Below the pieces are notes generated by a model. The model ran no database searches and was not told the origin of the DNA. It saw only the letters and a list, made by a program, of their open reading frames with translations. Shown piece by piece: positions 1 through 64,000 of a DNA stretch of 64,000 bases. Source of the DNA: Malania oleifera (taxonomy: Eukaryota; Streptophyta; Magnoliopsida; Santalales; Ximeniaceae); the NCBI RefSeq assembly GCF_029873635.1, contig NC_080423.1, forward strand, positions 104,017,773 to 104,081,772. Reading direction: 5' to 3'. Both the position numbers and the translations under genes were made by a program. How positions within the stretch are numbered: position 1 is the stretch's first letter; every line of letters begins with the position of its first letter.

Positions 1-1466
1 TGATTCTTTCTAGGATCTTGTTTTTGAGTGTGGCTAGGAGATTGGACATGTGGAAAGGAGCATTTTTCACCTTAGGTGTTGGATTACTCTTATCCATGCA
101 TGTCTTTCTTCCATTCCATTGTATTATCTCTCTTTTTAGAATTTTTGTGAAAGGGGCACGCATGCTTGAGAAAGTCATGAGGGATTTCTTGTGGTTGAGT
201 GGGGGAGGGACAGAGAGTCAAAGAGATCACCTTGTAGGTTGGGAGATTGTGTGTAGGTCTAAAAGGGAGGGAATTCTGGGTAGGGAAATGGTTATGGCTC
301 TTTGCTTTAGAATCTAATTCTCTTTGGCATAAGGTAATTTGTAGCAAATTTGGTCTATTACAGAATGGATGGGATGAGAAAGTTAGCTTTAATATTACTC
401 ATGTGAGTCCTTGGAGGTTTATATCTTGGATTAATGAACATTGCTTTCCTTATATCTAGTACATCGTGGGTAATGACAACTGAATTCGTTTTTGGGAGGA
501 CTTTTGGATTGGAGAGATGCTGTTGGCTAGTGCTTTTTCCCGTCTTTATTGAGTCTCTATTCTTCATGATACCCCAATTTCTGTTTTTTTTTGGCAAGAG
601 GATAGTCTCCCTTGGAATTTCCATTTTGGGAGGAATCTCAATGATAGAGAGATTGATGAATTGGCTCTTTTAACCAGTTTACTTGATTCTTTTCACGTTA
701 ATTTGCGGAATGATAAAAGGTTTTTGAGTTTGGATCCTTCTGGGGATTTCTCTTGTAAATCTTCTTTCTCTTATTTGACTTGTAACCCTAATGAGGATCC
801 TTTTGGTCTTTGATTTGGAAAGCTAACGCTCCCTAAAAAATAATAGCTTTTATTTGGATTATGGTACTTGATAGAACTATTTCTAATAATGTGCTTCAGA
901 AGAGAAGGCTTAATAAGGCCCTACGACCAGATGTTTGTGTCCTTTGTTTGAGTAGTGGGGAGACTTGCTCACGCTTGTTTCTTCATTGCCCCTTTACTTA
1001 TGTTGTTTGGAACAAATTATTTGGTATGTGGACTGGAGTTGCTTCTCCACTTTGAAGGCTCTTTGCTCCATCTCTTTTAGAGGTTTTGGAAAAGGCAAGG
1101 ATAGAAAAGCCTTGTGGTGATGCACCATTATGGCTGTTATTTGGTGTGTTTGGTTGGAGAGAAATGCCCGAAATTTCTAAGGGGTGGCCACAACTAATAA
1201 TTTGGTTTGGGGTGGAGTGGTTTATCTTGCATCATTATGGGTGTTGGCTAATGGCTGTTTTTGTCTGGGAGACCTGCAGCAGGACTGGTTGGCTCTGCTT
1301 CATTTACTTGTCTTTCAGATTATGATGATCTCCTGGTGTAATTTTTTGTTATTGTTTTAAAGGTAGGATTTCTTATGCTTCTTGTTTTCATGTCTTTTAC
1401 ACTTTTTCCTTTTGTTGTACATTCTTATTTCTTCTAATAGATTTCATTGTTTATTGAAAAAAGGCC
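1..1466 (+). mobile_element. L1-type LINE ORF2 fragment (C-terminal part) with 3' tail
   Basis: This is a decayed plant L1 LINE in HEATR1 intron 1, truncated by the left window edge. Broken frames show the end of the reverse transcriptase and its linker (MRDFLWLSGGG, VGWEIVCRSKREG) and the zf-RVT zinc-binding domain (PDVCVLCLSSGETCSRLFLH, then CPFTYVVWNKLF near 930-1020). It ends in an A-rich tail near 1457-1466. Stops and frame changes are frequent, so it is not active. Confidence 0.8.
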
Positions 1467-2935
1467 AGCTTATCTACCATTCCTCTCTATTTTGTTTTAT
1501 CTCTTTTTAGTATTTCAGGAGGGGTAAACTGTAGACCATAAGCTTGAGAGGATCAAGAGGGATTTTCTTTGGTCATGTGTAGGGACTAGGGAGAGGAGAC
1601 ATCATTTAGTTATGTGGGAGGTGGTGTGCAGGTCGAAGGAGGAGGGTGGGTTGGGTCTTGTTCATTTGGTGTATGAAAACACTGCCCTTTTAGCTAAATG
1701 ATTATGGCAGTTTCCCTGGAGGTAAACTTGCTTTGGCCCAAAGTTATAAAAAGTAAATTTGGCTTACAAGAGAATGGCTGGGATTCTGATTTGGGTTTAG
1801 AAGTTCTTCTGATAGTCCTTAGAGGTTCATTTCACAGCTTTACCCTTTCTTTCCTCTAACAAAGTTCAGGGTCGAGCTAATCATATTTGGTTTTAGGAAG
1901 ATATTGGTGGAGGAGGCTGCATTGTCCTGTTCCTTTGCTTGATTCTATTGTCTTTCTTCTTGCCATAATGATGTGATCTCCTGCTTTCTTATTCTTAGAA
2001 GGATCTTGGAGTTTTCATTTTAGAAGGGTTTGAATGATATAGAGTTGGAGGAGCTTTCTTCTTTGTTCATATCCAGTAGGGGTGCTGGTAAAATTTGGCA
2101 GTTGGATTCATTGGGGGGATTGCTCATGTGATCTTCTTCTTATTCTTCTTCTTCTTTTTTCCACCCTCCAGTTAAGGTTGATTTGTCCTTTCCTCTTTAT
2201 CGCGGCATATGGGTTGCTAAAGCTGCTTCTAAGATAAATGCATTTGTTTGGATGGTGGCCCTTAATACTGCTAACACCAACAATCTGTTGTGGACTAGGA
2301 GGCATTCTAAAGCTTCATCTCTAGATATGTGTCTTGTGTGGGAGTAGTTTGTATCTACCCATTAGTTTGTATCTATCCATTCATTTGCATGAAAGGAGTC
2401 TGGGATACAACACTATTTGGAGTTTGCAGCAACGCCAACAATCTGTTGTGGAGTCTGTCTCTTGTGTGGGAGTATCTCCGAGGATGCTTCTCATTTGTTT
2501 CTACCTGTTCATTTGCATGGGGATTGTGGAATACACTATTTGGAGTTTGCAGCGAAGTGTGGGTATGTCCGAAGTCGGTGGTGATGCTCTTGAGTTGTTC
2601 TTTTGTTGGTTTTGGCTAGGGTAAGAATTGAGCAGCTGTGGAGGTGTTCTCTCTTTGCTGTTTTATGGAGAATTTGGTTGGAAAGGAATGCTCTAAACTT
2701 TTCTGGAAAGACTGAATGGATCTTCTTTGGGACAGAGTGCTTTTTTTGGATTCTCTTTGGGCTTATAGTGTGGGCTGTTTAAAGAGCTTCTGTTTTTCAA
2801 AATGTTAACTGACACTGGTTGGCTTTATTAAAATGTCACTGGTTTTTTTTTTAAATGTTTGAGGACTTCTTGTTCCCTTTTTTGCATTTCTTCTTGCTAG
2901 TTACAATAAGGCTTTTTTTTTTTTTCTATTTAAAA
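1467..2935 (+). mobile_element. Second L1-type LINE ORF2 C-terminal fragment
   Basis: It repeats the same part of ORF2 as the preceding fragment: ERIKRDFLWSCVGTRERRHH and MWEVVCRSKEEGGLGLVHLV near 1545-1670, then a zinc-binding region near 2200-2560. It is broken by many stops. Inside the zinc-binding region a segment of about 120-160 bases is duplicated in tandem (about 2271-2431 and 2432-2553; both copies end ctatttggagtttgcagc). It ends with a T-rich/A-rich tail near 2920-2935, just before HEATR1 exon 2. Confidence 0.75.
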
Positions 2936-3122
2936 AGTTGAACCATATCATGTGTACTCTTCCAGGCCTAATACAATTACTTTATTTGGCTGAGTGGATT
3001 ATTTTGTTTTGAGCCAATGAATGGACCTTGAATTCTTTATCTTTTCCTCAAATTTGAGATTCCTGGTTTATGTGTTGAAGCTTGGTGATTCTTATAAGCA
3101 CATCTGGTTTGCAAATTTTCAG

Positions 3123-4056
3123 GTTTAGAGGTTCTTTTAGGCATTGATGTACATTTTAGAAACTATAAGAATGACTTATTTAGCCACAAAAGTAGAGAGT
3201 TGGATAGAGAACTGATGGGCATTGAAGAAAACAACCGCATTAATGGATCAATAAGTTCATATTTGCGGTTACTATCTGGACACCTTCAACTACCTTCTGC
3301 ACTTAAAACACTGGAATACTTGATACGCAAATACAAGTGAGTATTAAAAGTCAGTGTTGTATTAGTATTGTAATTTGTTTTTGTTTTTATTTTTTGTTTT
3401 GAGTGATATGATATTTGTTGGAATTACAGGATTCAAGTATACAACATGGAAGAAATGATCCTTTGTGCTTTGCCTTATCATGACACCCATGTTTTTGTGC
3501 GAATTGTTCAGTTACTTGATACAGGGTGAGGAAAATCATAGTTATGATTTATTTGCATTTGTGTAATAGCCCTGCGACGCTCTTTTCTCCTCCTGATGTC
3601 TTGTATTCTTGTGGTGTAGAAATAGTAAATGGAAATTTCTAGATGGTGTTAAAGCATCTGGTGCTCCACCACCTAGACAGGTCATAGTGCAGCAATGCAT
3701 ACGTGACATGGGGGTTTTGGAGGTTCTATGTAACTATGTGAGTTTTAACTGCATCAACTTTAGTTTTTTTTGATAAAAAAATGCTTGCCATTTTAATATA
3801 ATTGTTTCCTCATAATTTTTTTTTTTCATAACTTATCATTTTCCTCCCTTCTGGTCATCATGAATTGATTGTTTTCCTGCAGGCATCTCCATCAAAGAAG
3901 TATCAGCCCTCAAGGCCTGTCATCAGCTTTTGCACAGCAATTGTTGTTGAGGCTCTGGGCTCTGTCACAACTGTTGACAATGATGTTGTGAAGAGAATTC
4001 TTCCATTTGTTGTTTCTGGACTTCAGCATGGTGCAAAAGGAGGCCCAGATCATAAG
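3123..4056 (+). CDS. HEATR1: HEATR1 exons 2-5 (N-terminal part)
   Basis: Four closely spaced exons (3123-3336, 3430-3525, 3620-3737, 3883-4056) encode the conserved N-terminal segment, with landmarks [57 protein letters not shown] and [18 protein letters not shown]. The first exon is entered in phase 1 after a ttttcag acceptor, so a start exon ending in a single base must lie upstream; I found no candidate in bases 1-3122. The exons join without stops and end on a complete codon before gtgcat at 4057. The compact spacing here contrasts with the 7.6-kb intron that follows. Confidence 0.92.
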
Positions 4057-7000
4057 GTGCATGTTAATGAGTAAAGAGGACTTTATTTTTCTACATTATA
4101 GTAGACAGTTTGAAAAAAAAATCCTTGACGTCCCTATCCTAAAAAAACAGGAATTTTTTTTTAAAAGACATACAAACAGAAAACAAACAAGGAAACAAAT
4201 AAAAGATAATGATAAAGTTACACGTAAATTTCACTGTGGATTATAATTTATAGAACAGGAGATGTTTTTTTGGCTTCTTGACATAGAATCAATATGCAAA
4301 CCTCTAACCTATCTATTTAAGACCTGCGCTTCTAGAATCATGCTTTTTTAATATCTTGGAAGGTACTTAATGGGGAGTGTTCAGCTTGCATACGAGAAAT
4401 ATTCGTGGTGTTTTTGGAAAAAAAATTCAAAGAATTTGAGGTCTGAAGTTGACATTGAGCGAAGCATTATGATTGCAAGCCATTGGAGAGTCGTAAAATA
4501 TCTTGTATAGCAAGTTATATTAAGTTTATTGTAGTTTAGGTTTTAGCTTCTTACATGTCAATATCTTAAATTCTCCATGCTAGTTAGGATTTCCAATAGT
4601 ATATAAGAGGTAGATGTGATTTTTCTACAAAAAAGTTTCAATGGTGAAATAGCTTTGAATATTTGACAATTGATCGGGACTAGAATAAGCTTTTGAAATG
4701 GAAAATGAGAGAGTATTCTACTTAAATGCTGATTGTTTGTTGGACCTTTTGAGCAGGGTACTTTTTTCTATTTTTAGGAACTCTTTGTTGGTTTGTTGAT
4801 GCCAAAGAGAAGGAAAATTGGGTGGGGTAGGAAGAAGTGAGTGTTCTAAGGATTTAGACTAAGGGGGCTTTCGGTAAAATTAAGTGTTGACTGAACACTG
4901 AAATCAAGTATGATTTAATGAACCAGTTCTGAATTGAACTTGAACCGGTTATTGAATCTAAAATCTGAATTATTTTGACTGTTTGATGTCTAATATTTTA
5001 ATATATGTTGTTTTCAATTTTAACCTTCTCAATGCTTAGTAGCATAATATTAGATAAATTAATAAGCAATTACATAAGCTAAAGTTTTTAGTTTAACATA
5101 AATAATATTTTCTTGTCATATATTGAATTAATAATTATAAATAAAAATAATGTAATTTATTGTTGTAAAAAAATAGTGTTTATTATTTTAATTTTAATCA
5201 CTTGTCTATTGTGTGTATTTTTTTTTTGTTATTTTCATTTTTTAAGGGATAAAATTGAACAGTAGACCTTTGAATCTGAGTCAAAAATGTTTCCATCTCT
5301 GGTTCTATTAGAAGAATTTTAAGAAATTCAGAGCTGCCACCACATGTTCGAATGTATAACCAGTTCACTTATTCAGTGAACTAGTTCAGAGTTTAGACAT
5401 GATCTCTATTTAGAGGCCATTCAGATCAAACAAACGCTCCCTAATTGCATTCAACTAGCAATGGGAAGCAATAAATGAAAATCACAGCCAAGCACACAAG
5501 CAACTAAGCAATACAAAGGACTTATAATGGTAGAGATAGGAGGAAGAGTGCAAATGAGTTTGTAGTGGTTTAGCTCAACATGCATCCTACGTCTACTTCT
5601 CAAGGATCCTCTTTGAGAATTTCACTAGTCCAATCTTCTTTGTGCAAAGATCAAGCCAATTACCCATGAATTAGGGAGGGTAATTGGAGGAATATGGGTT
5701 GCTGGATGACGAGATGGTGCTAGAAGGGTTCAATTGAGTAAAGTAAAGGAGATTTTCATGAGAGAGGATATTAGTTGGAGAGAGAAGTCTATATTCAAAT
5801 GGATTAAGGAATGTGATTGTAATTCTCAGAACCTCAATTGTTTTGGAGGGTGGTTAATGGGAAAAGGAGAAAGTTTCAAATATGAGTTAAGAGTTAGAGA
5901 TTCTGGCGTCATGTTACTTGAGAGGCCTTAGGCAAATAGGTGAAGTTATTACGAAGAGTTGTATACTTAGGAAGCTCAAGACCTCAGGTTAGGTCGCTGG
6001 GGACATTTGATGTTGAGGAGGTCAAATCTACAGAAGAGATTTAGTAAGGAAGAGGGGGAAGAAATGCAAACTTACAAACTAACATTTGGGCAAGTCCCAA
6101 CTTACAAAAGAAAAAGACAAAAAAAAAAAAAAAAAAAAAAAAAAAAACGTAGCAGAACTATTTAAAAAGCCTCTTTTACACAAAACCTTCCCATCATAGT
6201 TTATAGAACTCTTAAGAATGGCTGGCTCTAATTGTACGTTTTCATCTTTCCCTTTTCATAATCCTATCCAACATCCTTTTCTCTTTGAGCCAATAACCAC
6301 ATGCTCATCATTTCCATTTCTTTTGGACCAGCAAAAATAGGATTCATTAGAGGCCACCTAGGGGGTGCCAGCCAAGTGCATAAAAAGGAAGACTCGCCTG
6401 TCACACAATGTGTCTATGGAATCAAGAATTGTGTGTGTGTCTAACATATATAAAGCACTGTATTTCTATACCAACTGGTGAGGGTGGTGTGCCTTCTATC
6501 TTTGAGAACTATGAGTGTACATCTTATTCTCCAATTTCATAGCAGTAACCCAACACTGACCAACCAGAGTGGTGACCAGATTCCTAAGGTTTTTGGTTCT
6601 AGAGCACTGAAGGATGATGTGTTCATGAATTCAGCATCTTCCTCACAAAAAACCTTCTGTTAACTAAAGTTATCCCGCCCTTTTTGGTTGTTAATGATAA
6701 GAATCATCCTATAGTCCCTTTTAAGATTTAAGCTTCCATTTGGACTTGGGTTCTCAACAGGGTTAATACGAACGACTTGCTTCAGACTAGGAGGCCTCAC
6801 AAAGCTCTCAGGCCAGATGTTTGCATGATGTGTTGAGAGGAGAATGAAGCTAATTGTCATTTATTTTTGCATTGTGACATGGCGAGATTTTTGTTGAACA
6901 ATCTGTTTTCCTGTTTTAGTGAAGTTTGACTGTTTGGGCGGCACTGCAGATTGCTCATGAGTTCATAGCAGTGCATTTTTGGGATTTTAGAAGGAATAGG

Positions 7001-10000
7001 AAAAAGAAAAGGTTTCGAAATTGTGCAGATTTTGCTATTTTATGGATATTTGGCTTGAAATGAACACCAGAATTTTTAGAGATCAGAAGACTCCTCCAAT
7101 TTTGATTTCAGAGAAAGATGCGTTTTTGGCCCACGCTTTTGGGGTTTTTGAGTGTCTTATGCTGTTTGATATCCATAGTGACCAGAAAGCAGCATTGATG
7201 GAAATATTTTGTATTTTCTCTTTCCTGTTTTTGGTTTGTTTTGGAGTATGGATATCCTAACCTCTTCTCTGTAAGTGTTTTTCTTTTTACTTTAATGCAG
7301 TTTTTGTTATCTTAAAAAGAACCCTCCTAAAGTTGAGTGATCGTGCATTTGGTGATGACTCCCTCTCTTATTCTGTCCAGGCTCAACTTTGCTTCCATCC
7401 AAAAGAATCCTCCCAAAGTTGCCTCCTTCACAAATAAAGCAACTTTTTTGGGGGCTCGAGGTTTTCAAATGGGTCTCCTGGGGAAGTTGTTTCTGGTATT
7501 AGTGTATGTATTCAGCATTCTGTACTATGAGCTGACTGACATGTTGGTTGAGGGGCCACTTGGGCTTCATTTGGTGTACCATGATAAAGAACTCTATATA
7601 CATGTTAATGTAACAATGTGTGCACAAGGCTCACGATGCCATCAGGGGTCTGCAGAGGGCATGATGTGTGCAGTCTTACAGGCTTACCTCCACACTTGGA
7701 GAGAATGTTTCCACGACTTGAACATCTGACCTTTCGTAACATCCTTACATTGGGTCAAGGCCTGTCCTCAAATATCAAGGTTCCCACATCATTGGGGGGT
7801 CTGGGAAGGGCATGCTATATGCAGTCTTATCTCCACTCTTAGAGAGACTGTTTAGGATTTCTATATAGACAACAAAAAATTCAATGAATCTGGCACGCTC
7901 CCAATTGTGGTGGGCATTTCTCGCTAAGGGAATATCCCAGGTTACTCAATTGTCTATAATGAAGGTTTGTACTCATCGGAGCATCTGTATGCTTGGCCAG
8001 GCTGAAAATTTAGGAGACTTGGTGCTAAGTGGAGTGAGGCTGCACCATGTGTCATGCCAAGAGAAAATATTGTTTCCTTCTCTCAATTTAATGTGAATAA
8101 ATGTTAAGAAGTCTCCGCAGCTTTTCCTGATCTATGTCCAAGTTTCCACCCCATAAGTTCCTTGACTTCCATGGAAGTCCCATCCATTGTGGTCAAGGCT
8201 ATACTTTGAAGCAAAGATCTTCCTCTGATACAGATTCTTTTTCATTCACAAATCTCCGTAGCCATTGGTTGGGGTGTGGGGGTTGGGGGCTTTGTTGAAC
8301 ATTTTTGTGAGAGACTTGAGACCCAGACCGCCATTTTAGTTGCTTGACAATCTCCATGTAACCGAGTAGAGCTTGAACTCCTTACCCGTGACTCCCTAGA
8401 GGAATCTTTTATAAATATCTTCAAGTCTTTTGGGCACTGAGCATGGCACGTGGAAGAGGAACATGTAATACACCAGGAGGTTTGAGAGCTTGATGAGGGA
8501 GGTTCTTCCTATTTTAGAGAGGTAATTTCTCTTTCAGCCAGCGAGTTTTCTTATCACATCTTTTGAGGTTCCCAAACTTTTCTATCTTTAAGTTTGTTTC
8601 TGAGAGGAAGTTGTAAATTATTCAATGGAAAGATCCTTGCTTGTGGCCCCAAAATTTCAGTAAGGAAAATGCCATCGGCCCCCACTATTTGTAATAAGCT
8701 CATGTTTACTGTACTTGACCTTTAATAAGTTGCATCAAAGCAGAGAAGGATACATCTTAAATTGAGAATTTGTTGAGTTTCTGCCTGACAAAATTGTAAG
8801 CTGTCATCTGCAAACAAGACATTAGAAACTTCTGTTTCCATACCATTTCTTTGAACTCTATGCCCTTCAAAAAGACCTGTCTGTGCAACTTTTTGCAGCA
8901 TAAGACTCAAGACTTCCATAACCTTGATAAATGACTAAGGAGAGTGGGGATGACCTTGCCACACTCATAAAATTCTACAGGAGCTGAAGAAGCCTGAGGG
9001 GCAGCCATTGATGAGAATGGAGAAGTACGGCGTGGTGATACACATTGTTGGATCCATTTGCACCATAAATCCCCAAAAGCCATTTATGAAAGAATGTGTA
9101 GATGTGTAAAAGAAAGTCCCAGTCCACATGATCAAAAGCTTTTTCAATTTCAAGTTCTCTAGATTAAGAATCCACTGTTTCAGAGGATTGACATCTGCCT
9201 CCATAATCTGTTTTCCCTCGACAAGGGTATGTTGGCGCTGACCAATAACTTCCACAATCGCTTTCTTGAGTATATAATTTCCATGAGATGTATAGCTTCA
9301 ATATGGTTCTTCCTCCTTTGGATAGGTGGGAGTGGGTGAGACACCATTTTCTTTAATCTCAGTTACCACTGCCTTGATCGTACCACTATTCTTAAATAAT
9401 TTTCCTTCATTCTCAAAGAACCCCTTTGATCCTCATTTTAGGAGTGTCAAACACAAGGAGTGATCCAGAGAACAAGAATTTGAGAGACAACCATATTGTT
9501 ACGAATTTGTCCAATAATAATCAACTATCACAACCAAATGACTATCACTCCTCTCATCTGTCCCACCACACTATTTCTTAGCCACCAAAGTCAGTCCTCC
9601 CTTACAACCTCTCTCTCCAGAACCGCTCCTTGTATCAACCCCACTGGAGAAAAAACCTCCATCACAAAGCGGCCAATTGAAACTAACCTTACTCTATAGG
9701 GTCAGTATATTTTTTCCAAACTCTCTTAGCACTCAACTGTAGATTAAGACGTTAAAAATTTGTGCGCATCCCAGAGCACTATTGCTTTGCCCTTGGACAG
9801 ATATCAACCTTATTGGACCTTGCCAAAGAAGCTCATTTTTTAGCATTATTAGAAGCCTTCTAACTTCTACTTCTATTTTCTGCAATTTCATAATTAGGAT
9901 GTCTCTGAGACTGACTCTCAGCCTGAATATCACTTCTGCAATGTTTTTGTCATACAATTGTTTTTTGTTTGCATATGCTCTCACTTTGCCCAAAGACATC

Positions 10001-13000
10001 CCTGATCTGTCTTCATAATCTTCTTCCAAAATGGTTTCTTCTCTGCATTTCTGAACGAATACCATTTGTTGGCACATCATCTCCCATTCCTCCAGATCCC
10101 ATGGCCTATCAGTGTTCTTCTGTGAAGCTTCTCAAGCCATCACCTCTTAAGTCTCCTAGAACAAAAACAGAAAGTCTTTTCCTATTCTACCCCAACCCTA
10201 AAGACTCCCTTCACAGGCCTAATCGCCATATGGTAATAAACTCTCCCAAATCGTCTTCTGCCAAAAAAAAATTTCCCTAACCTACAAATATCCGGGATAA
10301 ACAATCAGAGGGCCATTTTGCTGACACTGATGATACCCTTTCCCAATGATTGTGAACCAGATTTGGCTCGAGTAGAAAGATGAAACAATCTTCCTCCACT
10401 TTCTTCAGTCTTGATTTCTTTTATGGAAGATTTTACCCAGAGTGGGGAACGTGATGGTTTCAGATTATTTTTCTTCCAAAATAGTTGACAAGTGAGAGGG
10501 AGAGAAATGCAGTACTCAGTTTGGAAGGTTTTACCCAATTATTGCAAAGATCAGGTTCAGGTTTTCAGCCCTTCTCTGTTTCTGATCAAATATTTGGAAA
10601 GCTAAGGGTCTGTTCAGTCGTGGAAAACAATTTCCATTTTTAATGTTCCAAAGAATTAGGAAAATGCCACCTTGGTTTCCAATTTGTCAACATTTGTATA
10701 ATAAATCTGAAAACAATGAAAATTTGTTTTCCTGCTTTTTCTATTAAAATGTTAGAAAACTGGACAACAAGGTGACATTTTTGTAATTGTTTGGAAAAGT
10801 TAAAATGGAAAATAAAAACTGTTTGCCACACCTGAACATGCTCTAAGATTCCCTCTGAGATTAGGGCTCTCATGTGGACTTTGGTTCTTAAAAAAAGGGA
10901 GGAGGCCTGGTATGGCAGTCCATCTAGATATTTGGGGTGGTGTGTTGAGCTTCTAATGAAACAAGTGAGCATCTGCTTCTTCATTTTCAGGCGACGAGGC
11001 AGCTTTGGTGTAATCTTTTTGCTTTAGCTGGTGAGATGCGGGTATCTCCTCGTGCGTGGATCATCTTTTGAAGATGAAGTGTGGGAGCTCTGTCAAAAGC
11101 AAGAAAGGGAAAGTCCTGTGGCAGAGCAAATTCTTTGCTATGTTTTGGATTTTGTTGATGGAATGGAATTCTTGCTATAATGTTTAAGGATCAAGTTATG
11201 CCTTTATATATATATTTTTTGTGGGATGGAACTGTTTTTCTTGCTTTTCTTTGGATGCTGGCTCCGAAGATGTTCTGGTGTTTCTTTTACTTGTTTGCAA
11301 AGGGTTCTGAGGGTAATTGTTTCTCTTTTTTTGTTGGAGGACATCTTAATTTCTTTTCTATAAAAAAAATCTACTGATTAATTTCTGGGTCTTGTGATCC
11401 TTTCCAAGTTATTTATCAATTTCTGTTAGGCTTTTGGAGCTTGGCATGATCTCTCATTTTATTATGCTTATGCTGGTATATTAACAGCCTGCATGTTTGA
11501 GATGGTCTTATCTTTAGGTTGTTCCTCATTTTTTATTTTGTACTTGTTGGGTGTTGAGTGTGATTTGCTGCCACTATCTTCTTTCACTTTTGCTTATGGA
11601 TTTTATTTTTCATACACTTTATTGCAAATTGTGTGATATTTTAATAATTTTTTATACAGGCTGGTGCTTTGATGACCATTGTTTTACTAGCAAACAGAGC
11701 GGCATTATCTCCTAAACTTGTCAATAACTTAATTAGGTCAATTGCTGAGGTAGCTCGAGAAGATGCAAAAGAATCAACTGACTTGCAATGTTTCCGCACG
11801 TCTTTGATGGCTTTAATCAACCTTGTTCAGGTATCTTAAGGTGCTACATTCAGTGTTTTTCTTTTTTTGATCTCTTTGAACAAAAATGATGGTCAAGTTG
11901 ATCCTGTTAAGGTGTTATTGGTAATAGATTCCTTCATTTTTAGGTTTTTTGATCAGTAAATAACACCCAAATACAGCAAACTTAAGATCACCCGCACTGC
12001 AGGGTGTCACAAAAAACAGGAATTACAAGAGGATCATCCAAAGCAGTCTCCTGTACCTGCTTGTAACAATAGCAATCAGCTGTTCTTCACTAATCTGAGG
12101 GCGTAGCTGCTCCTTCAAAGGCTCTCCTATTTATTTCCTTCCAAACACACCAAAAGATGGCAAATGGGATGAGGGTCAAAACTTTCCTCTTCTCTTTGTG
12201 GCTTGGATTCCTTTCCTAGTCCATAACTCCTTCCCACTGAGCTGGCCATGGCCCACTGCTGCCTGGTCAAGGAAAATACCATGCTCCCAAAGTTCCTGGT
12301 CCATGGGTGACGCTGGGGGATGTGGCCAACAGATTCAGCATTATCCATTCATAAAAAACACCTATTAACGAGGGGCAGCCCCCTTTTCTGCAGGTTATCA
12401 AGGGTTAAAAATTTCCCCCCAGGTTGCCTCCCAAGCAAGAAAGGCTGTTTTCCAGATATGCGTCCAAGGAAGCTGCCATAGTTTGTCTCCAGTGGGGAGT
12501 GTTTCCTGTAAAAGGATCTGACAGTGAATCTGCCATTACTAGTGAGGATCCATTTTAGTTCGTAGTTAAAGTTCAGGAAATGGAACTTGTACAAGTAAGG
12601 TGATCAATTTTGCAATCAGTGATGTTCCTAATCAAGGGAATATTCCAAAAGATCGTTCGACTCGAAATTTGAAGATGATGACTGATAAGGCCTTTCTTAT
12701 TGCAAGCTAAACTGAAGACGGAAGGAAATTAAGCACTGAGGTGCATTTGGCTGCTCCAAACATCATGCCAAAGAACATATTGTCCCCATTTTCCACTTGA
12801 TAACTGATGAAAGGGAAAAAATGACCCCATCCTTTTTTGATGGCAAAAGAAGAGATTTCATTAATAGACATCTACTGAAAAAATTATGAAACAAACCTGA
12901 ATGAAAAAACTAAAAAACAACATAGATGAAAAAAAGGAAAAATCATGCCAACAAATTCCTCCAACATTTTTTGATGTATTTCGAAACCCCAACTCTGTAG

Positions 13001-16000
13001 CATCCTTTCTCAGTGTTAGTGATCCAGTCATTATGCTTTAGCCCATATTTAGAAGCAATGACTCTCCACGAGAAGAATTTTAGCCCCGAGCCCCCGAAAT
13101 GGATAGGTTGTTTAACTATCCCCAACTTGCCAAGGTGGTATTTGAGTTCCTTCGCCAAGCTTCACCCAAGGAATCTCCTTTGAATTCCTTCAAGCCTATT
13201 GGCTGCTGAAACCGGTAAGGGCAAGGGACATATAATAGACCTGGAGGTTACTGAAGGTGCTCTTGATTAGTGCGAGTCACCCTCCTTTTGGCAGGAAGTT
13301 CCTTTTACCCTGAAAATTTTTGGAATTCCTCAATAAGTAAATGCACCACATATTGGCCATTAAATCACAAACCCATAAATTTTCTAGGATCTTTCCATCT
13401 GCCAAAAACTCTTAATCTAATTATTACAGCTCTTCCACAGTGCCTGCACTAACCCAATGTTCTTCCTCTAGAATGTTAAAAAGATAATTCCATAATTTTT
13501 GGGTAAAGCACCAATGCAGAAAAAGATGGGCAGCAGTCTCAGTGTTTCACTATTCTGTTTGCACACCCTCTCAGAACCTAACATGCTTAGTAAGAAGTGA
13601 AGGGTTTTACACCAAAAAAATCTCAAAATCCTCTCACCCCAAAAGCAGCCAACCATGGCCATTCAATCACAAACTCTTGCAATTCTATAATCTTTCTGTT
13701 TGCGAAAACCTCGAAATCTAATCAGAAACAGATCTTCCATAGTTCTTGGACTAACTCAACATTCTTCCTTTACAATGTTAAAAAGATAATTCCATAAATT
13801 TTGAGTAAAAAAATAATGCTGAAAAAGGTGGGCAATTGTCTTACTGTTTTGCTTGCGCACCCACTTTTGGAACTGAATGTGCTCTGGAAGAAGAGGACGA
13901 ACATTAGACTGATGATGCAGTTTGTTTGAAATTCCCTCTGCTATTAGAAGTTTTCTTCTAGTGGTAGTTTTGCTTCTAAGGAGCTTCCTTTTTTCCCATC
14001 CTCTTTCAAAGCCCCCAAAAAGTATAGGAAGGAGGATAAAAGTTATAAAAAGGTATAGATCCACTAAAATTCAATTCTTCTATTTTTGTGACCATAGCCA
14101 TCCTTCTCTACCATCACCATTATCTTTGTGGGTTGACACAACCATAGCTTTTCTCGTCTCCATCTTTGGCACCACACTGATGTTCTGAGCTACCATCACT
14201 ATCACCTCTTCACCCAACTTTTCACCTCCTGCAGCATGAGCAATTTTTTTTTTTCATCACACTGTGATTGCCTCTATAAACAACCTCCAGTGTGGAGGTC
14301 AACATTATTATCACTTATTTTTCAGCAGTTACACTGCTATATTTTCTGTCACAACCTCCAATAGGTTGTCATCCTTGCGCAATTGCATTGTTACTGCAAC
14401 TGTCATTTCTATTGCCACCATTGTTCCAGAAAATCACCACCTTCTTCTTGAACTGTCTCAATGCTTTCAGCTCCTTATAACTGTCACCACAACCTGTGCC
14501 TTTAGCACCACCCTTTTAAAAATCTCCACCACATCAAATGTAACTGACTTCAGCTTCAAGAAAGCAAGATCTTCACCGTTTGCCGATATGGCCGTAATTC
14601 GTACCACCATAACCTTCATCAACACAGTGGTGACTCAAAATACTCTGTATACCATGTCATTGCAACATTGTCGTCGCTGTTGTTGCTTCCACAACCTGAT
14701 AGCACAACATTCAGTACCATTTGTACCTTCATCAGAATAGACACTATCATCACAGCCATCTGCAACTACAAGTGATTTGCCGTCATCTCAACACTCATTC
14801 CAATACTAGTTTTAATGTCAAATTCAACCTCGTTATATAAAGGAAATTGAATCTTATCAACCATTTATACCTTGATCGTTATTTAATATTAAGTGAAATC
14901 AAGTTTGTTTTTAAATGAATGCACATGTGTGTGTAGTTGTGTAGATTTCTGGTCTGTGTATTAGATGGTACAACTAGACTCCTTTTTGACTTGACTAAAT
15001 AGTTGTGTATTTAGTATTTGTTTAGGTAAATGGTGGCATGCTATTTTATGTGACTCATTGGTTTATTATTCTCTTTTCTTTTCAAGCTGCATCCTCATTT
15101 ATTTTACACCTATTTTTTTAAATTAAATTCAATGCCTTGTCTTATTCCCCCCCCCAACACGCCCCTTCACCTCCCCTTTGTATTTCTGATTTTTCATTTT
15201 CCTATATTTGTGCTCAACTGATTTATTTAAAACTTTGTTTTTCTAGATGCAATCTGTTGAAATTTTCCCCAAGAAGGCTTTGGATATGCTGAATGAGATT
15301 AGGTAGTCTTTGATGGTCTGAATTCTGAAACATTTCCTTATAGTTTGTATTGGTTTAATTATCCTTATAAAAGCTTTCTTGGTTAATGCATTTTCATTTT
15401 GGAAGTGATCTTTGTGGTGTGCTTACGGGGCTCTTCAAGGAGTTCAACATAGAAAGGTTCCTTGCCATTTTTCTCGAATCCTTGGCTGACTACAGGTCTG
15501 GAAGTGATTATTTAATTCTTCCTGTAGAAATCATTCTTCTTCTGCTTATGGTTCTAAGACAACTTATTATCTGTGCTCCAGTTCTTCTGATGATCGGTGC
15601 CATCGAGTTATGATGTCAATTATAGAGGACGTTCCTGTGAAAGGCTTTATTGATCGCATAGTCTCCAAGCTGCTTTCTTCCTGCATGAGGTTATCACAGA
15701 GGATGGGTGATTCTTCATCGTCAGGACCAGGTACTTGGCTGAGATCTTATGCATCTATTCTTTGTTTGTCCTTTACTAATGTAAAAATTTGGAGTATCAA
15801 TCTCTCTCTCATATAAAGTTTGCTGTTCAGCTGCCTTTTTTTTGCTCATATTTTATTTTGCCAATTAGCTTTATTTTTCTCGTTGTTTGATTCTCAAATT
15901 ACAAGTAGGAATCTGGGCCAAGCAAATTTTGGTTATGATTAATAAGAAGTATCCATCAGAATTGCGTGAGGCTGTTCGCAAGTTCATGGAGGTCTGTTTG

Positions 16001-19000
16001 CTTGTCTCTCTCCATCATTGCCATATCTTCCCTCTCTCTCTTTCCCTCTCTGATTTTAATTTTTAGTCCTCTTTTTTCCCATTTTATTTGTCAGGATGCC
16101 AAAGTGCAGTCGAAGAAAGAGGGGTCTATAATTGAGGTTTTGTGCCGGAGGTTAGATGGGAATTTGGACACTCCATCTGAGATCTCAGATTCAAAAATTT
16201 GGCTTGCATTGGAACATCCAAAGGTTTCTGGCTTATAATATTTATTTTAAATTTTGTACACTTCAACCTCCTTTCTTAAACATAAGCGCAATGCAACACT
16301 TTCTTCACTTTTTTATGTATATAAGCATACCTAGATGCACCGGATTTTAGAGCTTATGCTGTACCATAACCGCTTTGGCCCTTTCCTCTTTGACAAACTA
16401 TAACATCACACATTCTTGTACTCTGAAAACATTGTTATTTGCAAATTTTCCCTAGCGCTTTTTACATTTACGTCCTTTGATTTTACTAGTTGTACATTAC
16501 TAGTTATGATTTTATTACATTATATAGGCTGAAGTTCTTTGATTTTACTAGTTGTTCATTACTAGTTATGATTTTATTACATTATATAGGCTGAAGTCCG
16601 ACGTGTTACACTGTCAAATCTGGCCGCGTATGGAATTTTGGATGACAACATAGCTAATTCACAGGTATTATGGTTGCATTTCTTCATATCTTTATAATAA
16701 ACAATTCTTTCTATGGTGTTTGGGTAGTTTTTTGTCGTCAACATGTTTATTCTGATTTAGAGCAAGTGTTTGTATCTTTGACTTTGGTCTCTGTGTGTTT
16801 TTTAATTTTTACCTTGAAAGGAAAAGTTTAGGTTCTTGATATAGGGATGAAGATGACCTTTTCCTCTGAATTTAAGAGGTTGGAAGAGAAGAATCAATTG
16901 AGAAAAACTATCCAAATTTTTGAATATGCAGAATTTTGATATGTTCATTAGGGTTTGTGGTTTTGAGGCATCTTCTTTTGGGCCATGCTCTTTTCTCTTG
17001 GTCGGTGTGAGAGTTTTTTCAATGGGATTACCTGCGTGAGACCCCTCATGATGACTCTGCTCTCACCGACACCTTTTCTCATGCCGACTGCCTCCCTCGT
17101 CTTCGTCCTTCTTTCTTGGCCACGGTGAACCTTCCATCGCACCCTAAATCATCCCCTTGATGCCTTTTTAATATATATTTTCTTTGCTGATAAAAAGAAG
17201 TGGGTGGTGAGAGGACTGTTGCTAGTTGTATAGACAGGTTTTGTTTTGTAGTGACTGGGATACTGAGTTTTTTTTTTTTCTCTTGAAACTGTTTTATCGA
17301 CTGTCTAGATTTGTGTTCGATCATTTTCCTGTTTTGTTGGAATCTAGCAAGGATAATTTGGATCCATCTCCTTTTTGGTTAGAAAATATGGCTTGATCAT
17401 TACTCCTTTCCTCTTTGGTTAGGGATTCTTGGAGTGAGGATTTGGAGAGGGGTTGGGAAGGGTTTAGGATCATGGGAAACTTAAGCATCTTTAAGGGACT
17501 TTGAAAAAGTGTAATGAGGATGTCCTTGGGGATATTAGGATTAAGGAGGCTAGAATAGGAAAGAGGACTGTGTATGTGTTGGAGGATATGATTTTTAAAG
17601 AAGCAAGGAGTTGGAGGCATGACTAAATTTAAATGGGCGAGCGTTGGCTAATGGGAGGATGAGAAAGAACCTGATTAGGGTATTGGAATTGGGAGGGGCA
17701 AGGTTCTTTCTCATGCAAATGAGATGACAGATTTTTTCTCAAATCTCTACCCTGAGTTGGATACTTACAGGCCAGGGTTTAGATTGTAACTGCATTTCTA
17801 GAGATGTGGTAGTTTGGATAGAAAGACTTTTTGATAAGGAGGAAGTAAGGGTAATTGTGTTTGGGATGGAGAGAGATAAGGTCCAGGTCCAGATGGGTTT
17901 AATATGGATTTTTTTTTTTCAAGATTGTTGGGATGTAATTAGGGTAGCCTTGTTGGAGGTCTTTTCGCTACTTTTGGGAGCATGAATTTTGAGCTTTGGA
18001 TTTGGATTTGTATAGATTTGGACACAATTCAATATAATTTTGTATGAAATTTTATCCAACTACACACAAATCCCAATCCAAGACCTATTCCAAACATAGG
18101 GTTAGGGGGCATTTGATTTGAATGACCTTTGAATGGAGGCTATATTTGAGATTCAGTGAACCGGTTAGGCATCAAAGCGTTTGGTGGCAACTCTGAATTT
18201 TCTTAAAATTCCTCTGATAAAACCAACATGGAAACACATCTAATTTGGATTCAGAGGTCTTTTTTCTAATTTAATCCTTTATAAAAATGAAAATGACAAA
18301 AAAGTCAATACCCAAGTGATTAAAATTAAAACAATAAAGTTTATTTTTGTACAACAATAAATTATATTTTTATTTATAATTAATAATAAATATATTGCAA
18401 AAAAAATATTATTTATATTAAATTAAAGGCTTTAACTTTTGCAGTTGCTTATTAATTTAATCAAATATCTATGCTCCTAATTATTAAGAAGGTTAAAATT
18501 GAAAAACAACACATATTTAGATATTAGATACAAAATAGTTAAGATAATTGTGATTTTTGATTTAGTGACCTGTTCATGTTCAATTCAGAACTGGTTCACA
18601 AAATCAGATTTCAATCCAGTGTTCAACACTTTTAACACTTAATTTTACCAAACACACCCTTAGTGAATCTTGAGTGGAATATAAAGCAAGAGTATTAATT
18701 CCAATTTAGTCACTTTGGTTCCTAAGTGGGGTAGATCTAGAGATTGCTGATGTTAGACCTATTAGTTTAATGACTTGAGTGTATAAGGTTATTGCTGAAG
18801 CGCTAGCTAATAGGTTGAGTGCAGTGTTACATGATGTTATTTCTTTTGCTTCAAAGTGCATATGTGGGGTGTTGGCAGATTGTGGATGCTATTTTGGTTA
18901 CTTGGTAGTTTTTGTTTTTTTTTTTTGGGGGGGGGGGGGGTCGTAGGAGGAATTTGTAGGGGCTTATTTTTAAATTGGATTTTGGAAAAGCTTTGTGTAT

Positions 19001-22000
19001 GTTGAAATTTTTTGGATAAGATGTTTGCTAAAAAGGGGTTTGGGGAGAGGTGGTGGTCTTGGAGAAATTATACAGGGGACCTCCCCCTCCACATGTCCGT
19101 GTGCCTATTTCCTTAATTATACACTTACTGAAAATGGGTCTCTCTTTCATATTAATGAATGTAAGATTAATTTGTCACTTGTTTAACATTAAAGAAATGG
19201 GCACACGGACAAGTGGAGTGGGGAGGTCCCCTGTATAATTTCTCGTGGTCTTGGGAGATGCTTCTCTAATGTTTTCTCTCGTGTCATGGTTTAGAGCATC
19301 AGTGGGCATTAGAGAAGGGGATATGCTATGTCATTTCTTGTTTGTGCTAGTGGTTGATGCCTCGAGTAGAATGATGGATAGGGTGGTTGATACTTGATAA
19401 GGTCCTGTGAAAGGGCTGGAAGTGGCTAGAGACTCAGAGAGGGGCATCTCACCTTCAGTTTGCTGATGATACTATGTTTTTCTCAGTGATCGTAGAGATT
19501 CTTTCTGAACGTGCTGGTTCTCCTTCAAATCTTATTTGGAGAAGAGTGGTATTGCCTCTATTCATTTGGGCTATAGTAGACCTATGAAATTGGCCCAGCC
19601 GCCCAGTTATCGGGTTGAGTTATTGTAGGCTGGCCCTTGTCTTAGTTAGAGGGGTCTTGTTGGGTGGCAATCCTAAGTCAGTGGGTTTTTGGGATTTAGT
19701 GGTGGAGAGGGTGTCTAAGCATTCAGATGGGTGGAAATGTGCGCTATTTTCTCTATGGGGCCGCATTACTCTAATTCAAGCTTGTTTTGCTGGTACCTTT
19801 TTTATTGTTCGTCAATTTTTAGGATTGCCTGTGGGGACAGCTGCTAATCTTGAGAAATTTTGAGAGACTTCTTTTGGAATGTGGTTGGGGAGAAGATGGA
19901 TTGCTTGGTTAATTGGGTGATTGTATGTGGGTCTAAGCGGGACATGGGTTTGGTACTCAGGAAGTTGGGTCTAAAAGCACTGCCCTTATGCCTAAATTGT
20001 TATACTGGTTTCCCTTAAGAGTAATATTTTCTTTGGTAGTAAATTTAGCTTGCATATGAAAGGGTTGGGTGCTAATTTGGGAATTTGATGTTCTTTAGAA
20101 AGCCCGTGGAGTAGTATTTCTCTGGTTCGCCCTGTCTTCATTCCTGATACTAAATTTCTATTTGGTAATGGACTAATGGTTCTCTAAATTGTTTCTGGGA
20201 AGATGTTTGTGTGGGTAAATACTGCATTGTTCATATCCTTCCTCGTCTTTATCATTTGTCTTCATGTCATTGATAATTCTATTTCCTCCCTTTTGATATC
20301 TGATTGTCAATCTTCTTCTTGGGATTTCCATTTTTGCAGAACTCTCAATGTTAAGGAAGTGGAGGAGCTTTTTGTTAATTTTTGATAACAGGAGAAGATA
20401 TATTAGATAAATATAAGGGGCAAAGTGTAGGGACAGGGAGTTCATGAGAAAAAGAAAAGGGGAAAAAGAAAAAAAGGGAGGTGAGGAATGCTCACAAAAT
20501 GAAACTAAACAATTTTAGATATGGAATCCCCTTTTCAAACCCTTTTCGTCATATTTTACTGAGCTCTTCAAATTTGCTAATTCTGTTTGTTTCTTCATCT
20601 TTCGACTTTTACCACCATCCATATGCACTTCATTTCCTTCAACGTTCCTCAATTTTAAATCCATTATATCCAAAAGATTTTGAGCTTCTAAATCCTTCAT
20701 AGGAATCTCCACTACATATGTAGGCAGAATTCCATCCCTGCGATGTCAGTTGTTCACCAACCCATCATTATAAAAAATAGAAACTCTCTCCAAACCCCCC
20801 AGTGGGGTAGGATGAACATACGACAAATCATCTTCTATTTCATCGCAGGAATCAGGAATGTACCCATGTTGTTCTCGAATCCTGTCCAATAACAAACCCC
20901 ACCACAATCAAACTCACTAATATCATCACTCTCTGAATCTGATAATCCCCCCATTTCTTTACCATTTTCCCTTATACTAATCTCATTACTACATCCAGCC
21001 TTTTTCTTAGCATTTGAGTCTTCCACAATACTAAACTCTCCTTTAGAATTTCTTAATAGCTTTGGCACTTACTCACCTGAAATTTCATTCTTTTCTTCAA
21101 AAACCTTCTTCATTTCAGCACCCATACAAGCACCCTTATACGAGCATAAACCTTATTACGATCAAATCTATCGGCATTAAGAAGACGATCAACAGATTTC
21201 TCCCCAAACCCAGCTTTTTTTTTTTTATTCTTTTCCACACTGCCTTCAAATACATCATCAAAACTTGATTCTATTTTAACATCATCTTGTTTCAAAACTA
21301 AGCTGCTAGAATTCTTAATTTGTTGATCATTCCGACTCAGATTTTGGAATCTGGATGCTGGATTCGGTTTCCAATATCATTATTTTTAGAGTTTTCCTCC
21401 CCTATACTCATTTTCTGGTATTCAGGGGCAAAATTTTTGACCTGCCCTTTACTCGGAACCAATAAGGAAGTACTTGAGTTGCCACTGCCGCGTGCTTGGG
21501 CCTGAATACCATCTTGACCCTTCTGCTGGAAGGTCATTTTGAAGAGAACTTTTCTTTGGATCCAGAGTCAGACTTTCCAATACCTTGGGCCTGTTCAAAT
21601 AACTGGCCCAATTTAGTTAAAACAGAAAAGCCTCCTTTTTCAATAACTTGGGCCGGGTCTGAAACGAGTAACATACAGACCAGACCAATTCTTTTCGCAG
21701 CCTCCTCCCTGAAAGCCGCCTATGAGATGTTTGTAATGCCATCTGAAACCCTAGAATCCTTCATGCTCGGGTTGGGCAATTCAAAACAATTTGCATGGCC
21801 CCAATATCTTTCAGATGCAGCACATCTCCACATTGGCAGCACAGTTCTTTCCTGGCCAACACACCCTGATTTCCAGGATAAACTTCACGACTGTGACCCT
21901 CTCCTTCCCTATGTTTGCTTTCCAGCACTTCCTGACTCCACAACGTTTGGCATGAAGAACTGTCTGCACTAACACCTTTCAAATCCTCATGAAAAACCTT

Positions 22001-25000
22001 TGCCATCTCGCAAAAATCTCTTGTGTAGCTTTGCCACTGAACACTTCAGCACTTCCTCGATTAAACACTGAAAAATTCTTTTCCTTCTACCCCAGCCCTA
22101 ATTCCAAATAATTTCCCACCTTTGTCCACCTTTTTGACATCCAATACTTTGTGAATCCCAATCAGAAACTATAAAAGCCCCTTTGCATTTGACTGAAAGA
22201 AGACAAACCATCAGCAAACCAGACCACAGCAGAAAACCTATCCCACCTGTTTTGAGAGACGTTAGTCTTGACCACAAGCAAAGAACGATTCTCCCCATCT
22301 ATGTCTAATCACAGATCGAAGGATTTACCTTCATTCTGAACCGATTGATTATCAGTATAACCAACCACAAAAAAATGCATATGATCGAACATGCGAAGGG
22401 GAAATAGGAATTGTATGGCAAGAGGGATAGAGAGAGAGGGTAGAAGGAGAGAGCAGGACATTTTTTTCCTTTTTTATTATCCCACTTTTTTCTTTGTTAA
22501 TTGTTGTTGGTTGCTCTTTGTCCTTAGATATATTGGGGGTTTATTCTTGTGAATCCCTGTTTTATCATTTGACTAGTCCTAATAGGATCTTTTCACTCCA
22601 TAAAAGTATTCGTAAGGCCAAAGTTCCTTGAAATTATGGATTTTATTTGGTGTGCTATTCTTAAATGGAGTTAACATTTAACACCAATGGTCTATTGTGG
22701 AATAGGTGGCATTTGATGGCAGTTTCTCCTAATGTGTTTTCATTATGTTCTGATAGTTCAAATATAGCTTCTCTGTTTTTGCATTGCTGCTTGGAATATT
22801 TGGAATAAGCTTTTTGGTTTACTGGGATAGCATTTGCTTTGATTGAATCAGTGGAGGATTTGTTGGTCACTTCTTTTTCTGATTTTGGTAAAAGCAATGA
22901 TGCATATGTTTTGTGGAGATGTGGCGATTTTCACAGTGCTGTGGGGATTATAGTTGGAAGAAAATGCACGAGTATATGTTTCTTTTGAGTTTTGATAGAA
23001 TAGGAACTTTATTGAATAGCATAAGAAGAAGACTGAGAAATGGAGAAGCAGAAAAAAACAACATCAAGTTAATAAAATGTTCCAGCTTCTGACAACATCT
23101 TGAAAACAGCAAGCCTTGAAACAGCCTGCAACTATAGTCCCAAAGAGAAGCCATGTATCAGATCCTGTCTGAAATATATAGTCCACTGATAATCTCTTCC
23201 CACTTCCCAGTAAAAATGTAGCATTTATTTCCAACCAAATACCCCGCAACATAGCCCCAAAAGCACATCTCCACGGCCTTTTAGCATCCTTAACTTTTCC
23301 CACGACCAGCCAAAGAAATAGATTGAAGAGCCTCTGCTGAATTTGGACTAACCCATGATTCTCCAAATACCTCAAAGAGAGAATTCCACAAATTCCAAGC
23401 TAAAGAACAATGAATAAACAAGTGAGACACACACTTTGAACTATTATCACACATAACACCCAGGTTTGGTGACAAGGCTTTAGAAAGTCTCCTCTGTAGC
23501 AGGTTGTTGGTGTTAACTCCATTAAGGACCACCAGCCCAAACAAAATACTTAATTCTAGAACAAACTTTAACCTCTGAAACTCCCTGATGGAGAGGAAAA
23601 ATTGAATTAGCCTTAGTTAGAGGAAAATAAAGATTTACAATAAGGAATTGAATGAGGTTATCAACCTTGGAGAGATCTCTTAGAGACAAAAATCTAGAGC
23701 CTCATGGCTTAGGGAGGGTGATCAGAATACTAGATTCCTTCACCGTACAGCGAATGCTCACTTCAGGCCTAACACCTTATCCAACATTGAAACTGGGGAA
23801 AACATTTTGATAGGGGAAGAGGAAATGAAAATGAGCATTGGTAATTTTTATAAAGTTCTCTATTATGAAATTGAAGCCTGGAGACTAGTCATGTATGGAA
23901 TCAATTTTAGATCTACTAGCTCTTATACTGCAGAGTGGCTAGAGAGACCCTTTGAAGAAGCAGAAATCCTTCAAGTGGTTAAATATTGCAATGGGGACAA
24001 AACGCTTGGCTCGGATGGTTGCTCTTTGGCTTTCTTTTTGACAAATTGGGGCTTTTTCAAGCATGACATTCTCTGCAGTCAATACCTTTGGGGAGCTTTG
24101 CAGATAAAGCATATTTGTGAGTAGTAATAGTGCAACCTTTGTAACCTTGATTCCAAAGAAAGTTAGGATGGCAAATGTCAAGGATTTTTGCCTAATGAGC
24201 CTGGTGGGAAGCATCTATAAGATCCCTGCTGAAGTCCTACCCATGAGGATCAAAAGTGCCATTCTTTGGGCAGCACTGGCTTGCTTTTGTGGCTGGTAGA
24301 CAGTTCATGAATGCTACCCATATTGCTAATGAAGTTGTGGATTCCTATTGGGTGATGTGCAAACTAGACATGGAGAAAGCCTTTGACCAGGCCAATTGGA
24401 ACTTTCTTCAAAATCTTCTCAGGAGAATGGGCTTTCGGGAGCTTTTGTGTGATTGGATTACACAATGGATCAAAACTTCAACCTTTTCAGTGCTCATAAA
24501 TGGCTGTCCTTCTGATTTCTTTCACTCCTTAGAGGCTTGAGACAACGGGATCCCCCTTTCTTCCTTCTTGTTTATCTTGTTGATGGAGGTGTTGAGCCTT
24601 ATGTTGAAGAAAGCTACTGAAGGAGGGCTTCTTAAAGGTCTTAGAGTGGCTAAGAATGGAAGTTCATGGAAGGTCCACATCTTCTCTTCATGGATGATAC
24701 CATCATTTTTTGCGAAGGTGACCCTTTCCGCATCCTCAAACTTTGGTGCAATTTGGTAGTGTTTGAGGCTGTCTCGGGCTTGAAATTGAATCTTGGAGAA
24801 AGTGAGCTTATTTTGATTGGTGATAGAATGGAGGATCCTTTCCTTGGCGGTCTATTGGGTAGTAAGATGGGAACATTACCCATTAATTACCTTGGTCTCC
24901 CTTCAAGCTAATTTCAAAGATAGAGGAATGCGGGAACCGATTGTTGAGAAGTTTGAAAAAAGATTGGTAGGTTGGAATAGGAACTTCTTGTCAAAAGGTG

Positions 25001-28000
25001 GTAGACACACTCTCCTCAGGAGTACCTTGACAAACCTTCCTGTTTATTTCATGTCTCTTTCCTTTACTGGATTCAATTGCCAAAATACTTGAGGGAATTC
25101 AAAGGAGATTCCTATGGGGGAGCTTGGGAGAGGAATTTAAATTCCACCTTGTCAAATGGGGCATGGCTAAATCTATTTGTTCAAGAGGGTTGGGGTTGAA
25201 ATCCCTCCACACTTTCAATGAAGCTCTTCTTAGGAAATGGTTGTCGAGGATCATGAAGGAAAACGACCACCTTTGGTGGGGAATCATTGCTTCTAAATAT
25301 GGGCTCAAGCATGACAAGTGGATCACTCATGCTGGTAGAGGCCTCTTTGGTGTGGGGATTTGGAAATTCATCAGAAAAGGCTGGGATGATTTTATCTCTT
25401 ATGTAAAGTTTTAAGTGGGTAATGGGGATAATTTTTACTTTTGGCACGATGTTTGGTGCAACCAAAGAGGTGTATGTGATACATTCCTGTCATCTACAAC
25501 TTTGCCTGTGATTAGGAAGCCTCATCAGTCATCACATTCAAATCTCAGATCAGCTTATCTTCTGTACATTCCCTTCATCAGAATTGTGGCAGATTGGAGA
25601 CCCCATCTTCTCATTGACTTTTACAGCAGTCTCTACAATTTCTGCCACCAAAACATTCCTAATGAACCCAGATGTACTTTGGATAGAAATGGGGTCTTCA
25701 CAGTTAGATCCTTCTGCAGGAAGCTCTCTCCAATGGGGAACAACTTGGAGCAACCTCCCATGGATTCACATCCGATAGACAGTTGCTCCTAAAAAGGTTG
25801 CTTTTCTTGCCTGGGAGGCAACCCATGGAAAGATTTTAACCCTGGACAACTTGCAGAGAAGGGGGCTGACTGTTGTCGACAGGTGTTTGCTATGCATGGC
25901 TGACGCAGTTGATCACATCTATTCCTTCATTGCCCCTGGACCAGGAACCTTCACATGGCTCTGATCCATCATGAAAAAAGAATAGTAATCCTTAAGTACA
26001 GAACTTGGCTATGATTTTTACAAACTAGAAACTACACTAAAGGCCGAAAATCTGAAACCTTCAACAATCTATTCTTCTTTTGCACTAAATGGATGAAGGT
26101 GGAATTCTTGCTCTTCCTCAATTTACCATTAGCATGAAACTCTTAAAAAATCTTCATCAAATCCCCTCTCACTACATCCTAACACTTGGAAAAAAGGGCC
26201 GAGGATCCTAATACCTCTCAAGATTAAAAAACTACTACTCTTAACTTCCTGTTCCTAGTATCTTTGAAAGAAAAAAGGGTACAGCATGACAATGAGATTC
26301 TAATCTCAAAACTAAAGGGGAATATGACAAAATTGGTTGACACTACTGGATTGCACTGAACATTGGTATGGAAACCTAATAAGAAATAACCTTCAAATTC
26401 ATTGAAAAGCCTGAAAATTAATAAAAATGGGCGATCTTAAGGCAAATCATGTTTTCTGAAAGCAAGCAAGAGCAAGGGTTTATAAAGCTGGAATTTAAAG
26501 GACAGGTGCTGATTGCAGAGACAATGGAAGCTGTTCTAGCAACGAAGTTGACTGTTTTTGTTGGGGAATTGTTCCATTGAACTCCATAAAGTAGAAAGGA
26601 TGAAGGCTAACCCTGTATTCATACTTTATACATAATGAAATATTATTAGAAAAAAAGTTAATAACGTTCTGCACCTATATTTGTAATGTAAAAAACGGAA
26701 GAATTGTCGTTAATTCATTGCAAGTCAAAGAAAGAGTATAATATTCGTTGATCAAATTATTTTCTCTATAATCTGATAGATCTTTTGAAGAACTGACAAA
26801 AGGTTAATGACGTTCCACACCTATATTTGTAAGGTCAAAAATGGAAGAGTTGTTGTTAATCAAAGAAAGAATTTAATATTCATTGGTCAAATTATTCACT
26901 CCATAATCTGATAGATATTTTGAAGAACTGGTTAACTGGACCGTATTCTACATGTCAGTACTGGCAACAATGAAATTTGGAGTCATTGGAACAACGGAAC
27001 TTCCTTAGAATTCAGAAATTGTGATAGTTATAGTCCCTCTTTCCCCAAAAAAGCGCATTTGATTGTCTAAGGCCTTGATTGGTAAAATGGAGGGGATGAT
27101 AAGGGATAGAATGTGTTTGGATGAGACATGACAGGCATGATAATATATCATGGGAAAGGTTTTATAATGTGTTTGTTTTATTACTTGTACTATCAGTTTG
27201 TTTTATTACACTATGTTTGGTGTGACTAAAACTAACATTTCTATTCTATTTTTATGAGGGATAAGGAGTGGGTCCAGTGGGCACTTATCCCTTTCCTTCC
27301 TATCACGGGTGACCATGTAGAACCACCTGAGTAATAATTTTAGCTCATATATATGGGATGGGTGCAGACCCAGGATTTAGGTCTTTTACTTATAAAAGCA
27401 AACATGAGATGAGTGGGGAAGGGGTATCATTTTTCATATTCCAAGATTCCCAACCTTCTCCCTTTATCCTGCCAAGCAAATGAGGCCAAATTACTTATTT
27501 ATTGTTTTTGTTTCCATTTTTCTTTTCATTCATTCTACTCTTTTACATATGTAAGAAAGTTGATGGACCTTGGTAGTTTCCCTCCCATGTTGTTGGCTAT
27601 TACCATCCAAATGTCCCAGTGACATAGTTGGGATGTGGATCCCCACTTCGTAGCATGACAATCAGTTACCAAATAATGCAGACTTGCCATTTCAGTTTTC
27701 CACATTCTCATTCGTTGCCTGACCTCCAAAGGGATTGGTGTGCAGCATTTTTGTAATTGTTTTTGCTGATTATTGGATAATGTTTTGTTCTCCAAAGCTG
27801 GAATTTTTTTCCTCTTTTCTAATATATGAATTTTTCTTGTGAAAAAATTCTTCAGTACCCTTCCTTACAAATAATTAACACACATAAAGGGGTACATTGT
27901 GAAACTTAATTTTGTTTCTTCTGGCTACTCCAAGCCAGCACATGAAGAAAAGCTTTATGACAGATCTTGGCCTCGCCAATTTTGCTTCCAGAACTGGGAC

Positions 28001-31000
28001 AAAGTAACTTCTAAAGTGCCATGGCCGTAGAGTGTTGAATGTTGTGATTCCATCAATGGAAAAATCACTAGTGCCTACTCTACGAGAATTACAAACCATA
28101 TTGACAATGACAAATTGTTTGTTTTTGGGTGGTTCCATCCGCTGTCATTGATCATCATTATTGTAGCTACCACGATTTGTGAAGGTCCTGAAGGAGCGAT
28201 GATGAATGATGTAAACCCAATGTCTGGTGTTTTTGTTTTGAGGTAATCATTACTGTGTGTGTGTGTGTTTTCCATAGAAAGGTATTATTAGTGTTGCTTG
28301 GGAAACTTCTTGTTCTTGATGTCAGCGGATTTGTGAATGCTTTGTTGTTTTATGATGTGTACTGTCCATCCCCTTTATTTGGATCACTATCAGCTAGTTG
28401 GCTGCAAAGGCACACCTGAACCGTAAATTTGTGTCTTGTTGCATGAATTTGTTGCATGTCTTGAACTTATAAGCATTATTTACTATGAAACTGTAAACAT
28501 GGGTGCAAAATCACCTATATTGGTTGATGTCTCTTATTTTTTTTATTATTTCTTCTTTCTGTGGTCCAGAGGCTTGTAAATCTTGAAGATGCGATATTGC
28601 GCCGGCTGCATGATGATGATCTGACTGTTGTTCATGCGGCTATGTCATTCCCTAGTTTGCCTAAACTGTTGAGTTCTCCATGTCTTCTGGATGCATTTAA
28701 GGATGTACTCCAAAGAAGTGCTGATATTTTGATTCAGGGTTAGTATTGCTTGACATGAATGCTTATCAATGTTTTCAATGGCCTTTGTGTGCTTTTTCAT
28801 TAGGTTTTGTAACATATGGCACATAGATATTGTTTGTAATTCTTTGTTTTTATTATTGCAAATGAACGCAAATTGTTAAATTTCATATTGGGTGTTAAGA
28901 ATGATGCTGATGTAGGATATGCAGACGTGCATCCTCATGTGTGGGCACATGTGGAAGAAGGTGGATGGTAGGGAAGGGGAAGGGCTAATAGTTTCTGTTG
29001 TGCGTACTTTTTATTTCAAGCTCTACATGTTCTGTGCCCATAATTTGGGTTATGTTCATTATATAAAAATGTGTTTTTCAACTTAAAAGTGCTTGAAATT
29101 ATCCCTTCAAAGAATGTTGGTGTAAATATCTGTAAAAAATTCCCTACTAATAACTTTATATGATCATCTGTAGAAGAAAATTGTAAAAGAAATGCATACT
29201 GAGATTGGTGAGGAGCTAGCAATGAAGATTAGGAGCATGTTCATTCTGATGTCCATGAGAATGAATGTGTGCTGCGTGGATGCACACACGAACCAGAATT
29301 GCATTTGGGGAGGGTGAAATTTCTCATATTTTAGTTGATGGAAATCATCCTTATCTTTCATTAAGCTATGTCATTGTCTTCTAGGCTCGGTCATCTGTCT
29401 GTGTCTGTGGAAAAGTCAAATGCACGTGGAAGTTACTCCATTTTTTTTTTTTTCCATTTCCTATTTTCCCCCCTGGGAGATGGGGGGGCGGGGGGGGGGG
29501 GTGTTTGATTTCTAGCACTGGTTGTAGTAACTAAAGTTCTTTCAATGCTGTTGATCAGGGAGATTTTTGTATATGTAGGGATGTTTTAAAAAACCTTTCA
29601 ATTTACACATCAATTATTTTATGCAGAATTTATATACAAACATCTTCAAGTCACTAGCAATCTTGCCAGTAACAAATGGTTATGGAGATGCTTAGTGAAC
29701 TGCTGATAGAAGCTGAGGTGAGGGATCTGTTTTAGGGGTTTTGGGTAGGTAACCTGAATGATGAAGTTGTTAAGTCTCTCATATGTTGTTTGCTGATAGC
29801 AATATTTTTCCAGTGATACTGTGGAGGAACAGGTATTAATATCTGATGCATTTGCTGCTTTTGAGGCTGCCTTTGGTCTGAAGATGAAATTAAGCAAGAG
29901 TATCTTTTATGTGGATAGGGGGCCAGGTGGGCAGAGAAATGCTGATATTTTTGGCTGTGTCAATGGTCCCTTCTTGCTTAGATTAGTGCTGCCTTTGAGA
30001 GCAAAATAGAAGGATAAAAGAGTTTGGGATGCATGATTGAAAATTTTAAGAGAGAAACTGGCAGGTTGGAAGGGGGAATGTCTTTCAAAGGTCGGCAGAT
30101 TGACTTTGATTAAGAGTGCTTCATCTATTTTTAATACTTTGTCTTCCTATCCTTGGCTTTGTTGCAAGAAGGCTCGTAGCATTTAAAGTAGAACTCTTTT
30201 GGGCAATGGAGAAGACGTGTTAAAACTCCATGTCGTGAGATGGGGAATTGTGAATTTCAAAAGGTAAGATTACTTCTGGAGATGAGAAGCTGGAATTAAA
30301 CACGTGGGAAGCAAGGTCTTAAATTTCGATTTCGGCTCAAATTTTGAAGCTCCAAAAGCACTGAAATTTTGACGAAAATTTTGATTTCAATGTCAATTTT
30401 GATTTCAATTTGAAAATATAACGAAAATTAGTAGTAAAGCATTGAATTCTTTGTGAAATTTTAGAAATGGTTAACAGACGTAATAATATAAGTTTTAGGA
30501 CTAATATATAACAAATTAAATACATCTATGTTTTGTACGAGGTGGAAAAGTTGTAAAATAGTATGTGTATCAAACATATTTGTGAGATAATGTACATTAA
30601 ACATATTCAGTTAGTACAAATGAAATTCATAAGCCATTTAAATCATGGTTTTAAATCACAGTAGCGGGTAGCGTAACGTAATGGTAACGGGTGTAACGGG
30701 AAGCAGGAGTAGCGGATGTTACATAACGGGAAGTGGGTGTAACGGCCGTGAATTTTTTTGAAGCATACACAACCTTGTGCATATTAGCGTACTTGCATGT
30801 TTTAAGCTTTTAGCCATCCTTAGAAAGGGTTTTAGTGTATTTTGGACCCTTTTGTTCGAGTAACTAAGTTATTTGGTAAGGGCAACAAGTTTACATTTGT
30901 TTTAAACCATCATTGATAGAAAATTACATGTGTGCGAGTATTTATACTTCTCATTGTTCTTATTTGTGATAAATTCTTATGTGTGCTAAACGAATTAATA

Positions 31001-34000
31001 AAATAAAATACATTATACACTCCATTAATCTATTAGACACATAAGACATACGAATAATATAAATATAAAATAGCTAGAAAAGAAAGAAGGTTGAAGTTGA
31101 AAAATAAAGAACATAAATATCACATTACTAATATTATTAAAAATAAATAAATTTCCCTAACAAGTTAATATTTTGAAATTGTTAATTAATGCATCTATTG
31201 TGAGTATTTAAAGAAATAGTAAATTTTGTATCATTGTCATCCTCATTATAATCTTTTCCCCCTCTTGCCACTTGGTATATTGAGAATGATATATGAAAGA
31301 GAAGAGAAAAAGTGATAAGAAAAAGTAAAAAATAAAATATTTTTTTGGTGTAATAGTCCTGTAGCGGTTACGTAACGGCCGTAGCGGCCTTTATGTAATG
31401 GTTGCGGTCCATAACGGTCGCTACGGCCGTGATTTTTCTTCCCACCGATTTCGCAGTGTGTAACGGTATCGGTAACCCAAAAAACCTTTATGTAACGGCG
31501 TTACGTAACGGTCGCGGCCTTTATTTAAAACCATGATTTAAATATTATTTATTATACAAATAATGATAATTTAGACATGAATGGTTAAATAAAATGTTAC
31601 TGTAAGTTTATTGTTTTATATAATTTTAAAAAGCACTTGTAATAATCTTTTGTTTCAATAAAATAAATAAAATAAATTAAAAGAGAAATTTCACTTCACT
31701 CCTAAATCTCTCATTTGAATTCCAATGAAATTTCATTGTATAGTTAAAATTTCGACAAGTTTTGCTAAAATTTCAAGATTTGGATAAATTTCGGATGGTT
31801 CGTTGAGATTTCAACGGAAATTATGTAATACGGAAATCGACCATTATTTCGATTTCGTGGGTAACGGAAATCTGAAATTTCGACAATTTCGTGAAAATTT
31901 AAGACCATGGTGGGAAGTCACTATGGTTGGATTTTGAGGTTATAAAGTGTTCACTTGGGATGGGCTTGTGGAAATACTTAAAGGTGGGAATACTTAAGGA
32001 AAGGGTGCATTGAGTTTTTCTTGAAGGCTGCTTATTGTTGTTGGATATAGTTCTTTAGTTATTATCGGATAGATGTCTGGTGTGGCACCACTCCCCTCAA
32101 AAATATGTTTCCAAGACTTTAGAAGTGGTTTCTAACAAAGAAGATTCAGTGATCAGTTTATGAGGACAAAAGACCATAGGTGAGATAGCATTGACGATCC
32201 AATGATCAGTTTATTTAGGGGAGATGACCACAGGTGAGATAACATAGACAATTCAGCAAAAATTTTAGAGATAAATATGGAACATTGTTTGAGGCTCTTG
32301 AAGGTGGAGGAAGTTTAGCCAACCTTCCTTGGGTGTACCCTAGAGTGGAAGCCCCTCAATTAAATCTTTGTACCCGTGGTTTATTGTTGGAGAAGGAGAG
32401 TCGGGGACTCGGGGGCAGCTAATTTCCCTTTGAAAGAAGTCTCAAAAGCCAAGATTTGTTCCACAGTGGTCTTTTTCTGTTGGGAAGTCATGTGGCAAAG
32501 CATTTTACTATTATAGATTCATGGGAACGGTTTCTGTACTGGTAATGAACTCTTTTATTCAAAGATCAGGGGGAGGCATTTAGTCACATTTTGTTGCATT
32601 GCAGCTGGATGTGATAGTTTTGAAGTGTAATTTTTGCTTCTACTGGGATTACTTGGGTGGTGGCAGATGGTGGGAATGGAGCTGCAATTCTGGAGGGGTT
32701 CTTTCTGTGGAAAAATGGGAGGCTCGGCCTTGAGACTGCCCGGGGATTGATTTCGGCATGCGGAGTGAATGTGAAGGGAAATGTGTCTGGCCATTTTGCC
32801 ACGGCTAAGGTATAGTTGTGTGGTTATCTCTGGATAGCAGGCTATTTGTTGATGATTTTTGTATGATGACTCCCTATCTGTGCTGGGGTGTCATGATGGG
32901 CGTTTGCGTTATTAGTCTTAGTCCGTTTTTAGTCGTTGGGTGTACCTCTCCTTTGGGTTCCTTTTTCCTGGAACTGTAGCTCTGTCACACCCGACTGTTC
33001 TTCTCCCCTGTACCACATTGGGCCTGTTATGGATTGCCCTGCCCGCCATGACTGTGTCTTTGCGCAGCTGGCATTGTGCCTGTGCTGCATGGATGCCTAT
33101 GTTGATTACCGTTGGTTGTCTTCTTCCCCCCGGTGTAATGAGGCAAGTCTCAAGGTGAGCCTCGATTAAGCCTTTGAAAACATTGCATTGCACAAAATAA
33201 AATGACACTTCAACAAGGAAATGGGTAGTAAGAGTTTTTTGATCCCCAAAACATCGAATTACAGATGTAGTTAACAAGGTTCATCTTCCTAACATTTGAA
33301 CTAACGACCATTTCTTCTTGGTGTGTTCTTTGCAAATTATTCGTGTGCTTTGAGTGTTTTATTTTTTTATTTTTTTATTTATTTTTTATTTTTTAATGTT
33401 GATGGGTACTTTTATACATGACAAACTGAGTAGAAGGATGCCTAACTGATCTATTTATTGGCACACAGTCTATCAACTTTCTGGTGTGTGCCTCTAGCTC
33501 TCATTTTTCAAAGAGGTTGAATTTTTAATGTTTTAGGGGAAAAAAAAGAAGGGGTATTTTTAGACGGTCAATAAGATTTCCTTCCCCCCCCCCCCTCTTT
33601 TCTGTTGATTTCTGTAATGGCCATTTGAGCCCTTTAAGATCATTTGTATTATAATCTAGGTAATGATCAAATTAGTATTTTTTGATTTAAAATTTCAATT
33701 TTTGAATTCCTAAACGACTCTAATATTAACATAACTTCTCAAAAGTGCAACATGACTGCATTTAACAATTGCTGACAAGAAAGGATAGTAACCATTTAAG
33801 CTGGACCTTATTTATTAGTACTACGAGCTCTTTAGTATTTATACGATCCTTATAAATAGCGCTTTATTTATGTTTTCTACTGGTTACTACAGACACATCG
33901 TGATCTGCTCCTTCCCCAGGCCCTGCATGCATGAGGGCTTTGCATATCAGGCTGCCCTTTTTGTGTGTGTGTGTGGCTAGTTTTATGTGTATTATATATG

Positions 34001-37000
34001 AATAAAATATTTCCAATTTGTGAATGTTCTGGTCTGTATCATGTTTTCAAGATTGCTATTCTTGCTCTAGGTAACCTAGATTAGAAATGGATGCCACAAA
34101 CCAAGCCGAATTGATTGAATTTTCAGATTTGCTTCATTTATTTTGCTAAGTTGATATGTTTGTACTGCAATTTTATACCTGTGAGAGCATGCTCTTGATG
34201 AATGTGCTTTGGAACTTGAGGTAGCATGGTAAAAAGTTTTGTTGCTTTTATGTTTTTCTTTACTTCTTTTTGTGTGGAATTTGATATTTTATATCTGACA
34301 CTGGACCAGATCTCTCTTGGACTTACTCTGCCAAGCAATGTCAGACTAACTTATTTTTACCATTCACCCCTTAAATGATTGCAGATTACTTGCTCTGCTG
34401 TATGCCAGATGCTTGATTTAGTTTTAAAACGTGAAGCTTCCATAATTGATTTGACATATGCAAAGAGAAAAAAGAAAGCACTAAAACAGAAGAATTCTGA
34501 TCGGCGTCCTAATGCGATCGGTAGAGGCGAAAGCTCACTTTCTTTTCTTTGCTCTCTGCTTGATATTCTGTTGCTGAAGAAAGACATAGAGAACAGGTCT
34601 GTCATCATCAGTGTGTTGAATTTGTGGTGTGTTATCTGGTCACTGAATTTGTGACCTTTGGGGTTTTAATGTTGCTCTCTCTCTCTCTCTCTCTGGTTGT
34701 AGGGCTTCTCTTATAAGGCCACTAATTATGCTTCTTGGCAAAAGTTTTGAGGAAGAGTGGGTCCGTGAGGCTGTCGACCAGCATGAGAAGGGGGCAGAGT
34801 CTTCATTCGGAATTTCTCAAACTGTTTCCAGCATAATATGTTATATCCAACAGACCTCTTTATTAATTTTGCAAGATATTGCTGCTTCGTTCATATCTGA
34901 CCTTCCACCAAATGTATAGCCCTTTATAGTCTGGAAATTTAAATCATCAGTAGAATAATAGTATCTTCTGCGATGACTTTCTGCTTTTTATGTTCTTCTG
35001 AACTTTTTTTTTGATAACTATGTTTCTTAACTTTGAGCAATATATGCTTCCGGCAGGATGGTGTTAATGATTTTGATGTGGAATTGTTGGTTGAGTGCGC
35101 CCGCTCTACGAAGGACGCAGCAACACGTAATCATGTGTTCTCTTTGTTATCTACAGTTGCAAGGGTTTCTGCAGAAAAAGTTTTGGACCATATTGTAAAT
35201 ATTCTTTCTGTTATTGGGGAGTCAGCAGTGATTCAGGTATTTATTAATTCATTTTTGGCTTTATTAACGCCATCATGTAGTAAATTCCAGAATCCGAAGC
35301 TTATGCTTTACTTCAATTATTCAATCACCTCGTTCTTCGTTAATAGAAGGAACTAGTTGAGAATTTATGAAATATTAGAGGAATTTTCCTATTTGAGACA
35401 TATCCTCTCCAGTTTTAAGGTATATTCATGCTAGATTTATGTATGACCTCAAATTTTTTTTTTCTTTGGTTTATTGGAAAGCTCCTTGGGCCTAGGTTAC
35501 AATCCTTCCCCACTTCTTACGCAACTAAAAATGAGACTCCAATATAAAATCTATGATCAAATCATTTGGTGTCCCACAGAGGACTTACTGAGTTTTTAAA
35601 CGACCAGAGGCCACGTTTTCACATCTTTGTAGTGATTTGCTGAATTTTTGTTGTATCACCTTTTTGTAGTATGACAGCCATTCACAATGCGTGTTTGAGG
35701 ATCTTATATCTGCCTTAGTTCCATGTTGGCTCTCTAAGACTGACAGCGTTGACAGCTTGCTTCAGGTTAGAAAACCTTTCTGCTGGAAGATTTATTTATT
35801 TGTCTTTCCCTAGAACTGGTGTGTTGATTTGGTTGGGTTTTTCCAGATTTTTGTAAATGTTTTGCCTGATGTTGCTGAGCATAGAAGGTTGTCTATTATT
35901 TTATGCCTGATAAGGTAATGGTTACATAAATATTTTTGATCTAGTTTTTTGTGTTTCTATAGTTTTCTTAAATTTACACATTGCTGTTACAGGACACTGG
36001 GAGAATGTAGTAGTTTGGGTTCATTGCTTGTCCTCCTTTTCCGTTCACTGGTTTCAAGGAAAATGTTATCTTGCGAACATGATAATACATTACCCTTCGA
36101 TTGTATTATATCAAGTGCTAGTGGAGAATGGGAATATGCATTTGCACTCGAAATATGTGAGCAGTACTCATGCATGATATGGCTTCCTTCTCTAGTTAAC
36201 CTTCTTCGTCAGATTGGAATGGGCGATCTACGCAGAGAATTGTTTGTGGAATTGCAATTTGCAGTGCAGTTTATTTTAGATAAGTTGCAAGATCCAGAGT
36301 TTGCATTCCAGCTTGACTCTGGGGAAGATGCAGATAATGTACAGGTACATGTCAATTCATTCTCCAACTTCTTCTTTGGCTTAGTGTACAATACATGTTA
36401 CATAAAACATCACATGCTTTTTTTTGGTAGAAAACAGTTCCTTAAAATTTTTTGCAGATATTCTTTTTTCAAAGAATTATTTTAAGAAATGTCTATTTTA
36501 ATTTAAATTCAAGCTGATCATATGATGTTTTTATTTATTTATTTAAAAATCTAATTCTTTTGTGAGCCTAGAGTCAATGAATTTAAGTATGCATTAAAAA
36601 AGACGAAAAATCGAAGGATTTCATTTCCAATTGAAAGTTGGAAATGCCTAGGTGATAATGGAAAAAATATGGTCAACTAAGGGGCTGTTTTGTTATCACT
36701 GTTAAAAGTTATGAATGAAGACCAGAAACAAAAATTAAAAATCAGTAATAGAAACTAAAAAGTTAACAATATTTAGTTAATATTTCAAAAACTAAAGCAA
36801 ATTAAAAACTTGATTAAAAACTAAAACCTAAAACTTGTTTTGTAGTATCCTTTTCTATTCGTACATTTTTTTGGTGGGTGGGGGGGGGGGGGGTAGCTAG
36901 AAATGTCGAGTGTCATAACAGATTTCTTTGGACTGCAGGGGAGATGTCTTTCTAGTATGCTACCTTGTTTATTATATATTTATAAAACTCCACACTGCTT

Positions 37001-40000
37001 TTATGGGTAAATGCCTTTGGCAATTCCTCTTAGAGGCAACCTCCCCTTGGCGCAATGTTATTATAAGCAAATTGGTGTGTTGAATAATGGGTAGAATACT
37101 AATATGGGCCTAGGATGTTCCTTTGAGAGTGCTTGGAAGTGTATTTCACAGATCTATCCTCTTTTTATCCCTTGTACCAATTTTATTGTGGATGATGGAT
37201 ATGATATTGTTTATGGAAGGCATTTGGGTGGGTGATTCTGTGCTTTAAACTTCCTTCCTTGTTTATGTAGGCTTTCCTCATTGCATAATAGAACCATCTT
37301 TTTTTCTTTTTCTTTTTTTAATTATTTTTACAAATGCCAAATGGGGTTAATTTCTCTTGGACTTTCCTTTTCATAGGTCTCTTAATGATAGGGAAGTATT
37401 GGAGCGTACTTCTTTGTTGTACTTGTTGGAGGGTAGCTGTCCTTCTATCAAGAGTGACTACCAGTCATGGGTTTTAGAATCTAGACCCCTGGAGTATATT
37501 CTTGCAAGTCATTTTTTAAGCATTTGATTCTTGAAAACTTTCTTTTTTTTTTTTCCACTTCACCGTACCAAATGGAGGGCCAAAGTCCCCTACGAGATTA
37601 AAAATTTTATTTGGTTAGTTGTTCTTAATAAAGTTGACACTAGCAATTTGTTGCAGAGTAAATGCTTTATCTCCAGATGTATGTTCTTTATATTTTGCAG
37701 AGAGTTTTGGATTTGTCTGGAGTCACTGGAGGATTTGTTGGCTATTTCATTTACAAGTTTTTTTTTTTTTCTGGGGGGGGGGGGGGGGGGGGTGGGGGGG
37801 GGAATAGGATGCTCAGCTTTGTGGGGGTGTGCATTTTTTTTGCTGTTTTGTGGGGTATTTGTATGGAGCCCAATGCTTGTGTATTTATAGGGTAGAAGAT
37901 GTCCTTGTCTATGCTCTGGGATAGGATTCAATATATGGCTTTGTTGTGGGATTTTGCAGCTGGTTGTTTCAGAGGGCATATCTTTGAAAGATGATAGGCT
38001 GGTAGTATTATTTTGATAGGCGTGCGCGCGCGCGCGCGCACACATTTATAATTGTTCTCTTTTCTCCCTGGGAGGATTTTTTATGCTCCCTTTTGTACAT
38101 TCTTTCCTCTTCATAATATTCCTTCTTTTTCTAAAGTCAAAAGAAGTAATTAGTATGTGAATGCAGTTTAATCATTTTAGGTCGAATGTTGGAGAAAATA
38201 TTGAACTTGATGGTCAGTAAAATATTAGCACTTGTCAATTTTGATTCCTTGGATCTATTATGCTCGCTGAAGGAGAAATTGAAGATGTTATATAGTTGGG
38301 AGTTTTATGTTGGTGTTTTAGAGGTGTCTTTTATCTGTTTAGGAGTCCCTTTCGTAGGTAAACACATTCATTAGATATCTGGGATCTGGTGGTCTCTAAG
38401 GTGTCTAAGCAGTTGGATAGTTGGAAAGGAGAATTGTTCTCTTTTTGGTGGTTGAATTACTCTTATTCTGGGAGAGGCAGTTCAAAAATATGATGGGATG
38501 ATGAGGGATTTTCTTTGGTCAGGCGTAGGGGAGGAGAGTTCAGTTCGTAGGGTGGGAGGTGTTTGTAGGTCTAAGGAAGAATGTGGGTTGGGTCTTTGTA
38601 ATTTGGTGTCCGAAAACACTGCCCTGTTGGTTAAATAATTGTGGTTGAAGGTGAATTCTCTTTGGCAAATGCAAAATAATTCTCAGATGCTAATTTCAAT
38701 TGGGTGGAGGTAATCATATTTGGTTTTGGGAAGATGTTCAGGTTTTCTTCGGTGGGGCGGGGACAGCATTGTCGTCTTCCTTTGCTCATTTATATTGCCT
38801 TCCTTCTCATCATAATGATGTGATTCATCTTTTCTTAAAGAGGGATTCCTTTTCTTGGGACTTTCATTTTATAAGGGTTTTGAAGAATAGAGAGGTGTAG
38901 GAGCTGCTGCCTTTACTCATTTTATTGGAGGGTTACCATACCTCTAGTAGAAATGATGATAGGGTTTGATCTATAGATTCATGAGGGCATCACACAATAT
39001 TGGATGATGATTAGGTGGATGAAGGTGGGAAAGTTTCTGCGAGATTGCGAAGAAGTTTTGGAAGGAATCTGGAGCTGTAGTTGGATATGAGATTTCACGT
39101 CTCAGACCATGGAGTCAGGTGGTGCTGGAAGGTGAAAAGGGCGAAGTGATGGGTTATGGTAGTCAATCTCTTTCAGGAACTCAGGGTATGGTGCTCAGTG
39201 GAGAAGATTGGTGCTGTCGGTGTGGAGGTGTGGTGCAGCTGAAGAAACCTGGGATTTAAAAGTCAGGACCCATTGCAGACCAACCGGAATCGTTTGATCA
39301 GTATGTCAAGGGAGCTAGGCTTTTGGCAAGAGCGACGGTCCTCTTAGATGCAGCTAGAGCTGCGGTCAGGGAGGAGATTGGGAAGAGGAGTGGACTGGGT
39401 GGTATGTTTCTTGTTTTGAAACTGGGCCAAATAATAGAAAAAAATGAGGTATGTGATGCAGGGGCAGCATCAAGGATCTGCAGCCATGTGAGAGATTAGA
39501 AGAAATTGAAGAGTGGAAGGAATGGGAAGGGAGGAGAGAGGAGATCAAGTGGGAACTCACGTTCACTTCTCAAATTCAAATTCAGCAATAACTGCCTACA
39601 ACTTGGCTTCCACACACTATTTATAAAAACCCCTCTAAACACATGAAATTGTGCACATACAAGCATGGCTGTAGAATACATAAATACTACAAACAAGCCC
39701 CTATATGCACATAATACTATGTAAACTAAGCACATAATAAACTACCACCTAAACTCAACAACCCTTGATCCAATTCTTCTCAAGTATTCTCCAACAAGTA
39801 TCTTTCAAAGGTCTTGCTTCTCGTACTACATCAAGTCTCCCTTGTTAGAGAAAATTTGGCCTTAAATTTTGAAATGTTGGAGGATTAAAGTAACAAGAAA
39901 ACTTGGATTTTTTGAAATGTTGTCTTGAATGATTGGTAGGGTGGGCTTCAAGATGATCTTCTTACCATTATAGTGAATGACGTGTTCTCATGTCCTTGAG

Positions 40001-43000
40001 TTACACCCAAATCATTCGAGCAAGGAGTAGATGGCCAATATTCATAGGTATGATATCATGCCAAACATATCAAAATATTCACTCATTTCTATAGGAACCA
40101 AACATCTTTCACAAACATGTATAGTAGAGTTATCAATCCAAGACATCTCATAAGGCTCTGGGTGAGGTTCCAGGTGAAGTTGCATTTGGGATTTGGGTGA
40201 CTTTATTTCTAGAAACCAAGTTCATGGGACATCCTCCATCAATGATAAATTTTGCAAATATTCCATAGAAAGGTGTGGAAAAGCTCGAAACTTTGCCCAA
40301 CGTATGAAAAATGGCATTCCTTGGTCCAATAATTTGTCACCATATTCTTGTATTTGTACATATGCCCAACGCAACTATGTATCACCAGAAGTCCTTGACA
40401 CAATTTGGCCACAATTCTCATTCTATACATGTAAAGACACAAATTGAATCTTGTTAATGGTTATTTAGTCTTTTAGTTACAGTTTTGTTAGTAATAAGTG
40501 TGAGTTAGTGAGAGTATTATGGTCATTCCTATTGTACGTACATTTATTATAAATAGAGGGAGAGACCTATCATTGAGTTTAGGTCTTCCATTTTACCCAA
40601 TTACACAACATGGTACCAGAGTGTGATCCGAACTAAACCCTACTCCTCAGCCGTCGCTGGAAAACACCATTCCCGTGGCTGTCCTTCCTAGATTCACCTC
40701 CATCCCTTTTATTTAACAAAACCAACCAGTATACCCATAAACATACTCCCTTGACGACTCACCCTACAAAACTCCATCATCGGAGGAGCCCCATGCTCTG
40801 GCCAAATGCCAGCAGGGCTGACCCCATGCACCTACGCGTGAGTGAATTTCCAGCTACCTTTTTTTTTTCCCTCTGCCATGCTCTGATTTCTTCTGTAGAC
40901 TATATTATCAAGCTGTTACGTCAGTTTTTTAATAAAAAAATCAACCTTTTCTATGCACTCACGGCATTCCGTTAATGTTTGTTCAAGGCTTGTTAAGGCT
41001 TCTTTGTGAGTTTTTTGGAGCCATGGCAGCATTCATATTTTCATTTGTGAGGCTGTGGCAGTGCTATATCTGTCGGTGAGGTGTTCACCTCGTCCGTGGC
41101 GGTGTGGCACCCAAGGAGTGGTTGTTTGTTGTTTCGTGAAGCTGTTTATCAATTGTTAATGAGTTTATTGGGTCTGACACAGTTGGATTTGCCGTGTTTT
41201 TTTTTAACTCACTATTCTAATTCCTTCCATATACCAAAACATCAAGCTGTTGGGTATTTTTTTTTTTTGCTCCAAGATCCAATCTTTGTTGCAACAGTGC
41301 TCTCATTGTGATTTGTTAGTTGTTGTTCGGCGTTAGTAGCTGTCATTGGTGACCTTCTTGAAGCAGTGGCAGTGCTCATAAGCTGTTTCTTTTTGTGTGT
41401 GTGTGTGAGGCTGTGGTTGCTTTCTTGGGGCTGCATCTGAGATTGTTGGTGATTTGTTCATGGTAGTTTCGGTGGTTCACCTCTTCAATTGTTCCAGTGC
41501 TGAGTGTTACTTTCTTGGGGTTGCTTGTGAGTTTCTTGGTGCTATGACAGCCTTGTACTGATTTATCTGTGGCTTGTTCATGGTGGGTCACCTTGCTCGT
41601 GGTTGTTCCAATTGTTCCTGCAATTAATCTAATGATCATTGGTCTCAGTTGGTGAATGTTGGGATGGCGTTTGCAAATCCCAGAAGTATGATTTCTTCGT
41701 TAGTCACTTGTTTGAGTGAACCGTGTATTGTGACTATATCAGATGAGTATTCCAGGTTGCTACAATATCAATTGTCTCAACAAGCATTTTTTTGCATTGC
41801 TTTTTTTGCCCAAAAAGGTAATCCGGCAGTCTGCATGTCATCTTGTATGCTTCCTACTAGTCCTTGGATTATCGATTCTGCTGCCATTGATCATATAACA
41901 AGTGCAACCAACTTCTTTTCTAATCTCCAATATCCTAAAAATCTCCCTCAAGCTACCCTTGCTGATGGGTCCACTATTGCTGTTAAGGGGATAGGAACAT
42001 TAAATCCTACTCCTTGTATCTCTCTTTCTTCTGCTTTATACATTCCTAAATCTCCTTTCAATCTTAAATCAGTTAGTAAGCTTACAAAGTCACTAAATTT
42101 TTCTGTCACATTCCTTCCTGATTTTGTGGTTATTCAAAATTTGAAGACCGGAAAGGCAATTTTGCATGGACTGTACTACTTTGAGTCGCCTTCCCCACCC
42201 ATTGCCTGCACAGTCGCAACTACACCTCTTCAAATCCATTGTTGTCTTGGTCATCCGTCCTTGGACAAGTTGAAACAGCTAGTTCCTATATTGAGTTTTG
42301 TGTCTAATCTTGAGTGTGAGTCCTATCAATTGGGCAAGCATCATCGTGATCCCTTTGCTCCCCAGGTCGACAAATAGGTGCTTAGTCCTTTTATGCTTGT
42401 CCATTCTAATATTTGGGGTCCTAGTTCTGTGACATCAAAGTTGGGGTTTCGGTACTTAGTTGCATTTGTTGATGACTACTCTAGAATGACTTGGTTATAT
42501 TTAATGAAAGATTGTTCCAAGTTGTTTGATATCTTTTGTGCTTTTTGTTCCCAAATAAAGACTCAATTTGACATGCCAGTCAAGATATTTCGATTTGATA
42601 ATGCTAAGGAGTGCTTCAATACTCAATTCAGTAATTATATGACTAACTCTGGTATTGATCCATCAGTCCTCTTGTGCCCACACTCCATAACAAAATGGAC
42701 TTGCGGAGTGGAAAAATAGACATGTTCTTGTCATCACTTGTACCTTATTGTGTCAAATGAATGTCCCTAAAGTCTTTTTGGGTGATGCTTTGCTCACAAC
42801 TTGCTTCCTCATCAATAAAATGCCGTTGTATGTCCTTGGTGGTAAAATTCAATATTCAGTTATCTTTCCTAAGGTTCCTTTGTTCTCCTTTCCTCCTTGA
42901 ACATTTGGTTGTGTCTCCTTTGTCCTTTACTTATCCTTAGGAATGGATAGGTTGTATCCTTGTGCTATCAAATGTATTTTTTTGGGCTATTCCTATACTC

Positions 43001-46000
43001 AAAAAAGGATATTGATGTTGTAGTCCTACTTTATATTGATTTTTCATCTCTGCTGATGTTACATTTTTTGAGTCTACACCATACTACTCTGATTCCTTGA
43101 ATTCTGTTGACCTTGATGAGTCCCTTACTCTGCCTTGCCTTCTAGATCCAAACCTAGAATTTGTGCCCAATCCTCCTATATCTTCATCCAGTTTGAGTCA
43201 TTATTGTCACTTGAATCATCCTAATTTGCAGACCTACACACGGCGACTCAAGGGGGGAGTGCCTCCTCCAGCTTCTCCTATTGTGCCTCTAGTTCCCTCG
43301 TCGGATGATCTTATTTCTCTTGATGTTGGTCCTCTAATAGCTCTTCGAAAAAGTAAATGCACTTGTACCCAACATTCGATCTCTAATTTTGTTTGTTATG
43401 ATTTCTTGTCACCCTCTTATTGTTGTTTTGTTACTACTTTTTCTTCTGTTGCTGTCCCAAGATCTATTTCTAAAGCCCTATCCCATTCTGGGTGGAGGAC
43501 GACAATGGTTGAAGAGATGAGTGCACTACATGATAATGAAACTTGGGATTTGGTATCTCTTCCTCCTCATAAGTGTGTGGGTGGTTGTTGTTGGGTGTGC
43601 AATGTGAAAGTCAATCCTGATGGTTCTGTGGCTCGTCTGAAGGCCTGCTTTGTTGCTAAGGGGTATACTCAGGAGTATGGTTTGGATTATTCTGCACATT
43701 CCCCCTGGTTGCTAAACTTGACTCAGTACGTTTTTTCATTTATTTAGCCACCACTTGTCATTGGCCTCTACATCAGTTAGATATGAAGAATGCTTTCCTA
43801 CATGGTGATCTTCATGAGGAGGTAGAGGTATATATGGAGCAACCCCCTAGGTTTTTTGCTCAGGGGGAGTTAGGCTTAGTATGTTAGCTCAAGAAGTATT
43901 GTATGGATTAAAACAATCCCCAAAAGCATGGTTTGACCATTTTAGTGTTGTAGTAATTGAGCTTGGCCTTCATCCGTGTGCAGTAGATCACTCTGTATTT
44001 TATCATCATACTCCATCGGGCAGTATTTTGCTTATTATATATGCGGTTGACATTGTGATCATTGGTGATGATGATTGTGGCATCTAGGACCTAAAGCTTT
44101 TTCTACATAGCAAGTTTCAGACCAAAGATTTGGGACCATTGAAGTACTTCTTGGGTATAGAGGTATCGAGAACTCTTACGGGAACTGTCTTGTTAGTGTT
44201 ATCACAGAGGAAGTATGTTCTTGATCTTTTAGATGAGATGGCGTTGTTGGGATCCAAACCTGTTGATGCACCCATAGATCCCAATAGTAAGTTAATGCCA
44301 AGTATGGGTAATTTGTTGCCTAACCCAGGTCGGTACCGGAGACTTGTTGGAAAGTTGAATTATCTCACAGTCACTCGACTAGATATATCCTTCGCAATAA
44401 GTGTTGTGAGTCAGTTTCTCGATTCTCCAAGAACAAGTCACTGATATGCAGTAATTTGCATTTTGAGATATCTCAAAAGTGTGCTTATATGAGGATCGGG
44501 GTCACACTTATATTCAAGGTTATATAAATGCAGATTGAGCCGGATCACAATCCGATCGAAGATCCACAATTGGGTATTATATCTTTGTCAGTGGTAATTT
44601 GGTGTCTTGGGAAAGTAAGAAACAAGCTGTGGTTGCCAAGTCGAGTATTGAGTCAGAGTATAAGGCTATGACACACACTACATGTGAACTTGTTTGGCTG
44701 AAGAACAAGTTCACATGTGTTTGGCTGAAGAACAAGTTGAAAGAATTAGGTTTTCCACATATTGAGCCTATGGAGTTGGTGTATGATAATCAAGCTGCTA
44801 TTCATATTAGCTCCAACCCTTTGTTCCATGAGCGGACAAAGCACATTGTAGTTGATTGCCACTTTATTTAAGAGAAACTTGTACAGAAGCTCATTTTGAC
44901 CACTCATGTGAAGTCTGAGTGTTCGCTTTCTGATTTGTTCGCTAAAGCCTTGGGAGGTGCTTGTGTGAAATTCATTTGTAACACAAGCTAGGAGCATATG
45001 ATATATATGCTCTAGCTTGAGGGGGACTGTAAATGGTTTTTTAGTCTTTTAGCATCATCATCATCATCATCATATTATGTGTTAAGAGTTTTGTTAGTAA
45101 TAAGTGCGAGTTAGGGTGTTATGGTCATTCCTTTTGTACTTACATTAAATTATAAATAGAGGGAGAGACCTATCATTGAGTTTAGGTCTTCCATTTTACC
45201 CATGTACTTAACAAATCTCAATTTTTGCCATCTCCATTTTCGCCATCTCCAAGTCATCTTTAATATTGAGTATCATGTAGAAATGAAACAAATTCACTTA
45301 CAAAACTCACAAATTGCAGCAATAAAACTGATTTTTGATTTTGGCAGCAACAATTTCTTTATTTTTTGTAGAAATTATTGCGCTTGCTTGCAAAATAATG
45401 TGTCCACAATCAAAATATCTTGTTGCTGATAAAAAATTGCGGAGAAAACCCAAAATATTGTTGCTGGGACACTTTCTTGCGAGACAAGAAATTGCAGAAG
45501 ACACTTAGAGACTTCCTTGTGCACGTCGCCGGCACGTGGGGCACTTGCACCTTTGGTGAGGGTCCTCTGGTATGGTTTTTCAGTCGAAGATAGATCAGAA
45601 GGTGGGGAATATAGTGGTTGTGGTGGTGTGATGAAAAAAGTACAGGAAAGTAGGGATTTTCTGGAGGGTCGATGGCTGGAGAAGGTTTGGCTGTTGCGGG
45701 GGGCCTCTAGTGGTTAGACGGTGATAGAACTTTAGGGGAAGGCATTTCGTGGGCTTCTGATTTTGTTGGTGTGGGAGGAGGTGTGAGAATATTCCAGGAA
45801 TGGGGTGTTTGAAATCAAAGGGACATGACTGGAATTTTGTGAAAAGTTCAGAACTGAATTTCATTTTTTTTTTTGGCCACAAATTCATATTGGGGAAGAA
45901 GAAAAAGAGAATCAGAGAGGAGTGATGGAGAAGCATGGAATGAAAATGAGATTAATAGAAGTGAGGATACGAGAAGGGAGAAGAAGAAATTAAGAGGAGA

Positions 46001-49000
46001 AGTAGAAATTCAGAGAATTGCGAGAAGAAGAAAAGATATATTAAAGTAGAAGAAGAGGGGTTACAGCAGTGTAGGACAGAAACTAGAAAGAGAATAGAAC
46101 ATAGAAGAAGAAAGGGGAAAGACGCTGCTGGGCAGCATAGGATCAGGGACATAACAGGGCAACAGAATCCGAGGAAGATCAGAAGAGAAGAGAGGAAGAA
46201 GAAGAAAAGAAGAGGGGGAGAAAGAGGAAGATGGAGCAATTAAAATGGAAGAATGAGATCGTGGTTGGGCTCTGATACCAATTGATGCTGGGGCAGGATC
46301 AAGAATCGGCAGTCATGGGAGAGAATAGAAGGAATGGGAAGGGAGGAGAGAGAAGATAAAAGGGGCTTCCTTGGTTAATAATTTCTAGTTTTATTTTGTG
46401 ATCTTGTATTTTTTGTTTTTGTTTTTTCCTTTTTCTTTTTTTCTTTTGGTGGTTTTCTTGTCTTTTTTTTTTTGGTGGGCTCCTTGTCCCCGCACATTGT
46501 ATCGTCCTTTCTTTCTGTCTAATATAGTTCTTTTTTTTTTAAAGGATTCATGGGGGTATTAGTGTAAATATTTCTCCACTTATCTTATTGAGATTAATTT
46601 TGTTTCTCCTCATATCTTATTAAGGCTGATGTAGTTTTTCCTATTGGGGTATTTGGGAAACTAAATCTCCTTCTAAGATAAAGGTGTTTGTTTTGCTCGC
46701 AAGCCTGGCATCTCTTTAATAGAGTTAACAGCAGCAATCTACTGCAGAGAAGGAAGCCTTCTAAAGCTCTGTCTGGGGATATGTCTAATGTGGAACTAAT
46801 TTAGAGGATGCATCACATTTGTTTATTCATTGTTCTTTTGCTTGGAATCTGTGGAATAATCTTTTTGGGGTGCTGCAGGGTAGGGGTGTTCTGGGTTTTT
46901 TTTGGTTTGGTTTTATCCAAAACTGAATACCGAACCGAAGCATATCGGTTCCCATATTTTGAAAACCGTTACCAAACTGTAAACAGATGGTTCAGTATAA
47001 AAAAATAACGGTTCTTCAGTCCAGTTTTCAGTTAGTAACCAAACTGAACCTCACCACAATATTATTACTTAAGAGGCCCATTCAACATTGTAAAATGGGC
47101 TTTAATTTGAGCAGGCCAAGCATAATTATCATTTTTTCTGCAGCCAGATGGAGTGGATATGAGGGGAGAGGAGGCCAGCTTTTATAAGTGGAGGGCTCCC
47201 CCAAAGTAGTTGCCAGCTGATGTGGGATGTGGGAATCAAGGGTGAAGACTGGGGCTGGGCAATGGCCAGGCTGGGGGGGCGGGGTGTGTATGTGAGAGTG
47301 AGAGGTCGGTGGGGTTTGTTATTTTAATTTAACATGATGCAGTGTGTGCCTCTCTGCATGCTAGTTTTTTAGAAATAATTGCTACCAATTACCATGATTA
47401 TAACCAAGGTCTCATCTCACATCAGTAATACGTGGGAGAAAAACTCTCATACTCATGCATAAAGGGTTCTAATCCCTCCAACTATTCAGCCATAATTAAA
47501 TATCTGTGTATATTATTGTAATGAATAAAATTTATTAAATAATTGGGGATTGTACAATTAATAAATTAAGAGTTGTAAATTGGGTAAAATTTTTTAGATA
47601 AATATATAATTTTGTTTATTCAATTTTTCTAGTTTGTTTTTTATGTATAACTGAAATTGAAACCAAATATTGGTTTTTTAAAATGGGAAAATCGAAACCA
47701 AATACTGAAATTGAAAAACCGAGTTGAAACGTTAAACGGATTGGTTTTTGGTTTTTGGTTTTATGGTAATTTTTATACACCCCTACTGCTGGGGGGGGGG
47801 GGGGGAGGGTCATGGTGAAATGTGGGTTTGTTCAAAGTCTCTGGGAGAACTTTTTACTATTTCTTTTGCAGCTTTTGGAAGAGGCAAGGATGTTAAAATG
47901 GTGTTGGAGCTGTGTCTTTTGTGCTGTGTTATGGGGGATTTTGGCTGGCAAGGATTGCTAGGATTTTTTTTTTTGGTAAGATATTACTGATGGGATTTCT
48001 TTGGGAGAGGATCCGGTACTTACCTCTCTTTGGGCTTATAGTGCAGGATTTTTTAAGGATTGGTGTTTGCAAGATGTCATCCAAGATTGGGGGCCTTTAT
48101 GAAGTTGTAGTTTTTATTTTCTTTATTCTCTTGAGCAAGGGCTTCGTGTTCTCCTTTTTGTATCACACACACACACACAATCACATATGTGGTAAAATTG
48201 AGAATTGTTTTGGCCATCTTTTGAGATCATAGAATGCCCTTAAAATTAAAATGATTGGAAGTTCTAGGACAGCTATAAAACTAGCTGTGCTATATGGGTT
48301 GCAATGTTGGGAAACTAAGAAACAACATATCCAAAGTAAAAGTTGCAGCTGTGGTAAGGTGAGAATGTACTGAAAAGATATGAGAATGTTAAGGTGAATG
48401 AGTAGTATAACTAAAAAGATAAATTAGGGAATGAACACTTCTGTGGTAAGCTAGTGTAGCAGCTGTAGAAGATAAGGGAAGGACAATTAAGATAGATTGG
48501 TCACTTGCAATGGAGGCCAAATAACACAACAGTGAGTGAGCTTGATAGTATTAGTGGGGAGGGGTAGACTTTGAATAACTTGGACTCAGTAAGGAGTTGA
48601 TATTCCTCCAATTTTTGGAGGATGTCTTAAATTGTTTGAGATGTCAAAAAAGGATTCCTGTAAGCCAACCTCACTGAGTAGAACTTCATTCTTGGTTTTT
48701 ATTAAAAGTCCCATTGTGCTTGAAATTTATTTATTTCCTAGAAATCCTAGAAATATTTGAGTTAAATAGATGGGAAAATTTTAATTTTTTATTTTTACTG
48801 CTTGGATAATTCTTGAAGAACTTGAAGTTAGTTCGCACTGTTGTGTTGTCTGCCACATCAGTTAATTTTTATTGTACTTGTCTCATGATCCAATCGTGCA
48901 GGTCAGAATGCTTATAAAATTAGCCCAAATTGTGCCTTTTCTGCAGAGTACAACTATACTTCTATATTTTTTTATTGTTTCTACCAAGAATAATAGCTGG

Positions 49001-52000
49001 AGCATGTCAAATGTGCATGGCTGAGTCCTATGTGCATTTTCACTGACCCAGACACCACAATGTATCAAACTCCAAAAAATCATTGTATGATATTCTACGG
49101 CCACATTAGTTTATTCCAGACATATTGATCCCATTGGGAGTCATTAAAATAGTGTTATGTTGAAGTTTAGGTCAAAATAGTTGTTTGCTGTTTGCCGTAA
49201 TAAGGAAGAAAATTTCATCCCTGTGTTGCTTGATTCTTATTACGGTGTGACCGAATATTCTGCATACAACTATATTTGACCACGTGTAGTACCAGTACCA
49301 CCATGCAGCTAACTGCCATTGAGCATTTGGATCTTTGTTTTTTCCATCAGTGACCCTGTCCTCTTTTGAAAAACATTGTTGTTTTATTCTTTTTGCTTTA
49401 AGCGAAGATAATCTAAACCTTTTTTGATCTGTTGAACAAATTATTATATTGATTCATTTAAATTTGTGCTGTGCTTTTTATGTCTGTTGAACCTTTTCTC
49501 CCTTTGTGCTGTACTTTTTATAAGAATTTGTGCGGTGAACTTTCTCTGTAAGTAGTTATTTATTTGAAAATTATGCTTTTAATATGATTTTAAAGGATTG
49601 TGCAGTGGGTTGATGTCATTCCCTGTTTCTAAATTTATGTTATGCTTGTTATAGTAATTTGTCAAGGCTATTTGCCTTAAGTAGTTACGGGCTTATAATA
49701 ATTTTTGGACTTGAATTCCACAGAAAACACTTGGAGATCTTATGGAGCAGGTTGTTTCTCACTTACAAAGTGTTAGCTCAAAAAAAAAGCAGATCAGTGT
49801 TCCTGGCATCATAAAAAAAGAATTAAATGAGTGTATGCATACTGTCTTGAGGTCTGTTACAAAAGCTATGCTCCCCTCAGCATACTTCAATGGAATCATG
49901 AAACTGCTGTCCCATGCAGACAGAAATGTGAGAAAAAAGGTAGGTAACTTTCCTAATGTAAGTATAGTTTAAGAGGAAATGATTTAGCCGGTGTGTATTC
50001 CTTTATTGGCATGCTAACATTAATTGTTTTGTTGTATTATAATAGATAGTTGTCAGGGTTTCTGGAGCCTAGATATTGTATGTGGTCAAGAGGAAAATGC
50101 TTTGTTGGTTGAGGTTATTTATTTCTTTGTTATTCTTTATATAAATGCAATATTAGGATTATACTGTAGTTTTATTGGAGCAGCCCCCTTCCATACCATT
50201 TCTCTCTCTCTCTCTCTCCCTCCCTGCCTCTTGTTTTCCATTTTTTTTTAGAACCAAACAATCAACTGGATATACTAGTAAAGTCTGCATATTTAGGTTT
50301 CCAGCATTCTGATTTTCCTGTTGTCAGATTTTTTGATATTCCATGAAATGAAGTCTATGATTTACTCTTCAAATGACATGGTCAGCATAGTCAAAACTGT
50401 TTTCTTCCCAGGGAATTTGTTGTGTTATCCCATCAGATTACCATTATAGTCAAAACTGTTTTCTTTCCAGGGAATTTGTTGTGTTATCCCATCGGATTAC
50501 CATTATTGTTGCCTACCGATGGATGCATAGCTTTTATAAATCTCATTTAAATTTATCCTGTTAATTATTGCTTTGCTTAATGCTTTGGGAGTTAGGGTTG
50601 TCATCATTCTTATACTTTATTTGCAAGCAGGCTCTTGCGCTTCTATGCGAGACATTGAAGGATAATGGGGCAATAAAGCGGAAGCAGGGGAGAAAGGAAT
50701 TGAATTCTAATTCAAGTACTCGTTGGCTTCATTTGGATGAAGGTGATCTGAAGTCGTTAGACAAGATGTGTTTAGGAATTATTCATTTAGTTGATGAGCA
50801 TATTGATGATTCAAATGCTTCCTTGAAACTTGCGGCAGTTTCTGCTGTTGAAGTTTTAGCCAGCCGGTTTCCTAACAATTATTCTATCTTCAGCTTGTGC
50901 CTTGCTTCTATCATTAAAAACATCAACTCACACAGCCTCACCCTCTCTTCAAGCTGCCTTCGAGCAGCTGCTGCTTTGATCAATGTGCTGGGGCCAAAGG
51001 CACTGTCTGAACTTCCTCGTATTATGGAGAATTTGTTTAAGAGATCTGATAAAGCCTCCTCAAGTTCAGCTGCAAAAAATAAATGCCGTGAAGTCAGCAT
51101 TTCTCTTGAGTCATCAATTTCTAAGGAATCACACATGCTGTCTGTTCTTGTAACATTGGAAGCAGTTGTGGGCAAGCTTGGTGGCTTTTTAAATCCATAT
51201 CTCAGAGATGTTATTGAACTTCTGGTGCTACGTCCTGAATATGTGTCAGTGTCTGATCTAAAGTTAAAACTGAAAGCTGACAGCGTACGCCAGCTTATAA
51301 CAGAAAGAATTCCTGTAAGTTTCTAATCAAAATGCTTGAATTTTTAACTTTTGTTTGGAACTACTCCACCCCCAACCACCACCACCACTAAAAAGGAAAA
51401 AGAGAAAAAAGAAAAGAAAAGAAAAGAAAAAAGATGTTTAGGAGTCGTCAAACTGACATTTTCTTCAACTATTTTCTAGGTTCGGCTTGTGCTTCCGCCT
51501 CTCTTGGACATATATTCTGATGCTGTTAAGTCTGGAGATGTAAGTTTGTCAATTGCTTTTGAAATGCTGGCAAATGTACTTGGTACAATGGATAAGTCAT
51601 CTGTTGGAGGTTACCATGCAAAGATTTTTGACCTGTGCTTGCAAGCTCTTGATCTTCGCCGTCAGCACGTTGCTTCAATTAAAAACATTGATGTGGTGGA
51701 AAACACTGTCATCAATGCAATGGTTGTCCTGACAATGAAATTAACGGAGTCCATGTTCAAACCTCTTTTTATTAGGAGTATTGAATGGGCGGAATCAAAT
51801 GTGGAAGAAAGTGAATGCAGTGAAAACATGAATACAGATAGGGCTATTTCTTTCTATGGGTTGGTAAATAAACTTGCTGAAAACCATCGGTGAGTCACTT
51901 TATCCCTTATGCTCTTATCATTGCGCATATGCCCATTCAATTTTCCTGTTTTATTGAGTGTTCTTTAATCCACATTCAAGTATCCAAATTGTTTGAGTAG

Positions 52001-55000
52001 AATATATTTTCTGGATCTTAATTACTTGTTCAACTAATGTTTATGTTGCCTACTCAAAAATCCTTTCGAACAAATGCCTAAATTTATTGTGCCTGATTAA
52101 GAGCCCCACCTACAATGGTGTGTGTACATATTTGCATGGTTCAAAACCAAACATCATGTATACATTTACATTTATACATGCTTATTTTGGGGGTTAAAAC
52201 AAGGTATTTTTAAATTTTCTTCTTTAGCTTCATAAATTTGGCAGGACTCACATTAGCTGTGCATACAATGAGCTAAGTAGGAAGTTTGCATTTTTCATTT
52301 AACATTTTGGATTGTTGATTCTTGAATCTTATTTCTTATTTCATTTTTACTTTTTTGTTTCTTGAAATTATTAGGGTGATTGAGTATTTTTTTCCCATAT
52401 TTAAAAAATATTTTCTATATAGCTATATGGTAATCATGTTGTCATATTTCTATCTTTTTAGTTTTGGGTTTTTTTCAATAATATATATATATATTTTTTT
52501 TTTAAATTTCTAAAGTGAGATTCGTTAATAGGGCCCCAAGGGGGTGCCACTCCTGTGCAAGCCGAGGAAAGAGAAAGAAACAGAAAGTGTTGAATCAACT
52601 GTGTATTAAGTTTTCGAGAAATCAAGAATTGTGCATGTTCTGCATGTACATTCTACTAAATCAACTTGTAAGAGTTTTAAGTCATCTATCCTTGTTGTGA
52701 GAGAAATGGTAGAGCTTTTGAAGATACAACTACTTCTAACAATCTTGAACCAGATGATGTCTGTTTCAGGATTTCTATCAGCAAGCTTCAAGCAAATATT
52801 GATTGGTGGAATATTGATGATGGTTCATTTGTCTGGATGTTCTACTTTGCTCATGATATAAGTTCGAACGCTTTTTGTTGTATATTTTAATTTCAGTATT
52901 CTAATTAATATTTTCGTTCTTGTAATAAATAGTTAAATAAATGGCTTTATAGTTACTAACCAAGCTGGTTCTTTTTTGACTGGGGATCAGTTTGGCTTTC
53001 ACCTTTTAGATTGCTTCTGTTTTTGAATATAAGAGTTGTGCATAAGCCTCTGGGAACGAGCCTTTATCTCTTGGGTATTCCTAGAAGCTCAAAGATGGTT
53101 CCTTTTGAACAAGCCATCATTTTGTTGGGTTGCTTTCCGTTTGAATGTAAGAGTTATGCTGCTTATGCATGAGCCTTTAGGAAGAAGCCTTTATTTTTTG
53201 GGTTCTTTGAGAATCTCAAAGATGATTCCTTGTAGAAGCTTAATAGTAAGTTTTTATGACATTTTCAACACTTCATTGATGTTACTGAACTTCCAATTGC
53301 TGATTCTGCTTATTATTAATTACTTTAGAAGAAAATTGCTGGACACTCCCGTAGCTGCTTTGCTTAAGCTACTTTTCATCAACCACAGGGATGGTGCTCA
53401 GTGCACTTGAATTATTATCTCTGGTCATTTCTTTTATGTTGCCTTGTATTGAATACTAAAAGTGCATATTTCTAGTCATATGCACGAACTTGGATTATTT
53501 TCTCTTGTTATTTGTTTTATGTGTGTGTATGTATATTAGTTCTTTTCAATATGATTATGGTTGTTTTGCCATTCATGTAAGCTGTATGGTGTCGGTCCTT
53601 GTATGAGATAATTTTAGCTATTGAATATTTTTTTTGACATTTATGTGCAGATCCCTATTTGTCCCATACTTCAAATATTTGCTCGAGGGTTGTATAAGGC
53701 ATCTTACAGATGCTGAAGAGGCCAAAGCTGTTAGTTTGACTCGAAAGAAAAAGAAGGCCAAGCTTCTAGAAGGAAACTGTGCTAATGGTGGAAAAAATGT
53801 ACTCTCACCCCAAAAATGGCATCTCAGGGCATTGGTCTTACTATCCTTGCACAAATGTTTTCTATATGATGCTGGAATCCTGAAGTTTCTGGACCCAACC
53901 AAATTTCAGGCTAGTCTTTAACCTCTGTTTTTCTGTCCTACTTACATCTAAACAAGATGAGATCTTTTCAATCATATACGACTTCTTTTTAGATTTTTAG
54001 AGTATACAGTTGCAGATGGTATGTTTTTCATACCATGGATTTAATATATAAACTATTTGTTATTCTTTTTTGTTGTGTTCTTGTTATTGCAGTTCCATTT
54101 TCCATTTGGAAGTAACCTAATTACTCCCGTATCTGTGTACTCTTGTCCCCTTTTGGCACTTGGTAAAAATGAAAGGAAAATGTAAACAAAGGGTAATAGA
54201 AAATATTTTAAGCTGAAATTAAATTTTATTAAAACAATTTGAAGTATTTATTTTGTTATCTGTACCAGAAATTGAAAAACTGACTCTTTTTATTCTACTG
54301 GATGGACTGAACTTTTAAAAATAACAAACCAATTAACAAAAATGCATTTTTTTGGCTAGTTAGTTCATTTTACAGGGTAATGCACACCCCTAAATGTCCA
54401 AGCTAATTGGGTTATTTTACTGTTAAAGCTTGATATACATTGTTAATCCACAACCTAACAGCTTAAGCTTTTTAGGTGAAGTGGCAATCTAAAATGGTAT
54501 CAAAGCTGGTTACCTAGAGGTCTTAGGTTCTAGTCTTATTGCTTGCGTTCACTGTGTGGCGTTTAAAAAAATTATTATATTCCCTGTAATGGGTGTTATC
54601 TACTGTGTGTTTATCTCTTAACGTGCTGGGGAGGGTTAAAACTTGATATGCATTGTTGGCTCACAACCTAAAGGCTTAAAGCTTTTAGGTAAAGTGGCAA
54701 TCTAACATTTACAAAATTTATTTTTCCTTGTTGTTTATTTAGGAAGATGAAAGAAATGTAATTGTTGATTGTCACTGCTTTTAATATGCATCTTCTCTAG
54801 TAAAATGTTGTGGATTTCAGGCAGTTAATCTTTGTTCGATAAGCAGCCATAGTTATTGCTTTTATGAATGACTGAAATTTTGTTTGGATTTTTTCCCACA
54901 AGAAGCCATGTGCTATTGTTGCTTAATCGCGGTTCCTTTCTAACAATTTGCCCTTTTTAATTGCAGGCTCTGTTGAAGCCCATTGTTTCGCAGCTTACAG

Positions 55001-56137
55001 CAGGACCTCCAATGTCCATTGAAGAGCATTCAGATATACTGTCTGTGAAGGAAGTTGATGACTTATTGGTTTCATGCATTGGTCAAATGGCTGTTTCCGC
55101 TGGAAATGACCTTTTATGGAAGTCCCTGAACCATGAGGTGGGTTTCATATTTTGCGCACACTTTTTTTCCCCCTAATTTCTTCTCGTTTGCCCTTCCACT
55201 ACCTAAGCACCACCCAGAACAAATTGTTATCTTAACAGTAATAAAAAAATATTTTACAATTTTAAAATTCAGTTATAATTTTGATTTTTGGGCAATATTC
55301 TTGAATTTCCCTGCTGCTTGTGCTCTTTAGGACAGAGATGACATATTGTGACATGATATTTTCTTTCATGATAAGAAAAACCTGCAATAATAAAGAATAA
55401 ATATAGTGAGAATTAAGTAATTAATAGAAGTTATTATGTTCATGATGGAATATATGATACACATTGTCCTACTTTTCCAAATGATTGTGATTGTATGTAG
55501 AACTGAAAATCTGTAGGATCATGGTATAATTGGTGGGATGATTGCCTCCCCAAGGGTGGCTCAGGTGGTAAACTCAAGGCTCTCGTGGTTAAAATGTCAT
55601 AGTTCGAGTATTGAGGGTTTTGGCTTTCCATTTGAGATTATACCTTGGTATTTAAGTGGAGAAGTGTAGAGGTACAGGTCCATTATCCCAATGGATTAGT
55701 CCAAGTGTTCAAAAGGCCTTGGATATAGTTGTTTTAGGAAAAAAAATTTGGTGGCAATCATTAGGATCCTACAATAATTTATATTTTTTGGCAAGAAGCG
55801 TTTGGTAAACAAATTTTGTGTTGGTCGTATACAGCTTATGCAAGAAAGAGGCAACTTAGTAAGTGATTTTCTTTAAATGAAATTATAAGATCCTAATTGT
55901 CTGATTGTGGTGGAAAGGAAATCCTGTTAGATGGTGGTAAAACTAAGGTGAAAAGGGTCAGAGAGCATTTGCTAACTTGAAGTGTTTGATGAATTATGGT
56001 GAGAGGGGTTTAAAGAGGGGTTTTCTTGGTTGATTGCCAGTTTTTACTTATATTTTTTATTTTATTGTATTATTTTTACATTTTTCTTTTGAGGATCTCT
56101 TATGTCCTCCCCCAGGATGTAATTTCTCTCACTTTTA

Positions 56138-56171
<34 letters not shown>

Positions 56172-57174
56172 TTTAATCTTAAAAAATCTTCAATTTATTT
56201 TTGGTTCATTGTTTGGTGGTTCAAACATTAATGTTGTGGCTGAGGATGAAGATTTTCAATACACTAAAGCATTTTATGATAGTAATGTTCATGATGATTG
56301 TGATAATAATTTTACTGTTGTGCTTGATGAAGATTTTGCTAAAGATCTCAAAGATGTTGATAAAGTGAATTGTGGCTTGGATGATGACATTAATGTTGAG
56401 GAAATATCATGATAATTTATTTATTTTTGGCTTTCTAAATTTTTTCATTTTAATTTTAAGTTTCATGTATAATTGTTTTTTGTGAGAGCAAACCTTGACC
56501 CAATGGCATGAGCGATAAGCCCAAACCAAGAACTCTTGAGTTGTGGCGGTAAGGCTCAGTGTATTCATGCCCTCACAGACCCCGATATGGCATGGGAGCC
56601 TTGTGCATTGGTTGTACTTATAATTGTTTGTTGGTGCATTTGTGTTAAAAATTGTGTTAAAAATTATGTTAATTATTTTTCTATTGATTATTTTTCTTGG
56701 TTTTTTATAAGCTGGTTTGATCGAGTTTGGAAACGCAGCAAATTGTACCTATCTCTTTGTTTTACAAGGGCTCAGTTATTTGAGTTAATTGTGATTTTCT
56801 TAGTTTTGAACACTTGCTAGCTAAGTTTCAAGGTTTTATTAATTTGATCCTACTTCTCTTCCTTTTGCCTACTTTATTTTGACCGAGATTATTTACCATT
56901 CTACTTATTGTATTCTATCTGCTTGTGTTGCTTTTATTGCTAGGTGTTGATGCAAACTCGTAGTGAACATGTGAGGACTCGGATTCTGGGGCTTAGGATC
57001 ATAAAATACCTAGTGGAGAAGCTGAAAGAAGAGTATCTGGTGTTCTTGGCTGAGACCATCCCCTTCCTTGGTGAGCTTCTTGAGGATGTGGAGCTCCCTG
57101 TCAAGTCTCTAGCACAAGAGATTCTCAGGGAAATGGAGTCCATGAGCGGTGAAAGTCTTCGACAATACCTCTGA
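3123..57174 (+). CDS. HEATR1: HEATR1/UTP10-like U3 snoRNP HEAT-repeat protein, 5' partial, apparently lacking its central exons
   Basis: This is the plant orthologue of HEATR1/UTP10 (BAP28, Arabidopsis At3g06530 type), a nucleolar HEAT-repeat scaffold of the t-UTP/SSU processome that supports rDNA transcription and 18S pre-rRNA processing. Exons read: 3123-3336, 3430-3525, 3620-3737, 3883-4056, 11660-11830, 15247-15302, 15406-15495, 15582-15730, 15909-15991, 16095-16223, 16590-16664, 28570-28738, then 34385-34596, 34703-34913, 35057-35236, 35670-35765, 35847-35914, 35993-36344, 49724-49939, 50631-51314, 51480-51889, 53651-53909, 54967-55137, 56944-57174 (TGA). All junctions are GT-AG and in phase except the GC donor at 53910 and the 28738/34385 junction, which is out of phase. 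About 508 + 1029 codons are present, against roughly 2,150 residues remembered for plant orthologues. The first exon (about 60-70 codons) lies left of the window. Identity rests on remembered family sequence; exon limits come from reading frames and splice motifs. Confidence 0.9.
4863..5441. mobile_element. Harbinger/Tourist-like MITE, copy 1
   Basis: A 579-bp AT-rich non-coding element flanked by TAA on both sides (4860-4862 and 5442-5444), equal to the TTA duplication of PIF/Harbinger elements on the other strand. The ends are short imperfect inverted repeats (GGGGGCTTTCGG / GGGAGCGTTTGT). It is the same family as 18105-18659 but in opposite orientation. Confidence 0.7.
5445..6147 (+). repeat. 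Unclassified retro-insertion ending in a 29-base poly(A)
   Basis: The right end is an uninterrupted run of about 29 A at 6119-6147, as left by target-primed reverse transcription. The left limit is uncertain. The body has one short open frame (5734-5931) with no family I recognise. The part at 5560-5690 resembles repeat DNA of the type seen at the right end of the window (a gtggtttagctcaac-like motif). It could be a SINE, a LINE 3' piece or a processed transcript. Confidence 0.4.
6690..7325 (+). mobile_element. L1-type LINE zinc-binding-domain fragment
   Basis: Decayed frames give [20 protein letters not shown] then VCMMC and [17 protein letters not shown] (6755-6910), the zf-RVT region of plant L1 ORF2. 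The next part reads [19 protein letters not shown], the usual C-terminal W.IWLERN.RIF motif. It is heavily mutated and ends near 7325. Confidence 0.7.
7600..7855 (-). mobile_element. Two Au/TS-like SINE fragments in tandem
   Basis: Read on the - strand, about 7735 to 7605 gives a B-box-like GTTCAAGTCGTGG, then GGTAAGCCTGTAAGACTGC, CCTCTGCAGACCCCTGATGG and AGCCTTGTGCACA. This is the layout of the 3' half of plant Au/TS SINEs. A second copy of the same half lies at about 7855-7780 (AAGACTGCATATAGCATGCC, CTTCCCAGACCCCCCAATG). Family assignment is by remembered consensus. Confidence 0.6.
7870..10540 (-). mobile_element. L1-type LINE, - strand, with ORF1-like and reverse transcriptase pieces
   Basis: Reading right to left: an upstream region (about 10540-9700) with broken ORF1/endonuclease-like frames, then reverse transcriptase pieces. 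These are LVEGKQIME (near 9220), [11 protein letters not shown] (near 8990) and the catalytic-type box [11 protein letters not shown] (near 8800), preceded by [20 protein letters not shown]. The RT palm order is right but many stops intervene. The limits are approximate. Confidence 0.7.
10545..11375 (+). mobile_element. L1-type LINE 3' fragment interrupted by a MITE
   Basis: Broken frames read IWKA | [17 protein letters not shown] on the two sides of the MITE at 10606-10843, then a decayed zinc-binding region and a C-terminal tail with [13 protein letters not shown] (near 11080). It ends with a short A run at 11363-11370. The MITE insertion is therefore younger than the LINE. Confidence 0.6.
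10606..10843. mobile_element. Harbinger-like MITE inside the LINE
   Basis: A 238-bp element flanked by TAA on both sides (10603-10605, 10844-10846). The terminal inverted repeats match over about 24 positions: GGGTCTGTTCAGTCGTGG at the left and, reading the right end reversed, GAGCATGTTCAGGTGTGG, both followed by AAACA or CAAACA. Removing it restores the LINE reading. Confidence 0.7.
11660..11830 (+). CDS. HEATR1: HEATR1 exon 6
   Basis: This 57-codon exon begins [20 protein letters not shown] and ends ALINLVQ. It is bounded by a tttatacag acceptor and a gtatct donor and is in phase 0 at both ends. It sits isolated between a 7.6-kb intron and a 3.4-kb intron, both filled with LINE debris. Its frame joins cleanly to the exons on either side. 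Confidence 0.92.
11940..13270 (-). mobile_element. L1-type LINE, - strand, RT end to C-terminus
   Basis: Right to left: [19 protein letters not shown] and [20 protein letters not shown] (13158-12960), then [20 protein letters not shown] and [19 protein letters not shown] (12540-12350), then the zinc-binding end. It is the same LINE subfamily as the + strand copy at 23640-25970 ([39 protein letters not shown]). A short A/T-rich interruption lies at about 12830-12940. The T-rich start near 11940 is the reversed 3' tail. Confidence 0.75.
13430..14070 (-). mobile_element. L1-type LINE zinc-binding-domain pieces, duplicated
   Basis: Two related - strand segments (about 13430-13600 and 13690-13870) share motifs such as gttaaaaagataattccata and encode the same decayed C-terminal zinc-binding region ([20 protein letters not shown], then [18 protein letters not shown]). 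They represent two overlapping copies or a duplication. Confidence 0.6.
14070..14800. repeat. CAC/ATC-rich low-complexity region
   Basis: The stretch is dominated by ACC, ATC, CAC and ACA triplets, which opens a 158-codon frame (14264-14740) made mostly of Ser, Thr, Ile and Leu with no domain. I read it as compositional, not as a gene. Confidence 0.5.
15247..16664 (+). CDS. HEATR1: HEATR1 exons 7-12, including the U3snoRNP10-type domain
   Basis: The exons are 15247-15302, 15406-15495, 15582-15730, 15909-15991, 16095-16223 and 16590-16664. The segment [20 protein letters not shown] through [20 protein letters not shown] corresponds to the region Pfam calls U3snoRNP10 in UTP10/HEATR1. It is followed by [19 protein letters not shown] and a helical segment ending [20 protein letters not shown]. 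The acceptor of the last exon lies in a 62-bp tandem duplication (16475-16598), so a second copy of the acceptor is present just upstream. Using that copy would reach a stop codon after four codons. Confidence 0.92.
16475..16598 (+). repeat. 62-bp tandem duplication carrying a second splice acceptor
   Basis: Copies 16475-16536 and 16537-16598 differ at only two positions. Each contains the acceptor ttacattatatag followed by GCTGAAGT. The right copy supplies the real acceptor of the exon starting at 16590; the left copy places an identical acceptor at 16527. Confidence 0.9.
18105..18659. mobile_element. Harbinger/Tourist-like MITE, copy 2 (inverted relative to copy 1)
   Basis: A 555-bp element with a perfect TTA target duplication (18102-18104, 18660-18662) and ends GGGGGCATTTGATT / GGGTGTGTTTGGTAAA (right end reversed). 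Its right part (caacacttttaacacttaat) matches the reverse complement of the left part of copy 1 at 4863. It splits the reverse transcriptase region of the host LINE. Confidence 0.75.
19062..19244. mobile_element. Mutator-like MITE with 9-bp target duplication
   Basis: A 183-bp element. Its inverted repeats are nearly identical over about 45 bp, beginning GAGAAATTATACAGGGGACC at each end. Flanking GTGGTCTTG at 19053-19061 and 19245-19253 is a perfect 9-bp duplication, the length typical of MULEs. The LINE frame reads across the empty site as ERWWSW / WEMLL. Confidence 0.85.
20400..22450 (-). mobile_element. L1-type LINE, - strand, 5' part with ORF1
   Basis: Read right to left it begins with a pyrimidine-rich leader (about 22450-22320, cttctaccctctctctctat). 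A broken ORF1-like region follows, with a zinc-knuckle-like [12 protein letters not shown] segment (about 21830) and acidic stretches such as [15 protein letters not shown] (about 20920). It ends near 20400 and is inserted into the + strand LINE. The limits are approximate. Confidence 0.55.
22480..22985 (+). mobile_element. L1-type LINE, + strand, zinc-binding and C-terminal piece
   Basis: A decayed zf-RVT region: [19 protein letters not shown] (about 22760-22830) and VLWGL then [12 protein letters not shown]. It continues the LINE interrupted at about 20400. Confidence 0.65.
22985..23620 (-). mobile_element. L1-type LINE 3' end, - strand
   Basis: The - strand frame at 23544-23290 reads [40 protein letters not shown] and [13 protein letters not shown], the zinc-binding domain. 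The next frame gives [20 protein letters not shown]. The reversed 3' tail is near 22990-23010. It lies head-to-head with the + strand LINE that starts at about 23640. Confidence 0.75.
23640..25970 (+). mobile_element. L1-type LINE ORF2, + strand, the best-preserved copy
   Basis: Long frames follow ORF2 order: [19 protein letters not shown] (about 23690), [14 protein letters not shown] (24000), [19 protein letters not shown] (24190), [15 protein letters not shown] and [16 protein letters not shown] (24300-24410), a [12 protein letters not shown] catalytic box (24685), [13 protein letters not shown] (24870), [20 protein letters not shown] (24955), [20 protein letters not shown] (25280) and [15 protein letters not shown] (25835). 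It is 5' truncated and carries several stops and frame changes. Confidence 0.85.
26656..26935. repeat. Diverged tandem duplication of about 140 bp
   Basis: Two units (about 26656-26797 and 26801-26933) share tctgcacctatatttgtaa-like, aatctgatagat and ttttgaagaactg segments in the same order, with about 10% differences by eye and a short internal deletion in the second unit. Confidence 0.75.
28570..28738 (+). CDS. HEATR1: HEATR1 exon 13, the last exon before the gap
   Basis: This 169-base exon encodes [20 protein letters not shown] followed by a helix pair ending [12 protein letters not shown]. It joins in phase to the exon ending at 16664 across an 11.9-kb intron. The donor (gttagt at 28739) leaves the frame in phase 1. 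In orthologues the next exons carry several hundred more residues; none is recognisable before 34385. If the intron is retained, the frame meets TAG at 28741-28743, giving a product that ends ILIQG. Confidence 0.88.
30312..31909. mobile_element. Outer hAT-like non-autonomous element
   Basis: The ends are 15-bp inverted repeats with one mismatch (CAAGGTCTTAAATTT at left, CATGGTCTTAAATTT from the right). They are flanked by a perfect 8-bp duplication GTGGGAAG at 30304-30311 and 31910-31917. Eight-bp duplications are the hAT hallmark. It is non-coding and rich in aaattt/gaaatt sub-repeats. Without the inner element it would be about 700 bp. Confidence 0.85.
30644..31535. mobile_element. Inner hAT-like element rich in GTAACGG/CCGTTAC repeats
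   Basis: An 892-bp element inserted into the outer one. The ends are CATGGTTTTAAAT inverted repeats, with a perfect 8-bp duplication ATTTAAAT at 30636-30643 and 31536-31543. The subterminal 100-150 bp on both sides are packed with gtaacgg/ccgttac and gcggcc motifs, likely transposase-binding arrays. It has no transposase. Confidence 0.85.
33895..33972 (+). mobile_element. Au/TS-like SINE 3' end
   Basis: The string ctccttccccaggccctgca followed by gagggctttgcatatcaggc and tgccctttttgtgtgtg matches the conserved 3' end of plant TS/Au SINEs (cccGGaccc ... gggagc.t.GTGCAccgGGCTGCCC). Only the 3' part is recognisable; a (GT)n tail follows. Confidence 0.6.
34385..36344 (+). CDS. HEATR1: HEATR1 exons resuming after the gap (central-C part)
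   Basis: The exons are 34385-34596, 34703-34913, 35057-35236, 35670-35765, 35847-35914 and 35993-36344. Landmarks are [16 protein letters not shown], a lysine-rich [11 protein letters not shown] stretch, [54 protein letters not shown] and [18 protein letters not shown]. The first exon opens in phase 0, which does not match the phase-1 donor at 28738. Forcing the join gives a stop within about eleven codons. A (TC)n pyrimidine tract precedes the acceptor at 34702. The block is otherwise open and collinear with orthologues. Confidence 0.9.
36960..38145 (+). mobile_element. L1-type LINE ORF2 C-terminal fragment
   Basis: Broken frames: [19 protein letters not shown] (37380-37435), [20 protein letters not shown] and [10 protein letters not shown] (37570-37665), the start of the zinc-binding domain. 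It includes a T13 run then G20 and G9 runs (37758-37802) and ends with a (CG)n/(CA)n stretch at about 38023-38044. Confidence 0.7.
38160..38995 (+). mobile_element. L1-type LINE ORF2 linker fragment
   Basis: Frames give [19 protein letters not shown] (about 38395-38450), [11 protein letters not shown] just upstream, and a heavily broken region including IIFGFGKMF (38710), in the same order as in the LINE at 17330-20398. No 3' end is seen. Confidence 0.65.
39454..46370 (-). mobile_element. Gypsy-type LTR retrotransposon relic, broken, with a Copia relic inside
   Basis: A - strand fossil. One LTR of about 380 bp lies at 39454-39833 (TGATG ... CATCA ends), and a purine-rich tract (reversed) abuts it. 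The other LTR starts at 46283 with the same 5' sequence but is recognisable only to about 46370. Next to it, 46269-46280 reads gctctgatacca, the reverse of a Met-tRNA primer-binding site. Between 39834 and 40451 the - strand shows a retropepsin-like region of Gypsy type. The Copia element at 40452-45213 splits the interior. The interior from 45219 to 46268 shows no clear domain. It is clearly broken and old. Confidence 0.7.
40452..45213 (+). mobile_element. Copia-type LTR retrotransposon relic with both LTRs
   Basis: LTRs lie at 40452-40610 and 45028-45213, beginning TGTTAATGG / TGTAAATGG and ending CA. The flanking 5-bp duplication AATCT is perfect (40447-40451, 45214-45218). A tRNA primer site (tggtaccagag) follows the left LTR and a gaggggga purine tract precedes the right one. 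Pol parts appear in Copia order: protease and GAG-pre-integrase (41850-42370), integrase core (42400-42720), reverse transcriptase (43480-44440) and RNase H (44590-44870). I recognise no gag. The element is broken in several places. The LTRs are roughly nine-tenths identical by eye, suggesting an age of millions of years. Confidence 0.88.
46380..48170 (+). mobile_element. L1-type LINE 3' pieces split by a hAT MITE
   Basis: 46380-46545 is a T-rich LINE 3' tail. From 46545 a second copy shows [20 protein letters not shown] (about 46715-46775) and a broken zinc-binding region up to 46880. After the MITE it resumes with [20 protein letters not shown] and [16 protein letters not shown] (47819-47935), ending with a (CA)n run near 48165. 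Confidence 0.7.
46881..47785. mobile_element. hAT-like MITE (TAGGGGTG ends)
   Basis: A 905-bp non-coding element with TAGGGGTG ... CACCCCTA termini. It is flanked by an 8-bp duplication with one difference (CTGCAGGG at 46873-46880, CTGCTGGG at 47786-47793). The subterminal regions are rich in ggttt/aaacc motifs (ggtttggtttt left, ggtttttggtttttggtttt right). It interrupts a LINE. Confidence 0.8.
48235..48700 (+). mobile_element. RTE-clade LINE C-terminal fragment
   Basis: One frame reads [20 protein letters not shown] followed by KKQHIQ, matching the RTE motif FYRTAIRPAMLYGTECWAVK-KQH. The following bases (for example gatagattggtcacttgcaatgg) resemble the WFGHVQRR region. It is a different LINE clade from all the others in the window and is badly decayed. 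Confidence 0.65.
49724..51889 (+). CDS. HEATR1: HEATR1 exons in the C-terminal third
   Basis: The exons are 49724-49939, 50631-51314 and 51480-51889. The 684-base exon is the longest in the gene and carries RRELN-type and TRWLHLDEG motifs, then [20 protein letters not shown] and [20 protein letters not shown], typical HEAT helices. The third exon contains [20 protein letters not shown] and [12 protein letters not shown], which open the BP28CT-type domain. The junction from 36344 spans a 13.4-kb intron occupied by LINEs and the nested Gypsy/Copia relics, yet the phase is kept. Confidence 0.92.
50388..50505. repeat. 59-bp tandem duplication in an intron
   Basis: Units 50388-50446 and 50447-50505 differ at two positions. 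Each holds a pyrimidine-rich tract ending cccag or tccag, so two decoy acceptors lie about 125-180 bases upstream of the true acceptor before 50631. Confidence 0.85.
53005..53237. repeat. Diverged tandem duplication of about 130 bp
   Basis: Two units (about 53005-53113 and 53135-53237) share, in order, aagagtt, cataagcct/catgagcct, agcctttat, cttggg/ttgggtt, and ctcaaagatg(g/a)ttcctt. It lies in the HEATR1 intron before 53651. Confidence 0.65.
53651..57174 (+). CDS. HEATR1: HEATR1 last three exons and stop
   Basis: The exons are 53651-53909, 54967-55137 and 56944-57174. They carry [20 protein letters not shown], a basic [11 protein letters not shown] patch, [40 protein letters not shown] and the conserved tail [20 protein letters not shown] ... 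SGESLRQYL-stop. The first exon covers the end of the BP28CT domain. The donor after 53909 is GC (CAG|gctagt), not GT; only this choice keeps the frame [12 protein letters not shown]. The tail is almost unchanged from other plants, which argues that this half evolved under selection until recently. Confidence 0.93.
54424..54715 (+). repeat. Direct repeats around a tRNA-like sequence
   Basis: Two copies of about 75 bp (54424-54500 and 54637-54712) share taaa(g/a)cttgatat(a/g)cattgtt, cacaacctaa, and aagtggcaatcta. Between them 54500-54545 reads tggtatcaaagctggttacc then a B-box-like ggttctagtctt. This could be a SINE or a small non-autonomous element. Confidence 0.5.
55540..55748 (+). mobile_element. 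tRNA-derived SINE with pol III A and B boxes
   Basis: An A box TGGCTCAGGTGG at 55557-55568 and a B-box-like AGTTCGAGTAT near 55603 are spaced as in a tRNA. A body with taccttggtatttaagtgga and ttagtccaagtgttcaaaag follows, ending in a short A run (55740-55747). A partial flank repeat (attggtgg / tttggtgg) suggests a worn target duplication. Confidence 0.65.
56203..56412 (+). other. Short acidic open frame, unassigned
   Basis: About 70 codons rich in Asp, Glu, Asn and Val ([16 protein letters not shown] ... [20 protein letters not shown] ... NVEEIS-stop). The base composition and lack of stops differ from the AT-rich flanks; an (AT)n run precedes it at about 56135-56170. It has no domain I recognise and no start of its own. 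It may be the tail of a decayed transposon protein. Confidence 0.35.
56484..56620 (+). mobile_element. Au-like SINE fragment
   Basis: Reads aatggcatgagcgataagcc, then ggtaaggctcagtgtattca, cctcacagaccccgatatgg and gggagccttgtgcattggt. The order and wording match the body and 3' half of plant Au SINEs. It lies in the last HEATR1 intron. Confidence 0.65.
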
Positions 57175-58166
57175 TGTGTTCGGCAGCCTGTGCTCCTACT
57201 TTTTGTTGTGTTCCAAATGGATTATTATTATTATTATATCCCAAGTGATATTTTGGGTCAGCAATGTACAGTAAAAAACAGCGCTTTTGCGCACTGTAAT
57301 TTTTGTCTTAAACCATTTGACAGGCATTCAAGGGAAATGTAAATAGTTGAGTTCTATGTGGCTTTCTGCCTGGAGCACCGCCCCTCTGCTTCCCACGAAC
57401 ACCAAATGCCATTGTTTTGTTTTCAATGAAGTGAATTTTGAATAGTGAGTCGTTGAAGTGTGGAGGCATATTCTTTCCTTCCTATATTTTTCCTAGAAAA
57501 ATAAATAATTGGACTTGGAATGCACAAATTATTTTTATATGTATGTCTTTTGTGTGCATAAAAAACTAGTGCAAATCGTTTGTGAACACTTCAGTTCAAA
57601 TATGTAATCATGCAATTGTTAGTGTCTGCATTTGGTTGTGCAAATATATTAATATGCATGCATGCATGCACATAGTTACATAATTAGTTCGATCAACATA
57701 GGTTCCTAAGTATATAGATATGTAATTAAGCTATAAAATTAATTTACGTAATCAATATTCTAATTTTGAAATTTATACATGATTTCGTAATTATGTACAC
57801 TGTAATTATGAGTATATCTAATTGGTTCAATTTGATTATGTAAATGAAGTATTATGCATGCATGTGTACGCAGTTGTTTTTTGACATGTTTGAAACTCGA
57901 AGGAATGTGTGAACTGTGAAGCGTTGGGCAAGGAATAGGCTCACTTGCTGAGACAAAAAAGGCATACTTGAGTTCCTATAGGATCAAATAAGTCCTGCTG
58001 AAGAAGTCCAAGTCATATGAAGAGTACCATGCAAGCCCCCCATTGGTAGTAGTTACAGGACCAAGAACCAAGCTTCTCCCCCACTCTTCTCAAGAAGAAC
58101 AGAGACATACATATATATATATACATATTCCCCACAAGCACAGCATGCAACGTCCTCGATCAGGTC
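57175..58166 (+). other. HEATR1 3' untranslated region and spacer to the F-box gene
   Basis: After the stop at 57174 the first 250-350 bases are presumably 3' UTR, with several AT-rich candidates for polyadenylation signals (for example aaataaataat near 57500). The rest is AT-rich spacer with a short (ATGC)n run near 57655-57668 and a (TA)n/(CA)n run near 58108-58124 just before the F-box start. No further gene is recognised. Confidence 0.5.
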
Positions 58167-59363
58167 ATGCTCAGAATGCCCAGAAGGTCTACTACCTTCT
58201 CAACTGCTGTTGCAGTATTCGGCAATGATGACCTCTTAACAGAAATCCTCATCTGGCTGCCTGTAAGATCTCTCATGAAGTTCAAATCAGTGTCCAGACG
58301 CTGGCTCTCCATCATCACCAACCCATACTTCGCTCACCTCCGAAACCGAGCCCACAAGGCCACAGACACCACTGCCTCGGCCCTCTTCCTGCACCGTTCC
58401 TCGCTTCTCATGAACCCTGAATTCGAGTTCGTCTCCATCGTAGCCGAAGACCCGTTTCCAGCTCCCTTTCGGTTTCTCACATTCGTTCATGATCCTAGAG
58501 GGGTAAAAATCCTGCAGTCCTGTAATGGATTGTTATGTTGCTGCAGTTTCCGGGCTAGTCGGCCTAAGCGCAATTTCTATGTCTGCAACCCCACAACGAA
58601 GCAGTACACAACACTTCCTCGCATTAATCGTCCCAAATTTAGCACTATTTTTGGAGTAAACTTGGCTTTTGATCCTTCAAAATCACCTCACTACAAAGTC
58701 GTTTGTGTTCGCAGTAGCGAGTCTTCCCCCGATCATTATCAGATTGAGATGTACTCATCTCAGACTGGACCTTGGAGGCTCTCCGGTGAGCCTTTTACAA
58801 ACTCCAACAACATAAATTTTGACCGTGGGGTGTTCTGGAATGGCGCCATTAACTGGGTTAGCTCCTGGGGAGATTCTTTATACTTCAATGTCGATAGTGA
58901 GTGCCTCGGGACGATGCCGATGCCTGCTGTTCCCGACGGGTGGTTCGAACGGAGGTTCTGGTATTTCGGGGAATCCACGAACCGTTTGCATCTCATTGAA
59001 ATGAATGATCCCCGCAGTAGAGAGTTTAATGTTCTTGAGATGGGAAGAGATTACTCTGGGTGGTTTGTGAAGTACAGGGTTGATCTTGGTTCGATTGCAA
59101 ATGCGTTTCCAGAAATGGTTTGGGACGATATGAGTTGCGCGTTCTCTGTTCTTTCTGTGATGCGCAGAGAGAGTGATGAAGATTCATTTCTGGTGGTGCA
59201 CATCCCTGGAAAGGCTATAAGGTACAATTTCAAGGATGGGACTTTCAGGAAGCTGTGTGATTTAGGGTGCAACGATGGTGAGCATAGTACTGGTACTAAC
59301 CATTTTTTAGAATTTGAATGGCGTGATGCTTATCAATATATTGAGACACTATCGTGCGTGTAG
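58167..59363 (+). CDS. F-box protein with F-box-associated (FBA-type) domain
   Basis: A single open frame of 398 residues, apparently intronless. Residues about 20-62 form an F-box (NDDLLTEILIWLPVRSLMKF, then SVSRRWLSIITNPYFAHLR) that would bind a SKP1/ASK subunit of an SCF ubiquitin ligase. From about residue 108 a plant F-box-associated beta-propeller-like domain follows: ILQSCNGLLCC, YVCNPTTKQYTTLPR, LAFDPSKSPHYKVVCV, YSSQTGPWRLSGEPF, GVFWNGAINWVS, and a terminal VVHIPGKAIRYNFKDGTFRK. This matches the At5g07610-like F-box family in order and length. The start at 58167 is the first ATG in frame and leaves about 19 residues before the F-box. The substrate cannot be told. The copy looks intact. 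Confidence 0.92.
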   Translation: MLRMPRRSTTFSTAVAVFGNDDLLTEILIWLPVRSLMKFKSVSRRWLSIITNPYFAHLRNRAHKATDTTASALFLHRSSLLMNPEFEFVSIVAEDPFPAPFRFLTFVHDPRGVKILQSCNGLLCCCSFRASRPKRNFYVCNPTTKQYTTLPRINRPKFSTIFGVNLAFDPSKSPHYKVVCVRSSESSPDHYQIEMYSSQTGPWRLSGEPFTNSNNINFDRGVFWNGAINWVSSWGDSLYFNVDSECLGTMPMPAVPDGWFERRFWYFGESTNRLHLIEMNDPRSREFNVLEMGRDYSGWFVKYRVDLGSIANAFPEMVWDDMSCAFSVLSVMRRESDEDSFLVVHIPGKAIRYNFKDGTFRKLCDLGCNDGEHSTGTNHFLEFEWRDAYQYIETLSCV

Positions 59364-62151
59364 TAAGATTGCCATTCAAATTGTATTTATTTTATTGCTT
59401 AAGTTGACTTGGTGCAAAGCAGGGCACTTTTCTAGTTTTCACATTCCTATTTCTGAATGAGGAAAGCAGAATTTGCGACTTAGCTAAGTTAGTAAATTCA
59501 ACTTGATTAATGTGATTTTATTCATCATTCTCAATATTTTTTTTCTTCTCTAGGGAATAATTTGACGAGATAAATAATATGAGTTGTGATACGCGGGCAA
59601 AGAAGAGAAATGGAAAGGAAAAAAAAAAAATTGTAATTGAATTGGTGGGCAATTCTATTTTTCAGTTTCAATAGAACTAGGATAGTAATACTCAGATCAC
59701 TTAATCCTAGTATTCGTGAGACGTAATTTCTGCACAGTTCGATGTTTACTCTAATAAGTGTTCATCTCAAGTATTTAATAATCGTACTTCTTAAAAATAT
59801 TGTCCATAAAATTATCTCAAGCCTTATCATTTTCCATCCCAACTTTAATTTTTGTATGATCATTAAGGGGCACGTTTGGGCAATTTATAGTCAAAGATAC
59901 ACCTAATCTCATAGGTACTTTGGTTGAATAAAAGTAGGATGATGAATCTTGAATCGCTTTAGTAGACTTAAAATAGATACTTAGCAATGAACGGATTGTA
60001 GAAATTGCAAGACATAATTCCGTTCATAGATACGTATTCTAAGTGTTCATCTTATGCATTTAACAATCACACTCCTAAATAACACTGTCCCTATAAATAT
60101 TTCAAGCCTCGTTATTTTTCATCATAACTTAACTTGCATTCGATTTTTTGACTCCCTCCTTTTTCTACAATATTTCTAGACTTTTTACCTACATTACAAT
60201 TTTTGCCAACTTGGCCGAGGTAGTCAAGAATTTAATTGGAGGCTTCAAAAGGGTTTCTTAAATGTGACAACTTCAAACACTTACAAGGCTTGTTATTGAA
60301 GTAAAAATGAAAAATATTTTAAAAAATACACCAAATTTATAAATCATTTTTAAACATTTTTGAGACAGGAAAAACTCGCTCACTCAATTAACGATCTCGA
60401 CGTGATTAAACCAACATCTTGAGCAATGTTAAGTGTTTTGATGATATTTATAATTTTTGCAAGCATTCTTATCAAAACAAACAGTAGCAACAAATAGATA
60501 GGAGTGCAATGAGATTTTTTTGGGGATAGTATTTCTGGTTGCATATTATTGAATAATAAGCATACCATTCTACAGCAAATTTTATTGGTGAATATACAAA
60601 TCTAACCATTTAATGCATATGTTTCTTTTTTCTCTATGACTGGAACTACATGTAGCATTTGGACATTAAATCTTTTGTTTCTTTTCATAGAAAACTCCAA
60701 AGGAGAAAACAAATTTCAAATTCAAACAAAATCTCAAAGAAACACTAAATACTAAGAGAAGCCCATGTACAAAAATATAATTTTTGACAATTAAAAGCTA
60801 GTGACTTTAAATAGATACTTAGCCATGAACGGATTGTAGAAATTGCAAGACATAATTCCCTTCATAGATACTTATTCTAAGTTTTCATCTTATGCATTTA
60901 ACAATCACACTCCTAAATAACATTGTCCCTATAAATATTTCAAGCCTCGTTATTTTTCATCCTAACTTAATTTTCATTCGATTTTTTGACTCCCTCCTTT
61001 TTCTACAATATATCTGGTCTTTTTACCTACATTACAATTTTTGCCACAACATTCAACCTGGTCAAGGTAGTCAAGAATTTAATACCTACATTACATATCA
61101 TCTTGCATGCCAAGGTGCTTGCTAATACGACCTTTTAAAAAAAATTAATAAAATGAGATGCGTTCTAACAATTTATGTTGCTTTCTTTCTCAACTTATAC
61201 TCTCTCTTTCCCTCCATTTAGGTCCTTTCTAGGTTTGAGTAATTTACGGGGATGATTTATCATTATAAAATAAAATTAGAGAAATCACCATTTACTTGTC
61301 AATTATGAACATAAAAGTCAACAATTTGGTTGCTTTAGTTGCATTTTATTGGAATTGAGTTTGTTGAAATTGAAAAGGGAACCTAGAAGATGAAAATTTA
61401 TTTTTTTATATGTTGTTTTTTCTTTTTCTCATCTTATACTATTTATTTCCCCAGATTAGGTCTTTTTTTGGATATGAGAAATACACAGCATTAATTTTTT
61501 ATTAATCTTTCTCATTTTTTGCTTTCTCTTGCCCTTTAATTTAGGTATGTTTTTTTAGGTTCGACTAATTTACCGGATGATTTATTATTACTTTTTATTT
61601 TATATATATATATTTATATAAAATTATGATTTATTATTTATTATTTTGAATTTTTTAATTATTATTTTTGGTAATGTCCCTCCACGCCCCACGGCTCCAC
61701 CGGCCAACCGTCATAGGCATCCCACATTCCCCCTTCCTTTGTCAACGACACCACGCCCTCCCTTTTTAAATTCAGTTGATCGTTGAGAGTTGAGACTCTC
61801 CATCTTCATCTCCCCTGCGTCTTGCTTCCCTAACACGCCATTTTTCTTCTTCTCTTCTCTCTCTCTCTCTCTCTCTCTCACCGACCAGCAGAGGTTGAAC
61901 TCTTTAAAGGGTTTCCCTTTTCATTTCAAGAAATGCATTCCTTTTGTCTCACTTCTCAACTACCCTGCGGAAAGGCTGAAAACCTCAAAACCCCACCGTC
62001 CTACTCTTAAGATTCTCTCTCTTTCCCTCTTCTCAATCAGACCCATTTTCTGTTTGTTCGTAAATTAGCATCTCTCTATCTCTGATCGTTTCTTCGATAA
62101 ATCTTCGACTGATTCCGTCCATTAAAGGGGATTTGATTTCTTCGTTCAGCT
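59364..62151. other. Spacer with a three-copy repeat; promoter side of the phosphatase gene
   Basis: This is AT-rich intergenic DNA. It contains a repeat in three copies (about 59695-59870, 59965-60236 and 60803-61084, listed separately). The last 450 bases look like promoter and 5' UTR of the phosphatase gene: a GC-richer stretch near 61680-61760, a TTTTTAAAT TATA-like site near 61763, and a long (CT)n tract at about 61854-61879 followed by pyrimidine-rich leader. No other gene is seen. Confidence 0.5.
59695..61084. repeat. Three diverged direct copies of an AT-rich repeat
   Basis: Copies at about 59965-60236 and 60803-61084 are very similar over about 270 bp (atagatacttag, acggattgtagaaattgcaa, tcctaaataaca, cctataaatatttcaagcct). 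An older, shorter copy lies at about 59695-59870 (aagtgttcatctcaagtatt, ctcaagcctta). No coding content or clear termini were seen. Confidence 0.75.
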
Positions 62152-62939
62152 ATGAACTTGATCAAAATTTTCCTTGCCTTCTCTCTGTTTTCCGTAGCCT
62201 TTTCCCTCGAAAACTTCAACTCTCATCTCCTACCGAGGCCTTTGATCCTCGAATACGCCGAGACTGTCCGAGCTGATTCGGAAGAATTTGAAAAGGAAGT
62301 CCATTTGCAGTGTACCAGTTGGAGATTTGCTGCCGAGACCAATAATCTGAGCCCGTGGAAGACGATTCCTCCAGAATGCGCAGACTATGTAAAAGATTAC
62401 ATGACAACTAGGGCTTACAGTATCGATCTCGAGAGGGTCTCGAAGGAGGCTGCAGTTTACGCGAGAAGCGTGGAGTTGGGTGGGGATGGAAAAGATGTTT
62501 GGGTGTTTGATGTCGACGAGACTTTGCTTTCCAATCTCCCGTACTACGCAAGTCATGGTTTTGGGTAAGCTTTTCGGCATTTTACCATTAAAGATTTCTA
62601 TTCGATTGGAGTGTTTCTTATCAACCTTTGCTCGAGATTTTGATTCGATTGGAGCAATCGTTTTGGGGGATTTTGCTTTTGGTTCTTCGAGATGGATTTC
62701 TGATATGGGTTTTAGTTGGCATTTTGCAGTTTGGAGGTTTTTGATGGGGTGGAGTTTGATAAATGGGCGGAGAAGGCCATGGCACCCGCAATACAGGCAA
62801 GCTTAAGACTTTATGAAGAGGTTTCAAGTTTGGGGTTTAAAGCTATCTTGTTGACCGGGCGCCATGAACAGCAAAGGGAGGCAACTGTTGAGAACTTGAT
62901 GAAAGCAGGATTCCGGAATTGGGACAAGCTTATATTGAG
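62152..62939 (+). CDS. Plant acid phosphatase, HAD class IIIB (VSP/APS1-like), 3' partial
   Basis: Two exons are visible: 62152-62564 and 62730-62939, joined in phase (GG|T). The first 18 or so residues (MNLIKIFLAFSLFSVAFS) form a signal peptide, so the enzyme is likely secreted or vacuolar. The HAD nucleophile motif FDVDETLLSNLPYYA is at residues 119-133, with Asp120 the expected nucleophile and Asp122 the acid/base. Exon 2 carries LLTGRHEQQREATVENL, the second HAD motif. Plant members of this family are about 250-260 residues; 207 are present here, so the last 50 or so residues (the lysine and acidic HAD motifs) lie in exons beyond the right edge. They hydrolyse phosphomonoesters; some relatives are vegetative storage proteins. 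The start is the only ATG giving the signal peptide. Confidence 0.92.
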
Positions 62940-64000
62940 GTGAGTCATTTACTAGTTGATCTGTCTCTTTTTCTAAGATATGTTTTTGTTTTTGTTTTTG
63001 TTGTTGTTGTTGTTTTTGGTTTTTTGTGTTGCTTGTGATTTGACTGTTTATTGCAAATGGGTAGCATTTCGCTATGAAAGATGAAAGAAAAACAATATTT
63101 GGACATATCAAGGGATACATCATACATGTGATTATTTATAGACATAAATTTGAAATTCCTTGAGCTTCAGGACATGATTTTGGTTTTTGACCACATTACT
63201 CTTTGTTTCATTTAATTCTTAGCAGAAGACTAATCTTCTGTGATGTTTAATGAACACAAACTGCTCACAATCTTCTCATCTGACATGTTCGCATTAAAAT
63301 TGTTCAAACAATTTTTTGGTTCAACCTATTATTATTTACTTATTAGAAACGAAAAATAAAAATAAAAATAGGGGGAACATCATATTGCTCATACAGTATA
63401 GTAGTGTTGGAACATAGAATAAGTACTTACATTTGACGAACAAGGTAGAAACATGGTTGAAGTTTTGATGCCACCTTCTCCAAAGTAGTTATCAGATTTC
63501 CAAAAGCTTAGAAAGGTCTGGCAGAGTTCTTTAGAAACAAATTGAGTTGACTAGAATGACTTCTAAACTTTATTTGAAAAGCTTGTAGAGTATACTACAG
63601 CTATATCAGCATTTCAATTTTGGCTCGTCCAAGATTTATAAATTATAATAGCTTCGAGATGAAACCAAATGTCATTGGAAACAAAAAAACTGTTCTTAAA
63701 TTTAAGTAAGAGACAAAAATTAGAATCCTATTATGCATAAAAATCCATGATGAGTTGCAAATTTGTATGGTGAAAGAAACAATGTGATATAAGAAAAAAT
63801 TAATTTCAATGAATAATTCATAGGGTTCTTTTTAATATCATTGATGGAACTCAGATTTCCTTAGTGTTGGGAATTAACGGCAAATTCCCGAAACCTATGA
63901 GAAACAAAATGGAGAAAGAATACACGCCAAAGAAAAAAAAAATCAATCTCATGCATAATACAATATTTACGTGGTTCGGTAATTTTGCCTACGTCCACAG
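62940..64000 (+). other. Phosphatase intron 2, running off the window
   Basis: The intron opens with gtgagt at 62940. I see no exon matching the C-terminal HAD motifs before the window end, so the intron exceeds 1 kb. It is AT-rich. The last 140 bases hold the edge of a repeat (see 63864-64000). Confidence 0.6.
63864..64000. repeat. Edge of an unclassified repeat
   Basis: Starts near tgttgggaattaacgg and runs off the window with tttacgtggttcggtaattt then tgcctacgtccacag. The cgtggttcgg...cctacgtccac wording recurs in many plant transposon and LTR ends. Its class cannot be settled from this edge. Confidence 0.45.

What the first reader, a model, noticed from the sequence alone, without database searches (positions are those of the whole stretch)
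28570..34596. HEATR1 lacks the exons for about a quarter of its protein, and the flanking exons are out of phase
Seen: the exon ending 28738 leaves phase 1, while the next recognisable exon (34385) opens in phase 0. A direct join hits a stop within about eleven codons. Known: plant HEATR1/UTP10 proteins are about 2,150 residues, and several hundred residues separate these two segments. Inferred: the central exons were deleted, perhaps by recombination between LINE or hAT copies that now fill the interval, or the assembly collapsed here. If real, this locus gives an N-terminal product ending ILIQG-stop, or is a pseudogene beside an intact paralogue, in an otherwise essential ribosome-biogenesis gene.
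Basis: partly seen in the sequence, partly recalled or inferred. Interest (0 to 1): 0.75.

Follow-up and report, generated by a model that had tools for sequence, protein, structure and literature searches.

The report
Plant HEATR1 gene missing central exons
A plant copy of a large ribosome-building gene has 24 intact exons here but lacks the block of exons for about a quarter of its protein; this is probably a piece left out of the assembled sequence or a recent deletion rather than a new biological device.

Summary
On the + strand, 24 recognised HEATR1/UTP10 exons (3119-57174) are open and joinable, but exons for about residues 563-1132 of a 2,162-residue plant protein (26%) are absent from 28739-34384 and from the whole window on both strands: 0 of 25 60-residue pieces found, against 72 of 72 flank pieces. 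The absent block includes the plant domain PF24477. Exon 12 leaves phase 1 and exon 13 opens in phase 0; a direct join stops at the 11th codon. The window has no N. The interval holds LINE-like sequence and two nested hAT-like elements, each with exact 8-bp target duplications, so the proposed hAT recombination is not supported; LINE recombination is neither shown nor excluded. All 24 recognised exons are intact, so the loss is recent or not real: in a neutral simulation 4% of copies stay intact at 0.5% divergence. I lean to an assembly omission over a recent deletion; no genome or reads were held to decide. An ordinary kind of finding; low interest.

The parts
3119..4056 (+). HEATR1 exons 1-4 of those recognised in the window (3119-3336, 3430-3525, 3620-3737, 3883-4056); the exon for about residues 1-52 was not found in the window
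11660..16664 (+). HEATR1 exons 5-11 (11660-11830, 15247-15302, 15406-15495, 15582-15730, 15909-15991, 16095-16223, 16590-16664); exon 11 ends in phase 0; PF12397 lies in the left half
28570..28738 (+). HEATR1 exon 12, 169 nt, opens in phase 0, leaves phase 1, donor AGG|GTTAGT
28739..34384 (.). interval without recognisable HEATR1 coding sequence; exons for about 570 residues, including domain PF24477, are missing
29676..32608 (+). degenerate LINE-like sequence interrupted by hAT A; left part supported (best E 1.7e-5), right part suggestive only
   Evidence: 0 Pfam matches for the 7 frames tested from this stretch and just beyond it
30312..31909 (.). hAT-like element A, 1598 bp, ends CAAGGTCTTAAATTT / CATGGTCTTAAATTT (inverted), 8-bp target duplication GTGGGAAG at 30304-30311 and 31910-31917
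30644..31535 (.). hAT-like element B nested in A, 892 bp, inverted ends CATGGTTTTAAAT, 8-bp target duplication ATTTAAAT at 30636-30643 and 31536-31543
34385..36344 (+). HEATR1 exons 13-18 (34385-34596, 34703-34913, 35057-35236, 35670-35765, 35847-35914, 35993-36344); exon 13 opens in phase 0
49724..57174 (+). HEATR1 exons 19-24 (49724-49939, 50631-51314, 51480-51889, 53651-53909, 54967-55137, 56944-57174 with stop codon); PF23243 and PF08146 lie in the right half (exons 13-24)
16475..16598 (+). 62-bp tandem duplication (60 of 62 identical) that copies the exon 11 acceptor; using the upstream copy (16528) gives an early stop

Best explanation
This is the HEATR1/UTP10 gene of a plant (species unknown) with 24 intact recognised exons, and the assembled sequence lacks a block of central exons (about residues 563-1132). 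Shown: the exons are absent, the neighbours are intact and out of phase, and the interval holds LINE-like sequence with two nested hAT-like elements. Inferred: the block was most likely left out in assembly (a segment dropped between the intron after exon 12 and the intron before exon 13, with no N placed), so the plant itself probably carries the full gene here.
For: 24 of 24 recognised exons are open with usable splice sites. Under simulated neutral decay (2,000 runs per value) 16% of copies stay intact at 0.3% divergence, 4.4% at 0.5% and 0.65% at 0.75%, so a real null copy must be very young, while an assembly omission needs no such timing. HEATR1 has relatives in human and fungal ribosome-precursor structures, and At3g06530 is listed under ribosome biogenesis in a table of PMC4140647 (passage); that it is essential and usually single-copy in plants is recalled. 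In older assemblies of four vertebrates 26-60% of genes showed some type of false loss, missing exons and Ns being the most frequent (PMC9516821, passages).
Against: There is no N anywhere in the window. The interval shows no visible misjoin: both hAT-like elements keep exact target duplications. No repeat pair that could cause a collapse was found between the interval and the rest of the window. The duplicated exon 11 acceptor and the GC donor of exon 22 would also fit a copy under relaxed constraint. The base rate cited is from vertebrates, not plants.
Confidence: 0.48

Rival explanations
1. A real, recent deletion with both breakpoints in introns removed the central exons from one allele or one duplicate; the locus is null (default splicing gives a stop at the 11th codon after exon 12) and an intact allele or paralogue serves the plant.
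For: No N, and two nested hAT-like insertions with exact target duplications in the interval; a 62-bp duplication of the exon 11 acceptor and a GC donor at exon 22 suggest possible slack on this copy. Loss of duplicate genes by deletion is usual in plants (recalled).
Against: 24 of 24 recognised exons are intact, so the event must be very recent. No second copy could be looked for, because no genome is held.
Confidence: 0.4
2. A real deletion whose gene still works: exon 12 is skipped, exon 11 joins exon 13 in frame, and a shortened HEATR1 without the central ARM block is made, which keeps the other exons under selection.
For: Skipping exon 12 leaves an open frame of 1,482 residues to the normal stop. 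Most of the block (574-1081) is not matched in human HEATR1, and the block alone matches no solved structure at E up to 10; yeast Utp10 has about 350 fewer residues between its matches at plant residues 392 and 1278.
Against: 6 of 11 upstream exon ends are phase 0, so frame rescue by skipping one exon is about an even chance. Exon 12 has an ordinary acceptor and donor. Human HEATR1 keeps about 520 residues in this place, and yeast Utp10 has a structured middle domain that contacts its neighbours (PMC5354517, passages).
Confidence: 0.06
3. Exons diverged beyond recognition lie inside 28739-34384.
For: Short or very diverged exons can escape tblastn; the codon-bias scan used as a probe-free check had little power.
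Against: 72 of 72 flank pieces but 0 of 25 block pieces were found by the same search; about 1.7 kb of coding sequence would have to be hidden in an interval about half filled by LINE-like and hAT-like sequence.
Confidence: 0.03

Closest known systems
Plant HEATR1/UTP10 (At3g06530-like)
   Same: PF12397, PF23243 and PF08146 are present in the right order, with colinear exons
   Different: the PF24477 ARM block and its surroundings (about 570 residues) are absent from the window
False gene loss by missing exons in genome assemblies (PMC9516821, passages)
   Same: an internal block of exons is missing while the flanking exons are intact
   Different: the cases described are vertebrate and were shown with better assemblies; here no second assembly could be compared and there is no N
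Partly deleted duplicate genes in plants (recalled)
   Same: intron-to-intron loss leaving out-of-phase neighbours
   Different: no stop or frameshift in the 24 recognised exons, and no paralogue demonstrated

Membership tests
HEATR1/UTP10 | U3snoRNP10 domain PF12397 | tested here: met
   E=1.9e-23 in the left half
HEATR1/UTP10 | HEAT_HEATR1 PF23243 and BP28CT PF08146 | tested here: met
   E=3.9e-72 and 8.7e-42 in the right half
HEATR1/UTP10 | plant ARM block PF24477 | tested here: not met
   present in the recalled plant protein at 628-824; not matched at E up to 1 by the two window proteins, and no piece of it found by tblastn
HEATR1/UTP10 | one continuous reading frame through all exons | tested here: not met
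   direct join of exons 12 and 13 stops at the 11th codon
Processed or decayed pseudogene | stops, frameshifts or lost introns in the retained exons | tested here: not met
   24 of 24 recognised exons open, introns present
Assembly omission | missing DNA present in reads or in another assembly | not testable with these tools
   no genome or reads held
hAT transposon (elements A and B) | terminal inverted repeats and 8-bp target duplication (defining features recalled) | tested here: met
hAT transposon (elements A and B) | transposase gene | tested here: inconclusive
   only one open frame, partly inside A (31788-31934, running 25 bases past its end), was scanned; no Pfam match. Both elements may be non-autonomous

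The most novel reading that the evidence does not exclude
A natural shortened HEATR1: after losing its central ARM block the gene still works by splicing exon 11 directly to exon 13, showing that the middle of this processome scaffold can be dispensed with in a plant.
Probability: 0.06. Interest if true: 0.6.

Novelty: new member of a known kind. Interest (0 to 1): 0.2.

Why it matters
As an assembly omission it warns against calling loss of a housekeeping gene from one contig. As a real deletion it is a very young null allele or duplicate that can be dated and followed. Only if the in-frame short product is made would it say something new, namely that the middle of HEATR1 is dispensable.

Tried and rejected
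hAT-mediated recombination: not supported, because both elements as they stand keep matching 8-bp target duplications. Recombination or collapse between copies within the window: no nucleotide match between the interval and the rest of the window at E 0.01. LINE target duplication: in the ranges searched the best exact repeat was 11 bp (29562/32854), which does not sit at the mapped LINE-like ends; not accepted. Missing exons displaced or inverted elsewhere in the window: none found. A codon-bias scan for hidden exons was not informative: leave-one-out exon scores 0.4-13.4, interval maximum 8.9, three control introns up to 11.5. LINE identity: Pfam gave 0 families for 7 open frames from 29800-33155 and one sub-threshold match (DUF287, E 0.016) for an eighth frame at 28840-28968, so it rests on weak matches to other window LINEs, with no shuffled control. 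Rfam on the window: 0 matches at gathering score. Relatives of exon 20 in prokaryote and viral contigs: none confirmed. Search of solved structures with the recalled block: no match at E up to 10 (none at E up to 1 with short flanks). The tblastx comparison printed nothing (the program is not in the tool's list) and was replaced. Literature: no paper on loss or skipping of these exons in the listings (8 of 8; 16 of 16; 12 of 1,211; 10 of 11; 10 of 6,294; 6 of 226).

Full report
Gene and structure. The window carries a HEATR1/UTP10 gene on the + strand. The stop codon ends at 57174. 21 joins are GT-AG and one, after exon 22 (53909), has a GC donor. The 24 exons are open: 509 residues on the left and 1,029 on the right. 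Pfam finds PF12397 on the left and PF23243 and PF08146 on the right. The exon for about residues 1-52 was not found in the window; it may lie upstream.

The missing block. Between residues 562 and 1133 nothing is found. Cut into 60-residue pieces at steps of 20 (106 pieces), 72 of 72 pieces lying wholly in the flanks score above the best of 318 shuffled pieces (26.2 bits) and 0 of 25 lying wholly in the block do; of the 9 pieces at the N-terminus or straddling a boundary, 5 do and 4 do not. Because the probe is recalled, two independent checks matter. Pfam's plant family PF24477 (named for At3g06530) matches the probe at 628-824 with E=3.6e-90, inside the block, and is not found in the two window proteins. 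Human HEATR1 (7mq8, 2,144 residues) aligns at plant residues 4-573 and 1082-2161 with about 520 residues between. Yeast Utp10 also aligns on both sides but has about 350 fewer residues between its matches at plant residues 392 and 1278.

Phase and outcome. Exon 12 (28570-28738) leaves phase 1 and exon 13 (34385-34596) opens in phase 0. The direct join gives [14 protein letters not shown]-stop; donor read-through gives ILIQG-stop. Exon 11 ends in phase 0, so skipping exon 12 leaves 1,482 open residues to the normal stop. This could arise by chance: 6 of 11 upstream exon ends are phase 0. Sixty alternative GT-AG pairs near the breach also keep an open frame; their fit to splice consensus was not scored.

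What fills the interval. LINE-like matches run in order from about 29676 to 32608. Left of hAT A the best is E 1.7e-5 against the window LINE at 24.8-25.1 kb; right of it all are weak (best 0.018), and the same output lists many unrelated weak matches. By blastp 5 frame pairs between the interval and the rest of the window match at E up to 0.01; I take three of them as LINE (E 3e-5, 0.003, 0.004). Pfam gives no family for 7 open frames of this stretch and just beyond. A hAT-like element of 1,598 bp with target duplication GTGGGAAG sits in this stretch, and a second of 892 bp with ATTTAAAT sits in the first. Both look like ordinary insertions and not products of recombination between hAT copies. 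The interval has no nucleotide match elsewhere in the window. If there is a deletion or misjoin point, it more likely lies in 28739-29675 or 32609-34384 (inferred); a point inside the LINE-like sequence cannot be excluded.

Timing. A simulation of neutral decay on 1,538 retained codons and the splice dinucleotides of 23 introns (0.1 indel per substitution assumed, 2,000 runs per value) leaves all exons intact in 51% of runs at divergence 0.001, 16% at 0.003, 4.4% at 0.005 and 0.65% at 0.0075. The LINE-like sequence has at least 12 stops in 209 codons left of hAT A and at least 10 in 229 right of it in every frame, so it is probably much older than any loss of function (inferred). The transposons would then have stood in introns of a working gene, and the loss of exons, if real, is recent. 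A 62-bp tandem duplication of the exon 11 acceptor, 60 of 62 identical, is another seemingly recent change; use of the upstream copy reads AEVL-stop after exon 10.

Verdict. The absence is real in this sequence. Whether it is real in the plant cannot be told without reads or the whole genome. Assembly omission (0.48) and recent deletion (0.40) are close; a functional short form (0.06) is the most interesting reading left. Papers were seen as passages only: PMC5354517 for Utp10 domains, PMC8788456 for Utp10 flexibility, PMC9516821 for false gene losses, PMC4140647 for At3g06530. No paper on loss of these exons appeared in the listings. On checking, the odds of the short form in the section on the most novel reading were set to 0.06 to agree with the rival list; no other odds changed.

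Noticed in passing
16475-16598: 62-bp tandem duplication (60 of 62 identical) that copies the 3' splice site of HEATR1 exon 11; the upstream acceptor gives a premature stop.
   Followed up: yes
53909-53911: Exon 22 has a GC donor (CAG|GCTAGT) instead of GT.
   Followed up: partly
18927-18940, 29490-29501, 33584-33595, 36880-36893, 37773-37802, 47791-47805: Long G or C runs (12-20; the fifth broken by one T) in HEATR1 introns; two lie in the interval on either side of the transposon nest. Such runs can hinder sequencing (recalled).
   Followed up: partly
40481-45213: Copia-like retrotransposon remains in the 13.4-kb intron 18 (Pol_BBD and gag_pre-integrs above cut-off, RVT_2 below it), flanked by similar ends of about 130 bp (88.6% identical).
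   Followed up: partly
50387-50506: 59-bp tandem duplication (96% matches) in intron 19.
   Followed up: no
58053-59360: F-box gene in a single open frame (PF00646 with KIB1-4-type beta-propeller) downstream of HEATR1.
   Followed up: partly
62155-62565: Start of an acid phosphatase B-like gene (PF03767).
   Followed up: partly
4858-5369 and 18155-18664: Inverted pair of about 510 bp, 79% identical, in introns 4 and 11; an unnamed repeat.
   Followed up: no
59960-60236 and 60799-61083: Direct repeat of about 280 bp, 91% identical, between the F-box and phosphatase genes.
   Followed up: no
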